Positions 1-64,000 of a stretch of DNA of 64,000 nucleotides are shown here, in pieces; the first letter of the stretch is position 1; every line of letters starts with the position of its first letter. The notes beneath the pieces were generated by a model, which was not told the DNA's origin, searched no databases, and was given only the letters and a program-made list of their open reading frames with translations. A program made the translations under genes and the position numbers. Origin of the DNA: Desulfosudis oleivorans (GTDB taxonomy: Bacteria; Desulfobacterota; Desulfobacteria; Desulfobacterales; SURF-7). The stretch is from contig DYJD01000003.1 in NCBI GenBank assembly GCA_020723325.1, positions 231,822-295,821 of the forward strand, given 5' to 3'.

Positions 1-82
1 ACACCCGACAGCCCCATGATTCGCAGATATTCTTTTTCATATGCATACCCTTTCTGTTTTCTGGAAGACCTTTTGTTTTTGA

Positions 83-526
83 TTAATTGCCTGGTTCTGA
101 AATGGCGAAATGAGTGCCGCGTACGCCGCAAACCATGGTGCGGGTTTCAAAGCGCACCTGTTTGGGGTTGAGCTTGGCAATCAAACCGGTCAAATAGGTC
201 AGGGTGCCTTTGACGAGTTTGGTGGTAATCCCCACTTTTTTCTTGGCCGGGTCAAAATTGAAAAGACTGATCACGAACTGACTGCTCGGACCAAGGGATA
301 ACATGCTGTTGTCCCGGAAAATAACACCCACGGCCCCATCGCTTTCGGTAATCAGCTTGTCCTGTTCGTAAATCTTGTCATTGAGCTGCAAGGGAAGGCG
401 TTGTTGATTTCTTTCCACAGATACAGCGCCCTTGATGTTTTTCACTACGCCGATCACCTCTTCGGCGCCAAAAGATGGAACAGCGCTCAACATCAGTAGC
501 AAAACAACCATCCATGTACTTTTCAT
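83..526 (-). CDS. FecR-domain exported protein
   Basis: The 147-residue product has a signal peptide (residues 1 to about 20, ending SFGA) and then one FecR-type domain: a GAVSVER strand, the NDKIYEQDKLITESDGAVGV segment and a C-terminal GVRGTHFAI motif. FecR domains usually sense or scaffold in the periplasm. Many free-standing short ones sit beside adenylate cyclase or CHASE2 genes and are not part of iron-dicitrate signalling. A strong GGGGGA ribosome site lies just upstream of the ATG, which fixes the start. The protein ends shortly after the FecR core, so it is shorter than membrane-anchored anti-sigma FecR proteins. No sigma factor or TonB receptor is adjacent. The family call is firm; the role is unknown. 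Confidence 0.8.
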   Translation of the reverse strand: MKSTWMVVLLLMLSAVPSFGAEEVIGVVKNIKGAVSVERNQQRLPLQLNDKIYEQDKLITESDGAVGVIFRDNSMLSLGPSSQFVISLFNFDPAKKKVGITTKLVKGTLTYLTGLIAKLNPKQVRFETRTMVCGVRGTHFAISEPGN

Positions 527-661
527 GTGTCCCCCTTTTTAAATCGTTTAAAAGAACGGATTCGGAGCAAGATTTTATGCCGGAACCGGCTGACTTAAAT
601 AGTGGTGATTGTCAATTGATAGATGCGATCTTAGAACTTGATGAAACGAAATTTATTGTTT

Positions 662-890
662 GCTATATTACCTTCTTTTTATGATAACCTCAAGCAACTT
701 TTTCACAGGGCCGCGAAAGTCTTGGGTCTTCCTCCGGATCAGATCCTTCATATCGGCGATGAGCTGGAATACGACTGCCGAAATGTTGCCTTTTTGTGAT
801 AAGGATCGAAGGTAAAAGCGATGAGTTTCGGCTTTGGGACGATCCAGCGGGAAGGGAAAAATTGGTTACTCATAATTCTCTAAAAAATCA
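662..890 (+). pseudogene. Degraded C-terminus of a HAD-family hydrolase
   Basis: One frame reads HRAAKVLGLPPDQILHIGD followed by ELEYDCRN, then stops at 797-799. This is the classic C-terminal motif IV region of haloacid-dehalogenase hydrolases, where an acidic pair binds magnesium. No start codon or N-terminal motifs I-III precede it. After the stop, another frame (from about 796) continues with residues resembling the family's tail (RLWDDPAGREKLVTH), which suggests a frameshift plus loss of the 5' part. The stretch 527-1023 has no other gene. It also holds a 7-bp inverted repeat (921-927/933-939) followed by a short T-run, possibly an old terminator. The motif is clear; the extent of the remnant and the frameshift are inference. 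Confidence 0.55.
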
Positions 891-1023
891 TCCAAAGCCC
901 GGGTCGGGCCAAAAGGCAGATGTCCATATCGAATGGACAATTGTTTTTGGGCTTCTGATAAATTTTAAATCAAGCCTGATAGTTGAGAAAATGATAAAAG
1001 CCTGAATGGTTTTGCAAGAGCCA

Positions 1024-1515
1024 TCAAGGGCCGTCCCCTTCCACTGGTAGGCCCGCTTCCTGCCACACACTCCAGCCGTTTACCAAAACATGGACGTTTT
1101 TCAGTCCCATTTCTATTAGAAACAATGCCAATTCATGGCTTAGATCGCAACTTTCTCCATCACAGTAAGTGATGATCGTGTTTGCATTTTGAAGGCGGTC
1201 AGCCACTGATAAAAAATCATCGTTCACGGTTTCCCAAGGAAGGTTAAACGCCCCGCGAATATGCCCCTGGGCATAAAGGGTTTTGGGTCGCGCGTCCAAG
1301 AAAAGGGCCGAACCTTCTTCAAATAGGCGCCGCGCCTCTAGGAAAGATACGATCAGGCTTTTTCCTTTGACATCGGTAAAACGCGCATCCGCCGAATAGT
1401 TACCGACCAATGGAAGCCGGTCTGTTCGCAGGTAATTAATAGCAAGGCCGAGCATGCAGGCCAAAGCAATCATCGCAGGGGCCTGCCACAGTGCTTGTTT
1501 GATAGGAACGTTCAT
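1024..1515 (-). CDS. Membrane-anchored rhodanese-like protein
   Basis: The product has about 163 residues: a hydrophobic N-terminal anchor (about residues 8-28) followed by a rhodanese domain. Landmarks are LFLDARP, GHIRGAFNLPW and the active-site loop TYCDGESC. The catalytic Cys is about residue 118 when counted from the internal ATG at 1515. Rhodaneses move sulfane sulfur through a Cys persulfide, and anchored single-domain forms often work in the periplasm. An upstream TTG (1581) would add 22 residues in front of the anchor and looks less natural; neither start has a good ribosome site. The gene is divergent from the RNA methyltransferase gene. The physiological sulfur acceptor cannot be told from context. 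Confidence 0.75.
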   Translation of the reverse strand: MNVPIKQALWQAPAMIALACMLGLAINYLRTDRLPLVGNYSADARFTDVKGKSLIVSFLEARRLFEEGSALFLDARPKTLYAQGHIRGAFNLPWETVNDDFLSVADRLQNANTIITYCDGESCDLSHELALFLIEMGLKNVHVLVNGWSVWQEAGLPVEGDGP

Positions 1516-1679
1516 AAGATTGGGTTTCACAGTAATTAAAAAATCAGCAATCGGCTCCACCTTAGTATGATATTGACACAAATGGATATATTGAACTCCA
1601 TATGAGCTGTCAAGAACTATGGGGCCACAATGCAGATTACGATTTTGACAATCCCAGGGGGATTGGTTATTCTCATCCC

Positions 1680-2825
1680 ATGTCTGATATTTTTAAAGGA
1701 ATAATTCGGGATGTTACATCAAAAGGACTTGGTGTTGTAAATCACCCAGATGGTCGCATTTTTTTTGTGACAGGGGGATGGCCTGGAGATCAAGGGCTTT
1801 TTATCCCGGAATCATCACAATACCGTTATGGGACAGCCCGGCTGAAGGAATTGGAAAGTCCTTCTCCGGATCGTGTTAAGCCCAGATGCCCCCACCATGG
1901 CTATACCATAGGAGCCTGCGGTGGATGCCCCTGGATGATCGGCGCATATAATACCCAGTTGCAGTTAAAACAGAATATTATTGCACATACCCTGAAAAGG
2001 GCCGGCTTCAGTTTGTCGGACACAAGGCTGCAATTCATTATTGGGGCCGATGATTGTTGGGGGTATCGTAACCGTGCTCAACTGAAAACAAACGGCGAGG
2101 AAATCGGTTTTGTTTCAACCGCCAGTCATGTTTTAGCTCCTATCCAGGACTGTTTGGTTTTGAGTGATAAAAATCGTTGCATTCTACAAAACCTTCGAAG
2201 CCGGTTGCCCAATCCGGACTGGCGCCCCCAGAATGGACATGCTTGGAATTTCATTGACATTGATGAGGCCATGGATCTTCATCGCATTGTGCTGAATAAA
2301 AGACGTTTTTTCCAACAAGCCAATTCAGTGCAAAATGAAAAGATAAAGGCTTGGTTGGGAGAGAAATTACATGAACACTCAATTGCGGAATCGGTTCTGG
2401 AACTGTTTGCCGGATCGGGAAATTTGACGCAAACGATTGCCCAATGCGGTTTTTCCCAAATTTTTGCTGTGGATGTAATTGTAGCCTTGGTGAAGATGAT
2501 CTCGACAATGGAGCTTCCCGGCGTCCGCGCCTTGGAAGTTGATTTGTATGATCAATGCTCTTTCAAAAAGCTACGGGATTGTGTCAATGATCCGAAGATT
2601 CTCATCCTGGATCCGCCTCGTTCCGGATTTCGATTTTTTCCACGCTTCCTGGGCTTTTTTCCAAAGATCAATACAATTTACTATATTTCTTGCCATGTGG
2701 GAGCTTTTGTCCGTGATGCCTGCGCGTTGCGCCGACAAAAATGGACCTTGCAGGAAGTGCAGCCACTTGATGTGTTTCCACACACTCCTCATATGGAATT
2801 GTTAAGCCGCTTTACGCGCAATTAA
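1680..2825 (+). CDS. RlmD/TrmA-type RNA (uracil-5-)-methyltransferase
   Basis: The enzyme has 381 residues and an N-terminal TRAM-like beta domain (about 1-60). Iron-sulfur cysteines follow at about 70, 80 and 83 (spacing C-X9-CGGC), with a fourth in PIQDC. A class I SAM fold carries LELFAGSGNL and LDPPRSG. This family methylates C5 of uracil in rRNA or tRNA using SAM. The catalytic-Cys motif, normally SCNP, reads SCHV here, but the following residues (AFVRDA) keep the family pattern. The protein is shorter than the roughly 430-residue E. coli RlmD. The start is the internal ATG at 1680; an upstream extension of 26 residues has no family similarity. The rRNA or tRNA substrate cannot be decided from the sequence. 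Confidence 0.85.
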   Translation: MSDIFKGIIRDVTSKGLGVVNHPDGRIFFVTGGWPGDQGLFIPESSQYRYGTARLKELESPSPDRVKPRCPHHGYTIGACGGCPWMIGAYNTQLQLKQNIIAHTLKRAGFSLSDTRLQFIIGADDCWGYRNRAQLKTNGEEIGFVSTASHVLAPIQDCLVLSDKNRCILQNLRSRLPNPDWRPQNGHAWNFIDIDEAMDLHRIVLNKRRFFQQANSVQNEKIKAWLGEKLHEHSIAESVLELFAGSGNLTQTIAQCGFSQIFAVDVIVALVKMISTMELPGVRALEVDLYDQCSFKKLRDCVNDPKILILDPPRSGFRFFPRFLGFFPKINTIYYISCHVGAFVRDACALRRQKWTLQEVQPLDVFPHTPHMELLSRFTRN

Positions 2826-3217
2826 ATGCGGCCTTTCAAAAAAAAATGTTGCCAGAATCGGGAAGGGGTGTCTGTCTATTGGCCAATAACCTTCTTGGCA
2901 TTTGGGCGAGCTGAATATTTTTTGTGGAGTACCTGTATGATAATGTGTACAAGGCCTGTTCTATCCATCATAGAAATATTTTTTTTAAATTCAAGACGTT
3001 AAATTATGATGTAAGGAGGCGGGCAGTTAACAAAAGCATACTCCAGATCAGGCAAATGAAATGGAATGACCGTTACATGGTTGCCCCCGTTGTTATGTAT
3101 GTGATATGGTGATCCATGCTTGCGGCTTGACGATGCGGTTGAATTTCAATGAACTTGCGCGATGTCAAAATCAAATGATATTTCCCGTCACGTTGTTAAT
3201 CATGATCATTGCTCTCA
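2826..3217. other. Long AT-rich intergenic spacer
   Basis: This is a non-coding stretch between the methyltransferase gene and the leader of the large Ig-repeat gene. Short open frames exist but none has family-like composition or a convincing ribosome site. No strong terminator hairpin is visible after the methyltransferase. Regulatory content is concentrated at its right end, where a sigma-54-type promoter sits. Confidence 0.5.
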
Positions 3218-3233
3218 TGGCATATATCTTGCG
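3218..3233 (+). promoter_or_regulatory. Candidate sigma-54 promoter
   Basis: The sequence TGGCATATATCTTGCG keeps the invariant GG (-24) and GC (-12) with exactly 10 bp between them and the TTGC half of the -12 element. It lies in a spacer about 190 nt upstream of the Ig-repeat gene and points towards it. rpoN and a sigma-54 activator gene both occur in this window. Assignment is by motif only. Confidence 0.55.
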
Positions 3234-3420
3234 TGTTCAATCTGCGAACGACCTGGATTATTAATTTTATTGATTACGGATTTTGCAAGTGGGAAAAATT
3301 AGTAACCGGGCGCATGAATGGGAAACATTTGAAATATGATGCGCATAATAAGCAATCACGCTATGCAATATTTTGAAATCTGTCTCACCAAGAACTACAC
3401 TTTTGATTAAAGGGGGCGAC

Positions 3421-6000
3421 ATGGCACGGAAAACCTATATAACCGGCCTAGGCTTGTTTTTTATTGCTACCGTTTTATGCAGTGCGGCGTTTGCCAACTC
3501 AACGCTTTCGTGGCAAGCGGTTCCAGGGACTGTCACAGGTTATCGAATTTATTATGGGACCACACATGCAACCTACACCGGCAGCAAAGATGTAGGCAAT
3601 GTTACCCAATACTCACTGGCCAATTTATCTCTAACCCAAGGGATGACTTACTATTTTGTCGTCAGAGCTTACAATTCGGCCGGCGAAAGCGCCAATTCAA
3701 ATGAGGTTAGTTGGATTGTCCCGGATACGACTCCGCCCATGCCACCCATCAGCGTAGCCATTCAAAACGGAGGCTCAACCTTGACCTGGGCAGCAAACAA
3801 CGAGACCGATCTTAAAGAATATCGGGTTTATTACGGCACTACAGCGGGCAGTTATTCGCCGTTCATACCGGTGGGCAAGGTTACCAGTTATACCGTACCC
3901 AATTTGCATAGCGGGACAAGATACTATTTTGCATTAACTTCGGTTGATACTTCAGGGAACGAAAGTACTTATTCGACAGTCGTCTCATCAACCATTTCGG
4001 ATTCACAGGCACCGGTGATGACCATATCAACCCCGACGACAGCCGCCACATATACCGCCACAACCAATATCATCAACCTTTCCGGCACAGCGAGCGATAA
4101 TGTGGGGGTGACGGCAGTGACCTGGGTCAACTCACTCGGTGGAAGCGGCACGGCAAGTGGAACTATCAATTGGACCATTGCCAATGTGAATCTTATCAGC
4201 GGTGATAATAGAATAACCGTTCAGGCAAAAGACGGGGCCGGTAATAGCAGCCAAAAAATATTGACAGTTACGTACATCCCTCCGGTTGTGACTGATACTA
4301 CGGCCCCTGCTTTAGCGATTACAGCACCAACAAGCAATACGACATATTCGACAAACAGCACGTCCATAAACATTTCTGGCACAGCTTCCGATAATATAGG
4401 CGTTACCCAGGTAAGTTGGAGTAACTCTACCGGAGGCAGTGGGCAGGCAACCGGAACGAATAGTTGGAGTGTTGCGAATATTGCGTTGAAGGAAGGCAGC
4501 AATGGAATTACGGTGACAGCAAGGGATGCTGCCGGCAACACTGCTCAAAAAATGTTAACGGTTACCTATGCGGTTCTAGACACGACCGCACCGACGATAT
4601 CAATAACCTCACCGTCTAGCAGCGGAGCCTATCAAACCAGTGTCGCGACAATCAATCTTGCGGGAAGCGCGTCGGACAACAAGGCGGTCAGCCAGGTGCG
4701 ATGGTCTAATGACAAAGGTGGCAGCGGCATTGCGGTCGGTACGGCGACTTGGACCATATCTGGTGCAGCCCTTTTAGAGGGAACGAATACTATAAAGGTC
4801 ACCGCCGTGGATGCCGCAGGAAATCAAGGATCTTCATCAATTGCTGTTACCTATACGGTACCGGACACTACCGCTCCGGTTGTATCTATAGCTTCGCCGT
4901 CCAGCAACGGCGCCTATCAAACAAATATTGCCACACTCAATCTTGCGGGGACCGCCTCAGATAATAAATCGGTCAGTCAGGTGCGGTGGTCAAATGATCG
5001 AGGCGGGAGTGGTATTGCTGTGGGTACAACTTCCTGGACAATATCCGGCTTGGCGCTTGCAGAAGGAACGAATAAAATCAGCATTGGAGCCTCGGATGCT
5101 GCTGGCAATACCGGAAGTTCAGTAATTACAGTCACCTATACACCACCCGATACTGTCGATCCGACTATAACCATCATAGCGCCTACGACGGCCGGTACCT
5201 ATGCTACAAATAGTGCTTTGGTGAATATTTCCGGAAATGCAAGCGACAATGTTGGAGTAACTCAAGTACGCTGGTCAAATTCCCGCGGCGGCTCCGGAAT
5301 AGCCACAGGCACTCAGAATTGGTCAATAACCGGAATCAATTTGCTGGAAGGACAAAATGTGATTGGTGTATCTGCCGTTGATGCAGCCGGGAATTCAGCC
5401 ATTCGCAATTTAACGGTGACTTACACCCTGCCGGACACAACCAAACCAATCGTGGCTATTGTTACACCAACTACAAGCGCTGCCTATGCAACAACGACAG
5501 CATTAATAAATTTGGCCGGCACGGCTGGTGATAATGTGGGGGTAACACAAGTCGCATGGAAGAATTCGCGTGGTGGAGAAGGAATCGCTACTGGTACGAC
5601 AAGCTGGAATATATCCAATATCAATTTAGCCCAGGGTGAAAACATACTAACCATTTCAGCCAATGACAAGGCCGGCAATATAGGCAGCGCTGTAATTACG
5701 ATTACATATACGCTCCCTGATACAACTCCGCCTGTAATCAAACGAACCTCGCCGACATCCAGTTCATATTATGCCACAAAGAAAGTGAGTATTGCTGTTG
5801 CTGGGACTGCCTCGGATAATGTCGGTGTAAAGGTGGTGAAATGGTCAAATTCCAGAGGAGGGAGTGGCATTGCCCAAGGCACAACGAGCTGGTCGATTCC
5901 TGGAATAAATCTAACCAGGGGCTCAAATACAATCACAATTACAGCTCAAGATAATGCTGGAAATCAAACAATTAATATCCTTACTGTTTCCAGGTTTTAA
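3421..6000 (+). CDS. Secreted FN3/Ig-repeat surface protein
   Basis: The protein has 859 residues. A Sec signal peptide (1 to about 26, ending SAAFA) leads into two fibronectin type III domains (about 27-103 and 104-192), then seven Ig-like repeats each opening with a DTTAP-type motif. The repeats share SDNVGV, the WSN-GGSG turn and DAAGN. No enzyme domain, sortase motif or membrane anchor follows; the last repeat ends the protein. Such all-beta arrays are typical of adhesins and matrix proteins. The ATG at 3421 has GGGGGC upstream and starts directly at the signal peptide; an earlier TTG at 3373 adds residues without sense. A strong terminator follows. Proximity to the secretion locus at 9.6-22.7 kb makes it a possible cargo, which is an inference only. 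Confidence 0.8.
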   Translation: MARKTYITGLGLFFIATVLCSAAFANSTLSWQAVPGTVTGYRIYYGTTHATYTGSKDVGNVTQYSLANLSLTQGMTYYFVVRAYNSAGESANSNEVSWIVPDTTPPMPPISVAIQNGGSTLTWAANNETDLKEYRVYYGTTAGSYSPFIPVGKVTSYTVPNLHSGTRYYFALTSVDTSGNESTYSTVVSSTISDSQAPVMTISTPTTAATYTATTNIINLSGTASDNVGVTAVTWVNSLGGSGTASGTINWTIANVNLISGDNRITVQAKDGAGNSSQKILTVTYIPPVVTDTTAPALAITAPTSNTTYSTNSTSINISGTASDNIGVTQVSWSNSTGGSGQATGTNSWSVANIALKEGSNGITVTARDAAGNTAQKMLTVTYAVLDTTAPTISITSPSSSGAYQTSVATINLAGSASDNKAVSQVRWSNDKGGSGIAVGTATWTISGAALLEGTNTIKVTAVDAAGNQGSSSIAVTYTVPDTTAPVVSIASPSSNGAYQTNIATLNLAGTASDNKSVSQVRWSNDRGGSGIAVGTTSWTISGLALAEGTNKISIGASDAAGNTGSSVITVTYTPPDTVDPTITIIAPTTAGTYATNSALVNISGNASDNVGVTQVRWSNSRGGSGIATGTQNWSITGINLLEGQNVIGVSAVDAAGNSAIRNLTVTYTLPDTTKPIVAIVTPTTSAAYATTTALINLAGTAGDNVGVTQVAWKNSRGGEGIATGTTSWNISNINLAQGENILTISANDKAGNIGSAVITITYTLPDTTPPVIKRTSPTSSSYYATKKVSIAVAGTASDNVGVKVVKWSNSRGGSGIAQGTTSWSIPGINLTRGSNTITITAQDNAGNQTINILTVSRF
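4000..5997 (+). repeat. Seven tandem Ig-like coding repeats (285-bp period)
   Basis: Repeat units begin at 4000, 4294, 4579, 4864, 5149, 5434 and 5719, each at the Asp codon of a DTTAP-like motif. The first unit is 294 bp; the next five start-to-start distances are exactly 285 bp (95 codons), and the last runs to the stop. Units 3 and 4 are the most alike (shared QVRWSND, GGSGIAVGT, WTISG), which points to a fairly recent duplication. Confidence 0.85.
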
Positions 6001-6093
6001 CTGAAAAGGACGATAACGGTATGGAGGCAACATTGGCGACTGACTGATGTACCTATAAGAGAACATTATATAGTTCATTACGCGGTATTTTAC

Positions 6094-6138
6094 AAAAAAG
6101 GCCCCATTATCTTAAATTTGATAATGGGGCCTTTTTTT
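6094..6138 (+). terminator. Rho-independent terminator
   Basis: A perfect 13-bp stem (AGGCCCCATTATC at 6099-6111 with its complement at 6120-6132) is flanked by an A-run on the left and seven or more T on the right. It ends the Ig-repeat gene; the flanking A-run would let it work in both directions. Confidence 0.9.
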
Positions 6139-6258
6139 GATTGTTTGTTTAAAGCCTATGCGCTATCTTCTCCATTAAAATTCTATTATAATATATAAAT
6201 AATTGCTGCTATAACCAATGCCAACTCTCCAGGACGATTGTTAAAGGAAAATCCCAGC

Positions 6259-7227
6259 ATGAGGCGAACCAAATTCGATAAAAAAAGAGTACTTGTTACT
6301 GGTGGTGCCGGTTTTCTTGGATCTCATTTATGCGAGCGCTTGCTCAAGGACGGGCATGAAGTGATTTGTCTTGATAATTTTTTTACTAGCCGGAAAACCA
6401 ATATCGCTCATTTGTTACAAAATCCGTATTTTGAACTTCAACGGCACGATATAACTTTTCCTTTCTATTGTGAAGTTGATGAGATCTACAACCTGGCTTG
6501 CCCGGCTTCGCCCATTCATTATCAATTCGATCCGGTTCAGACGATCAAGACCAGCGTGCATGGGGCCATTAATATCCTGGGTTTGGCCAAACGCATAAAG
6601 GCTAAAATTTTACAAGCATCCACCAGTGAAGTATATGGCGATCCGATGGAGCATCCCCAGACGGAAGCATATTGGGGTAATGCCAATCCCATCGGACCAA
6701 GGGCTTGCTATGATGAAGGCAAGCGTTGTGCGGAAACCCTTTTCTTTGATTATCACCGTCAGCACAATATTCAAATTAAAGTGATCCGTATTTTCAACAC
6801 CTATGGTCCACGCATGCATCCGGATGATGGTCGGGTGATCAGCAATTTTGTTATTCAAGCTCTAACCGGACAAGATATAACCATCTATGGAGACGGCAGC
6901 CAGACCCGTTCGTTTTGTTATGTGGATGAATTGATCGACGGGATGGTTGCCATGATGAATACGCCCGAAACTGTGACCGGTCCCATCAACCTGGGAAATC
7001 CGGCGGAATTCACAATTTTGGAGGCGGCAGAAATGATTTTACGCCTTACCAGCTCAAAATCAAAGATTATTTACAAACCACTGCCGGAAAATGATCCGGT
7101 GAAGAGACGCCCGGATATCCGCAAGGCCAATCAAATATTGAATTGGAATCCTGTGATTCCCCTTGATGAGGGTTTGGTCAAGACAATTGAATATTTCAGA
7201 GAGCTGATTTCTGCTCAATCTAAATAA
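6259..7227 (+). CDS. UDP-glucuronate decarboxylase (UDP-xylose synthase)
   Basis: This 322-residue extended short-chain dehydrogenase has the N-terminal NAD motif GGAGFLGS. The UXS-typical [12 protein letters not shown] stretch and the catalytic YDEGK (Tyr-X3-Lys) follow, then [15 protein letters not shown] and GDGSQTRSF. It would convert UDP-glucuronate to UDP-xylose in the cytoplasm, feeding polysaccharide or glycan synthesis. The ATG at 6259 has AAAGGA 10 nt upstream; a TTG seven codons earlier is less likely. It sits between a surface protein gene and a TPR lipoprotein gene, consistent with cell-envelope polysaccharide work. Family assignment is strong. A 4-keto-pentose product variant cannot be excluded. 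Confidence 0.85.
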
Positions 7228-7314
7228 AGCGAAATAATGATATCTTTTAGCACCAAGATGAATAAAATTATTGTGCAACCAAGTGTGGATCAAATTGATT
7301 TTGGAGGAATAGGA

Positions 7315-9591
7315 ATGAATAACCGGCTTCAATTTTTTGCAATCATCGGTTTCATGCTGTTGATGGCGGCATGTTCATCTAGTGAGCAAAAAAAAATGGC
7401 TCATTTTGAAAAAGGCAAATCGTATTTCAATAAAGAAGAATATAAAAGTGCGAAACTGGAATTCATGAACGCCATCCAAATTGACCCCACATTTGTGGAT
7501 GCCCACTCCTATCTTGGAGAAACCAATTTGAAATTAAGCGACCCCCAAGGGGCGTTTAATGCATACAGCATGGTAATAAAACATGCGCCGGATAACATCG
7601 ATGCCCATATCAAGATCGCGACATTTCTTGTTCTCGGTCGCAAGAAGGATGAGGCCAAGGAGAAAATAGAATTCATTTTGCAAAAGGATCCGAACAATAT
7701 AAAAGCGCTGTTATTAAAAGCAGGTTTATTGAGCCATGATGGGGAGATGGATGCAGCTCAAGCAATTTTTGAAAAGGTTTTAGCGATTGATGGAAAACAC
7801 CTTAGTGCGGTTCTTGGCTTATCGCGTTTACTAGTGGATAGAAAAAAATTTGTTGAGGCCGAAAAAATTATAACAAGGGCAATTGAGCAAGAACCGAAAG
7901 AAGTCAAGTTGCAGATGGCTCTTTTCAGCCTGTATCTTGAGAAAAATGAATTGGCTTCAGCTGAAAAAATTATTGTGCGAACAGTGGGGGAAAACCCGGA
8001 TAATGTGGAACTTAACATTGTACTTGGTAATTTCTATGCACGATTAAAAAATATTCAAAAAGCAGAGGATGCTTTCAAACGCGCCATAACCAAAAACAAG
8101 GAAGGGGCAAAAGCCCATATGGCCGCCGCTGCTTTTTATAATATGATAGATCGAAAAAACGACGCCCAAGAGATGTATCGGCAAGCTTTGGCAATAGAAC
8201 CTGACAATGTAAGAATACTAGAGATTGTGGCGCGCTATTATTTGGATATTCACAACGTCACTGAGGCTGAGTCCCTAACTCAGAAAATGCTGGAGAAAAG
8301 ACCCAAATATATACCAGCTCTAATGCTCCAGGGTGAGATCGCCATCAATCGTAATGATTTCAACAAGGCGCTTGAGATTTTCGATCCCATCGTAAAAGAA
8401 GAACCGGACTCATATCTCGGGCAGTATTATCTTGGAGTGACCTATTTTGCAAAAGGTGATCTGAAATCAGCCATAGGAGCTCTTGAAAAAGCGATTAAAT
8501 TAAGCCCACTTTTTATAAAAGCAAGAATCGTTTTGGCAGATACATATTTGGGAATGCGGGATTTTGAATCTGCCCGGCGGGAAGTTCAAACTGTTTTAAC
8601 AAGTAATCCAATTAATTATCATGCAAATTTTATTTCCGGGCGGGTGTATTTCCAGCAAGGTGAAATGGACAAAGCAAAGGCAGCTTTTGAGACACTTATA
8701 AAGATCGATCCGAACAATCCAGCTGGCTATTACCGTTTGGGTGTGCTTTATCGGTTTCAAAAACAAAATGAAAAAGCCATGGAGAATTTTGAGAAGGCAC
8801 TTGCCCTTAATCCAAGCTTGATGGATGTATTCAGCCAAGTGGTCCTAGTACATGCCGCAAAAAAAGAATACGACAAGGCATTAAGCAAATGTGATCAACA
8901 ATTTGAAGTATTCAAGGATGTTCCGCTCTTGCAAGCCGTTGTGCTGAATCTCAAGGGCGAGTTGTATATGGCGAAACAAGATCGAACAAATGCAGAGAAA
9001 ACTTTTCAAGATGCGCTGGTGAAAAATCCGGATTATTTACCTCCCTATATGGCGCTGGCTGCAATTTATATTCAGGAAAAGGACGAAGACAAGGCCATTT
9101 CCCAATTCAAAGCAGCGCTTGAGAAGAAGCCGAACCAAGCCGACATCCACATGCTGCTGGGAACTGTTTACGATAAGAAGAAAAAATTCGAGGAATCGGA
9201 AAAGCATTATCGTGAAGCTCTCCGGATTAAACCTGATTTTGCACCAGCAGCAAATAATTTGGCCTATCTTTTGGCCTCACAAGGCAAAGACCTGGATGTC
9301 GCCTTGGGTTTTGCCCAAAAGGCCAAAGAGAAATTGCCAAATGAGCCGGGGGTGATGGACACCTTGGGATGGGTTTATCTGAAAAAAGGACTCTTTGACA
9401 GCGCCGTCACCGAACTTGCCGCCAGCATTGAAAAAATGCCCAAAAATGCAATCGTTCGCTATCATTTGGGACTTGCTTATCATGCCAAAGGCGATATGGT
9501 CCGGGCTAAAGACGAATTGGAGGAAGCGCTGGAATTAGACCCGAATTTTGAAAGCGCGGACGATGCCAGGCGCTTGTTGGCAGGGATGTAA
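7315..9591 (+). CDS. TPR-repeat lipoprotein (PrsT-like)
   Basis: The precursor has 758 residues with a lipoprotein signal (LMAAC, Cys about 20) and then about 20 tetratricopeptide repeats to the C-terminus (recurring YYRLGVLY, ALEKAI-, -DPNN patterns). It has no other domain. The length and all-TPR build resemble the PrsT lipoproteins found with exopolysaccharide/exosortase loci, although no exosortase is visible here. The ATG at 7315 follows a very good GGAGGAATAGG ribosome site; the frame stays open upstream but starts inside the signal otherwise. Lacking an Asp after the lipid Cys (CSSS), it would probably go to the outer membrane. It may help assemble the adjacent secretion/pilus machine or export polysaccharide. 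Confidence 0.8.
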   Translation: MNNRLQFFAIIGFMLLMAACSSSEQKKMAHFEKGKSYFNKEEYKSAKLEFMNAIQIDPTFVDAHSYLGETNLKLSDPQGAFNAYSMVIKHAPDNIDAHIKIATFLVLGRKKDEAKEKIEFILQKDPNNIKALLLKAGLLSHDGEMDAAQAIFEKVLAIDGKHLSAVLGLSRLLVDRKKFVEAEKIITRAIEQEPKEVKLQMALFSLYLEKNELASAEKIIVRTVGENPDNVELNIVLGNFYARLKNIQKAEDAFKRAITKNKEGAKAHMAAAAFYNMIDRKNDAQEMYRQALAIEPDNVRILEIVARYYLDIHNVTEAESLTQKMLEKRPKYIPALMLQGEIAINRNDFNKALEIFDPIVKEEPDSYLGQYYLGVTYFAKGDLKSAIGALEKAIKLSPLFIKARIVLADTYLGMRDFESARREVQTVLTSNPINYHANFISGRVYFQQGEMDKAKAAFETLIKIDPNNPAGYYRLGVLYRFQKQNEKAMENFEKALALNPSLMDVFSQVVLVHAAKKEYDKALSKCDQQFEVFKDVPLLQAVVLNLKGELYMAKQDRTNAEKTFQDALVKNPDYLPPYMALAAIYIQEKDEDKAISQFKAALEKKPNQADIHMLLGTVYDKKKKFEESEKHYREALRIKPDFAPAANNLAYLLASQGKDLDVALGFAQKAKEKLPNEPGVMDTLGWVYLKKGLFDSAVTELAASIEKMPKNAIVRYHLGLAYHAKGDMVRAKDELEEALELDPNFESADDARRLLAGM

Positions 9592-9638
9592 TACGGTTAC
9601 ATCAGCGGCATTCATGAATTAATGAGCAATGGATTTCC

Positions 9639-10787
9639 ATGAGGTTTTTTTCGTTTAAAATTATTGCGCTTTGCATTCTGCTCCCGCCTGTTTTCTACAT
9701 CGTTACCCTCCTTGCTGCCGAGGAAAGAATAAAACAAATTTATACCGATGAAATCGAAAAAAGCTATACAGGAGACACGCGGGAATTGTTTAGCGGCAAT
9801 GTTCAAATTCGAGAAGTCATTGCCCGCAACGTTGATAATTTTCTTCACATGCGTCGTTTGATATCGTGGGGGGTGAAGGTGATCGTCACTGTGACTACAC
9901 GGGGCGGCACGCTGTTGTACCCGCTGGTTTTTGAAACATCTTCGAATCAAATGTCGCTTCCTGACCCTTTAACCGTGGCGGCGGACAATTATGCGATCAT
10001 GAGTGAGGGCTTGACAGTCAACGTTGATGTGGAGATCGACCATAATACGTTGCTGTCAAATTTAATTTTAGGTGGTTATATATGCATGTTTCTTTTCATT
10101 ACATCGGTTTATTATCGCACCGGCATACGAAAGTCCAAGCGGCTTGAAGAGGAGAAGAACAGGGAAATCGAACGTCTTGTCGATTTGAAAAAAACCTATA
10201 TAGCGCAACTGGATGAGCTTGCGCGCAATCGCGAAGATTTGCAGGTGAAATACGAAGGGCTCAGGCATGAATTGGAAAATGAAAAAATTCGCGCAATGAA
10301 AAATGAGGATGAATTGATAAATGAAATCGTCAATTCAGAAGCCCAGATTGAAAAGAACTTATTGCTTCAGAAAGAGCAAAACGAAGAGATCGAAACCCTC
10401 AAGGAGATCATCAAGGAATTAGAAAAAGGCGTCCAGCGCGACGGCAAGCAAATCGTTAAAAGCACTGAAACAGTCGGAAAACGATTCAAGGCGCTGTATA
10501 AAAATATAATCATGCATAAGCGGGCCATAGAAGGTTATCTCGATTTGTCGGACGACATGAAAATCAAGAGTGAAGAAATCATTCATCAGTTAAATGATGA
10601 TGCTGCCAAGGTTGCAATAAAGCGAAAAGTATTTCATAAGAAGAGCCGGGAGACGGTTTTGGAAGTTATTTACGGTTATCGTGGAAGGTTGTATTTCAGA
10701 AGGACTAAAGATAATAAAATTGAGATTTTATCTGTAGGAACCAAGAACACGCAAACAAGGGATTTGGAATTTTTAGATAACCTTTAG
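9639..10787 (+). CDS. Unknown membrane protein with coiled coil
   Basis: I do not recognise this 382-residue protein. It has an N-terminal membrane segment (about 7-26), a roughly 100-residue periplasmic part rich in beta strands, and a second membrane segment (about 135-155). A long charged coiled coil follows (about 160-290, strongly Glu/Lys), then a basic C-terminal domain ending around LYFRRTKDNKIEILSVG. The topology resembles sensors or scaffold proteins with a cytoplasmic coiled coil but no kinase, GGDEF or HAMP motif is visible. The ATG follows weak translation signals. It precedes the gspF-like gene with a gap of about 180 nt, so it may be an accessory part of that system. Confidence 0.6.
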   Translation: MRFFSFKIIALCILLPPVFYIVTLLAAEERIKQIYTDEIEKSYTGDTRELFSGNVQIREVIARNVDNFLHMRRLISWGVKVIVTVTTRGGTLLYPLVFETSSNQMSLPDPLTVAADNYAIMSEGLTVNVDVEIDHNTLLSNLILGGYICMFLFITSVYYRTGIRKSKRLEEEKNREIERLVDLKKTYIAQLDELARNREDLQVKYEGLRHELENEKIRAMKNEDELINEIVNSEAQIEKNLLLQKEQNEEIETLKEIIKELEKGVQRDGKQIVKSTETVGKRFKALYKNIIMHKRAIEGYLDLSDDMKIKSEEIIHQLNDDAAKVAIKRKVFHKKSRETVLEVIYGYRGRLYFRRTKDNKIEILSVGTKNTQTRDLEFLDNL

Positions 10788-10965
10788 TCTTTGCGTTGGT
10801 CTTGGTTATTGGAAAAGATGTCTGCCGTCATTATTCATTCCATCACATATACTCAATTATAACTTCTTGACAATGTTCTTCTTTTTGGTAATACTGAAAT
10901 ACTCTTTTCACACAATCGAATTCTTTTAAAGGCGATGAAATCAATAACGCAAGTATTTTTCAACT

Positions 10966-12177
10966 ATGCCGACCTTTCGATTTAAAATAGCTGTTCCCGG
11001 TGGCAAGATCAAAGAGAAGACCGCTATTGCCGATTCAAAGGCTTCTTTAAAACAAAAACTGGAAAGTGACGGTAATTTTGTACTGAATATCAGCCGGACA
11101 GGCGGCAGCCAATTTTTCAGCCTGCATTTGCAAAGAGGCAGACGCATTACCACAAGAGACTTTTTTTCATTCAATCAGGAATTCGCTGTTTTACTGAAGG
11201 CAGGATTATCGGTGGTATCCGCTTTAAATGCGATTATTGAAAACAATGAAGATGGCGAACTGCGCGATCTATTACAGGAAGTTCGGCAAGACATTACTGC
11301 CGGCGAGTCTTTATCCGGTTCATTTGAAAAATTCTCACATTTATTTTCAAAGCTCTATGTGATGACCTTAAAGGCCGGGGAAAAGAGCGGTGACATACCT
11401 ACAGCGCTTTTGCGCTATGTTGAATACATGAAAAAAACGGCGGAATTGAGGCGCAAGGTCATTTCTGCGTCAATTTATCCGGTCATATTGATGGTTGTTT
11501 CTATTTCAGTGGTTTTTTTTCTGATGATCTATGTCGTTCCCGCCATTTCCGGTGCCTTTTTAGAGTCTGGGAATCGCCTGCCGGAAATTACCCGTCTGCT
11601 GATTGATATCAGCACCTTGGTGCGGAATTATTTTTTTTATTTGCTGGCAGCTACAATAGGTCTGGGAATAATTGGATTTTACATCGGTCGAACAGATGCC
11701 GGCCGGCTTTTTTTTGATCAAATGAAAATAAACATGCTTTATTTCGGAGAGCTGTACCGAAATTACAGCACTTCGAAATTCAGCCGCACCCTTTCGACAT
11801 TGCTAGGTGCCGGGATTCCATTACTGGAGGCGGTTCAAATCGCGGCTGATACGATTCATAATCAGTTTTTAAAATTTAAATTAGCTCAAGTTGTTAAGAA
11901 TTTAGCAGAAGGTGCCGGGTTCTCTGAATCCTTGCGTCGATTTGATACACTCCCTCCATTGGCCGTACGCATGATTGATGCCGGCGAAACCGGTGGAGCG
12001 CTGACACCTGTTCTGATCGATATTGCAGATTTTTATGACAATGATGTGGATGCGAAATTATCTGTGTTGACCTCTGCCATTGAACCCACGCTTATGGTGG
12101 TTATGGGGCTTGTCATTGGATCGATTGTATTGGCACTCTATTTACCCATATTTCAACTCGCCGGAAATGTAGGGTGA
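10966..12177 (+). CDS. GspF/PilC/MshG-type inner-membrane platform protein
   Basis: The protein has 403 residues and two T2SSF domains. The first (about 65-190) carries FSFNQEFAVLLKAGLSV, the second (about 265-390) carries FSRTLSTLLGAGIPLLEA and the MIDAGETGG motif. Three hydrophobic segments lie near 168, 220 and 375. GspF-like proteins form the inner-membrane platform that couples the ATPase to pseudopilus growth. An N-terminal cytoplasmic segment (1-60) has the usual beta-rich start. It is the first core gene of the secretion locus and is followed by the ATPase gene after 67 nt. Whether the locus is T2SS or MSHA-like cannot be settled by this protein alone. Confidence 0.9.
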   Translation: MPTFRFKIAVPGGKIKEKTAIADSKASLKQKLESDGNFVLNISRTGGSQFFSLHLQRGRRITTRDFFSFNQEFAVLLKAGLSVVSALNAIIENNEDGELRDLLQEVRQDITAGESLSGSFEKFSHLFSKLYVMTLKAGEKSGDIPTALLRYVEYMKKTAELRRKVISASIYPVILMVVSISVVFFLMIYVVPAISGAFLESGNRLPEITRLLIDISTLVRNYFFYLLAATIGLGIIGFYIGRTDAGRLFFDQMKINMLYFGELYRNYSTSKFSRTLSTLLGAGIPLLEAVQIAADTIHNQFLKFKLAQVVKNLAEGAGFSESLRRFDTLPPLAVRMIDAGETGGALTPVLIDIADFYDNDVDAKLSVLTSAIEPTLMVVMGLVIGSIVLALYLPIFQLAGNVG

Positions 12178-12244
12178 ATCCATTGCGAGTGAAAAATTAC
12201 TTACAATTTAGAAATGAGTAAGCATAGCAGAACGATGGTGACAA

Positions 12245-13981
12245 ATGACGGTCGTTAATGTCTTTAAAAAAATGAAATTCGGCGACTGGGCGATTAAACT
12301 CGGTTTTATGACCGCCGAACAACTTGAATTCGTCATGTCTAAAAAGACAATAACAAAGCAGATGCTGGGGCATCTTTGTGTTGAAGAAGGTTTTATTGAT
12401 CATGAGCAATTGGCGCAGATCATGGCAGCCCAATATTCGTTCAAGTATATCGAATTGAAGGGAATCGATGATCCGGAGCTACTGAACATGATTCCCTTGC
12501 GATTTATGACTCGTTACCTTTTTGTGCCCTATGAAAAAAAAGATAATGAACTTGTCATCGCGGCTGCTGAACCGACCCATTGTTTTAAGGTGATCAACGA
12601 ACTTGAAATGCTAACGGATATGAAGATATCAGTGGTCGTTGCAAGCGAGAAACGAGTCAGCGAACTGCTGAAGAAAATTGAAGCCTCGCAAAGTGTTTTG
12701 GATACGGTTTCGGATGATATGCGGCTGTCCATCATCCGGGAATCGGAAAGCGGTGAAAAAATTCTGAGCGCTGAAAAAGTGTCTGCAGAGGAAAGCCCCA
12801 TTGTCCGCCTCGTGGATTCCACTATTTTAGATGCCATCAACAAGGGCGCAAGTGACATCCATATCGAAACTTCCGGAGGCGGAGTCATCATTCGATATCG
12901 CATTGACGGCATGCTTCATCAGGCCACCGACCCCCTCGATATTCAGCATCTTAGTCACATCATATCACGTATTAAAGTCATGTCTGAATTGGATATTTCT
13001 GAAAAACGGGTTCCCCAGGACGGCCGGTTCAAGTTAAAAGTGCGTGACCGCAATATCGATTTTCGAGTATCGATTCTGCCGACAATTTTTGGCGAGGATG
13101 CTGTTATTCGCATTTTAGACCGGGAAACCTTGTCCTCTGCTGATACAAATGAGTTTAGATTGGACAGTATCGGACTACCGGCCCGTGAGCTGAATCGTAT
13201 TCGTCGATTGATTCGCGCCCCATATGGCATGTTTCTCATGACCGGACCAACCGGCAGCGGTAAGACAACCACTTTGTACCGCGCTCTTTCCGAAGTGAAC
13301 AGCAAGGACGTGAAGATTATTACCATAGAAGATCCGGTGGAATATCAGTTGAAAGGCATCACGCAGATTCCGGTGAATGAAAAAACCGGTTTGACTTTTG
13401 CGCGTGGTCTGCGCTCCATTTTAAGGCATGATCCGGATAAAATGCTGGTGGGCGAGATCCGCGATGCTGAAACTGCCCAAATTGCACTGCAATCAGCTCT
13501 TACGGGCCATCTGGTTTTTACTACGGTCCATGCGAACAATGCTTTTGAAGTGATCGGTAGATTTGTTCATATGGGCATAGAACCCTACCAGCTTATGTCT
13601 GCCTTGAATTGTATCGTGGCTCAAAGGTTGCTCCGCACCCTTTGCCATTGCAAAGTGAAGCAGAAACTGCCCAAAGAGGAAATGATGGACTCCGGACTAG
13701 ATCCCAAGCTGTTCGGTGACAAAGTCTTTTTTGAAGCAAAAGGATGCAGTAGTTGTAAGGGAACGGGATATAGAGGTAGAAAGGCAATTATTGAACTGAT
13801 TGAATTGGATGATGATCTTCGCGCACTTTTCGTTGACCGGGCAGGCCCGTCTGTATTGAAAAAAAAGGCGGCTGAATCCGGGACGGTCTTCCTGAGGCAT
13901 GCTGCTTTGAAGGAAGTATTAAGCGGCAATACGAGTTTGAAGGAGGCAAACAGGGTCACATTCATTGAACCGAATGCTTAG
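12245..13981 (+). CDS. GspE/MshE-type assembly ATPase
   Basis: The 578-residue secretion ATPase has an N-terminal MshEN-like region (about 12-150) with two tandem LG...G-I/M...QL segments. The RecA-like core has Walker A GPTGSGKTT (about 333-341), the aspartate-box region TIEDPVEY, Walker B MLVGEIRD, and the HAN motif of the His box. A tetra-Cys zinc site (CHC ... CSSC) lies near 460-505. It would power pseudopilin extension. The c-di-GMP-binding 24-residue motif normally begins R-L-G; here residue 40 is Met (MLGHLCVEEGF), so ligand binding may be altered. Neighbours gspF and pilM-like genes support membership of one machine. Confidence 0.92.
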   Translation: MTVVNVFKKMKFGDWAIKLGFMTAEQLEFVMSKKTITKQMLGHLCVEEGFIDHEQLAQIMAAQYSFKYIELKGIDDPELLNMIPLRFMTRYLFVPYEKKDNELVIAAAEPTHCFKVINELEMLTDMKISVVVASEKRVSELLKKIEASQSVLDTVSDDMRLSIIRESESGEKILSAEKVSAEESPIVRLVDSTILDAINKGASDIHIETSGGGVIIRYRIDGMLHQATDPLDIQHLSHIISRIKVMSELDISEKRVPQDGRFKLKVRDRNIDFRVSILPTIFGEDAVIRILDRETLSSADTNEFRLDSIGLPARELNRIRRLIRAPYGMFLMTGPTGSGKTTTLYRALSEVNSKDVKIITIEDPVEYQLKGITQIPVNEKTGLTFARGLRSILRHDPDKMLVGEIRDAETAQIALQSALTGHLVFTTVHANNAFEVIGRFVHMGIEPYQLMSALNCIVAQRLLRTLCHCKVKQKLPKEEMMDSGLDPKLFGDKVFFEAKGCSSCKGTGYRGRKAIIELIELDDDLRALFVDRAGPSVLKKKAAESGTVFLRHAALKEVLSGNTSLKEANRVTFIEPNA

Positions 13982-14032
13982 GTTCTGACGGCATATTTCA
14001 AAAATTTTCCGGTTTGTCCGGACGGGGTTAAA

Positions 14033-14965
14033 ATGCGTTTTAGTCTCCATAAGAAATTGTGCGGAATTGAAATCAGCGCCAATTCCATCAGCGCTGCCAA
14101 GATAATGAAGGATAAGCTCGGGTTAAGACTTATAGCAGGTACCACTGTGCCGTTGCCGGTGGAAACAGTTAAGCTGTCATATCAAAAAAAAAATATAATT
14201 GACAACGTTCTGTTCATTGAAACACTTCGATCAGCCTTGGCAAAAGCGGAAATCGGACCTGGAAGGGTGGGGCTCTCGGTTCCGAATGAAATCGTAAAAA
14301 TATCCATCCAAAAATTTGAAGAGTTGCCTTCATCAAGAAGGGCGATTGAAAAAATGATTGCCTGGCATACGGAGAAAACACTGCATTTCCCCAGTGACAG
14401 CACGCAGATAGCCTACCATCACTTGGAAAGCGGACAAGGGGACAATGGCCTGATGCTGGTTACCGTGGCGGTTAAGTCAATCATTCAGGAATATGAGTTG
14501 ATGCTAAAGGAATTAAAACTGGACCCGGTTATCATTCAACCTGCCGGGATAAATCAGTTCAATTTCTATCAGCGCGCCCTTCCGCAAAACGGTGTTGTGG
14601 CGTTTTTGGGATTATATGAGAATTGCTTCACTTTTTTTGTTTTTGAAGACGGCTGTATGACTTTTTATCATACGGTCAAGCGCGGATTTTCAGATCTTCA
14701 TTTTTTTCAAGATGTGGATATGACCATGCAGCATTATTTGAACGTTAATCCGGACAGGGAAATCGAAAACATGTATGTCGGCAGTCAGGTGGCATTCCAT
14801 CGTGAATTAAAAGACGTGTTTCGTAATTTAAGCGATATGGATATTGAAATAATCGATGAAGGCCGTTTAATTAGAACCGACATGAATCTTGCAAAGGAAA
14901 AGGAGCGCGAGAGATTGTCAGCAATTGTTTCCGCCATCGGTGCTGCCCAGAGTTTATTGGGATAA
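14033..14965 (+). CDS. PilM/GspL-like actin-fold assembly protein
   Basis: This 310-residue cytoplasmic protein has the PilM-like opening (GIEISANSISAAKI), the EEL-SSRRAIEKMIAWHTEK region and an actin-like ATPase fold. PilM anchors the inner-membrane PilN/PilO pair of type IV pili; GspL plays the same part in T2SS. It starts 52 nt after the ATPase stop and is 11 nt from the next gene, forming a clear M-N-O-P order. Sequence is diverged from true PilM, so the name is by fold-like motifs and position. Confidence 0.75.
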   Translation: MRFSLHKKLCGIEISANSISAAKIMKDKLGLRLIAGTTVPLPVETVKLSYQKKNIIDNVLFIETLRSALAKAEIGPGRVGLSVPNEIVKISIQKFEELPSSRRAIEKMIAWHTEKTLHFPSDSTQIAYHHLESGQGDNGLMLVTVAVKSIIQEYELMLKELKLDPVIIQPAGINQFNFYQRALPQNGVVAFLGLYENCFTFFVFEDGCMTFYHTVKRGFSDLHFFQDVDMTMQHYLNVNPDREIENMYVGSQVAFHRELKDVFRNLSDMDIEIIDEGRLIRTDMNLAKEKERERLSAIVSAIGAAQSLLG

Positions 14966-14976
14966 AGGAATGTGAA

Positions 14977-15612
14977 ATGAAAACCACCATCCATACCAAT
15001 TTGGCGACGATTGAATATGTTGATCGCAGGCTGGCGTTTTTTTTAATGCTTTCCGCAAGTGCATTCATTTTGAGTATATCGCTCATTTTAATCCATCAGT
15101 TTTTTAATGATGCTGATAGGATCAGGGTATATCAGGGGAAAATCCTGCAGCGGAAACAACAAACCAATGCCAAGGAAAGAGCCGATGGTGAAAAGCATAA
15201 AACTTTCACAAAAGAACAACAAAAGGATCTATTGGAGCGCATTGTGCGCATCAATCGATTGATTGCCATGGATATTTTTCCTTGGAATCGGATATTGGAA
15301 GATTTGGAGAGGAGCTTACCGGAAGGATTGTATATCGAGTCCTTTGTCCCAGTAGAAGATTTCAGTTCGATTACACTGAAAGGTCGTGCCGACTCTGAAA
15401 GCAAGGTGGCTTTTTTCTATAAGAGATTGGAAGAGAACAAGATATTTGAAAAAAATGCCTTAACGACGTTTCAGGTGAAGCCCAGAAACGAGTCAAACAC
15501 CGGGAAAGCTTTAGAGATAGATATTCAATTTACAATGGAATGTCGGTTGGCGCTGCCCAATATTTTTGCAGATCCTCACTATCATGGTATCGGGCAAATT
15601 ATGCTTCGATAA
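14977..15612 (+). CDS. PilN-like bitopic protein
   Basis: The 211-residue protein has a short cytoplasmic N-terminus, one membrane segment (about 22-46), a coiled-coil stretch (about 50-85) and a PilN-like ferredoxin fold containing WNRILEDLERSLPEGLYIES. This is the usual PilN signature region (decides how a short periplasmic domain packs against PilO). It follows the PilM-like gene by 11 nt. In type IV pili the N-terminal tail of PilN binds PilM. Strength of assignment comes from the signature segment plus position. Confidence 0.75.
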   Translation: MKTTIHTNLATIEYVDRRLAFFLMLSASAFILSISLILIHQFFNDADRIRVYQGKILQRKQQTNAKERADGEKHKTFTKEQQKDLLERIVRINRLIAMDIFPWNRILEDLERSLPEGLYIESFVPVEDFSSITLKGRADSESKVAFFYKRLEENKIFEKNALTTFQVKPRNESNTGKALEIDIQFTMECRLALPNIFADPHYHGIGQIMLR

Positions 15613-15648
15613 TTATTTTTCCAACTTTTTGAAGGATGACAGCGGGCA

Positions 15649-16182
15649 ATGGAAAGGTACATTACGATATTCTCGGTTTATAGGATATTCTGGAGCGTTT
15701 GTGGGATTATTTTCCTCATCAATATAGTTGCATATTGGGGTCCTATCCGGCAGCAGCAAGAGCGGATTGAAGAATTGCGGGAACAATACTCCAAGCTTCG
15801 CGGGCAACAGATGCATCAGGGGGAAAAAAAAGAATCCATGGAGATTTATTTAAAAGCCGAACAATCATTACAGGCTTTTGAAACGGCCCTGCCGACCATG
15901 GATTCGGTTTCGGAAAAGGCCCGGGAATTATCAGAAATCATTGCAGCAAAGGATTCTTATCCGGGTGTGATGTTGTTCAAACCCAAATGGATCAAAGAAC
16001 TCGGGCTATGGCAATATTCAACACTCCTGACGATAACAAATCGATATGAGAATATAAAACAAATACTGGCAGGAATTCAGAATTCTCCCAGTCTATTTTG
16101 CATCGAGCAGCTATCGATCCAAAAAGGGACCGATGAGGATCAGATCGAACTCAAATTCGTTGCAGCAACTTATTGCCGGTAG
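15649..16182 (+). CDS. PilO-like bitopic protein
   Basis: The 177-residue protein has one N-terminal membrane segment (about 10-30), a coiled coil (about 35-70, with RIEELREQYSKLRGQ) and a small periplasmic domain. This is the build of PilO/GspM proteins, which pair with PilN in the inner-membrane alignment complex. Direct similarity is weak; the call is mainly topology, size and its place between the PilN-like and PilP/GspC-like genes. Confidence 0.65.
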   Translation: MERYITIFSVYRIFWSVCGIIFLINIVAYWGPIRQQQERIEELREQYSKLRGQQMHQGEKKESMEIYLKAEQSLQAFETALPTMDSVSEKARELSEIIAAKDSYPGVMLFKPKWIKELGLWQYSTLLTITNRYENIKQILAGIQNSPSLFCIEQLSIQKGTDEDQIELKFVAATYCR

Positions 16183-16206
16183 CCGGATTGAACGAGTGAG
16201 ACAAAC

Positions 16207-16782
16207 ATGAGCCGCAATGGAAAAATATTGATTGTTTTATTGGGTGTACTGGTTATCACGGTTATTTATCGGGTTTTAAACCCATTTCAGCAGCAAACCG
16301 TTGCCAAATTAAAATATGCCCGTCATGTGGATGGAAAAGCAACTCCTAGTTTTACCATACACACTGGTGAAAAAAAGAAATTATCTGATCAAGAAGTCTT
16401 GATCGACCTATTCATCAATCCTCCGCGTCATTCGGATAAAACCGTCAAGAACATATTTTATTTGTTCAAAGCCCAGGGGGGCCAAGCGAAAGAGTATATT
16501 ACAAGGCCTGATGTCGCAGAAATGGCTCAAAGCAGCATTGTTCAAAAACCGGACCCATATGCCCAGATCAATGAAGACATCCGCCGCTTTACGATATTCG
16601 GTATATATGAAAAAAATAAAGAGAAAATAGTGTTTTTAGAAAAAGAAAAAGACGTCCTCATGGTGCGGGAAGGGGATCGTATTGAGGGGAAATATCGAGT
16701 GGAACGTATAACCGACCAGCAGGTTGTCATTAAAGAGGAAAATTCAAATGCCTCTGTTACAATTGATATCCAAGGCATTTAA
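16207..16782 (+). CDS. PilP/GspC-like periplasmic connector
   Basis: The 191-residue protein has an N-terminal membrane anchor (about 6-24), a linker, and a small beta domain at about 125-190 with the pattern GIYEKNKEKIVFLE, VREGD and RVERI. This matches the homology-region domain of GspC and the PilP core, which contact the N0 domain of the secretin. Position directly before the secretin gene supports that job. It lacks a lipobox, unlike canonical PilP, so GspC or MshK-like is as good a name. Confidence 0.6.
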   Translation: MSRNGKILIVLLGVLVITVIYRVLNPFQQQTVAKLKYARHVDGKATPSFTIHTGEKKKLSDQEVLIDLFINPPRHSDKTVKNIFYLFKAQGGQAKEYITRPDVAEMAQSSIVQKPDPYAQINEDIRRFTIFGIYEKNKEKIVFLEKEKDVLMVREGDRIEGKYRVERITDQQVVIKEENSNASVTIDIQGI

Positions 16783-16840
16783 TTCGTTTTGATGAAAATT
16801 TCATGGAAAAATCCATTGCGCGAGTGAATCAGGAGAAATT

Positions 16841-19237
16841 ATGAAGCGGATCATTCCTCAATGCTTATATCCACCGATCATGGCATTGATCATTGCGACT
16901 ATCATCGGATGCAGCGGCATCCATATCGGGAATGAACCTCAGCACCCGATTGCGGGGGATTGGGATAAAAGTGTTCAATATTTTCAAGAAATCATCGACC
17001 ATCAGCCGGACAACAAGGTTGCCATGTTGGGACTTTCCAGGGCCAAAATGGAGGCTTCCCTGGTTCACATGAATAGGGGAGAAAAGTTGATTCAGCAAAA
17101 AATGTTCAACGAAGCCATTACCGAATATCAATTGAGTATCGCCTTGGACCCAACAAATTCCAAGTCTGTTCAGATGATTGATAAAACAAAGAAAATGAAG
17201 GAATCCACCCATCACTATCAAAAGGGGATGGATTTCGTAAAAGCGCAAAAATATTTCAAGGCTCTTGAGGCTCTACAGGCATCACTGGCATTGGATCCCC
17301 AAAATGAAGAGGCGCGTGGGGCCCTGGCGGATTTAAACGCAAAACTTGAACCGATGAAGGGTGGGCGTTTAGGCATTGAATTGAAAGATCCGGTTTCTTT
17401 TCGATTCAAAAAGACCTCCATCATGAATGTATTTGAAGTGCTTTCCAGGCTATCGGGTGTGAATTTCGTCTTTGATAAAGATTTGGCCGATACAAAAGTC
17501 ACCCTTTTCATGACCGATGTATCATTTGAGCGTTTTCTGGATGTTCTGTTGAAAACCAATAATTTGGCCATGAAAATGGTCAGTGATAAAACTATCCTGA
17601 TTTATCCGGATACCCAGGCCAAGGCAAAGGAATATGATGAACTGAAAATTCGGACTTTTTATCTGTCAAATCTTGATCCCAAAAAGGCGGTAGGACTTTT
17701 ATCAAAAATTTTAAGCAGCAAAGATATTATTGCGAACGAAAAAGCCAATGCCATTGTTGTTCGCGGACGGGAGGAAGTGCTTGAGATAGCATCTAGAATG
17801 CTTGAGGCAAATGATTGCCCGCCTTCGGAAGTGCTGTTGAACCTGGAGATATTGGAAGTCAGCCGCAGTAAAGAAAAGCAATTGGGGCTTGAAATCAACC
17901 CCGCTTCTGTAACTTTTGGAATGGGAAAAGAAGCTACGGCGATCAACAATGACTCAAAACTAGCCGGATATGCATCCATCTATGCTATCGGTCATTCAAC
18001 CAATAAAGAGTTGATGTTGTCTTTACCCGCAGCAACCATGCATTTGCTGAAGCAGGATGGTGATACGCAAGTGCTTGCCAATCCTCAACTGCGTGTAAGA
18101 AATACCGAAAAGGCCTCCATTCATATCGGTGAGCGGGTTCCTTTGCGGACCAATCGGCGGCTGGACGCCACAGGCAATATTACTTATGATTATCAATATC
18201 AGGATGTGGGCGTCAAGGTAGAAGCAGAGCCTGTAATAAACATACATGGCGAAATTTCATTGAAACTGAGTCTGGAGATCAGTGCGCTGGGAGCCAATAT
18301 CGGTACGGCCGATGATCCGCAATACTCCATTCGAACGCGAACCGCCAAGAGTGTCTTGTCCATCCGGGATGGGGAGCCGGTGATTATCGGCGGATTGATC
18401 AGTGATGAGGAACGCGAGACGATCCGAAAGATTCCGCTTTTTGGAGAGGTTCCAATTGTAGGGCGGCTGTTTCGAAACGAGGGGCACAATAATGTCAGTA
18501 CCGATGTCATTATGTCGATCACACCCATTATAATGCAAAATCAGGAAATTCCAGGAGAGGCAATAACCCAGATTTGGTCTGGAAACGAGGCGCGCATTTC
18601 ACTTCAGGAACCTTATGAGAGTGTTCAGAAAAGGCGCCACGAAGCAGCTTCGGCCTTAAGAGAAGAAGATGATCAAAGTCGCTCGGAAGTAATGGAAAGC
18701 GAACCGGTTGTTGCTGAAACGTTGAATGAGAAAGACACAGATCAAGAAACAATCGATCCATCCAAATCAGTAACAAATGGAGCCAACCAAGATAAAATTG
18801 AGATCGTGGAAGGCGAAGAGGATTCAATGACGCCAGAAAAGATCGGCATGAGTTTGAATGTCCAGGAAGAAAAAGATCTTCAAAAATCCGCCAAACCATC
18901 AAATTCAATTGAGGTTGCCACAGCGGCACGCAGAGCAATCCCGGTGACGGAGCAAAATGACTATATATGGCCTGGAACTGTTCCGTTCAGCATCCATGTT
19001 AATTCCTTTCCGACAAAGAAACATGCCTTGATACGCATCAAAGAGCTAACCCAATTAAAATATGAATGCTTCATGGTTCATGTGCATGTGGAAGGCAAGG
19101 GAGAATATTACCGTGTTTTTGTCGGCAGGTTTGACGATTTTTCATCAGCCCGGCAGACCTGTCAAGAATATAAAAGTAGGAAAGAATTCACTAAAGACAT
19201 TCATGCGGTTAATCGCAATTGGGCTTTTAAAGGTTGA
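16841..19237 (+). CDS. TPR-secretin-SPOR lipoprotein (GspD/PilQ/MshL-like)
   Basis: The precursor has 798 residues with a lipobox (IIGC, Cys 24). TPR-like repeats follow (about 35-165), then an N0/STN-type domain (about 170-250), an N1-type domain (about 255-330) and the secretin core (about 335-570, with the VPLRTNRR and PVIIGGLI regions). A charged Glu/Asp-rich linker (about 580-700) leads to a C-terminal SPOR-like domain (about 705-798) with YYRVFVGRFDD. Secretins form the outer-membrane exit pore. The added lipid anchor could replace a pilotin, and SPOR domains bind denuded peptidoglycan. It overlaps the first pseudopilin gene by one base (TGATG), so the two are translationally coupled. 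Confidence 0.88.
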   Translation: MKRIIPQCLYPPIMALIIATIIGCSGIHIGNEPQHPIAGDWDKSVQYFQEIIDHQPDNKVAMLGLSRAKMEASLVHMNRGEKLIQQKMFNEAITEYQLSIALDPTNSKSVQMIDKTKKMKESTHHYQKGMDFVKAQKYFKALEALQASLALDPQNEEARGALADLNAKLEPMKGGRLGIELKDPVSFRFKKTSIMNVFEVLSRLSGVNFVFDKDLADTKVTLFMTDVSFERFLDVLLKTNNLAMKMVSDKTILIYPDTQAKAKEYDELKIRTFYLSNLDPKKAVGLLSKILSSKDIIANEKANAIVVRGREEVLEIASRMLEANDCPPSEVLLNLEILEVSRSKEKQLGLEINPASVTFGMGKEATAINNDSKLAGYASIYAIGHSTNKELMLSLPAATMHLLKQDGDTQVLANPQLRVRNTEKASIHIGERVPLRTNRRLDATGNITYDYQYQDVGVKVEAEPVINIHGEISLKLSLEISALGANIGTADDPQYSIRTRTAKSVLSIRDGEPVIIGGLISDEERETIRKIPLFGEVPIVGRLFRNEGHNNVSTDVIMSITPIIMQNQEIPGEAITQIWSGNEARISLQEPYESVQKRRHEAASALREEDDQSRSEVMESEPVVAETLNEKDTDQETIDPSKSVTNGANQDKIEIVEGEEDSMTPEKIGMSLNVQEEKDLQKSAKPSNSIEVATAARRAIPVTEQNDYIWPGTVPFSIHVNSFPTKKHALIRIKELTQLKYECFMVHVHVEGKGEYYRVFVGRFDDFSSARQTCQEYKSRKEFTKDIHAVNRNWAFKG

Positions 19238-19710
19238 TGGTGCGGAAAGCTTCATACTGCAATAAAGGGGTTACTCTGATTGAATTGATCGTCACCATGG
19301 CAATTCTTTCAATTCTTGCAATGGGTATTTTACCGCTTTCCAATATGGCCTATAAAAGAACAAAAGAATTGGAACTCCGACAGAATTTAAGAACGATTCG
19401 GAAAGCCATTGACCGATACAAGGAGATGGTGGATGAAAAAAAAATTTTAGTGGATGCCATATCCAGTGGATACCCTAAAAATTTAATACTGCTTGTAGAG
19501 GGTGCCGAGGCCCAGCGAGGAGCAGAAAAAGTTAAAATAAAATTTTTACGACGTATTCCAAAAGATCCCATGTCTGAAGATGGAGAATGGGGTCTACGCT
19601 CCCATGAAGATGAACCGGGAAGCGATGTCTGGGGAGGCCAGGATGTTTTTGATGTATATTCAAAGAGCGATCAACAAGCCTTGGATGGGAGTTATTACAA
19701 GGATTGGTGA
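19237..19710 (+). CDS. GspG-type major pseudopilin
   Basis: The product has about 157 residues and a class III prepilin signal: a basic leader, the cleavage site KG|VTLIEL with Glu at +5, then a hydrophobic helix. The globular part has the GspG pattern IPKDPMSED-W-L, a DVYS motif and LDGS-Y-W at the end, where calcium binds in GspG. The ATG at 19237 overlaps the secretin stop; a TTG one codon earlier is also possible. It is the first of three pseudopilin-like genes and the best candidate for the major subunit. Confidence 0.85.
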   Translation: MVRKASYCNKGVTLIELIVTMAILSILAMGILPLSNMAYKRTKELELRQNLRTIRKAIDRYKEMVDEKKILVDAISSGYPKNLILLVEGAEAQRGAEKVKIKFLRRIPKDPMSEDGEWGLRSHEDEPGSDVWGGQDVFDVYSKSDQQALDGSYYKDW

Positions 19711-19725
19711 AACTGGAGAGTTTGC

Positions 19726-20136
19726 TTGCATCAACATGAGCGCTTAAAAAGCTGTCGCACTACCATGGATCAAAAAGGGTATACATTAATTGAGATGATG
19801 ATCGTAATATCGATCATCAGTATTCTGGCAACTTTCGCTTTGCCGAATATGCAACGCGCCATTATCAGGGCACGGGAGACCTCCCTTCAAAATACTCTGT
19901 TTGTTTTTAGAGATGTAATCGATCAATATTATGCCGATCATGGCCGCTATCCCGACTCTTTACTGGATCTGGTTGATAATAAATATATTCGGGCAATTCC
20001 GAAAGACCCTTTCACAGGCAGTGTGGACACTTGGATTATCATGACACCAGAAGCCGGAGAAGGCGGGAATGTTTATGATATCCATAGTGGCAGCAATCGC
20101 GTGGGTTTGAATGGTGTTCCTTACAATGAGTGGTAA
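19726..20136 (+). CDS. GspG-like pseudopilin
   Basis: The protein has a prepilin site KG|YTLIEMM (Glu +5), a hydrophobic N-terminal helix and a short globular domain with GRYPDSLLDL, IPKDPFTG, a VYDIHSGS motif and LNGVPYNEW, which is GspG-like. A TTG start at 19726 has GGAGAG 5 nt upstream and gives a long leader of about 17 residues. The ATG at 19765 gives a short leader (MDQKG) but has no ribosome site. It resembles the preceding gene in layout, suggesting duplication. Function is as a minor or second pseudopilin. Confidence 0.8.
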   Translation: MHQHERLKSCRTTMDQKGYTLIEMMIVISIISILATFALPNMQRAIIRARETSLQNTLFVFRDVIDQYYADHGRYPDSLLDLVDNKYIRAIPKDPFTGSVDTWIIMTPEAGEGGNVYDIHSGSNRVGLNGVPYNEW

Positions 20137-20208
20137 TGGGGAACCATGCAAGGAACCAAACCGCAAGGAAATAATCATGGTCAGAGGACGTTAACTGGAT
20201 TTTGAAAA

Positions 20209-20691
20209 GTGAAGGGTTTCACTTATATAAGTGCATTAATTATGATTGCCATAGCCAGCATCGCCTTGACGGAGGCGGTACGCTTGTGGCAAACAGTAGC
20301 TAAGCGAGAGCGCGAGGAAGAATTGATATTCCGCGGAGACCAGATTAGACGCGCTATAACTTCGTATGCCACGAGTACTGACCAGGGCGCGTTGCAATAT
20401 CCACGGGGTTTTTCGGATTTGTTGAAAGATCCCCGTTTCCCGGGTGTTAAACGCCATCTTAGAAAACTGTATCGCGATCCGATGACCGATGATGGTAAAT
20501 GGGGGCTAATCTTGGCAGAAGGAGGCGGCTTTAAAGGAGTATTCAGCAAAAGTGAGCATATACCGTTAAAAACTAGTAATTTCCCTAAAGAATATGTATC
20601 ATTTGAAAAGAGGAATAAATATTCGGATTGGAAATTCCAGCATTCGCCTGCCATATCACAATTGAATGTAAAGCCGGCGGTTAACAAGTAG
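20209..20691 (+). CDS. Atypical pseudopilin lacking Glu+5
   Basis: The 160-residue protein starts at GTG with a leader of only two residues (MKG|FTYISAL), then a hydrophobic helix and KREREEELIFRGDQIRRAI. That last stretch is typical of a divergent pseudopilin group in bacterial secretion loci. The expected Glu at +5 is absent (Ile/Ser region), which in GspK-like subunits also happens. YPRGFSDLLKDPR and DPMTDDGKWGLI show the GspG-like C-terminal part. It could sit at the pseudopilus tip or be a non-standard minor subunit. The pseudopilin class is supported; the tip role is inference. Confidence 0.7.
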   Translation: MKGFTYISALIMIAIASIALTEAVRLWQTVAKREREEELIFRGDQIRRAITSYATSTDQGALQYPRGFSDLLKDPRFPGVKRHLRKLYRDPMTDDGKWGLILAEGGGFKGVFSKSEHIPLKTSNFPKEYVSFEKRNKYSDWKFQHSPAISQLNVKPAVNK

Positions 20692-20716
20692 TAATGTTAT
20701 AAACTGGATGGAATAT

Positions 20717-21076
20717 ATGGATTTTATAAAAAAAATTATCGTATTGGCAATGCTTTGGTTACCCATGGGAATGCCTAAGGCAGCTACATGTGATGAGATG
20801 CAAATCATCCTGGATGAATACGGCCAAGCCTATGAACAATTGAAACCTTCTGCCGGCAGTTCTGTCAATGCTGATTACAAGCTTTCCCAAACAGCCTTGG
20901 GTGGGTTCTATACAACCAAATCCCTTGCATTGATTTACCGTCAAAATATGAAAATCGTGGCCCAAAATGAAAACATGATTAAAAAAACGGAAAAAATGAT
21001 CGAACAGAACAATGAGATAATTCGGCTGCTGACGATTATCGCCAAGGAAAAGAACCAACACAAACTTGATGAATAA
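20717..21076 (+). CDS. Small exported coiled-coil protein, unknown
   Basis: I do not recognise this family. The product has about 119 residues with a signal peptide (to about residue 22, MPKAA), then a mature part with a short coiled coil (QNENMIKKTEKMIEQNNEII). An upstream in-frame ATG (20708) adds three residues but the GG-rich site favours 20717. It lies between the third pseudopilin and the ExeA-like gene, separated by 25 and 6 nt, so it is probably cotranscribed. It could be a periplasmic partner of the machine. Confidence 0.6.
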   Translation: MDFIKKIIVLAMLWLPMGMPKAATCDEMQIILDEYGQAYEQLKPSAGSSVNADYKLSQTALGGFYTTKSLALIYRQNMKIVAQNENMIKKTEKMIEQNNEIIRLLTIIAKEKNQHKLDE

Positions 21077-21082
21077 CCATTC

Positions 21083-22693
21083 ATGTATCTTGAGCACTTT
21101 CAGTTAAAGACAAAACCATTTCAGATCAGTGCTGATCCTAAATTTTTGTGGCTCGGTGAAAACCATAAGGAAGCCCTCGCCATTCTGAAATACGGCATTT
21201 TGGATAATCGGGGATTTCTATTGCTAACCGGCGACGTAGGCACTGGAAAGACCACCTTGATTAATGCCTTGTTAAATGGTTTGGGCAATGAGGTAATCGC
21301 CGCCTCTGTTCCTGATCCGGGCCTTTCAATTCTTGACTTCTTAAACTACATTGCCGGAGCTTTCGGGATTAAAAAACGTTTCACAAGTAAAGGAGATTTT
21401 TTACTCTATTTTAAATATTTTCTAGAACAGGCATATCAAAAAAATAAGAAAGTGCTTTTGATTGTTGATGAGTCCCAACGACTCAGCCATGAGTTACTGG
21501 AAGAAATTAGACTTCTTTCGAACATTGAGAAACAAAACCAAAAATTGATCAATATTTTTTTTATCGGTCAGAATGAATTCAATGATTTGTTATGGGAGCC
21601 TCGGAATCGTGCTTTGCGACAACGAATTACCATCAATTATAACGTCTATGCCTTGACTGAGAAAGAGGTCGGTGAATATATCCGACACAGGTTGAAAATT
21701 GCGGGTACGGAAAAAACGATTTTCACTGCTGAAGCAATTAAAGGGATCATGCAATTTTCCGAAGGTTTTCCCCGCATGATCAATATCATTTGTGATCATG
21801 CGTTGCTGACAGGGTTTGTAAAAGGGGTAACCATGATCGGACCCGGAGTGATCCGGGAGTGCATTGCGGATTTGCAAATACCGCGAAAACAAGAAACCCA
21901 ATCAGAAGAGAAGGAACTTTTGGAAACGCCAAAGGAAATTTTTGCAGATTTGAAAAATGTCGAACATTTACCCCCAAAGGAATTCCAAAATATTATCTCA
22001 AGGCAGGGAATGGCAATCGTAGTCACACTTTTGTTGATCATTGGTATTGTGTTGTTTTTTTTTATAAAAGGACCGAACAATTATCTTGAATCCCTGTCTC
22101 GATACTGGGAAACGCTTTTCAGCGTTTCCCAAAAAATAAAAGAGGATGCTTTTCAAGACCATGAACAGGAAATTGATCAAACAAACATTATCCATTCTTT
22201 GAATAAAGATATAATAGAATTTTTTCAACGCAGCCAGGAAGATACTGTTCCATTGCATTTGATCAGGAAAAACGACACTCAGGAGAAAACCCTTGTCATT
22301 TCGCAGGGGGATAGAAAATCGCCAGGCAGGGGGATTTTTCACGGAAGAGCTGTACTGAATTTTGCCCATAACTCGAACGAGATTACCATGGAAACGGCTG
22401 AGATGCTTAATGGCATTTCATTAGTACTGCTCGGTGACTCGGCCTTGCGATTAAAGGTGGTCGGTTACACGGACTCTTCCGGTGTTTACAGTTACAATAA
22501 AAACCTTTCCTTATTTCGCGCCAATATTGTTAAAAATTATTTAATTCAAAAAGGTGTGAACCCGGCCCAAGTCGCGGCTATTGGAATGGGATCTGAAGAT
22601 CCGCTGGAGGACAATACAACTCCCCAGGGGCGTAAATTAAACCGGCGAGTTGAAATTGAGTTCATAAAATCCCAGTTAACAGCTCAGCCATGA
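21083..22693 (+). CDS. ExeA/GspA-type AAA ATPase fused to OmpA domain
   Basis: The protein has 536 residues. The N-terminal ExeA-like AAA domain (about 1-265) has Walker A GDVGTGKTT (about 50-58), Walker B LLIVDE and the RQRI arginine region. A single membrane segment (about 309-330) follows, then a linker and an OmpA/MotB-type peptidoglycan-binding domain (about 415-532) with GYTDSSG, LSLFRA and NRRVEIEF. In Aeromonas ExeA works with ExeB to let the secretin pass peptidoglycan and uses a different peptidoglycan-binding domain; here an OmpA domain takes that place. Location at the end of the secretion cluster fits that job. Confidence 0.85.
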   Translation: MYLEHFQLKTKPFQISADPKFLWLGENHKEALAILKYGILDNRGFLLLTGDVGTGKTTLINALLNGLGNEVIAASVPDPGLSILDFLNYIAGAFGIKKRFTSKGDFLLYFKYFLEQAYQKNKKVLLIVDESQRLSHELLEEIRLLSNIEKQNQKLINIFFIGQNEFNDLLWEPRNRALRQRITINYNVYALTEKEVGEYIRHRLKIAGTEKTIFTAEAIKGIMQFSEGFPRMINIICDHALLTGFVKGVTMIGPGVIRECIADLQIPRKQETQSEEKELLETPKEIFADLKNVEHLPPKEFQNIISRQGMAIVVTLLLIIGIVLFFFIKGPNNYLESLSRYWETLFSVSQKIKEDAFQDHEQEIDQTNIIHSLNKDIIEFFQRSQEDTVPLHLIRKNDTQEKTLVISQGDRKSPGRGIFHGRAVLNFAHNSNEITMETAEMLNGISLVLLGDSALRLKVVGYTDSSGVYSYNKNLSLFRANIVKNYLIQKGVNPAQVAAIGMGSEDPLEDNTTPQGRKLNRRVEIEFIKSQLTAQP

Positions 22694-22750
22694 TAACAGG
22701 TATGGTCAGATTTGTGGCAACTTATTTTTTATAATGATTTCATTAAATAA

Positions 22751-22780
22751 TTGACAAATACAACCACATGGGTGTATCTA
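22751..22780 (+). promoter_or_regulatory. Candidate sigma-70 promoter
   Basis: A TTGACA -35 box (22751-22756) and TATCTA -10 box (22775-22780) are separated by 18 bp, about 70 nt before the PilZ gene, suggesting this gene can be transcribed apart from the secretion locus. Motif only. Confidence 0.5.
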
Positions 22781-22849
22781 TCTTAAAGGATTCTTGCCTT
22801 TATCGATTATTATTCAACGGTCGCAAAGCGCAGGTAAAGGATATATAAG

Positions 22850-23272
22850 ATGGCAACTTCAGCAGGACAGGACCGATCTGAAAATGTTACAGAACAATTG
22901 ATTCGACTCATCCGGAATATGCCGGAGAGCAGGCAGAAAAAACTATTGGATTTGCTGAATGAATGGAAAATGCTGGGGCAAAGGGAGCACGACCGTCGTT
23001 CTTGCCTGATTGCAGTTGACTATTCCACCCAGGAGCGTTTTTTCAGAGACTTCATTCAAGATATCAGTGCCGGCGGTGTCTTTATTGAGACACGTGAACT
23101 TTTTACTATTGGCCAGGAAATATATCTTACATTTTCGATACCGAATTCCGAAATTCCATTTCGGATTACGGGCAAGGTAACCCGAGCGACACAGGAAGGC
23201 ATTGCAGTAAAATTTAAAAATGTGAGTAAATATCAAGAAGAGATTTTACAGACCTTGCTTGATAAAATCTAA
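22850..23272 (+). CDS. PilZ-domain c-di-GMP receptor
   Basis: The 140-residue protein has a helical N-terminus (1-40) and a PilZ domain (about 45-138). The binding signature is present: an Arg-rich HDRRSC segment and DISAGGVFIET, matching the D/N-x-S-x-x-G pattern. PilZ proteins bind c-di-GMP and pass the signal to motility, secretion or polysaccharide machines. AAAGGA lies 8 nt before the ATG. Placement directly downstream of the secretion locus suggests a link, but the candidate promoter in the gap makes it a separate unit. Confidence 0.82.
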   Translation: MATSAGQDRSENVTEQLIRLIRNMPESRQKKLLDLLNEWKMLGQREHDRRSCLIAVDYSTQERFFRDFIQDISAGGVFIETRELFTIGQEIYLTFSIPNSEIPFRITGKVTRATQEGIAVKFKNVSKYQEEILQTLLDKI

Positions 23273-23712
23273 GCCTATGATTTTCCTTATTTTGACTTTG
23301 ATGTTGATTTCGCAAGCGTACACAGCGAAATCGTATATATAAATACAATACAGCCGGCCCTTTTGGGCAGCTCCATTACATATATTGGAAAGGTTTATGG
23401 TGCCTTGATTTGCCCAATAGGCGGCGTTCCAATAAATTTAGAATTTAGCCCTTTTTGCATTGACATTTTCAATAAATCATATTACCAAACCATAATATAA
23501 ATAAGCCTCACTCATTGGCGGATGAAAGGAATACAGTGTTCTTCGTAAATCCGCAGAATTTCCTGGTATACACATAACAATTTACAGAATTAAGATTACA
23601 CAAATTTGGATGTTATTGAAGCGTTTTCATGAACGTGGGCCTATAGGTAAAATAGATTTTTCCATAGACTGCATTGCCATAACAATAGCCTATCAAGGGA
23701 AAGGAGGACTAT
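23273..23712. other. 440-bp AT-rich spacer upstream of phasin genes
   Basis: No coding frame is convincing. It contains an 8-bp inverted repeat (TATTGGAA at 23383-23390 and TTCCAATA at 23427-23434) and a TTGACA at 23460 without a good matching -10. It probably holds the promoter of the polyhydroxyalkanoate genes and may hold a leader RNA; no known riboswitch fold is recognised. Confidence 0.4.
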
Positions 23713-24057
23713 TTGGATACTACAGCCATTGCCAAAGAAATCATTAATTATCAAAAATCTCTTATTGAAAGCGCCTTCGAGGCTGCAAGTCTTTTTCAAG
23801 ATCAGACCGAACGGATTGCAAGCGCCTGGATCGAAAAAAATAACGATATTACTGCCGAAAGCCGTAAGTCGATCCAGCAGTGGACCAAGCTACTAAACAA
23901 AGGTAGTCAGAATTATAAGAAGATCATGGATGATCAGTTGAATAAATTTGAGAATCTTTTTGCAAAGCCTGCTTCATCTCGACCACTCAAGACAACCAAG
24001 ATGGAGGTAAAGCCAGATGAAGAGGAAGGTAAAAAACAAACTGCGGCCAAGAAATAG
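23713..24057 (+). CDS. Phasin-like granule protein 1
   Basis: The 114-residue, mostly helical protein has the phasin-like layout (YQKSLIESAFEAASLFQDQTERI, then SIQQWTKLL) and a Lys/Glu-rich tail. It starts at TTG behind a near-perfect AAGGAGG site. Phasins coat polyhydroxyalkanoate granules. It is followed by a second, similar short protein and then by a PhaC-like gene, which is the typical setting. The two phasin-like proteins share the pattern of a tyrosine/phenylalanine start followed by QDQ-ER and a Trp-containing helix, so they are probably paralogues. Sequence is short and diverged, so the family call leans on context. Confidence 0.7.
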   Translation: MDTTAIAKEIINYQKSLIESAFEAASLFQDQTERIASAWIEKNNDITAESRKSIQQWTKLLNKGSQNYKKIMDDQLNKFENLFAKPASSRPLKTTKMEVKPDEEEGKKQTAAKK

Positions 24058-24122
24058 TGTTTTCATTTTAACTTAGACCTGTCTTGCGAAGCATTAATCA
24101 TCAATTTAAGGAGAAAGGAGAG

Positions 24123-24386
24123 ATGATAATGGAACAGAACCAATTCCTGAAACAAATTATTGATTTTAATCGTGCCTCTTTCAACAACACCTATGACATG
24201 CTGGTCATGGTACAGGATCAGGCAGAAAGAATGACGAGTTCCTTTTTAAGTCAAGCGAGCTGGTTTCCGGATGAAGGTCGTAACATGATCGCTGAGTGGA
24301 TTAAAGCCTGTAAAAAAGGTCAAGAAGACATGAAAAAGAATATTGATTCCAACCTGAAAAAGGCGGAAGAATTTTTTTCGGCCTGA
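24123..24386 (+). CDS. Phasin-like granule protein 2
   Basis: The product has about 87 residues and is all-helical, with the pattern IIDFNRASFNNTYDMLVM, then VQDQAERM, then WIKACKKGQEDMKKNID. This parallels the preceding phasin-like protein. Starts at 24123 and 24129 both lie near a duplicated AGGAG site; no other start is reasonable. It ends 54 nt before a hairpin and T-run that separate it from the PHA synthase gene. The likely role is granule surface coating or regulation of synthase activity, inferred from its neighbours. Confidence 0.68.
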   Translation: MIMEQNQFLKQIIDFNRASFNNTYDMLVMVQDQAERMTSSFLSQASWFPDEGRNMIAEWIKACKKGQEDMKKNIDSNLKKAEEFFSA

Positions 24387-24440
24387 TCTTAAAAAACCTG
24401 CCGGAAACGACTGGATATTCACAAACTGCAAATCAACATT

Positions 24441-24498
24441 CTCACAGAGCGATGAAGGGTCTTTTCCCCGGAGCGCTCTGTGAGCGGTAATTTTTTTT
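24441..24498 (+). terminator. Hairpin with T-run (terminator or attenuator)
   Basis: CTCACAGAGCG (24441-24451) and its perfect complement at 24474-24484 form an 11-bp stem, followed after a few bases by eight T (about 24490-24497). It lies between the phasin genes and the PHA synthase gene on the same strand. It may end most transcripts there, giving more phasin than synthase. Confidence 0.7.
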
Positions 24499-24511
24499 GT
24501 AAGGTATTGAT

Positions 24512-26074
24512 ATGTATTCACATTATTTTCATCAGATGAATCTTTTTTCATGCGCGGAAGCGACTGAAAATGCTTTTATTCTATCAACGGAAGGAATTTT
24601 AGCGGGTCAGGTTTTTCTCAAAGGCATGATCAAATACAGCAATGATTTCAGCGCGCCTTTTTGGACTTCCTTATCGGCATTCAGTGCCTTGGAAAAAACC
24701 AAATTATTTCAAAATACTCTACCTAGGAATTGGTATGATTATTATAAATTGATGCAGTTCAATCAGCAAATCGCCGAAAAGGGGATGATCAGCACATTTT
24801 CCTCCATGAATTCTTATCATAGCCGGCAATGGACTGAATTTATAATCGCCTATCTGAAAACCGCTTTCATGGAAAAAGCAGATAACTTGGCCGGCTATGC
24901 TGAAAGGCTTCACAACACTCTTTCCGCAGTGATCGATGAATATCCGCGATTGATTCGCGATATCAAGCCGGAATATGGCTTTCATTTTAACACAGGGGCT
25001 TATCAAAAAACAGCTGAAACAGATCGATTTTTAATGTATCAAGTTCTACCAACTTCCAAGGGGGTCACTGTTCGTAAAAAAGGCAAACCGATACTCATTA
25101 TTCCACCTTATGTTTTGGGACCAAGCATTCTCAGTTTTTTACCTGGTGAGAATAAAAGCTATGTGCATGCGTTTGCCAATCAAGGCATTCCTACCTACAT
25201 TCGGGTCATGAAGGACGTAAATTCAACCCCAGCAGTACAAGTCATGTCCGGCGAAGATGATGCTCTGGACACTGCCTATTTTTGCCGAAGACTAATGGAA
25301 AAACATCAGGCCCCGGTTACCCTGAACGGCTTTTGCCAGGGGGGATTTATTGCTGTTGTCGATTACCTGACCGGCAAGCTGGATGAAACCGTGGATGCGT
25401 TGATTACTTGCGTAGCACCCATGGATGGTACCCGCAGCAAATCCTTGGTGGAATATCTGCAGCATCTTCCTCGACGATACCGGGATTTGGGGTATGCTGT
25501 CAAGACCCTTGAAAGTGGAAATCAGGTGGTAGATGGAAAGGTCATGAGCTGGGTATATAAATTAAAAAGCATGGAGCGTGAAGCACCGCTTTTTACCTTC
25601 TATCGGGATTTGACCATGTTTGAAGGCACCGACAGTCAAGCTGTTGCCATCAATAAAACATGGGCGGCCCTCAATCACTGGTTGATCTATGATCGGACGG
25701 ACCTCCCGGTGGCTATTACCAAAATGAGTTTTGAATCCTATACCATTCCAGTAACAAAAGACGGCGAACTACCCGTCCGTCTCTTTGATCAAGCATTGAA
25801 TTTCAAGCGGATTCAGGAAAAAAATATTCCATATTTAATTTGTTATGCGGAAAAGGATGATCTTGTAGACAAAGAAGCTGCTCTCGCGCCGCTGGATTTT
25901 GTAAAAGCGGAGATCACTGTTTTCCCCAAGGGCCATGGTGCCATCGCAACATCATGGAGTGATCCAAAATCAGAATGCGCTCTGCATACACGTTTTGGCA
26001 AGAATTATCGCGGTCCGGTGCGGTTTCAACTGGATTTAGAAGAGAACTTAAAAACAACAAAGAAAAATATTTGA
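24512..26074 (+). CDS. PhaC-like polyhydroxyalkanoate synthase
   Basis: The 520-residue alpha/beta-hydrolase-fold protein has a PhaC-type nucleophile motif GFCQGG (Cys in place of the lipase Ser). IIPPYVLGPSILS and a long N-terminal helical region precede it; the catalytic Asp is in YAEKDDLVD and the His in FPKGHGAIA. PHA synthases join hydroxyacyl-CoA units into storage polymer. TAAGG lies 7 nt before the ATG. Adjacent phasin-like genes back the call. It is diverged from class I-IV reference synthases, so substrate and subunit make-up (possibly no PhaE/PhaR) remain open; another acyl-transferring alpha/beta protein is the alternative. Confidence 0.75.
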   Translation: MYSHYFHQMNLFSCAEATENAFILSTEGILAGQVFLKGMIKYSNDFSAPFWTSLSAFSALEKTKLFQNTLPRNWYDYYKLMQFNQQIAEKGMISTFSSMNSYHSRQWTEFIIAYLKTAFMEKADNLAGYAERLHNTLSAVIDEYPRLIRDIKPEYGFHFNTGAYQKTAETDRFLMYQVLPTSKGVTVRKKGKPILIIPPYVLGPSILSFLPGENKSYVHAFANQGIPTYIRVMKDVNSTPAVQVMSGEDDALDTAYFCRRLMEKHQAPVTLNGFCQGGFIAVVDYLTGKLDETVDALITCVAPMDGTRSKSLVEYLQHLPRRYRDLGYAVKTLESGNQVVDGKVMSWVYKLKSMEREAPLFTFYRDLTMFEGTDSQAVAINKTWAALNHWLIYDRTDLPVAITKMSFESYTIPVTKDGELPVRLFDQALNFKRIQEKNIPYLICYAEKDDLVDKEAALAPLDFVKAEITVFPKGHGAIATSWSDPKSECALHTRFGKNYRGPVRFQLDLEENLKTTKKNI

Positions 26075-26099
26075 CATTGACGCTTTAATGTCTTATGCT
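26071..26099 (+). promoter_or_regulatory. Candidate sigma-70 promoter
   Basis: TTGACA (26071-26076), a 17-bp spacer and TATGCT (26094-26099) lie just at the stop of the synthase gene and about 235 nt before the PilZ/zinc-ribbon gene. The intervening leader holds no obvious gene. Motif only, but both boxes and the spacing are good. Confidence 0.55.
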
Positions 26100-26333
26100 A
26101 TCCTATCGCATTATTGAAGACGAGTTGAAAGTGGAATTGCGATAAATTCTTCGTATTTTCTCTCCTGTCCTGTTTCCTTGATCTGAGCCGAGTTGTTTTT
26201 CAGTGGATGCAGCTATAGTTATTGTGAGCTGAAAAAACGATTTTAGGCAGTATCGGTATGAAAGTTTTTTCCCGCAATACCCGAGAAAACCCTCATGGGG
26301 TTTAATAGTGTTTTATTCAACGAGGAGGCAGGA

Positions 26334-26783
26334 ATGGCGATCTACCATGTAAGGGCGTTTCCCAGAGAAAAAGTCACAGCATCAGTCTTTTGGTCTGATT
26401 TGAAAAGGGATAATTACTTCGAAGCCCGGCTGAGAAATAAGAGTCCGGCCGGGATCTATTTTGAATCTGCATGGGATTGTGATCCAGGTGCCGTAATACA
26501 TCTTCAAAGCGAGGATACTGCAACCCTCACAGCGAAAAAACAAAGTCTCCATGCCCGGATACTGTGGAAAAAAGAAATGGATGCCCCCTTGCGTTATGGG
26601 ATGGGCGCCCTTTACTTACTTCAGAACTGCTCTTTATGTGGAAGTCTTATTAAACCGGATCGGTTTTCCTTTGAGAAGAGTGAAATCAGTCTTTGCGGCT
26701 CTTGCAGGACGAAATTTAACGCTTTATCTGAAGGTGTCCTGAAAAGAGGAATTGAGCAGCTTTTATCCGGCAATGTGATTTGA
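26334..26783 (+). CDS. PilZ-like protein with C-terminal zinc ribbon
   Basis: The product has about 149 residues. The N-terminal beta domain (about 5-100) carries RLRNKSPAGIYFES, matching the N-x-S-x-x-G part of PilZ, and an ILWKKE-RYGMG end like other PilZ domains. The C-terminus (about 102-130) has two Cys pairs (CSLCG and CGSCR), a zinc-ribbon layout. The ATG at 26334 follows GAGGAGGCAGGA; the upstream extension of 13 residues is ignored. The upstream arginine motif is weak (KRDNYFEAR), so c-di-GMP binding needs testing. The zinc ribbon suggests nucleic acid or protein contact. Confidence 0.65.
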   Translation: MAIYHVRAFPREKVTASVFWSDLKRDNYFEARLRNKSPAGIYFESAWDCDPGAVIHLQSEDTATLTAKKQSLHARILWKKEMDAPLRYGMGALYLLQNCSLCGSLIKPDRFSFEKSEISLCGSCRTKFNALSEGVLKRGIEQLLSGNVI

Positions 26784-26929
26784 TATTTTTCGCCGGAGAA
26801 TTACAAAGCCGTAACAAGCAGGATCTGAATTTTCCCTCCGGGTTGGGGCGAAGCGTATCAATCTCTATTGAGCAAGCAGGAATATCAAGGACTTGTCGTT
26901 TCGCCCCCCCTGTGCTCTCTTTTTTGCCA

Positions 26930-28270
26930 TCAGAAAGATCCATTATACTGTAGCAATACCCGATAAATGGCTTCTGTTCCAAACTCAAGGGCTGATTCCG
27001 GAATACGCTCATCCGCTGCATGGATCAGTTTGAAAAAGGAAAAGTCTTCCGGTAAATGCATGGGTAAAAAGCCATAGGTTTGAATTCCAAGTTTTGCAAA
27101 ATGACGACCATCAGTTGCGCCAGGAAGCAGCATGGGCATAGGAATTGCTTTTGGATCCAATTCTTTCAGAATATTTTCAAGCAAGGGAAACATGCCCAGA
27201 TCCGGAAGATCCAGGCCAGTATCGTGACGTTCCACCTCAAAACGAATATGACTCCCGACTAACTCCCTAAGTTCCATAATTAAATCTATTGGACGAAAAC
27301 CTGGCAGCAATCGGCCGTCAAGCCAGACATTGATTTCACTGGGAATGACATTGATCGCCTCACCGCCTCTCAACATGGTGGCATTTACGGTATTATGCAA
27401 TAGGGGATCAAAGGTTTTTCCTTTTTCACCAAGCAAGCGTAGCATTGGGTCTGCCATCAAGGGGAACTGCAACAATTTTACTATGGACCGTTTGGGAAAC
27501 GGCAGGGGGTCTGCCATGGTTTTTATCATCTTGTGAACCAAAGGTGTTATATGGGCTGGTAGTCTGTGACGATCCAAGCGTGTCAACATAGCACCCAGCT
27601 TTTCCATGGCGCCTCCACGCATGGGTATGGCTCCATGACCACCAGGCCCTTTAAGCGAGGCCCGCAACCAGCAAATTTGTTTTTCAGCCACCATGATGGG
27701 GTATAATCTTTGTTTGCCCACCGGAATGGAAAAACCTCCGAATTCACCGATCCCATATTTTACACCTGAAAAATATTCAGGATACTCTTTTATGAGGAAT
27801 GCAGCACCATTGTCGCCACCAGTCTCTTCATCGCTGACCAGGGCCAGAATGATGTCCCCGGCAGTGGGGATGTTTTGCTTTATCAAGCGTAAGAGGGCGC
27901 TTATCATCATGGCAATGCCGCCCTTCATATCGAGTGCACCGCGACCCCAGATAAATCCGTCTGCTCGGCGACCTTCAAAAGGGGGATAGCTCCATTCTTG
28001 ATGAGCGGTTGTGACTACATCCAGATGGCCATACAATAAAAGTGGTGGCGCTTGGCCCTTACCCCTTATTCTTGCGACCAGATTGGGGCGATGGGGATTT
28101 TGGGCTAGTATTTGAGTATTACACCCTGATTGGTTCAGCAATATCTCTATAAATTCAATGCATTTTTGTTCATTCCCTGGCGGATTGGTCGTATCAAAAC
28201 GGATTAACTGTTGAAGGAGTTCAACGGCTTTTATACCGAAATTATCTTGGGCCAGGGATATGGAAGGCAT
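26930..28270 (-). CDS. M20-family metallopeptidase
   Basis: The 446-residue protein has the M20 zinc-site motifs in order: LLYGHLDVV (His/Asp), WGRGALDMKGG (bridging Asp) and SDEETGGD (Glu-Glu). A dimerisation domain with GPGGHGAIPMRGGAM and a C-terminal metal His near TDGRHFAKLG follow. It hydrolyses an amide or peptide bond: ArgE/DapE-like deacylase or carboxypeptidase. Length and motifs favour the PM20D1/carboxypeptidase-S type rather than DapE. It lies on the minus strand between two unrelated genes. The true substrate is unknown. Confidence 0.85.
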   Translation of the reverse strand: MPSISLAQDNFGIKAVELLQQLIRFDTTNPPGNEQKCIEFIEILLNQSGCNTQILAQNPHRPNLVARIRGKGQAPPLLLYGHLDVVTTAHQEWSYPPFEGRRADGFIWGRGALDMKGGIAMMISALLRLIKQNIPTAGDIILALVSDEETGGDNGAAFLIKEYPEYFSGVKYGIGEFGGFSIPVGKQRLYPIMVAEKQICWLRASLKGPGGHGAIPMRGGAMEKLGAMLTRLDRHRLPAHITPLVHKMIKTMADPLPFPKRSIVKLLQFPLMADPMLRLLGEKGKTFDPLLHNTVNATMLRGGEAINVIPSEINVWLDGRLLPGFRPIDLIMELRELVGSHIRFEVERHDTGLDLPDLGMFPLLENILKELDPKAIPMPMLLPGATDGRHFAKLGIQTYGFLPMHLPEDFSFFKLIHAADERIPESALEFGTEAIYRVLLQYNGSF

Positions 28271-28300
28271 TTATTCAGGCCTTTATAGGTTTTCAGGATG

Positions 28301-29038
28301 TCAATAATAACGTTTTTTCCGAGACATTTTACCAATAATAATGCCCATAAACAGCACCACGCCACCTGCGATAAACCAACGTAGCATCCCAAATAATTGT
28401 AGCTGGGCATTCTCATCCTGAAGCTTTTTCAATCGAACCGACAATTGGCTGTTTTCGTCCGCCAGACGGTCAGCCTTATTATCGGCTGCCTCTGCTTTTT
28501 TAATCAGGTCAGCGGTATTGCCGGAATTGGATAAAAGGGATTGGTATTGCTTTTTAGATTGTTCAAGCTCATTTTGCAACTCCGCAATTTTTTTATTGTT
28601 ATCCAAGGCAACGGCTTCACAATCCTTGGGGGGTACACCTTGCAGTGGTTGGGTATGGTTTTGCTCTGCCAAAGATCCCCCACCTTCTACTGACATTCTA
28701 TCCAATTCTGACTGTAGGCGCTCCACTTCTTTTTCCAATTTGCCGATGATCGATGTATTGGGTGTTTTAGTGGTGAGATAGCGTTTTTTCACCCATCCAA
28801 CATCTCCTTCTTGTGTTCTAATTTTAAAATAGTCTTGGTTTTCTTCAATTACATCAACAATTGTATCTGATTTTAGTGTCCGTATTGCGGCATATTCGTC
28901 TCCCATTCCAGTCCGCATGGTGATGACAAGGAAATCAGTAACGTAACGGGTGTCCGCTGCAGCATGACAATAAGAAAGAAGCACCATCATGAAAAAAAAT
29001 AAGTCAGCCCACTTCATTCGCATTCGCCTGCTTCCCAT
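28301..29038 (-). CDS. SH3b/coiled-coil membrane protein (YgiM-like)
   Basis: The 245-residue protein has a signal peptide (to about residue 28) and an SH3b domain (about 31-92, with RTGMGDEYAAIRTL and VGWVKKRYL). Long coiled-coil stretches follow (about 98-120 and 150-215), then a C-terminal membrane anchor (about 220-240) and a basic tail. This is the build of the TIGR04211/YgiM family, which is thought to bind envelope glycans. AAGGAA sits upstream of the ATG at 29038. The M20 peptidase gene begins 30 nt downstream of its stop on the same strand, so the two may be cotranscribed. Confidence 0.78.
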   Translation of the reverse strand: MGSRRMRMKWADLFFFMMVLLSYCHAAADTRYVTDFLVITMRTGMGDEYAAIRTLKSDTIVDVIEENQDYFKIRTQEGDVGWVKKRYLTTKTPNTSIIGKLEKEVERLQSELDRMSVEGGGSLAEQNHTQPLQGVPPKDCEAVALDNNKKIAELQNELEQSKKQYQSLLSNSGNTADLIKKAEAADNKADRLADENSQLSVRLKKLQDENAQLQLFGMLRWFIAGGVVLFMGIIIGKMSRKKRYY

Positions 29039-29264
29039 GATCGTTCCTTCCCTGGCTAGTAGTGGTTCATAGATTCATACTTCTTATCCTTTTCAACACT
29101 TTTCCAATAAATTATCTATCATGTCAAGTTTGTTGAAATTTTTCCAGCCTAAAGAATAGTAGTCAACAATTTGACATATATCCCTAGTCGGTCACTGATA
29201 TTTTTTCAGGTTTATTGATAATATTTATTGTAATTTAAATTATATATATGCTTTTTAGTGAAAA

Positions 29265-29280
29265 TGGCATATGATTTGCT
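29265..29280 (+). promoter_or_regulatory. Candidate sigma-54 promoter
   Basis: TGGCATATGATTTGCT has GG and GC exactly 10 bp apart with a TTGC -12 half. It lies in an AT-rich spacer between divergent units (spacer about 29039-29348, otherwise empty) and points at the small ORF beginning at 29349, with a predicted start site near 29291. Motif only. Confidence 0.5.
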
Positions 29281-29348
29281 GTGATTAAAATAGAGCTGTT
29301 GAAGTGTGCTGTTTTTCAATTGGCGTCAAAAATATGATGGTGGGAAAA

Positions 29349-29504
29349 ATGAAAAAGAATATCAATCGGCTCATATGGGAAAAAATTGTTCAGCAGATCA
29401 TCGAGCACAAAAAGGCTTTAAAAACAAACAGATTACATCGGAACGCCGTATTTGATATCCGCTATTTAATTCAAAAAACGGAAAAAAATATCCCACATCC
29501 ATGA
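29349..29504 (+). CDS. Small basic hypothetical protein
   Basis: The product has 51 residues and is rich in Lys, Arg, Ile and Asn (NINRLIWEKIVQQIIEHKKA). I recognise no family. GGTGGG lies 5 nt before the ATG, and a candidate sigma-54 promoter points at it, which is the main support. An upstream in-frame GTG/ATG would add a few residues. It lies between two minus-strand genes. It could be a small regulator, a leader peptide or chance. Confidence 0.35.
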   Translation: MKKNINRLIWEKIVQQIIEHKKALKTNRLHRNAVFDIRYLIQKTEKNIPHP

Positions 29505-29533
29505 GACATGCTGTTATCAGCAATCATGGGTGA

Positions 29534-30649
29534 TTATTTATGCCCTACGGTCATTTGTTGGATCAACGGTAGATCTCCTGTTTCACATATGACCATGTGG
29601 GCATCGAATACTTGTGAGATATACAATTTCTGATTATGTATAAAAGCCGTGGAGGCGGCACTGATCTGGGTACCGTTATCCACATAAATGGCGGTCAGCA
29701 TTTTTTCCGAGTCTTTTTCATTGGGATCGATCAAAAAAACCACGGACGGCGCCACTGCTTTTGTGTCGCGGCCATGGGCAAGAAAGGCATAATCATTGTA
29801 ATGGGCAGTAACAATAAGGCGATCACCGTATGGCATAATATTGTCCGGGCCCTTTATCTTCGCAATTATCCTGCTGTTGCCGAGTCGGCCGTCACTAAAC
29901 CGCGGAAAAGCCTGAATACAATCGCCCCGGGTGGCTGATACAAAAACCTGATCTGGTTTGGCAAGAATACCATTAGCAAAAGCGATATCTGTTGCCACCA
30001 CCTTCCATTTTTGTTCTGCAACGGAAAAAAAAGCAATCTCGGAAGTTCTTAGGCCAAGAAACATTTCAAGATTGTATCTATAATCATTGGTTACATAAAT
30101 GTCTCCGTTTTCCAGAACCGACAAGTCGTTTGGTGACCAAAGATGTACAGGTGCTTCCAAAAGTTCTATAAATTCCAATTGTTGGTCAATGACACGATAG
30201 ACCCCGATGGCATTTTCCTCGCGTTCTTCAAGTTGAAATGGATCATGGATAATCACATATAAAAATGTTTCCTTTCCAGCCCTCCTAATGTCCATCCCAT
30301 GGGGTTTAAACCCTGTAAGTCGAGAAGGCTCTCCGACCCGATGCATTTGTTGGGCATATCCGCTTTTAATATCAAAAGAATAAATCTCTCCGGTTATAGG
30401 ATTCGTCCTTCTGTTATAAGACGATACCAGTAGTCGGGGAGGGTGGTTCCATTGGTCGAGCACAAAATCCTCCGGACCAACAGCCAAATCCACTGCGTAA
30501 CAATTTTGTTCATATTGATACACAGGGAGCGGTTCCTTGAAACTGCAAGCACCAAGCCATAGACCCACCATGGCTGATATGAAACAACAGTGAAGTTTGC
30601 GACGTATTTTAAAAATGTTTATTCGTCTGATAGTATCAATGCTTCCCAT
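29534..30649 (-). CDS. Beta-propeller lipoprotein (SMP-30/strictosidine-synthase-like)
   Basis: The 371-residue precursor has a basic leader, a lipobox LGAC (Cys about 34) and then a six-bladed propeller-like body. Typical features are FKPHGMDI, WSPNDLSVLENGDIYVTND, ANGILAKPDQVFV and GPDNIMPYGDRL, which match the calcium-binding Asn/Asp loops of paraoxonase/SMP-30 type lactonases. The ATG at 30649 has GGAGGGG 8 nt upstream; a longer N-terminal frame is ignored. It is probably an outer-membrane lactone or ester hydrolase. Substrate is unknown, and the catalytic set should be checked. Confidence 0.72.
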   Translation of the reverse strand: MGSIDTIRRINIFKIRRKLHCCFISAMVGLWLGACSFKEPLPVYQYEQNCYAVDLAVGPEDFVLDQWNHPPRLLVSSYNRRTNPITGEIYSFDIKSGYAQQMHRVGEPSRLTGFKPHGMDIRRAGKETFLYVIIHDPFQLEEREENAIGVYRVIDQQLEFIELLEAPVHLWSPNDLSVLENGDIYVTNDYRYNLEMFLGLRTSEIAFFSVAEQKWKVVATDIAFANGILAKPDQVFVSATRGDCIQAFPRFSDGRLGNSRIIAKIKGPDNIMPYGDRLIVTAHYNDYAFLAHGRDTKAVAPSVVFLIDPNEKDSEKMLTAIYVDNGTQISAASTAFIHNQKLYISQVFDAHMVICETGDLPLIQQMTVGHK

Positions 30650-30892
30650 CTTTTTCCCCTCCAAGTCTATCCTGCGAAAACAGCGAAATGAGAATAGTAT
30701 TGAGAAATACATCGAGCTGATGGCAGAAGGCAAACATTTTTTTACTAAGTCCGCTTTTGTATCGATGGATAAGTTTATTTTTATTGCATATTTTTTGTAT
30801 ATGATGTCAAATGTGCCTGTTAAAAAGAGCTGGTAATTTTAGATGAATCCCAGTACTGATGGCGTGATGTAGAATGGACTGGAAGGAAATGT

Positions 30893-31612
30893 TTGGTGCA
30901 AAAAAATATTACGGTTGCTTGTAGTCTTATATTGTTGTATTTGTTGCAGATATGTCATGTTTTTGGAGATGATGGCTGGCGTCTTTCCAAAAAGCATAAT
31001 GAAATTTGGGTTTATACACGACCTTCGCCGACTTGCGGTTTTGATGAATTCAAGGGGATTACGATCATCGATGCCAGGATTGAAGTATTGGGCATCGTAT
31101 TAAAGGATATCCCTTCTTTTCCACTCTGGATGAGTGATTGTCAAAAATCATACATACTCGAGCAGAATGGCAAGAATGATTTTATTTTTCATTTTGTTCA
31201 AACATTACCGTGGCCAGTAAAAAATCGGGATATGGTGCTGCAAGCGCGTTCTACGATTGATTGGAAAGCCGGATATTTCCAGGTTGATTTCCATTCTGTG
31301 GATGACGGCCGTATTCCTACCAGCGATGATTATATCCGCATGAAAGTGGTTGGTTGTTTTTTACTGGAATATATTGAACGGGAGAAAACCCAAGTGACGT
31401 ACATTATTCAAGCAGATCCATCCGGTTTCATGCCAGCGGTTGTTGCCAATCTTATCAGTCGTAAAATTCCGTATGAGACGCTTCTGCGCATGCGCGAAAT
31501 GGTCAAGTACAATCGTTATCGCAAATGGGCGGACGAATCCGAGGAAAAAAAAGATCTTGAAAAGGCCCTTGATCATAATGAGGTGCGCAAGCGAAAGGCG
31601 ATCATCCATTAA
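30893..31612 (+). CDS. Exported START-domain protein
   Basis: The 239-residue protein has a signal peptide (to about 22) and one START/Bet v1-like lipid-binding domain. WVYTRPSP, FPLWMSDCQKS, LPWPVKNRDMVL and the C-terminal helix around RKIPYETLLRMREMVK are the recognisable parts. Such bacterial proteins bind hydrophobic ligands in the periplasm; a ligand is not known. TTG or GTG start behind GGAAGG. It ends 35 nt before acetoacetyl-CoA synthetase and lies on the same strand, so cotranscription is likely, though a functional tie is unproven. Confidence 0.78.
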   Translation: MVQKNITVACSLILLYLLQICHVFGDDGWRLSKKHNEIWVYTRPSPTCGFDEFKGITIIDARIEVLGIVLKDIPSFPLWMSDCQKSYILEQNGKNDFIFHFVQTLPWPVKNRDMVLQARSTIDWKAGYFQVDFHSVDDGRIPTSDDYIRMKVVGCFLLEYIEREKTQVTYIIQADPSGFMPAVVANLISRKIPYETLLRMREMVKYNRYRKWADESEEKKDLEKALDHNEVRKRKAIIH

Positions 31613-31646
31613 CTATCATTCAATGGCAATTGAGAGGAGCATGCAG

Positions 31647-33602
<1,956 letters not shown>

Positions 33603-33650
33603 AACCTCGTTCGAAAAGGTTGCACTTTAACAAAAATATTGAGGTAAAGA

Positions 33651-34229
33651 TTATTCTTCCACCAGATAATCCTGGAAAAGCCGGTGTACGGTCTGGGCAT
33701 GCCACTTCCCGCGACCGGAAAAAGTTTGAAGATTTTCTTTTTCCAGAAATAATGCGATGTTGTCGAATGTTTCACCCTTGTTGCGCATTTTTTCAATAAC
33801 CTGGAGCACCTTTTTCCGCGCCTGATCCAGGGGCTTTCGCGCCCGTGCCTTTTTTTTACGAGATTCTTTTGTGAAAACGCTCCCATCCAATCCTGTTGAT
33901 TTAAAATGTTCGAAAATGGTTTTGAGGGTTTCCGCCTTGTCTGACTCGGCCTTGGTCTTTGATTCCTCAATTTCAATCAAACGCTTTTGATATTGGACAG
34001 CACTTTCAAAAAAAGCAGTCAAGGCAGGAGCGAGGTTTTTAACGGTTTCAATCATGACTTCCTCCAGCGAACTCATTCGCCCTCGTCGGCGGTCTATGCC
34101 ATTGCGTTTTTCATTACCGAAATACTGTTGTTGACTTTCATAATGATGCTGGTGCCTATCATAATTTGTACGACTCTGGGGTTGCTTGTCCTTCCCACTT
34201 CTGATGTTTTTTAAAAATTCATTACTCAT
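33651..34229 (-). CDS. Unknown basic protein with HTH-like C-terminus
   Basis: I do not recognise a named family. The 192-residue protein has a disordered, charged N-terminus (1-60, rich in Gln/Asn/Arg), a helical middle (65-125) with many Lys/Glu residues, and a C-terminal part. That end reads GETFDNIALFLEKENLQT, then GKWHAQTVHRLF, which resembles the helix-turn-helix segment seen after resolvase domains. The gene lies opposite to its neighbours. A good site (AAGGAGGCC) precedes the ATG. Possibly DNA-binding or nucleoid-associated. Confidence 0.55.
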   Translation of the reverse strand: MSNEFLKNIRSGKDKQPQSRTNYDRHQHHYESQQQYFGNEKRNGIDRRRGRMSSLEEVMIETVKNLAPALTAFFESAVQYQKRLIEIEESKTKAESDKAETLKTIFEHFKSTGLDGSVFTKESRKKKARARKPLDQARKKVLQVIEKMRNKGETFDNIALFLEKENLQTFSGRGKWHAQTVHRLFQDYLVEE

Positions 34230-34548
34230 TCACGGCCTCCTTATGAATTTGATTGAACCTGTTGATGTGATGAAAAAAACTTATCTGCTTGCTAGTACTT
34301 GAAAATCAATGGGAGTGATCAGCCAAAATGAAAATGCCACTGATATGTCTGATGGAAAAAAATTGAAAGAAAGCAGGTCCTGTAATTCAAAGAATTGATT
34401 TATGTTATATTTTATAATATAATCATTCAGAAAAATCAAGATCGAAATGCGGTAAAAATTGGGAAATTGGCAAGAGATATGTACAGTTCTGGTTTTTTCT
34501 CCCTTGCTTTCCGGCAAATGACCATAAAAGATTAAACCGACCATCAAG
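34230..34548. other. AT-rich divergent spacer
   Basis: This is the spacer between the minus-strand basic protein and the plus-strand debranching enzyme. It holds an AT-rich patch (about 34395-34425) with a TATAAT at 34413-34418 but no well-placed -35 box. No gene or hairpin is recognised. Confidence 0.4.
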
Positions 34549-37500
34549 ATGGCCTCTTCTTCAAGCATTATTTCTGATTGGCTGCACCAGGAACCTCGTC
34601 CGGGAGCTCATCAGCTCCGTTTTCGGGGGGATGTGCAGACCTTCCGATTATATACTGATAAGGACATTCAGGGAAAAGCCTGGATACGCACGAATATCGG
34701 TCAGGCACGCATCATTCGTCAGGAAATTATCGACGAAATAACTCATGAAACGCCCAAACTCGGTCGCGCCTGGCTTGATATCCCCATGCGAAAAAAGAAT
34801 AACCGGCATTTTGAAATCACCCTGGCGTTATGCGAAGTCGGCCATTTTGAGGCCAAATGCTTTTTTCTTCCAGAGGGAGAGACCATGCCGCTATGGCCTG
34901 AAGGTGGTAATACCATCATGAATGTCGCTCCAGCGGATAATTGTTGTTCCAATATTATTTACAACGCATTTGTCCGGCAATTCGGGCCAAATAAAACAAG
35001 ACGAAAAACGCTTCTTCCAGACAAAGCAGAGATTGTCCGCATTTTTGACGAAGCTGGGTATACTGTCATACCTCCGTCAGGAACTTTTCGTGATTTAATA
35101 CATGAACTGGATTTTATTATTTATGAGCTAGGTTGTCGTTTTCTGCAATTGCTCCCCATACATCCGACGCCGACAACTTTTGCGCGCATGGGGCGTTTTG
35201 GAAGCCCTTATGCCTCCTTGAGTTTTACGGCTGTTGACCCGGCCTTGGCTGAATTTGACCCGAAAGCCACGCCCCTTGAACAATTTATTGAATTGGTGGA
35301 TGCGGTTCATGCCCGCAATGCCAAAGTACTGCTGGATATCGCCATCAATCACACCGGTTGGGCGGCGAGCCTGCATGAAACCCATCCGGAGTGGTTGGTC
35401 CGTGACGAGGATGGCCGCATTGAAGCGCCAGGCGCTTGGGGGGTTATTTGGGCTGATTTGACCAAGCTTGATTTTAGTAAAACAGATCTGTGGGAGTACA
35501 TGGCAGAGGTGTTTTTAACCTGGTGCCATCGGGGGGTGGATGGTTTTCGTTGCGATGCCGGCTATATGATCCCGGTCCCAGCTTGGATCTATATTGTGGC
35601 TGCAGTTCGAAAACAATATCCTGACACCATATTTTTATTAGAGGGCCTTGGTGGTAAAATTTCCGTTACCCGGGTGATTCTGAGTGCAGCCAATTTCAAT
35701 TGGGCCTATTCAGAACTTTTCCAAAACTATGATCGCGGCCAGGTCAGTCATTACCTTCCCGAGGCTTTTGATATCGCCAGAGAAAACGGTGTGATGATAC
35801 ATTTTGCCGAAACCCATGACAACAATCGATTGGCAGCCAAATCCCACTGCTATGCCCGTATGCGCACGGCCTTATGTGCCCTGTGTGCGCCCTATGGTGC
35901 CTATGGTTTTGCCGGTGGTGTTGAATGGTACGCAACGGAAAAAATTGATGTGCATGAGGCCACCTCACTTAATTGGGGGGCCGCAGAAAATCAGATCGAG
36001 CACATTCGGCGATTGAGTGAAATCCTGCGTCTTCACCCTTGTTTCCACGATCAAACAGATTTGAGATTGCTGGAATTGGATGGCGGGAATCAGGTCGCAT
36101 TGCTCAGGCATCATCGTCCCTCTGCTAAACGTCTTCTGATTTTGGCCAATTTGGATGATCAGTATCCGGCCCAAGTCAATTGGAATATGGCGGACTGTGA
36201 TTTGGGTGGGACCTCTTTAGTGGATCTAATTGAAGAAAAAGAGATTTTTTTGTCGATTAGCCAAAACCGTGCTTTTTGCAGCCTGGCAGCAGGCCAAGTC
36301 CTCTGTCTGACCTCGGATCGGCAGGATTTGGATTGCTTGCATTCAGCCGGGCCTGCAGCCCGGCTTTTACCGAAAAGAATCAGGCGACAACAGTTGCGAG
36401 CAAAAGCCCTTGATATCCATATTTTTTATCATGGTTTAGGCGATATTTCCCACATTGATCCGGATATTGCGGCAGAACAGTTTGCAGATAATCCCATTGA
36501 ATACTGCCGACGACAAAACCCTTTTAGCGAAGAAACCCGTATAATTGAATGGCGCTGGCCGGAAGATTGTCGGCGTGAAGTCATGGTGCCGCCCGGCCAT
36601 TTCCTATTCATACAAGCGGATCGCCCGTTTCGGGCTAGAATTTTACAAGGGCAGCAAGTGCTATCACTTGAAAACAGTTTTGCACGCGGGCAGGAAGGGC
36701 ATTTTTGTCTTTTTCAGCCATTGGACTTGCCAGCTCGCCATTCCCGTCGCAGTTTAAAAATATCCCTATTCAATGCCGATCATGCCGATCATGTTGAAGC
36801 CCCACTTTTGTACCTATCTTCAATTGAAAACTGTAAGGTCATTACTGCTTTCAACCGTCATGATTTATTACATCGCCCGCTGTGTTTCAATACAGCCAAC
36901 GGTCGCGGTGGGGCCATGCGCGCCCGGGTCGCCTGGGGCAGGTTAGAAAGCCGTTATGATGCCCTATTGGCTGCCAATATAAATCCAATCGGGCCCACTG
37001 ACCGGACTATTATGTTCGCGCGTTGTCGGGCCTGGATCGTTTTTCAGGGTTTTTCCCAGGAAATCTGTCTGGAAGCATTAGATTTTTTTACAATGGAAGC
37101 CTACACACGGGGAATCTGGCAGTTTCGGTTACCATCCGGTCAAGGCGGATACACATTGATTTCCATTTGTTTGGAAATGCCGGCAAGGGAGGATAAAATC
37201 TGCATGACTTTTTATCGCCACCCTTCCAATGGTGACACGGATCGGCTGGCAGATGACAAACCGGTTAATTTAATTTTGCGGCCGGATATAGAATGTCGTA
37301 ATTTCCATGAAACCACCAAAGCCTATCTTGGACCTGAAAATGTCTTTCCAGGGGCCATTCGGCCCGGGAATGACCATTTCATTTTCTCCCCTTACGTGGA
37401 CAGGCATCTGCGCGTGGATCTGCCGGGCGGTAGCTTTTATCCGGATTTTGAGTGGTATTACATGGTCTATCGTGGGTTGGATGAAGAGCGTGGCCTGGAT

Positions 37501-38865
37501 CCGCACTCAGATCTCTTCAGTCCCGGCTATTTCCAAATCAGCCTCACAGGCGGCGCCACGGCGGCGTTGACGGCAGAAGCCGGTGCAACAGCGGAACAAA
37601 GCAAGATCGCGGGCAGGGGGAAAAAGATTCGGAAAGGCATCGCTTTTTCAAATTCAACTGTCCTGGACCCTGTGGAAGCTCTTACCGAGGCCCTGGACCA
37701 GTTTTTAACAACCCGTGGAGAGCTGAAATCCGTAATCGCCGGCTACCCATGGTTTCTGGATTGGGGAAGAGATTCCCTTATTTTTACCAGGGGCCTGATT
37801 GCGGCTGGAAAACTGGCAGATGCCCGGGATGTTCTAATGCAATTCGGACAGTTTGAAAATAATGGAACCTTACCCAATATGATCCGCGGGCAAGATGCTG
37901 GCAATCGTGAGACAGCCGATGCCCCCTTATGGTTCTTCATCGCTTGTGAAGATCTATTCAAGGCTGAAGGAAACGACTTTTTTTTGGGAGCAGCTTGCGG
38001 CTCACGAACCATTAGAGATGTGTTGCTTTCAATCGGAAGTGGATATCTGCACGGCAATCCCAATGGTGTTAGCATGGATCCAGAAACAGGACTGATTTTT
38101 TGTCCATCACATTTTACTTGGATGGATACCAACTTTCCAGCCGGTACACCACGACAAGGGTACCCAATTGAGATTCAGGCCTTATGGTATCGTGCGCTTT
38201 GTCTGCTGGCGCAAATTGATGCAGGGCCGCAACAGAACCATTGGAAAGAAAGAGCCGACCAGGTGTTGGATGCCATTCTGCGCTTATATACCATGGATCA
38301 TGGGGAATATTTTGCCGATTGTCTACAATGTGCCAAAGGGGTCTCGGCTGCCAATGCTGAACCGGATGATGCTTTACGACCCAATCAGCTTCTGACCATA
38401 ACCTTGGGTGCTTTAACTGAAAAATTACGGATGCAAAAGATGCTGAGAGCCTGCGCCACTCTCCTGGTGCCAGGGGCCATCCGCAGCCTGGCGGATCGAC
38501 CATTGCGAAAGCCCCTTGAAATTCACTGGCAAGGCCGGTTGATATCCGATCCATACCACCCTTACCGAGGAATCTATACCGGTGATGAAGATACCAGCCG
38601 AAAACCAGCCTATCATAACGGTACTTCCTGGACTTGGCTGTTTCCCAGTTTTTGTGAGGCATGGCTGATCGCTTATGGATCACAGGCAAGGCAAACCGCT
38701 TTGAATTTGCTGGGTAGCAGTATGCAGGTAATGAATACCGGAACAATTGGTTTGGTCCCGGAAATTCTGGACGGTGATTTCCCCCATCATCAAAAAGGTT
38801 GTGACGCCCAAGCCTGGGGTGTCAGCGAATTGTTGCGAGTGTGGAAATTATTAGAAAAAAAATAA
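34549..38865 (+). CDS. Two-domain glycogen debranching enzyme (GH13 plus GH133)
   Basis: The protein has 1438 residues. The N-terminal GH13-type glucanotransferase domain spans about 130-570, with nucleophile Asp about 336 (FRCDAGY), acid Glu about 365 (LLEGLGG) and THDNN with Asp about 424. Several poorly characterised beta domains lie in the middle (about 600-1000). The C-terminal amylo-1,6-glucosidase domain (about 1040-1435) contains WFLDWGRDS, the ADAPLWFF segment and DPYHPYRGIYTGDED. The order matches eukaryotic-like bifunctional debranching enzymes, rather than the separate GlgX type. It would trim glycogen in the cytoplasm. No other glycogen gene is near. Confidence 0.85.
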   Translation: MASSSSIISDWLHQEPRPGAHQLRFRGDVQTFRLYTDKDIQGKAWIRTNIGQARIIRQEIIDEITHETPKLGRAWLDIPMRKKNNRHFEITLALCEVGHFEAKCFFLPEGETMPLWPEGGNTIMNVAPADNCCSNIIYNAFVRQFGPNKTRRKTLLPDKAEIVRIFDEAGYTVIPPSGTFRDLIHELDFIIYELGCRFLQLLPIHPTPTTFARMGRFGSPYASLSFTAVDPALAEFDPKATPLEQFIELVDAVHARNAKVLLDIAINHTGWAASLHETHPEWLVRDEDGRIEAPGAWGVIWADLTKLDFSKTDLWEYMAEVFLTWCHRGVDGFRCDAGYMIPVPAWIYIVAAVRKQYPDTIFLLEGLGGKISVTRVILSAANFNWAYSELFQNYDRGQVSHYLPEAFDIARENGVMIHFAETHDNNRLAAKSHCYARMRTALCALCAPYGAYGFAGGVEWYATEKIDVHEATSLNWGAAENQIEHIRRLSEILRLHPCFHDQTDLRLLELDGGNQVALLRHHRPSAKRLLILANLDDQYPAQVNWNMADCDLGGTSLVDLIEEKEIFLSISQNRAFCSLAAGQVLCLTSDRQDLDCLHSAGPAARLLPKRIRRQQLRAKALDIHIFYHGLGDISHIDPDIAAEQFADNPIEYCRRQNPFSEETRIIEWRWPEDCRREVMVPPGHFLFIQADRPFRARILQGQQVLSLENSFARGQEGHFCLFQPLDLPARHSRRSLKISLFNADHADHVEAPLLYLSSIENCKVITAFNRHDLLHRPLCFNTANGRGGAMRARVAWGRLESRYDALLAANINPIGPTDRTIMFARCRAWIVFQGFSQEICLEALDFFTMEAYTRGIWQFRLPSGQGGYTLISICLEMPAREDKICMTFYRHPSNGDTDRLADDKPVNLILRPDIECRNFHETTKAYLGPENVFPGAIRPGNDHFIFSPYVDRHLRVDLPGGSFYPDFEWYYMVYRGLDEERGLDPHSDLFSPGYFQISLTGGATAALTAEAGATAEQSKIAGRGKKIRKGIAFSNSTVLDPVEALTEALDQFLTTRGELKSVIAGYPWFLDWGRDSLIFTRGLIAAGKLADARDVLMQFGQFENNGTLPNMIRGQDAGNRETADAPLWFFIACEDLFKAEGNDFFLGAACGSRTIRDVLLSIGSGYLHGNPNGVSMDPETGLIFCPSHFTWMDTNFPAGTPRQGYPIEIQALWYRALCLLAQIDAGPQQNHWKERADQVLDAILRLYTMDHGEYFADCLQCAKGVSAANAEPDDALRPNQLLTITLGALTEKLRMQKMLRACATLLVPGAIRSLADRPLRKPLEIHWQGRLISDPYHPYRGIYTGDEDTSRKPAYHNGTSWTWLFPSFCEAWLIAYGSQARQTALNLLGSSMQVMNTGTIGLVPEILDGDFPHHQKGCDAQAWGVSELLRVWKLLEKK

Positions 38866-38872
38866 GATTCAA

Positions 38873-41125
38873 TTGGATAGGATAAGGCTTGTACAGCCGA
38901 AGAACGCCTTTTCTTCATCCGTAATCAGGAAAAAGGTGCCTTTGAGCGATATTCCCATTGATATTAAACAAATCGCCGAAGCAATGGCGGATCTCAATAT
39001 CGCGCGCAAGAATGTGGTTATTTATCCTCCCGAACATGTCCAAGTCAAAGCCAGTATTGACCGCGCTTTGAAATCCCTGGATATGGTTTTGAAAAAAATA
39101 CCGGAACTTACCATTGCAATTGCAAAGGCGACCATCTTGATCGGTGATGAAGACTTAGGGGGCAGGAATGTTGGTTGGAATGAGCTGGCCCGTTCACTGA
39201 GCCAACATGAAATCGCTGCCATTTGTTTTTATCCAGGGATTGAAAAGGAAGAATTACTGTCTTTCCTCTACCGGATCGCCAAACCTCTGGAAAATAAGCA
39301 GAACGACTTGTCATCTACCATCTATCCGCATATCCAAGTTCAATTAATTGACTACAGTCAATTGCATATCACCGAAGAAGCGGAAATATGGCGCGATAAA
39401 GATGTTACAAGAATGGAAAAAACATCTTTTTGGAAAGATTTTGTTACCCATCTAGTTGCCGGTAGACTTTCCAAATCAGAAGATGCTGCTTTGCTGCCTA
39501 ATATTGTTGAGACGGACCCGCTGGAATTGGCAGGTCTTTTAAATCAAGGAAAAATCGACAGCAATAGTGTCCTGCGGGTATATCAGCAAATGCTCAGCAG
39601 CCAAACCGGTAATCCAGGGGAATCAAGCGAAAGCTATAGGATCGCAGCAAGTCTATCTGGTTTGAATACGCTGCTGCAGGCCCTGAATCAGGAATTGCGA
39701 ATGCAATTTCTTTCAGTTACATTCAATTATTTGTCGGAGCAACCAGAAAGCGTTCAAGCTGCGCTTATTTCCAGCGGCATTTCCCGTGACTTGTTATATG
39801 AAATGTTGCATCACGCCAATCAATCCGGCAATGAAATTTCTCCCTCACTGATCCGTTTGCTTCGCAAGCTGGCGGATATTCAAGGTCTGGATTTCGGTCA
39901 AGCACCCATGGGGGATGGGAATCCAAACAAAACAACGGCCGCGGATCTGCACACACTGCTTAAAAGAGAGGATTATGAAGAATTTGTTTCTTCGCAGTAT
40001 GACACCATCCTGAAAAAAATTGAAACTACTGCCAAGTTGGAAAAAGTAGAGGGAAAAAATGCCTTTCCAATCGATGAATATCTACCAACCCTTGATGAGA
40101 AATATCTGAGTGGGCAAATCGCCTGTATGCTGCTGGCCTTCATTGGTGAAGACATCCATGCTGATGAATACCAAGTATATGTAGACAAGCTTGTTGTGAT
40201 CTGTCGCGAGCTCCTGGATGGCGGAAATTTTGAACTTATTATAAATATTTTTAATATCCTCAATCAGCATTCAATTTATAAGCGGGTCCCGGAAATAAGA
40301 GCCATAGCTGAAAAAACAGTTCTGCTATTCAAAGAGCCGTTATTCACCTCAAAGGCAATTCAGGCTTTTCATATTCACCACAATGAGGCACGCCAAGCTG
40401 TTTTTGATTTTTTGGTCTCATTGGGTCCTCAAATTGTTCCAGATGCTTTGAACCTATATGTCAGTCAGGCTGACTTTGAATCGAATCAACATCTTTTCAA
40501 TATCTTAGCTAAATTTCCCGAGCACACCCTTACAGAAGCTCATAAACGCTTGCGGGATACACGCAGCGATTATGTCCGGAATCTCATTATTCTCATACGG
40601 GAAGTGGGCGGGAGAGGTGCTGCGGATATTCTAAGACCGTTATGGGAGCATAATGATCAAAGAATTCAGATGGAAGTATTGGGGGCCTTGCTTAAATTTC
40701 AAGATAAATGGGGGCTTCTCTTCTTGAGAAGGGCATTAAAATCAAATGATTCTGAAATGGTATATCAATCCGTGCGCTTGGTTGAAATCTATAAAGTTTT
40801 TGAGGCTGCCGATGATTTGGCAGCCATGTTGAAAAAAAGGCCGTTTTTCAAATCAAGCTATGATCACAACCAAATTCTGCTCAGGGCGCTTGGGAGCATC
40901 GGCAATCCCAGCATTATACCCATATTAAAAAAAATGGCTGGATTATCATGGAGTTTTTTCCCGCAAGCGCTTGCCGATATGCAGAAAATATTATTTAGAT
41001 CCCTGGCTGGTTATCCACCGGAATCTGTGCGAGACTTGCTCTATTCAGGATTATCCGGTCGGGATGAAGGTATTCGCAAAATCTGTCAAGAATTACTATT
41101 ACACGACATCCAGCCTCAACCATAA
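38873..41125 (+). CDS. HEAT-like repeat protein with paralogous N-domain
   Basis: The 750-residue soluble protein starts at TTG 38873; another TTG at 38942 with AGGAAAAAGG upstream would give 727 residues. An N-terminal domain (about 30-150) contains NVVIYPPEHVQVKASIDRAL and resembles the N-terminus of the HD-GYP protein next door. A long helical middle follows, then HEAT-like repeats (about 480-740) with the recurrent pattern of a short helix pair. No enzyme motif is seen. It ends 35 nt before the HD-GYP gene, in the same direction. It may act as a scaffold or sensor partner of that phosphodiesterase. Confidence 0.7.
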   Translation: MDRIRLVQPKNAFSSSVIRKKVPLSDIPIDIKQIAEAMADLNIARKNVVIYPPEHVQVKASIDRALKSLDMVLKKIPELTIAIAKATILIGDEDLGGRNVGWNELARSLSQHEIAAICFYPGIEKEELLSFLYRIAKPLENKQNDLSSTIYPHIQVQLIDYSQLHITEEAEIWRDKDVTRMEKTSFWKDFVTHLVAGRLSKSEDAALLPNIVETDPLELAGLLNQGKIDSNSVLRVYQQMLSSQTGNPGESSESYRIAASLSGLNTLLQALNQELRMQFLSVTFNYLSEQPESVQAALISSGISRDLLYEMLHHANQSGNEISPSLIRLLRKLADIQGLDFGQAPMGDGNPNKTTAADLHTLLKREDYEEFVSSQYDTILKKIETTAKLEKVEGKNAFPIDEYLPTLDEKYLSGQIACMLLAFIGEDIHADEYQVYVDKLVVICRELLDGGNFELIINIFNILNQHSIYKRVPEIRAIAEKTVLLFKEPLFTSKAIQAFHIHHNEARQAVFDFLVSLGPQIVPDALNLYVSQADFESNQHLFNILAKFPEHTLTEAHKRLRDTRSDYVRNLIILIREVGGRGAADILRPLWEHNDQRIQMEVLGALLKFQDKWGLLFLRRALKSNDSEMVYQSVRLVEIYKVFEAADDLAAMLKKRPFFKSSYDHNQILLRALGSIGNPSIIPILKKMAGLSWSFFPQALADMQKILFRSLAGYPPESVRDLLYSGLSGRDEGIRKICQELLLHDIQPQP

Positions 41126-41160
41126 ACACATTACTTAGGCGACTTGTAGCGCAAGATAAA

Positions 41161-42303
41161 ATGATTTCGAAACATCATCATTCAGATATAGGGCGTTTTA
41201 TCGCGCATCTTAATGCTGCCATCAATAATATTCGATTATATTCTATCAGCCATCCCCAAGCCGGCCGTTATATCCAGATTGCCTTTACGGATATCAGCGA
41301 CCTCTTACGATCCCAGAATACGATTACCCTCATTTTAGTAGATGAGGATATTGTCATTGATCATCAGCCTCTTCAAGCGGATCGGTCCAATATCAGCTCT
41401 TTTATACGTATTCTGAAAGAGAACGCGATTGAGCGGATCACCTTTTCAAATGGTTTGCCGGAAAATGATTTTTCTGATTTTATTTTTCGGTTAGCCTCGC
41501 CTGTCACTCAGTCGATTATGAGTGGTCCTTTTATCAAAGTCGGTAAAGTAAGTCTGAAAATCAAACCACAAGCAATTGAAGGTCAAAGCGCCTTATCCAG
41601 CGATCAAACTGAAACCATTGCGCATCTTAAAGAAGTACGTGATAGGAAATTGGAAGAAGTAAAATCATTATATAATCGTGCCAAAGGGCATCGCAAAATT
41701 AATGTGGCCGGATTTGATGATATGCTGAAAGCCTTTATCAAAGGCTTTTCCAAAGGGTTGCCGCCCATGGCACTATTGGCAATTTTAAAATCCGCCGATG
41801 AATACACTTTTACCCATGTAATCAATGTTTGCATCCTCACCATGAGCCAGGCGGAATCATTGGGTTTCAAAGGTGAATATCTCTATCAAATTGGAATCGC
41901 CTCTGTTCTGCATGATGTGGGCAAACTGTTTGTTCCGGAGGAGATAATTCGTAAGCCGGATATGCTGACAAGGGAAGAACGAAGTATTATTGAAACCCAC
42001 ACGATTAAAGGCGCAAAATACATTCTGAACCTTGAGAACATCCCCAAGTTAGCAGTGCTGGGTGCAATGGAACATCACATCAAATACAATGGAAGCGGGT
42101 ATCCCTTGATCAGGGGCGGCTGGCAACCCAACATCGTAAGCCAAATGATCGCCATAGCAGATGTATTCGATGCGCTTCGCAGCCGACGATCCTATTCAGA
42201 ACCTAAATCCCTAGAGCTGATCAAACAAATCCTCCAACAAGAAAAAGGAACGACTTTTAATCCATTCTTGGTTGATAATTTTTTAAAGTTGATCGAGCGC
42301 TGA
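41161..42303 (+). CDS. HD-GYP c-di-GMP phosphodiesterase
   Basis: The 380-residue protein has an N-terminal domain (about 5-125) with LNAAINNIRLYSISHPQ, similar to the preceding HEAT-like protein. A linker helix and a HD-GYP domain (about 185-375) follow, with metal ligands in LHDVGKLF, IETHTIKGA and MEHHIKYNGSGYP. HD-GYP enzymes break c-di-GMP to GMP or pGpG. The Gly-Tyr-Pro motif and the HD pair are intact. It is probably coupled to the HEAT gene. Convergent with the ribonucleotide reductase gene, 17 nt apart. Confidence 0.88.
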   Translation: MISKHHHSDIGRFIAHLNAAINNIRLYSISHPQAGRYIQIAFTDISDLLRSQNTITLILVDEDIVIDHQPLQADRSNISSFIRILKENAIERITFSNGLPENDFSDFIFRLASPVTQSIMSGPFIKVGKVSLKIKPQAIEGQSALSSDQTETIAHLKEVRDRKLEEVKSLYNRAKGHRKINVAGFDDMLKAFIKGFSKGLPPMALLAILKSADEYTFTHVINVCILTMSQAESLGFKGEYLYQIGIASVLHDVGKLFVPEEIIRKPDMLTREERSIIETHTIKGAKYILNLENIPKLAVLGAMEHHIKYNGSGYPLIRGGWQPNIVSQMIAIADVFDALRSRRSYSEPKSLELIKQILQQEKGTTFNPFLVDNFLKLIER

Positions 42304-42319
42304 GGAAAATGCCGATTGC

Positions 42320-44644
42320 CTAACCGCATTTTGAATATCCGCAGCCATGGCAAGTTAGGCAGCCTTCCTCAAAACTGATGGTTTGCCCGCATTCCGGGCA
42401 ACTGTTGCCCTGTAACGAATGCTGGGCTGAATAGCCTGGCTTGTCGGTATTGCCTTTAAGATATCGTTCTTCCAAAACACGGCCGATGGCATCAGGAATG
42501 GAAAGCACCAGCTCACCCTTGTGGAATACCGCATGTTCACCACGGATGCCCTTGACCTGTTCAACAATATTTTCAACAGTTACGCCGGAGCGGAGGGCCA
42601 GTGAGATCAGCCGTCCGATGGCTTCGGTCTTGGCGGTTGTGGATTTGCCCGACTTGCCGATGGTGGCAAAGACTTCAAAGGGTCTGCCTTCATATTCGGT
42701 GACAGTGACATACAGATGTCCCATGCCGGTTCGAATTTTAGTGGTAAAACCGTTCAGGGTTTCAGGTCGGTCTTTGACCAATGCCAAAAATCGTTCTTCC
42801 TGTTTTCTTTCCCCGCTAAAAGATAATACCTGGTTTTCCTTGCTGCCGTCCCGGTAAACAGTGACTCCTTTGCATTCCAAGCTATAGGCCAGATCATAGA
42901 CCTTGCGGACATCCTCTTCAGTAGCTTCCCGGGGCAAATTGACGGTTTTGGATACGGCGTTATCCGTATATTTTTGAAAAGCGGCCTGCATGCGCACATG
43001 CCACTCTGCGGATATATCGTGGGCGGTTATGAAGATCCGGCGTACGTCTTCCGGAATCTCCCGGATGTTTTGAATACTGCCGGTCTGGGCAATACGATTC
43101 ATCAATTCCGGGCTGTAAAATCCTCTTTGATGGGCAATTTTTTTAAAATATGGATTCACTTCAACCAATTCATCATTGTCCATGACCCGTCGTTTGAAAC
43201 TCAGGGCAAAGAGCGGCTCGATACCGCTGGAACAGCCGGCAATGATGCTTAATGTTCCGGTGGGGGCAATGGTGGTGGTGGTGGCATTGCGATAGGCGGA
43301 ATTCTTTTGGTTCTTGTAAATACTGTGATGAAAATTTTTAAATACACCCCGCTGGGCTGCCAAATGCGCAGAAGCGGCATGGGACTCTTTCTGGATGTGT
43401 TGCATGACGGTTTCCGCTATGTTCAAGGCCGCCTCTGAATCATAGGGGATCTGCAACTGAAAAAGGAGGTCGGCAAAGCCCATAACACCAAGGCCGATTT
43501 TACGGTTGCCGCAGACCATTTCTTCGATCTCCGGCAGCGGGTATTTGGACATATCAATGGTATTGTCCAAAAAGCGCACGGCCTGCCAGACAATCTCTTT
43601 CAGTCTTTCAAAATCTATTGCCGGCAAGTCACCGCTATGGTCAACAAACCGAGCCAAATTTATGGACCCTAGGGTACAGGCTTCCATCGGCAAAAGGGGC
43701 TGTTCGCCGCAGGGGTTGGTGCTTTCAATTTCCCCCAGGGCAGGGGTTGGATTGTCTCTGTTGATCCGATCGATAAAAAGGATGCCGGGGTCGCCGTTTT
43801 TCCAGGCCTGTCTGATCAGTTTTTCATAAGTTCCAGCCGCATCCAATTCACCGGCTTTGGTTTTCGTATTGGGATCGATCAGGTCATGGGGGCGATTGTT
43901 TCTAACCGCATTCATAAAGGCATCGGTAACTGCCACGGAAATATTGAAATTATTTAGAGCCCGTTCATCTTGTTTGCAATAAATGAATTCCATGATATCC
44001 GGATGGTCGATGCGCAGGATGCCCATATTGGCACCCCGTCTGGTACCGCCCTGTTTTACCTGCTCCGTGGCAGTATTGAATACTTTCATAAAGGATACAG
44101 GACCTGAAGCAACACCGCCGGTTGTTCCAACCCGGCTGTTGGCCGGCCGCAGACGCGAGAAGGAAAAACCGGTTCCGCCGCCGGATTTGTGGATCAAGGC
44201 TGCATGTTTGATGGAATTAAAAATATCGTCCATGCTGTCTTCAATGGGCAGGACAAAGCACGCTGACAGTTGGCCTAGGCGTCTTCCGGCATTCATCAAG
44301 GTGGGTGAATTGGGCAAAAAATCGAAATCTGTCATCATCCGGTAAAAAATTTCTTCCATTTGAGGGGCAAGCGCAGTGTTTTCATAATTGTTTTCAGCCT
44401 TGGCAATGTGGTGGGCAACCCTGCGAAACATTCTTTCCGGGGTTTCGATTACCTTGCCCTTGCTGTCCTTTTTTAAGTACCGTTTTTGCAAAACGATTTT
44501 GGCATTATCCGAGATTGTCAGTCCGTTTTTTGCTGCCGGATTGTCCTCTAAGAGAATATCGGAAAAGCGCTGATCATCCCAGCGGTAGGAATTCAAATCC
44601 ACCTGACCATCTTCTGTAATCAGAATTTTATTTTTCTGACTCAT
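42320..44644 (-). CDS. nrdJ: Class II (B12-dependent) ribonucleotide reductase
   Basis: The 774-residue enzyme has the RNR hallmarks LSACFVLPIEDSMDDI (first active-site Cys) and NPCGEQPLLPMEACTLGSINL (radical Cys and Asn/Glu). A C-terminal Cys-rich tail (CPECGQ, CHGCGYSKCG) supplies or anchors reducing cysteines. It reduces ribonucleotides with adenosylcobalamin and so works without oxygen. No NrdA-type ATP cone is evident. The ATG at 44644 has GGGAGAAG upstream. A palindrome lies about 85 nt upstream and may be its operator. Confidence 0.93.
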   Translation of the reverse strand: MSQKNKILITEDGQVDLNSYRWDDQRFSDILLEDNPAAKNGLTISDNAKIVLQKRYLKKDSKGKVIETPERMFRRVAHHIAKAENNYENTALAPQMEEIFYRMMTDFDFLPNSPTLMNAGRRLGQLSACFVLPIEDSMDDIFNSIKHAALIHKSGGGTGFSFSRLRPANSRVGTTGGVASGPVSFMKVFNTATEQVKQGGTRRGANMGILRIDHPDIMEFIYCKQDERALNNFNISVAVTDAFMNAVRNNRPHDLIDPNTKTKAGELDAAGTYEKLIRQAWKNGDPGILFIDRINRDNPTPALGEIESTNPCGEQPLLPMEACTLGSINLARFVDHSGDLPAIDFERLKEIVWQAVRFLDNTIDMSKYPLPEIEEMVCGNRKIGLGVMGFADLLFQLQIPYDSEAALNIAETVMQHIQKESHAASAHLAAQRGVFKNFHHSIYKNQKNSAYRNATTTTIAPTGTLSIIAGCSSGIEPLFALSFKRRVMDNDELVEVNPYFKKIAHQRGFYSPELMNRIAQTGSIQNIREIPEDVRRIFITAHDISAEWHVRMQAAFQKYTDNAVSKTVNLPREATEEDVRKVYDLAYSLECKGVTVYRDGSKENQVLSFSGERKQEERFLALVKDRPETLNGFTTKIRTGMGHLYVTVTEYEGRPFEVFATIGKSGKSTTAKTEAIGRLISLALRSGVTVENIVEQVKGIRGEHAVFHKGELVLSIPDAIGRVLEERYLKGNTDKPGYSAQHSLQGNSCPECGQTISFEEGCLTCHGCGYSKCG

Positions 44645-44726
44645 AGCTTCTCCCTCACACACAAATCATATGCCGATCTTGGTTGTTTTCAAACGTTTTT
44701 ATTTTGAACAGCCTTTTCAACATACG

Positions 44727-44750
44727 TGACATACCATATATTGTATGTCA
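44727..44750. promoter_or_regulatory. Palindrome upstream of nrdJ, NrdR-box-like
   Basis: TGACATAC (44727-44734) and GTATGTCA (44743-44750) form a perfect 8-bp inverted repeat around CATATATT. The core ATACCATATATTGTAT matches 12 of 16 positions of the NrdR consensus as I remember it. On the minus strand the right arm lies inside a TTGACA box (44751-44746), so binding could block nrdJ transcription. A second box was not found. Confidence 0.5.
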
Positions 44751-44792
44751 AGTCCAATTTGCTACAATTGAATAAGGTGCTGCTGGAACAAC

Positions 44793-44825
44793 AAAAGGCC
44801 GCCCCGTGCTCGGGTACGGCCTTTT
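44793..44825 (-). terminator. Terminator after tRNA-Leu
   Basis: AAAAGGCCG (44793-44801) pairs with CGGCCTTTT (44817-44825). Read on the minus strand it lies directly downstream of the tRNA and ends in TTTTG. It ends the secG/tRNA unit. Confidence 0.65.
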
Positions 44826-44837
44826 GCTATTATTTAG

Positions 44838-44923
44838 TGGTGCCGAAGCCGGGACTTGAACCCGGACGGATTGCTCCACTACCCCCTCAAGATAGCGTGT
44901 CTACCAAGTTCCACCACTTCGGC
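44838..44923 (-). tRNA. tRNA-Leu (GAG)
   Basis: The 86-nt gene is on the minus strand with a genome-encoded CCA. The acceptor stem GCCGAAG pairs with CTTCGGC; the anticodon arm is CTATC-TTGAGGG-GGTAG, giving anticodon GAG. It has a long variable arm, as in leucine tRNAs, and a T-loop with GGTTCAAGTCC. It sits between the terminator and secG, in the same direction. Confidence 0.95.
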
Positions 44924-44941
44924 ATGAAATACTCAAATATA

Positions 44942-45343
44942 CTATTTCGATGTTTCCGGTGTTGTTGTCGGCGCTGGAGCCGTTGTTTCACTACTGGCCG
45001 GTGCCGCCGTATCTGAAACTTGCGTGGCCGGTGTTCCCTGTTCGGTGGTTTCGGCGGTGACTGCCTTTTGTTCCATGGGAGCCTTTTCATCCTTCATAAT
45101 GGATGATGAGGTTTGGTTGGTGGAAATATAGGCCAACAACAGGCAGGTGACCATGAAAACCACTGCAACGATGGTGGTGGCTTTGTTTAAAAATGTCATG
45201 GCGCCGGAAGCGCCGAACAGAGTCTGGCTTCCGGAGCTGCCAAAGGATGCACCCATGTCAGCCCCTTTTCCGGTTTGCAGCAATACAATCAAAATCAACG
45301 CCAGGCAGACAAAAACGTGTACAATAATAATGAGTACAGTCAT
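44942..45343 (-). CDS. secG: Preprotein translocase subunit SecG
   Basis: The 133-residue protein has two membrane helices (about 3-20 and 53-73) around the SecG signature LLQTGKGADMGASFGSSGSQ and FGASGAMTFLNKAT. The C-terminal tail (about 80-133) is a Thr/Ala/Glu-rich low-complexity extension not needed for the core. SecG helps SecYE move proteins through the inner membrane. Located between tpiA and tRNA-Leu, which is a frequent arrangement. Confidence 0.93.
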   Translation of the reverse strand: MTVLIIIVHVFVCLALILIVLLQTGKGADMGASFGSSGSQTLFGASGAMTFLNKATTIVAVVFMVTCLLLAYISTNQTSSSIMKDEKAPMEQKAVTAETTEQGTPATQVSDTAAPASSETTAPAPTTTPETSK

Positions 45344-45349
45344 GTTTCT

Positions 45350-46129
45350 CTACATTTCTTTATAGTGTACAATTTTACTGAAAATCACCGGCTCCAAACT
45401 GGCTCCGCCGACCAACCCGCCATCAATATCAGGCATGGCCATCAGTTCGGCTATGTTATCCGGCTTGACACTGCCGCCGTAAAGAATACGGACGTTGTTT
45501 GCCAGTGTCGGGCCGAAAAATTTTTCCATCAAGGAACGGATAAAACCATGCGCCTCCTGGGCTTGATCTTTGGTGGCGGTTTTACCGGTTCCGATGGCCC
45601 ATACAGGTTCATATGCAATTATCAGCGATCCTAGATCATCTGAAGAAAATCCTTCTAACCCCATTCGTACCTGTTTGTCAAGTACTGAAAAGGTATTCTC
45701 ACCATTCCGTTCGGCCTCTGTTTCACCGATACACAAGATCGGAACAAGATCTGCCTTTATGGCTGCGCGGATTTTTTTATTGATGAATTCATCGGTCTCA
45801 TAGAAATACTGACGACGCTCCGAATGACCGATGATGACATATTTACAGCCGGCAGAAACAAGCATTTTACCTGATATTTCACCGGTAAAGGCGCCCTCTT
45901 CCTGCCAGTGCAGATTCTGGGCACCCAATCCGATACGGCTGTTCCTCAATCTTTCAGAAACAATGGCAAGGGCTGTAAAGGTCGGTGCGATCATTACCTC
46001 CCGATCCGAGACGTCCTGAACAAGTCGTGCCAGATCAGCGGCCGCCGTGGCCGCCTCCTGACCGGTTTTATACATTTTCCAGTTTCCGGCAATGAGTGGT
46101 GTTCGTTTCCCTGTTTGCATTTGTCCCAT
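45350..46129 (-). CDS. tpiA: Triosephosphate isomerase
   Basis: The 259-residue TIM barrel has the active-site Lys in AGNWKMYK, His in IIGHSERR, Glu in AYEPVWAIGTG and the phosphate loop YGGSVKPDN. It links dihydroxyacetone phosphate and glyceraldehyde 3-phosphate in glycolysis and gluconeogenesis. The ATG at 46120 could be used in place of 46129. It lies 7 nt from secG and 21 nt from gap, giving a gap-tpiA-secG operon. Confidence 0.95.
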   Translation of the reverse strand: MGQMQTGKRTPLIAGNWKMYKTGQEAATAAADLARLVQDVSDREVMIAPTFTALAIVSERLRNSRIGLGAQNLHWQEEGAFTGEISGKMLVSAGCKYVIIGHSERRQYFYETDEFINKKIRAAIKADLVPILCIGETEAERNGENTFSVLDKQVRMGLEGFSSDDLGSLIIAYEPVWAIGTGKTATKDQAQEAHGFIRSLMEKFFGPTLANNVRILYGGSVKPDNIAELMAMPDIDGGLVGGASLEPVIFSKIVHYKEM

Positions 46130-46150
46130 TCTTTCAATGTAGTGATAAAA

Positions 46151-47155
46151 TCAGAGTTGGGCTCCGATCATGGCTGCCAAATCCACCATGCGGGTGGAAT
46201 AACCGGCCTCATTGTCATACCAGGCGAGTACTTTTACCATATCTTCGACAACGTAGGTAGTCGGACCGTCCACTATGGATGATAAAGTACATCCATTGAA
46301 ATCCGATGAGACCAGCGGAAGTTCACTGAAACCAAGAATGCCAGCAAGCGCGGTTTTGGAGGCTTCTTTCAGGGCATCATTGATATCTGAAACAGTAACA
46401 CCGTTCTTTTGCACAGTAGCCACTAGATCGACAAGGGAAACATTGGGGGTTGGAACGCGAATGGCCAAGCCGTTCAACTTGCCCTTTAGTTCCGGAAGCA
46501 CCAGGGCAACTGCTTTGGCGGCTCCGGTGGTGGTCGGTATCATGGATAGGGCTGCGGACCGGGCCCGGCGAAGGTCCTTATGGGGAAAGTCCAGTAAGCG
46601 CTGGTCGCCTGTATAGGAGTGGATGGTTGTCATCAGTCCTTTTTTCAGACCGAAATTTTCCAGCAATACCTTGGCAATGGGCGCGAGGCAATTGGTGGTA
46701 CAAGAAGCATTTGAAATGATATTGTGATTTTTGGGATTATATTGATTGGAATTCACCCCCATTACAATGGTGATGTCCGGATCAGAGGCCGGAGCCGAAA
46801 TGATCACCTTGCGGGCACCGGCACTCAGGTGTTTGGCGGCACCGTCCCGATTACAAAAAAGACCGGTGCATTCAGCAGCGATATCCACACCGAATTCTCT
46901 CCATTTGAGACTGGCCGGGTCTTTAATAGAGGTAACAGCAATTGCACGACCATCTACTTCAATGGCATCATCCTTGGCAATGACATTGTTTTCAATTTTA
47001 CCGTGCACCGAATCATATATTAGTAGATGTGCCATGGTGGCCGGATCCGTCAAGTCGTTGATGGCTACCACCTCCACATTGGGGTTTTTCAACGCAGCCC
47101 TAAAAACAAGTCGACCGATTCTGCCAAAACCATTGATTCCGATTTTAACGCTCAT
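46151..47155 (-). CDS. gap: Glyceraldehyde-3-phosphate dehydrogenase, type I
   Basis: The 334-residue enzyme has GINGFGRIGR (NAD-binding), the catalytic SNASCTTNCLAP and the C-terminal WYDNEAGYS. It converts glyceraldehyde 3-phosphate to 1,3-bisphosphoglycerate. GGAGGA precedes the ATG. Its 5' end overlaps the end of the rimI gene by 11 nt, suggesting translational coupling. Confidence 0.95.
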   Translation of the reverse strand: MSVKIGINGFGRIGRLVFRAALKNPNVEVVAINDLTDPATMAHLLIYDSVHGKIENNVIAKDDAIEVDGRAIAVTSIKDPASLKWREFGVDIAAECTGLFCNRDGAAKHLSAGARKVIISAPASDPDITIVMGVNSNQYNPKNHNIISNASCTTNCLAPIAKVLLENFGLKKGLMTTIHSYTGDQRLLDFPHKDLRRARSAALSMIPTTTGAAKAVALVLPELKGKLNGLAIRVPTPNVSLVDLVATVQKNGVTVSDINDALKEASKTALAGILGFSELPLVSSDFNGCTLSSIVDGPTTYVVEDMVKVLAWYDNEAGYSTRMVDLAAMIGAQL

Positions 47156-47627
47156 TGTGCTCCTCCTTCAGGTTTTTAATCATCATCAAAGCATCTTCAT
47201 GTGTGTCGGGATAATAGTTGGGGCGTTTCCCGATTAACTGAAATCCCAGTTTTTTGTAAAGATCTATGGCGCGGCCGTTGGATGCGCGCACTTCCAAAAA
47301 CGCATTTAGTGCCCCGGCCAGCGCGGCCCGCCGCATGCATTCTTTCATTAAAAAAAATGCAATTCCAAGACGCTGCCAGGGAATCGCCACCCCCACTCGC
47401 AACAAATGGATCTCGTCGAGCAGCATGCGCAGGGCGGCATAGGCAACGATCGGTTGTTTCCCCGCTTGATAAGCGCGGGGTCTGACAATGAAAGTATAGG
47501 CGTTATCACATGTCAATTCGCTTTCATAGGATAAATGTGACCACGGGTTTGTAAAAAGCGTATGTTCAATGGCAACGACCTCTTCTATGTCCTCAACGGC
47601 CATCGTCGTTATAATCCAGGCCGCCAA
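47145..47627 (-). CDS. rimI: RimI-type N-acetyltransferase
   Basis: The 160-residue GNAT protein has LLRVGVAIPWQRLGIAFFLM (acetyl-CoA loop, an altered Q/R-x-x-G-x-G/A) and FLEVRASNGRAIDLYKKLGF, the signature of RimI, which acetylates the N-terminus of ribosomal protein S18. The acetyl-CoA loop reads QRLGIA, close to consensus. It starts at TTG, 5 nt after GGAG. It lies between EIIA and gap, with an 11-nt overlap to gap. Confidence 0.85.
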   Translation of the reverse strand: MAAWIITTMAVEDIEEVVAIEHTLFTNPWSHLSYESELTCDNAYTFIVRPRAYQAGKQPIVAYAALRMLLDEIHLLRVGVAIPWQRLGIAFFLMKECMRRAALAGALNAFLEVRASNGRAIDLYKKLGFQLIGKRPNYYPDTHEDALMMIKNLKEEHNER

Positions 47628-47628
47628 G

Positions 47629-48042
47629 TCAGCTCCGTTTGTTACCTTTTAGAATACCGCTGGCTAAGGAAATGCTCTTTCTGCCGAATTCCTGAAGCGT
47701 TATCGCAAGCTCGGTCAACCCTTGTTCTTCACGGGCGTTAATAGCCTTAAGCAGAATAGGAAGATTGACACCGGATAAAACCTCAATGCGGCCCTCTTCA
47801 AGAAATGAATAGCTGAGGTTTGAGGGGGTTCCGCCGAACATATCCGTCAAGATGATGACTCCCCGATGGCCGCTCACCTGTTTTATACCTTTAGCAATTT
47901 TATTGTGCAGCTTATCAGCGTTTTCACTCAAATCTATGGACAGCGACAATACCGCCTCTGGACGGCGTCCGAGTACAAATTCCGCCGCCTCAATGAGGGC
48001 TTCCCCCAACTTGCTATGGGTAACAACCAGAATTCCGATCAT
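47629..48042 (-). CDS. PTS EIIA, mannose type
   Basis: The 137-residue protein has the EIIA-Man fold start IGILVVTHSKLGEALIEAA with the phospho-His in THS, and TDMFGGTPSNLSYSF. In sulfate reducers and similar bacteria such proteins often have no sugar permease and instead regulate by phosphorylation. The start at 48042 has AGAGG upstream; a longer form from 48072 adds 10 residues. It follows rapZ, and HPr and EI genes are not in the window. Confidence 0.88.
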   Translation of the reverse strand: MIGILVVTHSKLGEALIEAAEFVLGRRPEAVLSLSIDLSENADKLHNKIAKGIKQVSGHRGVIILTDMFGGTPSNLSYSFLEEGRIEVLSGVNLPILLKAINAREEQGLTELAITLQEFGRKSISLASGILKGNKRS

Positions 48043-48077
48043 ACAACCTCTTAGTAAAGGTCCATTTGCCACATTTT

Positions 48078-48941
48078 CTAATTATCTATATCCCGGTGAA
48101 TGATTTCAACGGGTTTGCCCATTCTTTGAAGATGGTCGAAGACTGTTCGGGCAATGGCGACACTGCGATGATGACCGCCTGTGCAGCCAAAGGCGATGGT
48201 CAAATACGCTTTGCCCTCCTTTTCATACAATGGGATTAAATAGTCAAGCAAATCCAAATATTTTTTTAAAAATATGGTGGTCGTTTCCTGATCGGTTATA
48301 AACGCTTTGACAGCATCTGTTTCACCGTCCAGGGTTTTTAATTCCGGCTGAAAATATGGATTGGCCAGAAAACGGACATCCATGAGCATGTCCGTGTATT
48401 GAGGCAGGCCGTATTTGAATCCAAATGACATGACTTGGATGCGCATAACCACGCCGCGCATTTTTTCACGGGCGAATTTCAGAATGCTGGCCTTCAATTC
48501 ATGGATATTGGTTTTGGATGTGTCAATGATTGTTCCGGCAATCTTGCGTAAGCCTTCCAGTTCCAGTTTTTCCGTGCGAATGGCCTGGAGAATTCCTTTA
48601 TTGGGGGTCAGGGGATGTTGACGCCTTGTTTGGCTGTAGCGTCGCAAAAGCACTTCCTCATTGGCCTCTAGAAATAAGATATCGAGGTGATAACCTTTTT
48701 CTTCCAATTTCTGAAAAATGTTCGGATATTTTGAAATAAAATCTTTTTCGCGGAGATCCATGCCAAAGACCAAACCGGCTATGTCGGCGCATTGATCAAC
48801 AGGAAGCTCCAGAAATTTGGGCAACAGGGCCACCGGCATGTTGTCCACGCAATAAAAGCCGGCGTCTTCAAAAGCCGCTATAGCCGTGCTTTTTCCGGAT
48901 CCGGAAAGACCCGTGATAATAATCAGTCCGGGATGATTCAC
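48078..48941 (-). CDS. rapZ: RapZ-type nucleotide-binding RNase adapter
   Basis: The 287-residue protein has Walker A GLSGSGKST, YCVDNMP, RRYSQTRRQHPL and the C-terminal GCTGGHHRSVAIA. In E. coli RapZ directs small RNA decay and cell-envelope precursor synthesis; in this setting it is generally next to ptsN and hpf. It begins at GTG behind AAGG. A terminator separates it from ptsN, so it probably has its own promoter. Confidence 0.93.
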   Translation of the reverse strand: MNHPGLIIITGLSGSGKSTAIAAFEDAGFYCVDNMPVALLPKFLELPVDQCADIAGLVFGMDLREKDFISKYPNIFQKLEEKGYHLDILFLEANEEVLLRRYSQTRRQHPLTPNKGILQAIRTEKLELEGLRKIAGTIIDTSKTNIHELKASILKFAREKMRGVVMRIQVMSFGFKYGLPQYTDMLMDVRFLANPYFQPELKTLDGETDAVKAFITDQETTTIFLKKYLDLLDYLIPLYEKEGKAYLTIAFGCTGGHHRSVAIARTVFDHLQRMGKPVEIIHRDIDN

Positions 48942-49002
48942 TTATTACCTTATCTGCATATCAAGCTTCTTTATAAGTAAGCAGGATCGGATATAAAAAA
49001 GC

Positions 49003-49030
49003 GACCGCTCCCGCAATTGCAGGAGCGGTT
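49003..49030 (-). terminator. Terminator between ptsN and rapZ
   Basis: ACCGCTCC (49004-49011) pairs with GGAGCGGT (49022-49029), flanked by A-runs on one side and T-runs on the other. On the minus strand it follows the ptsN stop and ends in CGCTTTTTT. It could also work in the other direction. Confidence 0.85.
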
Positions 49031-49053
49031 TTTTTATCAGACTTTTTTTCGCT

Positions 49054-49512
49054 TCAAAAATCCTCGTCGTTTTCCTTAATGATGTTGATTACTTCTTCAC
49101 AATTACCAGAATTCAGCAGTCGCTCCTTGAGGGTGTCATTCTTCAGCAGACGAGAGATGCGCGCCAGCAGCTTAAGGTGCAAGCCGGTAGAATTTTCCGG
49201 GGTAAAAAGCAAGAAGAAGATATGGGTCGGGCGCCCATCCATGGATTCAAATCTGACCCCTTTGCGACTCAAACCAAAGCCGAGGATCGGCTCTGTTATG
49301 GTCTGCAATTTGCCGTGAGGTATGCCGATACCGCCCCCGATCCCGGTGCTGCCGAGACTTTCCCTTTCCAGCAGAACGTTGATAAGGGCCTCTGGAAGGA
49401 TTCCGGTATATTGCGCCACAGGTGTGGTCAGTTCTTCCAGAACACCTTTTTTATCGAGCGCTTTCAGATTCATCAGAACGGCTTCACGATAAAGAACATC
49501 AAGGATTTTCAT
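49054..49512 (-). CDS. ptsN: EIIA-Ntr nitrogen-regulatory PTS protein
   Basis: The 152-residue protein has the phospho-His motif GIGGGIGIPHGKL and the region THIFFLLFTPENSTGLHLKLLARISRLL typical of EIIA-Ntr (only part is quoted: FFLLFTPENS). It regulates metabolism through phosphorylation from the PTS. It lies after hpf in the same direction, with rpoN before hpf, the classic rpoN-hpf-ptsN order. Confidence 0.92.
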   Translation of the reverse strand: MKILDVLYREAVLMNLKALDKKGVLEELTTPVAQYTGILPEALINVLLERESLGSTGIGGGIGIPHGKLQTITEPILGFGLSRKGVRFESMDGRPTHIFFLLFTPENSTGLHLKLLARISRLLKNDTLKERLLNSGNCEEVINIIKENDEDF

Positions 49513-49536
49513 GGGCGTAACCTGTAAGGGTATTCA

Positions 49537-50082
49537 TCAGCTGCCGCTCGGCTGAATCAGACCATAATCACCGTCCTTGCGACGATACAGCACATTGACT
49601 CTCTCGGTTTGGGCATTGGTGAATACAAAGAAATGATCATCCATCAGATCCAGTTGCATCACCGCTTCTTCAATGTGCATGGGTTTATATTCAATATTTT
49701 GAACCCTGACCCGCGGGGTATCTTCATCCGATGGGTAAGCCATACTATCGAAGGCCATGCCTTTGTTTTTTCCCTTGGTTTTTTTTGCGTCGGTACGGCC
49801 CTTGCGGTTTTTCTGCTTGTTTTTTTTGATTTGGGATTCCAGTTTGTCGATGACCATATCAATGGAGGAATACATGTCGTTGGTTGCTTCCTTGCCATTG
49901 ATATTCAGCCGATCTCCAACTAAATTCACTTCAGCGATATGACGGAATTTTTCCACGGATAAGACTACATTGGCCTCGGCGGGATTGTCCAGCAGCTTGT
50001 CAAGCCGGTCAAGCTTGTCCTGTATAAAGGACCTGAGATGATCGGAGGGGTCTATGTTCTTGAAAGTCACAGATGTTTGCAT
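49537..50082 (-). CDS. hpf: Ribosome hibernation promoting factor, long form
   Basis: The 181-residue protein has the N-terminal HPF domain (about 1-100, VTFKNIDPSDHLRSFI), a charged linker (KNKQKNRKGRTDAKKT) and the C-terminal long-HPF dimer domain (about 125-175, MHIEEAVMQLDLMDDHFFVF). Long HPF joins two ribosomes into a 100S dimer in slow growth. AAGGAGG precedes the ATG. Located between rpoN and ptsN. Confidence 0.93.
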   Translation of the reverse strand: MQTSVTFKNIDPSDHLRSFIQDKLDRLDKLLDNPAEANVVLSVEKFRHIAEVNLVGDRLNINGKEATNDMYSSIDMVIDKLESQIKKNKQKNRKGRTDAKKTKGKNKGMAFDSMAYPSDEDTPRVRVQNIEYKPMHIEEAVMQLDLMDDHFFVFTNAQTERVNVLYRRKDGDYGLIQPSGS

Positions 50083-50096
50083 AGTGTAGGACCTCC

Positions 50097-51530
50097 TTAA
50101 AATTGTTTGCGTTTATTGGATGATAATAAACCCAACATCTCCCTGTATTTTGCTACTGTTCGGCGGGCGATGTCGATGTTGGATTCCTTTAGAATACTGG
50201 CGATCTTATCATCGCTGTAGGGTTTTTTGGTGTCCTCACCTTCAATGATTTTTCGAATTTTTTCCTGTACGCTGGTGGAGGCAACATCTTCGCCGTGAAC
50301 GCGCTTTATGGAGCTGTTGAAGAAATATTTCAGCTCGAAAATGCCTTGGGGGGTATAGGCGTATTTATTGGTGGTTACCCGGCTGATGGTGGATTCATGC
50401 ATACCGATGTCCTGGGCCACATCCCGTAAAACCATGGGCTTTAAATGGGCGATACCTTTATCGAAAAAAGCCTTTTGGAAACGCAGAATGCTCTCCATGA
50501 CTTTGTAAATCGTTTTTTGGCGTTGGTGGATGCTGCGAATCAGCCAAGCAGCCGAGCGCATTTTATCCTGCAAATAATCCTTGGTGTCCCCGCTAATTTT
50601 TTCACCGCGGTTCACGGCCTTTTTATAATATGGATTGATCCTGAGTTTGGGCATGCCGTCGTCGTTCAACATGATGACATATTCATCCTCGAATTTGTAG
50701 ACATAAATATCCGGGCTGATATACTGCGGCTCTTCTGTGGAAAAAGCCCGGCCCGGCTTGGGTTCCAGCATTTTAATCACATTGACGGCCGCCACCACAT
50801 CCTTGATGGACACTTTTAAGGCGCGGCATATGGCTTTATAATTTTTGTTTTCAAGGTGCTTGATATGATTGCGGATGATTTCCGTTACAATGGTGTCGGC
50901 CAGTCCAAGATGTTTTGCTTGGATCAGCAGACACTCGCTCAGATTTCGGGCGCAAACGCCCACCGGGTCAAAAGTCTGCAGGCGTAATAGGACTGATTCT
51001 ATTTCTTCCAGTGGTTGGCTGCTGATGGTAACAAGCTCATCCATAGAAATTTCAAGGTAACCGTCCTGGTTCAGGTTGCCGATGATAATGCTGCCGATGT
51101 ATTCTTCTTCCTTGGTGGGCAGGGTCATCAAAAGCTGCCATAAGAGGTGGTCATTCAGGGATTTTTTGCCGGCGATGAAGGTTTCGTAGGCTGGTGCATC
51201 TTTATGCTCGATCTCATAGTTGCTGCGACCAGGGGTATAATCATCGACGTAATTGCTCCAGTCGATATCTGTTTGGATATTTTCTTCGACCCTGACTTCT
51301 TTGATTTGATCGCTGGTATCTGCTGTTAAAACTTCCAAAGAACTGTCCGGCCCTTCGTCACCGATGGTTTCTTGGACTTCATCCAAGGCCGGATTGGTTT
51401 CCAGTTCCTGGCTGACCATGTCCATCAATTCCAGTCTGGACAACTGCAACAGTTTAATCGCCATTTGCAGCTGAGGAGTCATGATTAATTGCTGGGTGAG
51501 TTTCAGCTGCTGTCTGAGTTCAAATGCCAT
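50097..51530 (-). CDS. rpoN: RNA polymerase sigma-54 factor
   Basis: The 477-residue protein has the Gln-rich N-terminal activator region (LRQQLKLTQQLIMTPQLQMA), the core-binding region, a helix-turn-helix and the RpoN box ARRTVAKYREML. It recognises -24/-12 promoters and needs an activator ATPase; one NtrC-type activator is in this window and two candidate promoters were found. It lies directly behind lptB (1-nt gap). Confidence 0.97.
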   Translation of the reverse strand: MAFELRQQLKLTQQLIMTPQLQMAIKLLQLSRLELMDMVSQELETNPALDEVQETIGDEGPDSSLEVLTADTSDQIKEVRVEENIQTDIDWSNYVDDYTPGRSNYEIEHKDAPAYETFIAGKKSLNDHLLWQLLMTLPTKEEEYIGSIIIGNLNQDGYLEISMDELVTISSQPLEEIESVLLRLQTFDPVGVCARNLSECLLIQAKHLGLADTIVTEIIRNHIKHLENKNYKAICRALKVSIKDVVAAVNVIKMLEPKPGRAFSTEEPQYISPDIYVYKFEDEYVIMLNDDGMPKLRINPYYKKAVNRGEKISGDTKDYLQDKMRSAAWLIRSIHQRQKTIYKVMESILRFQKAFFDKGIAHLKPMVLRDVAQDIGMHESTISRVTTNKYAYTPQGIFELKYFFNSSIKRVHGEDVASTSVQEKIRKIIEGEDTKKPYSDDKIASILKESNIDIARRTVAKYREMLGLLSSNKRKQF

Positions 51531-51531
51531 T

Positions 51532-52266
51532 TTATAAACTGAATTCCTCTCCGAGGTAAAACTGCCGTGCGATTTTGCTTTCAGCGATTTTTTCAGGCGG
51601 ACCGGATTCGATTACCTTGCCATTGTTCATGATATAGGCCATGCTGCAGACCCCCAAAGTTTCGCGAACATTGTGGTCGGAAATCAATATGCCGATGCCC
51701 CGCTTGGTCAGGTGTTTGATAATCTCTCGAATATCAATGATCGCCAGGGGATCGACACCGGCAAACGGTTCATCCAGAAGGATAAAAGCCGGGTTGGTAG
51801 CCAGAACGCGGGTGATTTCAAGACGGCGTCTTTCCCCTCCTGACAGAACGTTGGCTTTGCGATCTGATAAACCTTTAATTCCCAATTCATTCAGTAATAA
51901 TTCGATCCGTTCTTCCTGTTCCGATTTGGATAATGGAAGATTTTCCAGAATCACTTGAATATTTTCTTTTACCGACAATTTCTTAAAAACCGACATTTCT
52001 TGGGGAAGATACCCCACGCCCTTACGAGCCCGTAAATACATGGGCAGATTTGTAATATCTTCTCCATCCAACAAGATCCGGCCATTGTCGGCTTTAATCA
52101 GGCCCACAGCCATGTAAAAGGTGGTGGTCTTACCGGCGCCGTTGGGACCGAGCAACCCGACCACCGCGCTGCTCCGGACTTCCAAGCTGACGGCATCCAC
52201 CACCCGTTTGCCATGATAAGTTTTAGCAAGATTCTCCAAAACCAAGGAAGACATGGACTTGATCAT
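51532..52266 (-). CDS. lptB: LPS export ABC ATPase LptB
   Basis: The 244-residue ATPase has Walker A GPNGAGKTT, signature LSGGERRRLEI, Walker B FILLDEPFAGVDP and the H-loop DHNV. It powers LPS extraction from the inner membrane through LptFG (not in the window). The start overlaps the lptA stop in an ATGA arrangement, indicating coupling. Runs into rpoN. Confidence 0.95.
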   Translation of the reverse strand: MIKSMSSLVLENLAKTYHGKRVVDAVSLEVRSSAVVGLLGPNGAGKTTTFYMAVGLIKADNGRILLDGEDITNLPMYLRARKGVGYLPQEMSVFKKLSVKENIQVILENLPLSKSEQEERIELLLNELGIKGLSDRKANVLSGGERRRLEITRVLATNPAFILLDEPFAGVDPLAIIDIREIIKHLTKRGIGILISDHNVRETLGVCSMAYIMNNGKVIESGPPEKIAESKIARQFYLGEEFSL

Positions 52267-52811
52267 TTGATCCTATTGCCGCCCTCAGTGAAAACAGCTT
52301 CCACTTGCTTAAATTGGCTTCGTATAACAGTCATTTTTTCATCATTCCGATTAATAATGATCTTTTCACCTTGGATTGAATCTTTTTCACCGCTGATTTT
52401 TACCTCTTTTCCGGTCAATGTGAGAATACGATCAGCGGCAGTATATACTGCCTCGTCAGCCACTGCAACCCTGTTGTCAAATCGAATCCGAACGCTACCT
52501 TTGGCAATAATTTTGCGAAGGGATTGTTCATCCGTCTCTTCTGTATCGGCTTTCACAATTTTTTTGTCATAGAACACGGTCAATTCATCCGCCTCCATGA
52601 CCATATCCTCCCGAACAGCCCGAACATGACCACTGAATTCCGCGGTCATTTTTTGGGTATCCACCGTCAGTTGGTCGGAAACAATGTGAATTGAACTCCC
52701 ATTCTTGGATGGATTGATCTGATTTTGTTCAACCTGGGCAAATACGGCTGGGCTGATAAGAACCCCCAAGACCATGTGTAATAGAAGCATACTGCTCAAT
52801 GATTTACTCAT
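52263..52811 (-). CDS. lptA: LPS transport periplasmic protein LptA
   Basis: The product has about 182 residues with a signal peptide (ending VFAQ) and a beta-jellyroll OstA/LptA domain (IHIVSDQLTVDTQKMTAEFSG region; DGKEVK-like strands). LptA bridges the periplasm and carries LPS. A TTG start at 52820 would add three residues. It overlaps lptC by 8 nt. Confidence 0.88.
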   Translation of the reverse strand: MSKSLSSMLLLHMVLGVLISPAVFAQVEQNQINPSKNGSSIHIVSDQLTVDTQKMTAEFSGHVRAVREDMVMEADELTVFYDKKIVKADTEETDEQSLRKIIAKGSVRIRFDNRVAVADEAVYTAADRILTLTGKEVKISGEKDSIQGEKIIINRNDEKMTVIRSQFKQVEAVFTEGGNRIK

Positions 52812-53379
52812 TCTGCCCAATCCTGATGAAGCCGTCCACTTGTCCTTGCAGCACTGTTCGATTGGTATTTAAATCAAATGTCATACGCGCGGCTTTACAA
52901 TTCATCCGGTTACCGGAAATCTCCACCGGACTATCAACGATTATTATACGACCTTTATGCTGATATTGCAATGTTTCGGTATGCAGTCGATAGAGCTGGT
53001 TGCTGATAACAATTGTGCCGCTCACATCAAAATCATTGCTTTCCATGTGCAAGCGACCGTGCTTGGCAGTCAATTCAATGCGGCCTTGGTCCTTTGAAAA
53101 AAAGGTAACCTGGGGATCTTCCAGTTCGGCGATTTTGCCTGCATTTGATAGCCAAGCGGATCGGGCAAATAGGTGCCATTCCACCACCCCGTCTCTGGTG
53201 GCGGTTTGCTTGAGGTTTTGGATTACCATGGCGGCTTTTTCATTTATAACCGAAGTGGTCAGGCTGGTTGGATTGGTTCGGCAACGATATACAGTATAAA
53301 TTGCCAGAATCAGACCGAGAAGCAGAATTGATATAATCAGAAATAGATACTGGAAGCTTTTTGATACTGAAACCTTCAT
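52804..53379 (-). CDS. lptC: LPS export protein LptC
   Basis: The product has about 191 residues: an N-terminal membrane anchor (about 9-32), then an LptC beta-jellyroll domain (WHLFARSAWLSNAGKIAELED, ISGNRMNCKAARMTFDL). LptC receives LPS from LptBFG and passes it to LptA. The ATG at 53379 overlaps the kdsC end; an upstream frame extension is not family-like. Runs into lptA with an 8-nt overlap. Confidence 0.88.
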   Translation of the reverse strand: MKVSVSKSFQYLFLIISILLLGLILAIYTVYRCRTNPTSLTTSVINEKAAMVIQNLKQTATRDGVVEWHLFARSAWLSNAGKIAELEDPQVTFFSKDQGRIELTAKHGRLHMESNDFDVSGTIVISNQLYRLHTETLQYQHKGRIIIVDSPVEISGNRMNCKAARMTFDLNTNRTVLQGQVDGFIRIGQNE

Positions 53380-53380
53380 G

Positions 53381-53914
53381 TCAACTGAAAAATGATTCAC
53401 AAATTCCAGTCCATTTCCCCTTGGCATTGAGGATGTCTTCGCAGATTTCCCGCACAGCCCCTTTACCGCCGGCGGCCTGGGTAACCAGATGAGCATGCTT
53501 GCGGACAAGGGCATGGGCGTCGGATACGGCCACAGCCAACCCTACTTTGCGCATGATGGGCAGATCCGGTAAATCGTCGCCCATGAAAGCGATTTGATCT
53601 TTAGAAAAACCGGTCTGATTGATTACTTCCTGTAATGCAGCCGCCTTATCACCGACCCCATCAAAAAGCAGCGTGATTCCAAGGTTGTCACACCTATGGC
53701 GCAAGGCTTTGGATCTCCGGCCGGTGACAATCCCAACGTGAATACCTGATTGCATCAGCAAACGGATCCCCAGACCGTCTTTGACATTGAATTTTTTCGA
53801 TTCCACCTGATCATCATGATAAATAATGCCGCCATCGGTCAACACACCGTCAACATCCAGCAATAATAATTCAATTTTTTTAAGTTGATTTTGGATTTCA
53901 GCAGTCATGGTCAT
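53381..53914 (-). CDS. kdsC: 3-deoxy-D-manno-octulosonate-8-phosphate phosphatase
   Basis: The 177-residue HAD enzyme has the nucleophile motif LLLDVDGVLTDG, VGIVTGRRS and the acidic GDDLPDLPIM. It removes phosphate from Kdo 8-phosphate, for the LPS core. ATG at 53914 or 53908; the longer frame (to 54025) is not family-like. Next to kdsA and lptC. Confidence 0.93.
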   Translation of the reverse strand: MTMTAEIQNQLKKIELLLLDVDGVLTDGGIIYHDDQVESKKFNVKDGLGIRLLMQSGIHVGIVTGRRSKALRHRCDNLGITLLFDGVGDKAAALQEVINQTGFSKDQIAFMGDDLPDLPIMRKVGLAVAVSDAHALVRKHAHLVTQAAGGKGAVREICEDILNAKGKWTGICESFFS

Positions 53915-53925
53915 ATTCCAAAATG

Positions 53926-54765
53926 TTATTTGGGATTTCCCGGTGCCACAGCAGCCCGAATGGTTTTGAGGGTTTTCAGCAGTTCGGCGACATTGTCCAG
54001 CTTCAAAGAATTCGGGCCATCGCACAAGGCTTTGTCCGGATCCGGATGAACTTCGATGAAAATACCGTCCGCGCCGGCGGCTACAGCGGCCTTGGCTAGA
54101 ATGGGAGCAAATTCCCGCTGACCGCCGGAGCTGGTTCCGTCTCCGCCGGGAAGCTGGACACTGTGGGTGGCGTCAAAAATCACCGGGAAACCGGTTTTTT
54201 CCTGCATGATTTTTATGCCGCGAAAATCCACCACCAGATTGTTATAACCGAACATACTGCCGCGTTCTGTTAAGAGAATGCGCTGGTTGCCTACGGAAGT
54301 GATTTTTTCAGCAATATTGGCTACATCCCAGGGAGCGAGAAATTGGCCTTTTTTAATGTTGACGGTAATGCCGGAGCGGGCCACAGCCAGTACAAAGTCT
54401 GTTTGCCGGCATAAAAAGGCCGGAATCTGAATGATATCCAGCATATCTGCAGCGGCATCGATTTCGTTGGCTGTATGAACGTCGGAAAGAATTGGAAGAT
54501 CCAGTTCGCTTTTGATCCGGCCTAGAATCCGGAGGCCTTTTTGGGGACCAGGGCCGCGAAAGGAATGAATGGAAGTCCGATTGGCTTTATCATAAGAAGC
54601 TTTAAAAACAAAAGGTATCTCCAATTCAGCAGTGATGGCCTTTAATCTTGATGCGATTTCAAAAGTGATTTCCGGGGTTTCAATGACGCAAGGTCCTGCG
54701 ATTAACAGCAGCGGAGCGCCGTTACCCACGGATATTTTTCCAAATGTTACTGTTGAAGCGGTCAT
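53926..54765 (-). CDS. kdsA: Kdo-8-phosphate synthase
   Basis: The 279-residue enzyme has LIAGPCVIE, FKASYDKANRTSIHSFRG and FDATHSVQLPGG. It condenses phosphoenolpyruvate and arabinose 5-phosphate into Kdo 8-phosphate. The ATG at 54765 has GGGAAA 6 nt upstream and gives the typical family length (about 280); upstream starts at 54789 and 54807 add non-family residues. First gene of the kdsA-kdsC-lptCAB-rpoN run. Confidence 0.94.
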   Translation of the reverse strand: MTASTVTFGKISVGNGAPLLLIAGPCVIETPEITFEIASRLKAITAELEIPFVFKASYDKANRTSIHSFRGPGPQKGLRILGRIKSELDLPILSDVHTANEIDAAADMLDIIQIPAFLCRQTDFVLAVARSGITVNIKKGQFLAPWDVANIAEKITSVGNQRILLTERGSMFGYNNLVVDFRGIKIMQEKTGFPVIFDATHSVQLPGGDGTSSGGQREFAPILAKAAVAAGADGIFIEVHPDPDKALCDGPNSLKLDNVAELLKTLKTIRAAVAPGNPK

Positions 54766-54965
54766 GATGTTTCCCAAATGGGTTTCCATTACGGTCCGGG
54801 TAAACAAATTTAATCAGAATAGATAAAGAACCCTCATTGAATTTGAGACTTAATGCGCCTGGGTGGAAAAGTCAAGGTGCGAAAACTTTACCTTGATTAC
54901 GCGGGTATTAGCTGATATTGTCCCCCCCGATTATTTGTGAACAATGTGAAGATCCGAGGAACCGA

Positions 54966-56342
54966 TTGAAAGCTAAGGCAAAAGCAAGTAAAATTCGCCG
55001 CATTTTATGGATGGTTTGGGCGTTGCTGGTTTTGCCTTTTGCATGGTTTTTCATTCAGCACCTGGAGGGGAAGCCCCCTATTATTAAGGTGGACAGTGTT
55101 GTCGCTTTCATTAATCTATCCCATGAAATTTCAGGTACCGTATCGGACCAAGGTCGCGGCGTGCGCAGGTTACGAATTGCCTTGCGCAAAGAGAATAGAG
55201 AATTCATCCTGCTAGACAAGACTTATCCTTTTTCTGGATTCATGAAAAAAAGCATTAGTATGGAATTGCCTTTCAGCACCAAGATGGATCTCAAGGAGCA
55301 AGGCGGCGGTGATGGACCGGCTGTGCTTTATATGGAGGCCTGGGACTATGCCTGGCGGAACTGGGGGGCGGGAAACCATGCCAGCATGGAAAAGCCTCTC
55401 ATAATTGATACCATGGCCCCGCGTTTGGAAGTTCTCAGCCGTCAGCATAATATCCGGCAAGGGGGGGCGGGTTTGGTCATCTATCGTGTATCAGAGCCGG
55501 ACACCATTACCGGCGTCTTTGTTGCAGAAAAATTTTTCCCTGGTCATGCCGGTTATTTTAATAATCCCCTAATCTATATGGCTTTTTTTGCATTGGAACA
55601 TATCCAGGGATCAGGGACCAATATTCAAGTCAGCGCTGTTGATCAGGCGGGAAATAGCGCCCGTTCTGCTTTAACCAAGCGTATCAAGAAGAAAAAATTC
55701 AGACAGGATAAAATTGAATTGACAGAGGATTTCCTGCAACGGAAGATGACGGAGTTTGACTCGATACCGGAAGTCAAGGCCAGCTCGACCATTGAGGAGA
55801 AATTTCTTTTGGTCAACCGTTCTGTCAGAAAAGAAAATGAACAACAGTTGACCGCACTCGGCCTGAAAACAGATCCGCGGATTCATTGGGAAGGTGCCTT
55901 CCTCAGGCTGCCCCAGGCAGCGCCCATGGCTGAGTTCGGGGACCGTCGAACTTATGAATACCAGGGGCAGGCAATCGACCAGCAATATCATTTGGGAGTG
56001 GACCTGGCGTCATTGGAGCAGTCAGCAATACCGGCAGCCAACAGTGGCAAAGTGGTTTTTGTGGGAGAAATCGGAATTTATGGCGGCACTGTGGCAATCG
56101 ACCACGGTTTCGGCCTGTTGTCCATTTATGCCCATTTAAGCCGAATGGATGTTACCGAAGGCGAGCAAGTGGAAAAAGGTAAACCCATTGGATTGACCGG
56201 CAACACGGGTTTGGCTGGTGGCGATCATCTTCACTATGCCATGATGGTGCACAATACACTGGTAAATCCATTGGAATGGTGGGATGAGTCTTGGATAGAA
56301 AATAATGTTATCAGTAAGATCAATATGATCCAATCCAAGTAA
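54966..56342 (+). CDS. Membrane-anchored M23 (LytM) peptidase
   Basis: The product has about 458 residues. An N-terminal anchor (about 10-30) is followed by two Ig-like stretches (about 45-140 and 150-235, with a DQAGNSARS-like end), a linker, and a C-terminal LytM domain (about 335-440). The zinc ligands are HLGVDLAS and HLHYAMM, with a glycine-rich strand GKPIGLTGNTG. The enzyme would cut peptide cross-links of peptidoglycan or activate amidases. The TTG at 54966 follows GAGGAACC; an earlier TTG at 54918 would add 16 residues. All active-site residues are present. Confidence 0.85.
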   Translation: MKAKAKASKIRRILWMVWALLVLPFAWFFIQHLEGKPPIIKVDSVVAFINLSHEISGTVSDQGRGVRRLRIALRKENREFILLDKTYPFSGFMKKSISMELPFSTKMDLKEQGGGDGPAVLYMEAWDYAWRNWGAGNHASMEKPLIIDTMAPRLEVLSRQHNIRQGGAGLVIYRVSEPDTITGVFVAEKFFPGHAGYFNNPLIYMAFFALEHIQGSGTNIQVSAVDQAGNSARSALTKRIKKKKFRQDKIELTEDFLQRKMTEFDSIPEVKASSTIEEKFLLVNRSVRKENEQQLTALGLKTDPRIHWEGAFLRLPQAAPMAEFGDRRTYEYQGQAIDQQYHLGVDLASLEQSAIPAANSGKVVFVGEIGIYGGTVAIDHGFGLLSIYAHLSRMDVTEGEQVEKGKPIGLTGNTGLAGGDHLHYAMMVHNTLVNPLEWWDESWIENNVISKINMIQSK

Positions 56343-56389
56343 TAATGAATTAGGCATTCACAGACAGCCTCAAGGAGTGATATCGGTCC

Positions 56390-57556
56390 ATGGGAAAAAA
56401 CAGCATCAGCAAGACCTATCAGGAAATCAATGCAAAAATTCGTTCCGGTAAAGTGGTGGTGGTAACAGCGGAAGAAATTATTGATATCGTGAGGGAAAAC
56501 GGACCGGAAGAAGCTGCTGCCCAGGTGGATGTGGTGACCACCGGTACCTTTGCCCCCATGTGTTCCTCAGGCGCTTTTATTAATTTCGGCCATAGTGTTC
56601 CCACCACCAAAGCTGCCAAGGTGTGGTTGAACAATGTGCCGGCTTATGCCGGTTTGGCAGCGGTGGATTGTTTTATCGGGGCAACCGAGCCTTGCGAGGA
56701 TGATCCCCTAAACAAAAAATGGCCGGGTGAATTCAATTACGGCGGCGGCCATGTGATCCAAGATCTGGTGGCCGGCAAAAAAATACACTTAAAGGCCACG
56801 GCTTATGGAACGTCTTGTTATCCAAACCGGTATTTGGAAAAGGAGATCGACCTTACAAGTTTGCCTTCCGCTATTCTGTGCAATCCGCGCAATGGGTATC
56901 AGAATTATAATTGCGCCATCAATATGACCAAAAAAACCATCTATACGTATATGGGAACCCTGAAACCCAAGGCCGGCAACGCCAATTATTGTTCAGCAGG
57001 CCAGCTCAGTCCGCTGTTCAATGATCCTTATTATAAAACCATCGGGCTTGGCACACGTATATTTTTGGGTGGAGGCCAGGGGTATGTGTCCTGGCAGGGC
57101 ACCCAGCACAACCCAAAGGTATCGCGTACTGACAAAGGCATTCCAATCAGGCCGGCCGGCACCCTGTGGGTAATGGGGGATTTAAAGACCATGAAGCCCG
57201 AATGGCTGGTGGGGATGAGCATTCAGGGATATGGTGTTTCCCTGGCGGTAGGTCTAGGTATACCAATTCCCTTGTTAAATGCGGAGATGGCAGCCTATTG
57301 TGCTGTCAGTGACGAAGATTTATTCACCCAGGTGGTGGATTATGGTTTGGACTATCCCAATGGTGTTTCGCGCAGTTACGGCCAGGTCAGCTATGCTGAA
57401 TTGAAAAGCGGTACGATCATGGTGGAGGGCAAGCCGGTTCCCACTGTACCGTTGTCCAGTATTGTTAAGGCCCGGGAAATCGCTGCAAAGCTGAAGGCGT
57501 GGATCTCCGATGGAGACTTTTTATTAGGGGAACCCCAATTTACGTTACCCGTATAG
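56390..57556 (+). CDS. Homocysteine biosynthesis protein (DUF39/HcyBio)
   Basis: The 388-residue protein belongs to the DUF39 family. Landmarks are TTGTFAPMCSSGAFINFGHS, CFIGATEPCEDDP, ATAYGTSCYPNR and GGGQGYVSWQGTQHNP. In methanogens and sulfate reducers members make homocysteine from aspartate semialdehyde and sulfide. Conserved Cys residues in the MCSSGA and SCYP motifs are present. It has no C-terminal CBS domains, unlike archaeal forms, and its iron-sulfur partner is not adjacent. Confidence 0.85.
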   Translation: MGKNSISKTYQEINAKIRSGKVVVVTAEEIIDIVRENGPEEAAAQVDVVTTGTFAPMCSSGAFINFGHSVPTTKAAKVWLNNVPAYAGLAAVDCFIGATEPCEDDPLNKKWPGEFNYGGGHVIQDLVAGKKIHLKATAYGTSCYPNRYLEKEIDLTSLPSAILCNPRNGYQNYNCAINMTKKTIYTYMGTLKPKAGNANYCSAGQLSPLFNDPYYKTIGLGTRIFLGGGQGYVSWQGTQHNPKVSRTDKGIPIRPAGTLWVMGDLKTMKPEWLVGMSIQGYGVSLAVGLGIPIPLLNAEMAAYCAVSDEDLFTQVVDYGLDYPNGVSRSYGQVSYAELKSGTIMVEGKPVPTVPLSSIVKAREIAAKLKAWISDGDFLLGEPQFTLPV

Positions 57557-57637
57557 CTGATGGCCGGCTGCCATGGGATTGAATAGCCTGGAGCACTGTT
57601 TTGATGATACGGCTTTTGCGATAAGCAGGAAAGGTGG

Positions 57638-58294
57638 TTGACCGACTTGAAATCAAAAGAACAAAATAAAAGAAATATACCTGTGGCAAAGAGCCGGTTG
57701 CGCGAAAATGTCGAAGCAATCCTGGTGGCTTTGGTGCTGGCCATGATAATCCGGACTTTTGTCATCCAGGCTTTTAAGATCCCGTCAGGTTCAATGAAAA
57801 ACACACTGCTGATCGGCGACCACATCCTTGTGAATAAATTCATCTACGGGATAAAGCTTCCCTTTGTCGGGAAAACGCTGATACCGATCAAAAATCCGCA
57901 ACGGGGTGACATCATCGTCTTTGAATTTCCGAAAGATCCATCCAAGGACTTTATCAAACGGGTAGTCGGGGTTGCTGGTGATACAGTGGAAATCCGCAAT
58001 AAAAAAGTTTTTGTCAATGGGCAGCCTTTTCAGGACGAAGAATATGCCATTCATAGCGACAGCCTCATGAGTGCTGGCAGGGATTCCATGCAACTCCAGA
58101 CTGTTCCACCTAATTCCTTGTTTGTGATGGGGGATAACCGGGACAACAGCCATGACAGCCGCTTCTGGGGTTTTGTGGATCTTGCGGCCGTAAAAGGCAA
58201 GGCTTTTATTATTTACTGGTCCTGGAACAGCGACAATCAAGATTCCATTCTGAACTATGTGCGCTGGTACCGTATCGGAGACCTATTAAAATAG
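57638..58294 (+). CDS. lepB: Signal peptidase I
   Basis: The 218-residue protein has a membrane helix (about 27-44) and the catalytic Ser in [14 protein letters not shown]. The catalytic Lys is in [15 protein letters not shown], with the [16 protein letters not shown] box. It removes Sec signal peptides outside the inner membrane. The start is a TTG with AGGAAAGG upstream. Lies 12 nt before pyrB. Confidence 0.93.
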
Positions 58295-58305
58295 TAAGGG
58301 TGATC

Positions 58306-59241
58306 ATGGGTTTTTCAAAGAAACATATTCTCGGCATGGAATTCCTCAGTTCCGCAGATATCAGCACTATTCTCGACACAGCGGACAATATGAAGGAGAT
58401 TTCAGAGCGGCCGATTAAGAAGGTGCCCACCCTGCGGGGTAAGACCATCATTCTCTTCTTTTACGAGCCCAGCACCCGCACAAGACTTTCCTTTGATATC
58501 GCCGCCAAAAGATTGAGTGCCGACAGTATTGCTCTTGCAGCCGGCGGCAGCAGCATGGTCAAGGGTGAAACCTTGATCGATACAGCCCGGAATCTTGCCG
58601 CCATGAAACCGGATATCATCGTTCTGCGCCACTCTTCTTCCGGTGCTCCACATTTGATTTCCCGGCATGTGAATGCTTCCGTCGTCAATGCGGGCGACGG
58701 CATGCACGAGCATCCTTCCCAGGCCTTGCTTGATTTGATGACCGTGCGGTCTGCCAAGGGGCGGTTGAGCGGCCTTAAAATTGCCATCATCGGCGACATT
58801 GCCCACAGCCGGGTGGCCAGATCCAATATCATCGGTTTCACCAAGATGGGCGCGGAAGTCGTGGTTGCAGGGCCCCCCACCATGTTGCCCAAAGGCATTG
58901 AAACCCTGGGTGCCAAAGTGACCTTTAAACTGGAAACAGCCATTGCCGACGCGGATGTGATCATCATGCTGCGAATTCAGAAAGAGCGCCAGGCCGCCTT
59001 TCTTTTTCCCAGTGAACGGGAATATGCCAGATTATACGGCCTTTCACGCGAAAAACTAAAAGCAGCCCGACCGGACGTTTTGATCATGCATCCAGGCCCC
59101 ATCAACCGGGGATTGGAAATCGCGCCGGATGTGGCTGACGGACCACATTCCCTGATTCTGGACCAGGTCACCAATGGTGTGGCCCTGCGCATGGCACTCT
59201 TTTTTCTCTTGGTAGGAGGGTCTCGCAATGCTGGTGATTAG
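58306..59241 (+). CDS. pyrB: Aspartate carbamoyltransferase catalytic chain
   Basis: The 311-residue protein has the carbamoyl-phosphate loop [17 protein letters not shown] and [11 protein letters not shown]. It makes carbamoyl-aspartate, the second step of pyrimidine synthesis. The ATG at 58306 has TAAGG upstream. It overlaps pyrC by 14 nt. No regulatory pyrI is present, as in many bacteria where PyrC pairs with PyrB. Confidence 0.96.
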
Positions 59242-60544
59242 AGGCGGTCATGTCGTCGACCCTGGGCATATGAATGCTGCTTGTGACATTTATATTCAGG
59301 ACGGCGTTATCCAGGCGCTTGTGGATGGGAAGGGAAAACCATCAGCAGGGCTTGATTTGGGTCGGGTTAAAATAGAACGGGAGATCGACGCCCGTGGCAT
59401 GATTATAACCCCGGGTCTGATCGACATGCATGTCCATTTGCGGGAGCCCGGCCATGAATATAAGGAAACCATCGCATCAGGGACCCTGGCCGCTACCGCT
59501 GGCGGTTTCACGGCTGTTTGCTGCATGCCCAATACACGGCCGGTAAACGATTGCGCCGAGGTGACCCGCTATATCCTGCAGAAGGCAGAGGAAGCCGGTC
59601 ATGCACGGGTTTTTCCGGTGGGAGCCATCAGTCGTGGACTGGCAGGCAAGGCCCTGGCCGATTTCGGCGAGTTGGTGGAGGCCGGAGCTGTGGCGGTTAG
59701 CGATGACGGAATGCCGGTCAGAGACAGCCGCCTGATGAGACGAGCCATGGAATATGCCCTGCGATTTGATTTGCCGGTGATTTCCCATTGCGAAGATTCC
59801 GGGCTTTCCGAAAACGGTATGATGAACGAGGGCCCCATGGCCACTCGACTGGGATTGACAGGTATTCCCAATGCTGCTGAAACGGTAATGGTCATGCGTG
59901 ATATTGCCTTGTGCGCCTTGACCGGCGCACGTCTGCATATCGCCCATGTCAGTACGGCTGAATCCGTTCAGGCCATCCGCATAGCCAAACAGCAGGGCTT
60001 GCCGGTAACCGCGGAAACCGCTCCCCACTATTTCACCCTTACCGATACAGCCGTAGGCATGTACAATACCAATGCCAAAATGAATCCGCCGCTTCGGTCG
60101 GAAAAGGATCGTGAGGCCATCCGGGAGGGTTTAACCGACGGCACCATTGATGTGATCGCAACCGACCATGCGCCCCATTCCATTCTGGAAAAGGAAGTGG
60201 AATTCGACCAGGCTGCCAATGGGATCATAGGACTTGAAACCTCCCTGGCTCTAGGGCTATCCCTGGTGCGTGACAAATTTCTGGATTTTGAGACCCTCGT
60301 AAAAAAGATGGCGAAAAATCCGTCCCGCTTGTTGAGACTGGAATGCGGTCTTGCCATCGGTAAACCGGCTGACCTGACGATTATCGATCCGGAACAAATC
60401 CATGTGGTGGGAGCCGATAAATTTTATTCCTCAAGCCGCAACACGCCCTTTGAAGGCATGACCCTGCAAGGAAAAGCAGTCTTGACAATGATGGGAGGGC
60501 GCATTGTGTTTGAAGGCACCAAAAAATTTTCTAAAGAGGGATAG
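59228..60544 (+). CDS. pyrC: Dihydroorotase (multifunctional class)
   Basis: The 438-residue protein has the metal site [21 protein letters not shown] and TDHAPHS. It closes carbamoyl-aspartate to dihydroorotate. AGGAGG precedes the ATG. It overlaps pyrB by 14 nt, and its 3' end overlaps the stop region of the minus-strand membrane protein by 14 nt. Confidence 0.95.
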
Positions 60545-62504
60545 ATTGCGCCCCTTCCGGCAGTGGTTCAGCCTTTCCTGAGCAGCCGGCCGTCATGGAC
60601 TGGATGAGCGGCAGGTATTCCAAATATTTTTTTTGGATGGTCCCGACGTCGGGCATATTTTCAGTTCTCAGACGGCTGAACCCTCTCTGCTTTGACATAA
60701 ATTGGTTATAAAGGCGCAAGGCATTGTCAAACCTTTGTTTTTCTTGATTCAGACTCTCAATCCACGCGCAATTTTTTGCTTCTTCATCGATCAGTGAAAG
60801 AAAATTTTGATAACTCGAATTCATTGTGTCTGTTATATATTGCGTTAGTTTAAAATTGGCGTTTGCACGCAAACCGGCTGGATCGATTGCAATCGATTTT
60901 TTAAAAGAGGTGATTCCATTTTGTAAATCACCATTTCTGACATATGCCATACCAAGGTTATTGAATGCCGGTGCATATTTGGGATTCTTGCTTATTGTTT
61001 GCAGGTAAAAATGAATGGCTTCGCCAAGCATATCCTTTTGAAGAAAGGAGTTACCAAGATTATAGTAAGCATCGGTAAAGTTCGGGCTTAGTTGTATGGC
61101 TGTCTTGAAATGAGGAATGGCTTCATCATGCCGGTTGTGATCGGCCAGAAAGAGGGCCAGGCTGTGGTATGCAACACTGTTGGCAGGACAAATTCTAATT
61201 GCCCGTTTAAATAGAGTCTCGCTGTTTTGCCAATACCTGATTTGATTCCATGTCAAGCCCATGAGGCAGATGGGGATGAGTATCGTAATGGTTGAAAATA
61301 TAACTTTATTTCTCGGGAAATATTCCGACGTAAGATCATGAATATACCAAATAATCATGATAAAAAGGCCGATAAAAGTGATGTACGCATACCGGTCGGC
61401 AACTGCAATGGGACCAATGACAACCAACCCGATGACTGGAATAAGGGTACCAAGAAACCAGAGCCAGCCTACTATAATATAGGGTTGCTGCTTGATTCTG
61501 CTAATGGCGGTGAGGGTGGCAGCGAGCAGAAATACTAATGCAATTAGTGGTTGCCAGACAGGAGTGGAAGCCGGGCGAAGATAATGAATGGCCAGATCAA
61601 AGGGCCAGATCATCTTCTTTAGATAGCAAAGATAGGCAATCAAAGCATTTTCAATTCTAGTCGGCCATGTAATTGCACTTGAACCGCTTGCGCTTCCAGA
61701 TTGTTGTGAATGATAGGCCATGAATGTGATTATAATAAATATAATGGAGAGCAGAAAGAGGGGCCATTTTTCCCATATCAGCCGGGCAAGAAAGCGAAAA
61801 TAGCCCATTGGTTGATTGTTGGGGCGCCTCATTCGGCCGAGTGGCCAAAAGTCAAGGAGGAGCAAAACAAATGGCAAGGAAACGAGCATGGGTTTGGACA
61901 TCAGGCCCAACAGAAAGGAAATTGCCATCGGCAAGAAGTTTTTTTTTTGCGAGCGTACGTATCTTTCATAAAAAAGCAGAGTCGTCATCCAGAAAAAAGT
62001 GCTTAATACGTTGTTACGTTCGGCAATCCAAGCAACGGATTCCACATTAATGGGATGAATGGCAAAGAGTAGGGCAACCAAACCTGCCCGGTAAATAGTG
62101 TTTGTCATACGTTTTATAACGGTGAAAAGCAGAAGCGTATTAAGAATATGAAGCAGCATATTGGTTACATGATAGCCGCCGAAATTCATTCCATAAATAG
62201 TGCTGTCGAGTAGAAACGAGAGCCAAGTCAATGGCATCCAAGCATACAACGGTTTATCGGCCGGGGAAAAAGCCCATTGTATATTCTCGATTGTTAAGCC
62301 CCGGTCAACATGACCGTTAAAGAGCCAGAGATGATCATCAAGTTGAATATTGTCAAATGTATTAGTTTGGCAGTATAATATTATAATGAAAAGGATTAAG
62401 GAAAATGAGATTGCCTTATTCGGGCTTATTTGCTTATGAGCGTGATCTGAAAAAAACATACCTGTTTTATCTGTGCAATCTTTATCTTCAAAAAGATGAT
62501 GCAT
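60531..62504 (-). CDS. Membrane glycosyltransferase with C-terminal TPRs (TMTC-like)
   Basis: The protein has 657 residues. The N-terminal part has about 10 membrane helices and the TMTC/PMT-like loop: an Asp pair in IQLDDHLW, PLTWLSFLLD, LFAIHPINVESVAWIAERNNV. The C-terminal part (about 440-560) has about four tetratricopeptide repeats. Eukaryotic TMTC proteins add O-mannose; bacterial relatives are poorly known and may glycosylate exported proteins. The ATG at 62504 follows GAGAGG. The Asp-rich first loop suggests catalysis. Transcription is opposite to pyrC. Confidence 0.78.
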   Translation of the reverse strand: MHHLFEDKDCTDKTGMFFSDHAHKQISPNKAISFSLILFIIILYCQTNTFDNIQLDDHLWLFNGHVDRGLTIENIQWAFSPADKPLYAWMPLTWLSFLLDSTIYGMNFGGYHVTNMLLHILNTLLLFTVIKRMTNTIYRAGLVALLFAIHPINVESVAWIAERNNVLSTFFWMTTLLFYERYVRSQKKNFLPMAISFLLGLMSKPMLVSLPFVLLLLDFWPLGRMRRPNNQPMGYFRFLARLIWEKWPLFLLSIIFIIITFMAYHSQQSGSASGSSAITWPTRIENALIAYLCYLKKMIWPFDLAIHYLRPASTPVWQPLIALVFLLAATLTAISRIKQQPYIIVGWLWFLGTLIPVIGLVVIGPIAVADRYAYITFIGLFIMIIWYIHDLTSEYFPRNKVIFSTITILIPICLMGLTWNQIRYWQNSETLFKRAIRICPANSVAYHSLALFLADHNRHDEAIPHFKTAIQLSPNFTDAYYNLGNSFLQKDMLGEAIHFYLQTISKNPKYAPAFNNLGMAYVRNGDLQNGITSFKKSIAIDPAGLRANANFKLTQYITDTMNSSYQNFLSLIDEEAKNCAWIESLNQEKQRFDNALRLYNQFMSKQRGFSRLRTENMPDVGTIQKKYLEYLPLIQSMTAGCSGKAEPLPEGAQSIPL

Positions 62505-62899
62505 TTTGCCTCTCTTGATCTTCAATATCAGAAAAGTATCTGAATTTAATATCTGAATGCAATGCAAAGGTCAAGAAACGTTTGACGTTGGGCAATGCTG
62601 ATAGTTTCGGATGTCACTCATACCAAACTGTAGCTATTGAGAGAAAATATAACGGATATAAATGGTTTTCGGCTTTGGGTATTGACAAACAGGCCGGATA
62701 TTGGTAACTTTTCAACAACTGCCGAGAAAGAGACCCTGAATACTGAATTGGTTACCCTGGCTGGATGATTTGAATGCGCGAGTCAAGCAGTTGTCAGTTC
62801 CATTTTTTCATTTCTATCAAAGCAATCGATAATACGTTTGACCCCCTGTATTTATTAACCAACTTCCTTCGCAGTGTGATGGAAAGGCATTGAGCATTC
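62505..62899. other. Intergenic spacer before the response regulator
   Basis: A weak sigma-70-like pair (TTGACA at 62682-62687, 17 bp, TAACTT at 62705-62710) points to the regulator gene. No gene, hairpin or repeat is seen in the rest. Confidence 0.4.
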
Positions 62900-64000
62900 A
62901 TGCCCGTGGATAAACAAGCCCACATTCTAGTCGTGGATGACGAATTGAGCATGCGGGAATTGCTTGAGGTCATGCTGACTAGAAGCGGCTATCAGGTGAG
63001 CCTGGCCGGAAGCGGAAGGGACGCTATAGATTTATTAAAGTCATCATTTTTTGACCTGATCCTGCTGGATATTCGATTGGGAGACATGAGTGGTATCGAC
63101 GTGCTGCAGGAGGCGAAGAGACGACATACGGAAACGGTGGTCATCATGATTTCGGCTTTTTCCACCACCGAGGCGGCCGTGGCAGCCATGAACTATGGGG
63201 CCTATGATTATGTCCCCAAGCCCTTTGACAACCATGAATTGAGGCAAACCATCGCCCAGGCCTTGGACCGTAAAACCCTTGCCCATGAAAAACAAATGCT
63301 GGACAATGAGCTCCAACAGCAGATTCATTTTGGGCGGCTGGTGGGCAATAGTCCCGGCATGATCAAGATCTACAATCTCATCCGCCAGGTGGCCAAGACC
63401 AAGACCAATGTGCTGATAACCGGCGAGAGCGGCACAGGCAAGGAATTCATCGCCAGGGCCATTCATGAGCAGAGCGATCGCTGCCAGCATCATTTTGTGC
63501 CGGTCAACTGCGGCGGAATTCCCGAAAATCTCATGGAGAGCGAGCTTTTTGGGCATCAGCGCGGTGCCTTTACCGGCGCAACCCAGGACAAGCAAGGTCT
63601 GTTTGAAATCGCCCACAGAGGTACTATTTTTTTAGATGAGATTGGTGAGCTGAGTTTATCCTTGCAAGTCAAATTATTACGGGCGGTTCAGGAGCGTGCG
63701 TTTAAGCGCGTGGGGGGTACCAGGGATATCAGTGTGGATATCCGTATCATTTCCGCCACAAACAAAAAACTAGAGGAAGAAGTTATTGCCGGAAGGTTCC
63801 GGGAAGACCTTTTTTATCGTTTGAATGTGATTCAAATCAAGGTGCCGCCTTTGCGTGATCGCAAAAGCGACCTGAAAATCCTCGCCCAGTTTTTTCTGGA
63901 AAAATATGCAAAGGAAATGAGCAAGTCTGTGGCCAAGATTTCATCTTATGCCATTGATCTGTTGAAAAAATATGATTTCCCCGGCAATGTGCGGGAACTG
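62900..64000 (+). CDS. Sigma-54 response regulator, NtrC family (partial)
   Basis: The open frame is cut by the window end after 367 residues. It has a receiver domain (about 6-120) with the acidic pair VVDDE, phospho-Asp in ILLDIRLGDMSG and Lys in VPKPF. A sigma-54 AAA domain (from about 145) has GESGTGKEF, the GAFTGA loop, LDEIGEL and FREDLFYRLN. The C-terminal DNA-binding domain is outside. GGAAAGG precedes the ATG. Which kinase and promoters it serves is unknown; it could be PilR-like. Confidence 0.93.
   Translation, partial: MPVDKQAHILVVDDELSMRELLEVMLTRSGYQVSLAGSGRDAIDLLKSSFFDLILLDIRLGDMSGIDVLQEAKRRHTETVVIMISAFSTTEAAVAAMNYGAYDYVPKPFDNHELRQTIAQALDRKTLAHEKQMLDNELQQQIHFGRLVGNSPGMIKIYNLIRQVAKTKTNVLITGESGTGKEFIARAIHEQSDRCQHHFVPVNCGGIPENLMESELFGHQRGAFTGATQDKQGLFEIAHRGTIFLDEIGELSLSLQVKLLRAVQERAFKRVGGTRDISVDIRIISATNKKLEEEVIAGRFREDLFYRLNVIQIKVPPLRDRKSDLKILAQFFLEKYAKEMSKSVAKISSYAIDLLKKYDFPGNVREL

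Follow-up and report, generated by a model that had tools for sequence, protein, structure and literature searches.

A single chain encoded in the window, the 64,000-nucleotide stretch of Desulfosudis oleivorans DNA analysed here, joins an AAA ATPase of the GspA/ExeA class to a predicted membrane helix and an OmpA domain. This architecture, which a first-pass annotation had read from the sequence, is confirmed by profile matches and hydropathy. We hold with moderate confidence that the protein, termed ATP-OmpA (OmpA-tailed ATPase), is a wall-anchored ATPase with a role wider than secretins, which in the window's family would have been recruited as an accessory of a type II-like secretion machine. 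That it is such an accessory, and not a one-protein replacement of ExeAB, seems to us an evenly poised judgement. ATP-OmpA and its neighbours are arranged as follows.

3373..6000, + strand: repeat protein, secreted-looking, above the cut-off of NCBIfam Ca_tandemer
7237..9591, + strand: TPR lipoprotein, 428 bits with TIGR02917 PrsT (cut-off 312.2)
9639..10787, + strand: TapX (a label coined here), 382 aa, a membrane protein with an extended coiled coil as judged by eye
10966..12177, + strand: GspF/PilC-type platform protein, from domain matches
12245..13981, + strand: GspE/PilB-type assembly ATPase with an MshEN domain, from domain matches
14033..14965, + strand: PilM-like protein, from a domain match
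14977..15612, + strand: PilN-like protein, from a domain match
15649..16182, + strand: PilO/GspM-like protein, named by position alone, no Pfam match
16207..16782, + strand: PilP-type protein, 191 aa, whose family profile leads to PilP in the PDB (4av2, 2ivw)
16841..19237, + strand: secretin (residues 403-565) with STN, TPRs and a C-terminal SPOR domain (715-779), from domain matches
19234..19710, + strand: pil1, pseudopilin, prepilin N-terminal model above cut-off
19726..20136, + strand: pil2, pseudopilin, prepilin N-terminal model above cut-off
20209..20691, + strand: pil3, pilin-like, recurs in block loci, no NCBIfam match
20708..21076, + strand: small predicted periplasmic protein (location judged by eye), 122 aa, last gene of the block, recurs in block loci, no Pfam or NCBIfam match
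21083..22693, + strand: ATP-OmpA, 536 aa, with AAA ATPase, one transmembrane helix, linker, and OmpA domain with Asp464/Arg479
22850..23272, + strand: PilZ-like protein, 58.5 bits with TIGR02266, under the cut-off of 68.7; PilZ is our reading

The open reading frame at 21083-22693 is intact and codes for a single 536-aa chain. Pfam assigns residues 42-170 to AAA_22 (92.4 bits, cut-off 27) and residues 427-521 to OmpA (PF00691, 71.5 bits, cut-off 27.2), and the P-loop (GDVGTGKT, residues 50-57) and Walker B motif (DES, residues 129-131) can be read directly from the sequence. Past the ATPase domain the hydrophobicity maximum lies at about residues 310-328 (mean Kyte-Doolittle value 3.2). A full-length AlphaFold2 model, calculated from a 3-row alignment, has a helix at residues 298-329; this model is weak and was left out of the fold search because of its mean pLDDT of 54.8. 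Modelled on its own, the OmpA tail reaches a pLDDT of 77.4, and the best five structures in a PDB search with this model include Pal, OprF and the Acinetobacter OmpA domain with a bound peptidoglycan peptide (3td5). The fit to these domains is modest (TM-score about 0.6, rmsd 5-6), and the modelling suggested at the outset is in this measure consistent with an OmpA fold.

Loss of the Asp and Arg residues that bind diaminopimelate had been set beforehand as an observation that would speak against the first-pass annotation. We find the pair present as Asp464 and Arg479, and conserved in 89 and 91, respectively, of 92 OmpA-tailed sequences (the window's included). Their spacing of 15 residues is that of D271 and R286, which bind diaminopimelate in A. 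baumannii OmpA according to the text considered of PMC6572160. The tail thus resembles OmpA/Pal/MotB-type domains in its fold and in this residue pair, but differs from them in being joined to an inner-membrane ATPase. Wall binding by the tail is predicted from these features.

Comparison of ATP-OmpA with the GspA of the same genome reveals 42% identity over residues 1-265. GspA/ExeA, a type II assembly factor that acts with GspB/ExeB in Aeromonas and Vibrio, shares with ATP-OmpA the AAA_22 domain, one helix and a periplasmic wall-binding domain. It carries, however, PG_binding_1 where ATP-OmpA has OmpA, and no PG_binding_1 (PF01471) tail is found among the Pfam matches of ATP-OmpA, in line with the initial claim that the wall-binding part differs from that of ExeA. 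GspA/ExeA also has a gspB partner, whereas ATP-OmpA has no adjoining gspB above cut-off and is near a secretin in 3 of 64 loci. GspA tails with PF01471 and GspAB fusions have been described, and an OmpA tail is not named in the text considered (PMC9239104). A single-chain GspA-type protein for secretin assembly is known from Vibrio vulnificus, where EpsA and EpsB are fused (PMC6532946 and PMC9239104, in the parts considered). EpsAB carries the GspB periplasmic part, unlike ATP-OmpA, which has OmpA and no GspB-type part recognisable by Pfam. A literature search of partial coverage, which cannot prove absence, returned no description of an OmpA-tailed ExeA-type ATPase. With single-chain EpsAB already known, the OmpA-tailed branch appears, by sequence, to be a variant of the known GspA/ExeA kind of ATPase.

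The chain is not a chance fusion, as relatives with 48-54% identity over nearly its whole length occur in other genomes. A search with the single protein (E<=1e-20) returned matches in at least 254 of 291 genomes of the class, and most of the matches listed cover the ATPase part only. A 28-row profile at E<=1e-150 gave 123 matches in 106 of the 291 genomes. Counted from the table, 94 of them reach at least model position 524 (of 549) and 29 stop earlier, so that the 106 genomes include some whose match has no OmpA tail. At E<=1e-90, 60 of 395 genomes of the phylum match; among the matches listed, the OmpA part is covered in G000, G003 and G006, from the same order, and in G421, from elsewhere in the phylum. 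Named relatives come from Desulfobacteraceae and from Deltaproteobacteria MAGs. A scan of contigs returned two relatives and says little about spread because exact short patterns were used.

Among ATPases from fetched loci, 92 of 113 have an OmpA tail (three of the 92 being duplicates), a ratio that is no unbiased proportion, as the loci were the top of the match list and not a random sample. Two of the 21 ATPases without an OmpA tail (L125 and L137) are cut by a contig end. Nine of the ATPases lacking OmpA were scanned: two have TPR, one has TonB_C, the genome's GspA has PG_binding_1, and five, including the truncated L125, have no tail domain above Pfam cut-off. Terminal TonB_C (50.0 bits) occurs in the relative at L146:7691-9472, and terminal TPR repeats in those at L138:7221-9791 and L149:9003-10688. 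In the ATPase tree, which left out three duplicate sequences (L040, L041, and L042), 29 of 107 inner branches are well supported.

In the window, the TPR lipoprotein, TapX, an 11-gene block and ATP-OmpA follow one another on the same strand. The block consists of GspF, GspE, PilM, PilN, the PilO-like and PilP-like proteins, the secretin, three pilin-like proteins and the small protein. Gaps between genes from the TPR gene through ATP-OmpA range from -4 to 178 bp, with 6 bp just before ATP-OmpA. Promoter and terminator scans are near shuffled expectation (47 versus 40.5, sd 6.2, and 20 versus 17.9, sd 4.1, respectively) and do not define the operon borders. The block secretin scores 103.8 bits with MshL, for which the cut-off is 250.2, and its C-terminal SPOR domain (residues 715-779; window 18983-19177) scores 29.9 bits (cut-off 21). 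The text considered of PMC9239104 knows SPOR among type II secretins only from Legionella LspD, where it is N-terminal. A profile of the SPOR tail matches 12 of 20 secretins from the block loci L170-L189, and some of the other eight are cut or near a contig end. Five further block loci (L173, L175, L176, L179, and L184) encode relatives of the repeat protein at 3373-6000 ahead of GspF, and we consider this protein a candidate secreted substrate of the block machine. The PilZ-like protein likewise recurs after ATP-OmpA, in L028, L052, L068, L080, L083, L104, L110 and L124. TapX has no curated family above cut-off. Further 3' of the operon (23713-26074), small phasin-type-like proteins and a polyhydroxyalkanoate synthase were read without a search.

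ATP-OmpA is found directly 3' of the block in four of the five block-bearing genomes of the window's family (G000, G172, G080, and G142). This adjacency covers two genera (G000 in one, the other three in the second) plus locus L028, where the contig begins with pil3 and the small protein, the block's last two genes, and ATP-OmpA follows. Whole-chain identity of the block-adjacent ATPases is about 48-54%. In G172 and G142 the block sits between a gene that we take to be lgt and ATP-OmpA, and the genes 5' of the block are presumably larB, kdsB, guaA and efp. The genes 5' of the block are different in the window and in G172/G142, which indicates that block and ATPase move together as a unit. G019 is the family's exception: its block lies on a contig that ends 142 bases beyond the secretin, and its sole strong ATP-OmpA match is located after TapX on another contig. 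The other three of the eight sampled family genomes (G133, G146, and G149) have no strong match to the block secretin or to ATP-OmpA.

L027, a locus from a MAG, has BLAST matches to G172 and G142 on both flanks and falls with them in a six-row tree clade (SH-aLRT 95), but lacks the block: its ATP-OmpA begins 11 bp after lgt. The match is imperfect, since L027 also lacks a regulator-like gene of 704-709 aa that precedes lgt and the PilZ-like gene that follows ATP-OmpA. In the 2.7-Mb MAG, which is of unstated completeness, we find no close relative of the block secretin, the best secretin match having 27% identity. The ATPase can hence be retained without the block. If L027 has lost the block, its ATPase could be left over from it or work with a different secretin; with few inner branches well supported, the tree does not separate a gain of the block next to the ATPase from its loss.

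Across the OmpA-tailed loci inspected, a secretin is the exception. With a model of the secretin core and loci reaching at least 5 kb upstream, 3 of 64 loci contain one (L083, L103, and L104). Each of them belongs to the window's family, and the window itself stands outside this count. An earlier, broad secretin search had flagged 24 of 58 loci; apart from these three, what it flagged agrees in length and position with the TPR lipoprotein, and we infer that the extra matches came via the TPR part of secretin models. That count was dropped, and the search was redone with the secretin core alone and a plainer locus filter. TapX is found directly upstream of ATP-OmpA in 28 of the 64 loci (31 anywhere in the locus), the TPR lipoprotein in 25, and a further small protein, termed cluster 5, in 12 (directly upstream in 11). 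Either TapX or cluster 5 is present in 43 loci and neither in 21; genes that we read as polysaccharide-export genes are present in eight. L068 shows the window's order minus the block (SDR-TPR-TapX-ATP-OmpA-PilZ). ATP-OmpA and TapX co-occur in 67 of the 291 genomes (odds ratio 3.7), and TapX is no obligate partner, as 39 of the 106 ATP-OmpA genomes have no match to it. A GspA with PG_binding_1 and a GspB-like protein (T2SSB 21.6 bits, under cut-off) in G142 have a divergently oriented TPR-TapX pair as their neighbour (L232:8190-14456).

Relatives of the block secretin occur in 27 of the 291 genomes, of which 18 have ATP-OmpA, 19 have TapX, and 4 have neither; nine are without a strong ATP-OmpA match. 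In the 20 block loci L170-L189 the gene set of the window's block is found again. All 11 genes were recognised in L179 and L180; the others have one or more genes unrecognised or truncated by the limits of their contigs, and L173 and L188 appear rearranged. Nine loci extend at least 1.8 kb past the last block gene and finish the block with a pilin or small gene (L171, L174, L175, L179, L180, L181, L183, L184, and L186); none of them has an ATPase of this kind immediately after the block. Such an ATPase lies about 8 kb further on in L181 (G150), and another at 14.7 kb in G213. Outside the window's family, ATP-OmpA is thus within 20 kb of the block in two of 13 genomes having both (G150 and G213; random-placement probability 0.007), and TapX in three of 14 (G018, G086, and G213; 0.0003). 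The 20-kb limit was set after the data had been seen, the co-occurrence and distance figures ignore kinship and contig breaks, G213 counts for both proteins with TapX and ATP-OmpA in one cluster, and many sampled genomes are incomplete. In G018, TapX directly precedes the block GspE, and the genome has no strong ATP-OmpA match. The wider idea behind the first-pass annotation, a link to a secretin machine, is supported by the adjacency in four of five block genomes of the family and L028 and by these two genomes from other families.

The narrower idea was that ATP-OmpA alone does the job of ExeA and ExeB and opens or organises the wall for passage of the secretin multimer. Its place after the block in G000, G172, G080, G142 and L028, the 6-bp gap to the block's last gene, the wall-binding residues, an ATPase of ExeA's class and an operon without gspB above cut-off all speak in its favour. 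Yet a secretin accompanies the ATPase in 3 of 64 inspected loci, a third of the block-secretin genomes (9 of 27) lack a strong match to it, and L027 retains it without the block. The lack of any recognisable GspB-type part in the chain disfavours a one-protein ExeAB; the operon encodes a PilP-type protein, and a GspA-GspB pair is present elsewhere in the genome. We therefore regard one-protein secretin insertion as improbable, and the accessory role proposed above as the likelier of the two. MshM is an ExeA-type ATPase. The MshM of MSHA-type pili comes from a locus that, as in the window, has a secretin, GspE/F-type proteins and pilins, and mshM is mandatory in the published MSH model (PMC6668835, in the text considered). 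ATP-OmpA differs in that 9 of 27 genomes with the block secretin have no strong match to it.

The PilP-type protein bears on who contacts the secretin. No gspB above the cut-off of the T2SSB profile is found in the operon: the 191-aa PilP-type protein scores 16.4 bits with T2SSB (cut-off 28.4) and 18.2 bits with pilP_fam (curated cut-off 34.65). A profile of its family (18 relatives) identifies two distinct PDB sequences at E<=1 and no others, namely 4av2 (E 8.5e-4) and 2ivw (E 9.9e-4). T2SSB matches one of the 18 family members, below cut-off. Direct comparisons of the family with the genome's GspB and with a 161-aa protein from contig C110, each with a single sequence on one side, gave no support for a relationship (probabilities of 1.4% and 4.3%, respectively). 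The secretin contact is made by ExeB in Aeromonas (PMC4098917), and GspB, GspC and PilP have a common fold that touches the secretin N0 domain (PMC9239104), both according to the parts of the sources considered. ExeB's secretin-contact role therefore need not be missing in the window's operon, and the PilP-type protein is a natural candidate for it. The earlier statement that no ExeB is seen holds for the operon and fails for the genome, where contig C78 encodes the only T2SSB match above cut-off (30.4 bits), adjoining a GspA-type ATPase with PG_binding_1 (34.8 bits).

The same genome contains five secretin matches in total, and contig C110 carries another pilus-like locus, which includes an ATPase. 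There, the tail of the secretin (L065:7756-9918) is homologous to that of the ExeA-type ATPase (9991-11592), with 35% identity over 164 aa, as though one wall-binding module were common to both partners; in the secretin tail SPOR is below cut-off, and by our reading the tail is LysM-like. On contig C76 (L230:6271-11342), the genome's other TPR-TapX pair comes after two stator genes that exceed the cut-offs of NCBIfam PRK09109 (flagellar motor protein) and MotD, respectively. The product of the MotD gene, which overlaps the TPR gene, also ends in OmpA.

The best curated match of the ATPase, TIGR03015 from XrtA/PEP-CTERM systems, and a TPR neighbour above the cut-off of PrsT (TIGR02917) raise the alternative that ATP-OmpA serves as an accessory in surface assembly of the polysaccharide or XrtA/PEP-CTERM type, acting with the PrsT-like lipoprotein and TapX, and that its position after the block is incidental. 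Polysaccharide-export genes presumed in 8 of 64 loci, window 6238-7227, which we take to encode a UDP-sugar enzyme, and the restriction of block adjacency to two genera and L028 would fit. But the TIGR03015 score of 260.2 bits does not reach the cut-off of 324.5, eight loci are few, and in other families the proximity of both ATP-OmpA and TapX to the block (within 20 kb) is above random expectation. Exosortase matches in the genome are confined to contigs C53 and C85, with none on the contig of ATP-OmpA. C53 is an XrtA-type locus with its own ATPase, which is above the TIGR03015 cut-off (328.3 bits) and, unlike ATP-OmpA, has no OmpA tail. We consider the surface-assembly role unlikely, though somewhat less so than one-protein secretin insertion.

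We thus favour an AAA ATPase that is anchored to peptidoglycan and is of the GspA/MshM/XrtA-ATPase kind, from a branch with an OmpA tail that appears to be common in the class. An ATP-driven change or oligomerisation in the cytoplasm may be passed on to the wall-bound tails, and ATP-OmpA could in this way mark or clamp a wall site for an envelope-crossing complex. It is often accompanied by TapX and the PrsT-like TPR lipoprotein, not by a secretin, and may contact either of these two proteins. In the window's family, where it would form one unit with the 11-gene type II/type IV-pilus-like block that precedes it, ATP-OmpA probably anchors the machine or helps its placement in the wall, possibly including that of the secretin. 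The PilP-type protein would contact the secretin N0 domain, and the secretin's SPOR tail may also hold glycan.

TapX directly precedes ATP-OmpA in 28 of 64 loci, and the TPR-TapX pair is found beside a GspA-GspB-like pair (G142), a MotA/MotD-like stator (C76) and the secretin block. From this we tentatively suggest, as a possibility short of our main reading, that the TPR lipoprotein and TapX together with a wall-anchored inner-membrane engine are a portable module opening or marking peptidoglycan for different envelope machines. If so, ExeA-type ATPases would be general wall gates with an exchangeable tail (OmpA, PG_binding_1, or LysM/SPOR-like). Gene order ties TapX, an uncharacterised protein, to these ATPases. 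An intact ATPase branch with another wall-binding domain, present at one site whether or not a secretin block is there, offers natural comparisons that separate what needs wall binding from what needs the secretin.
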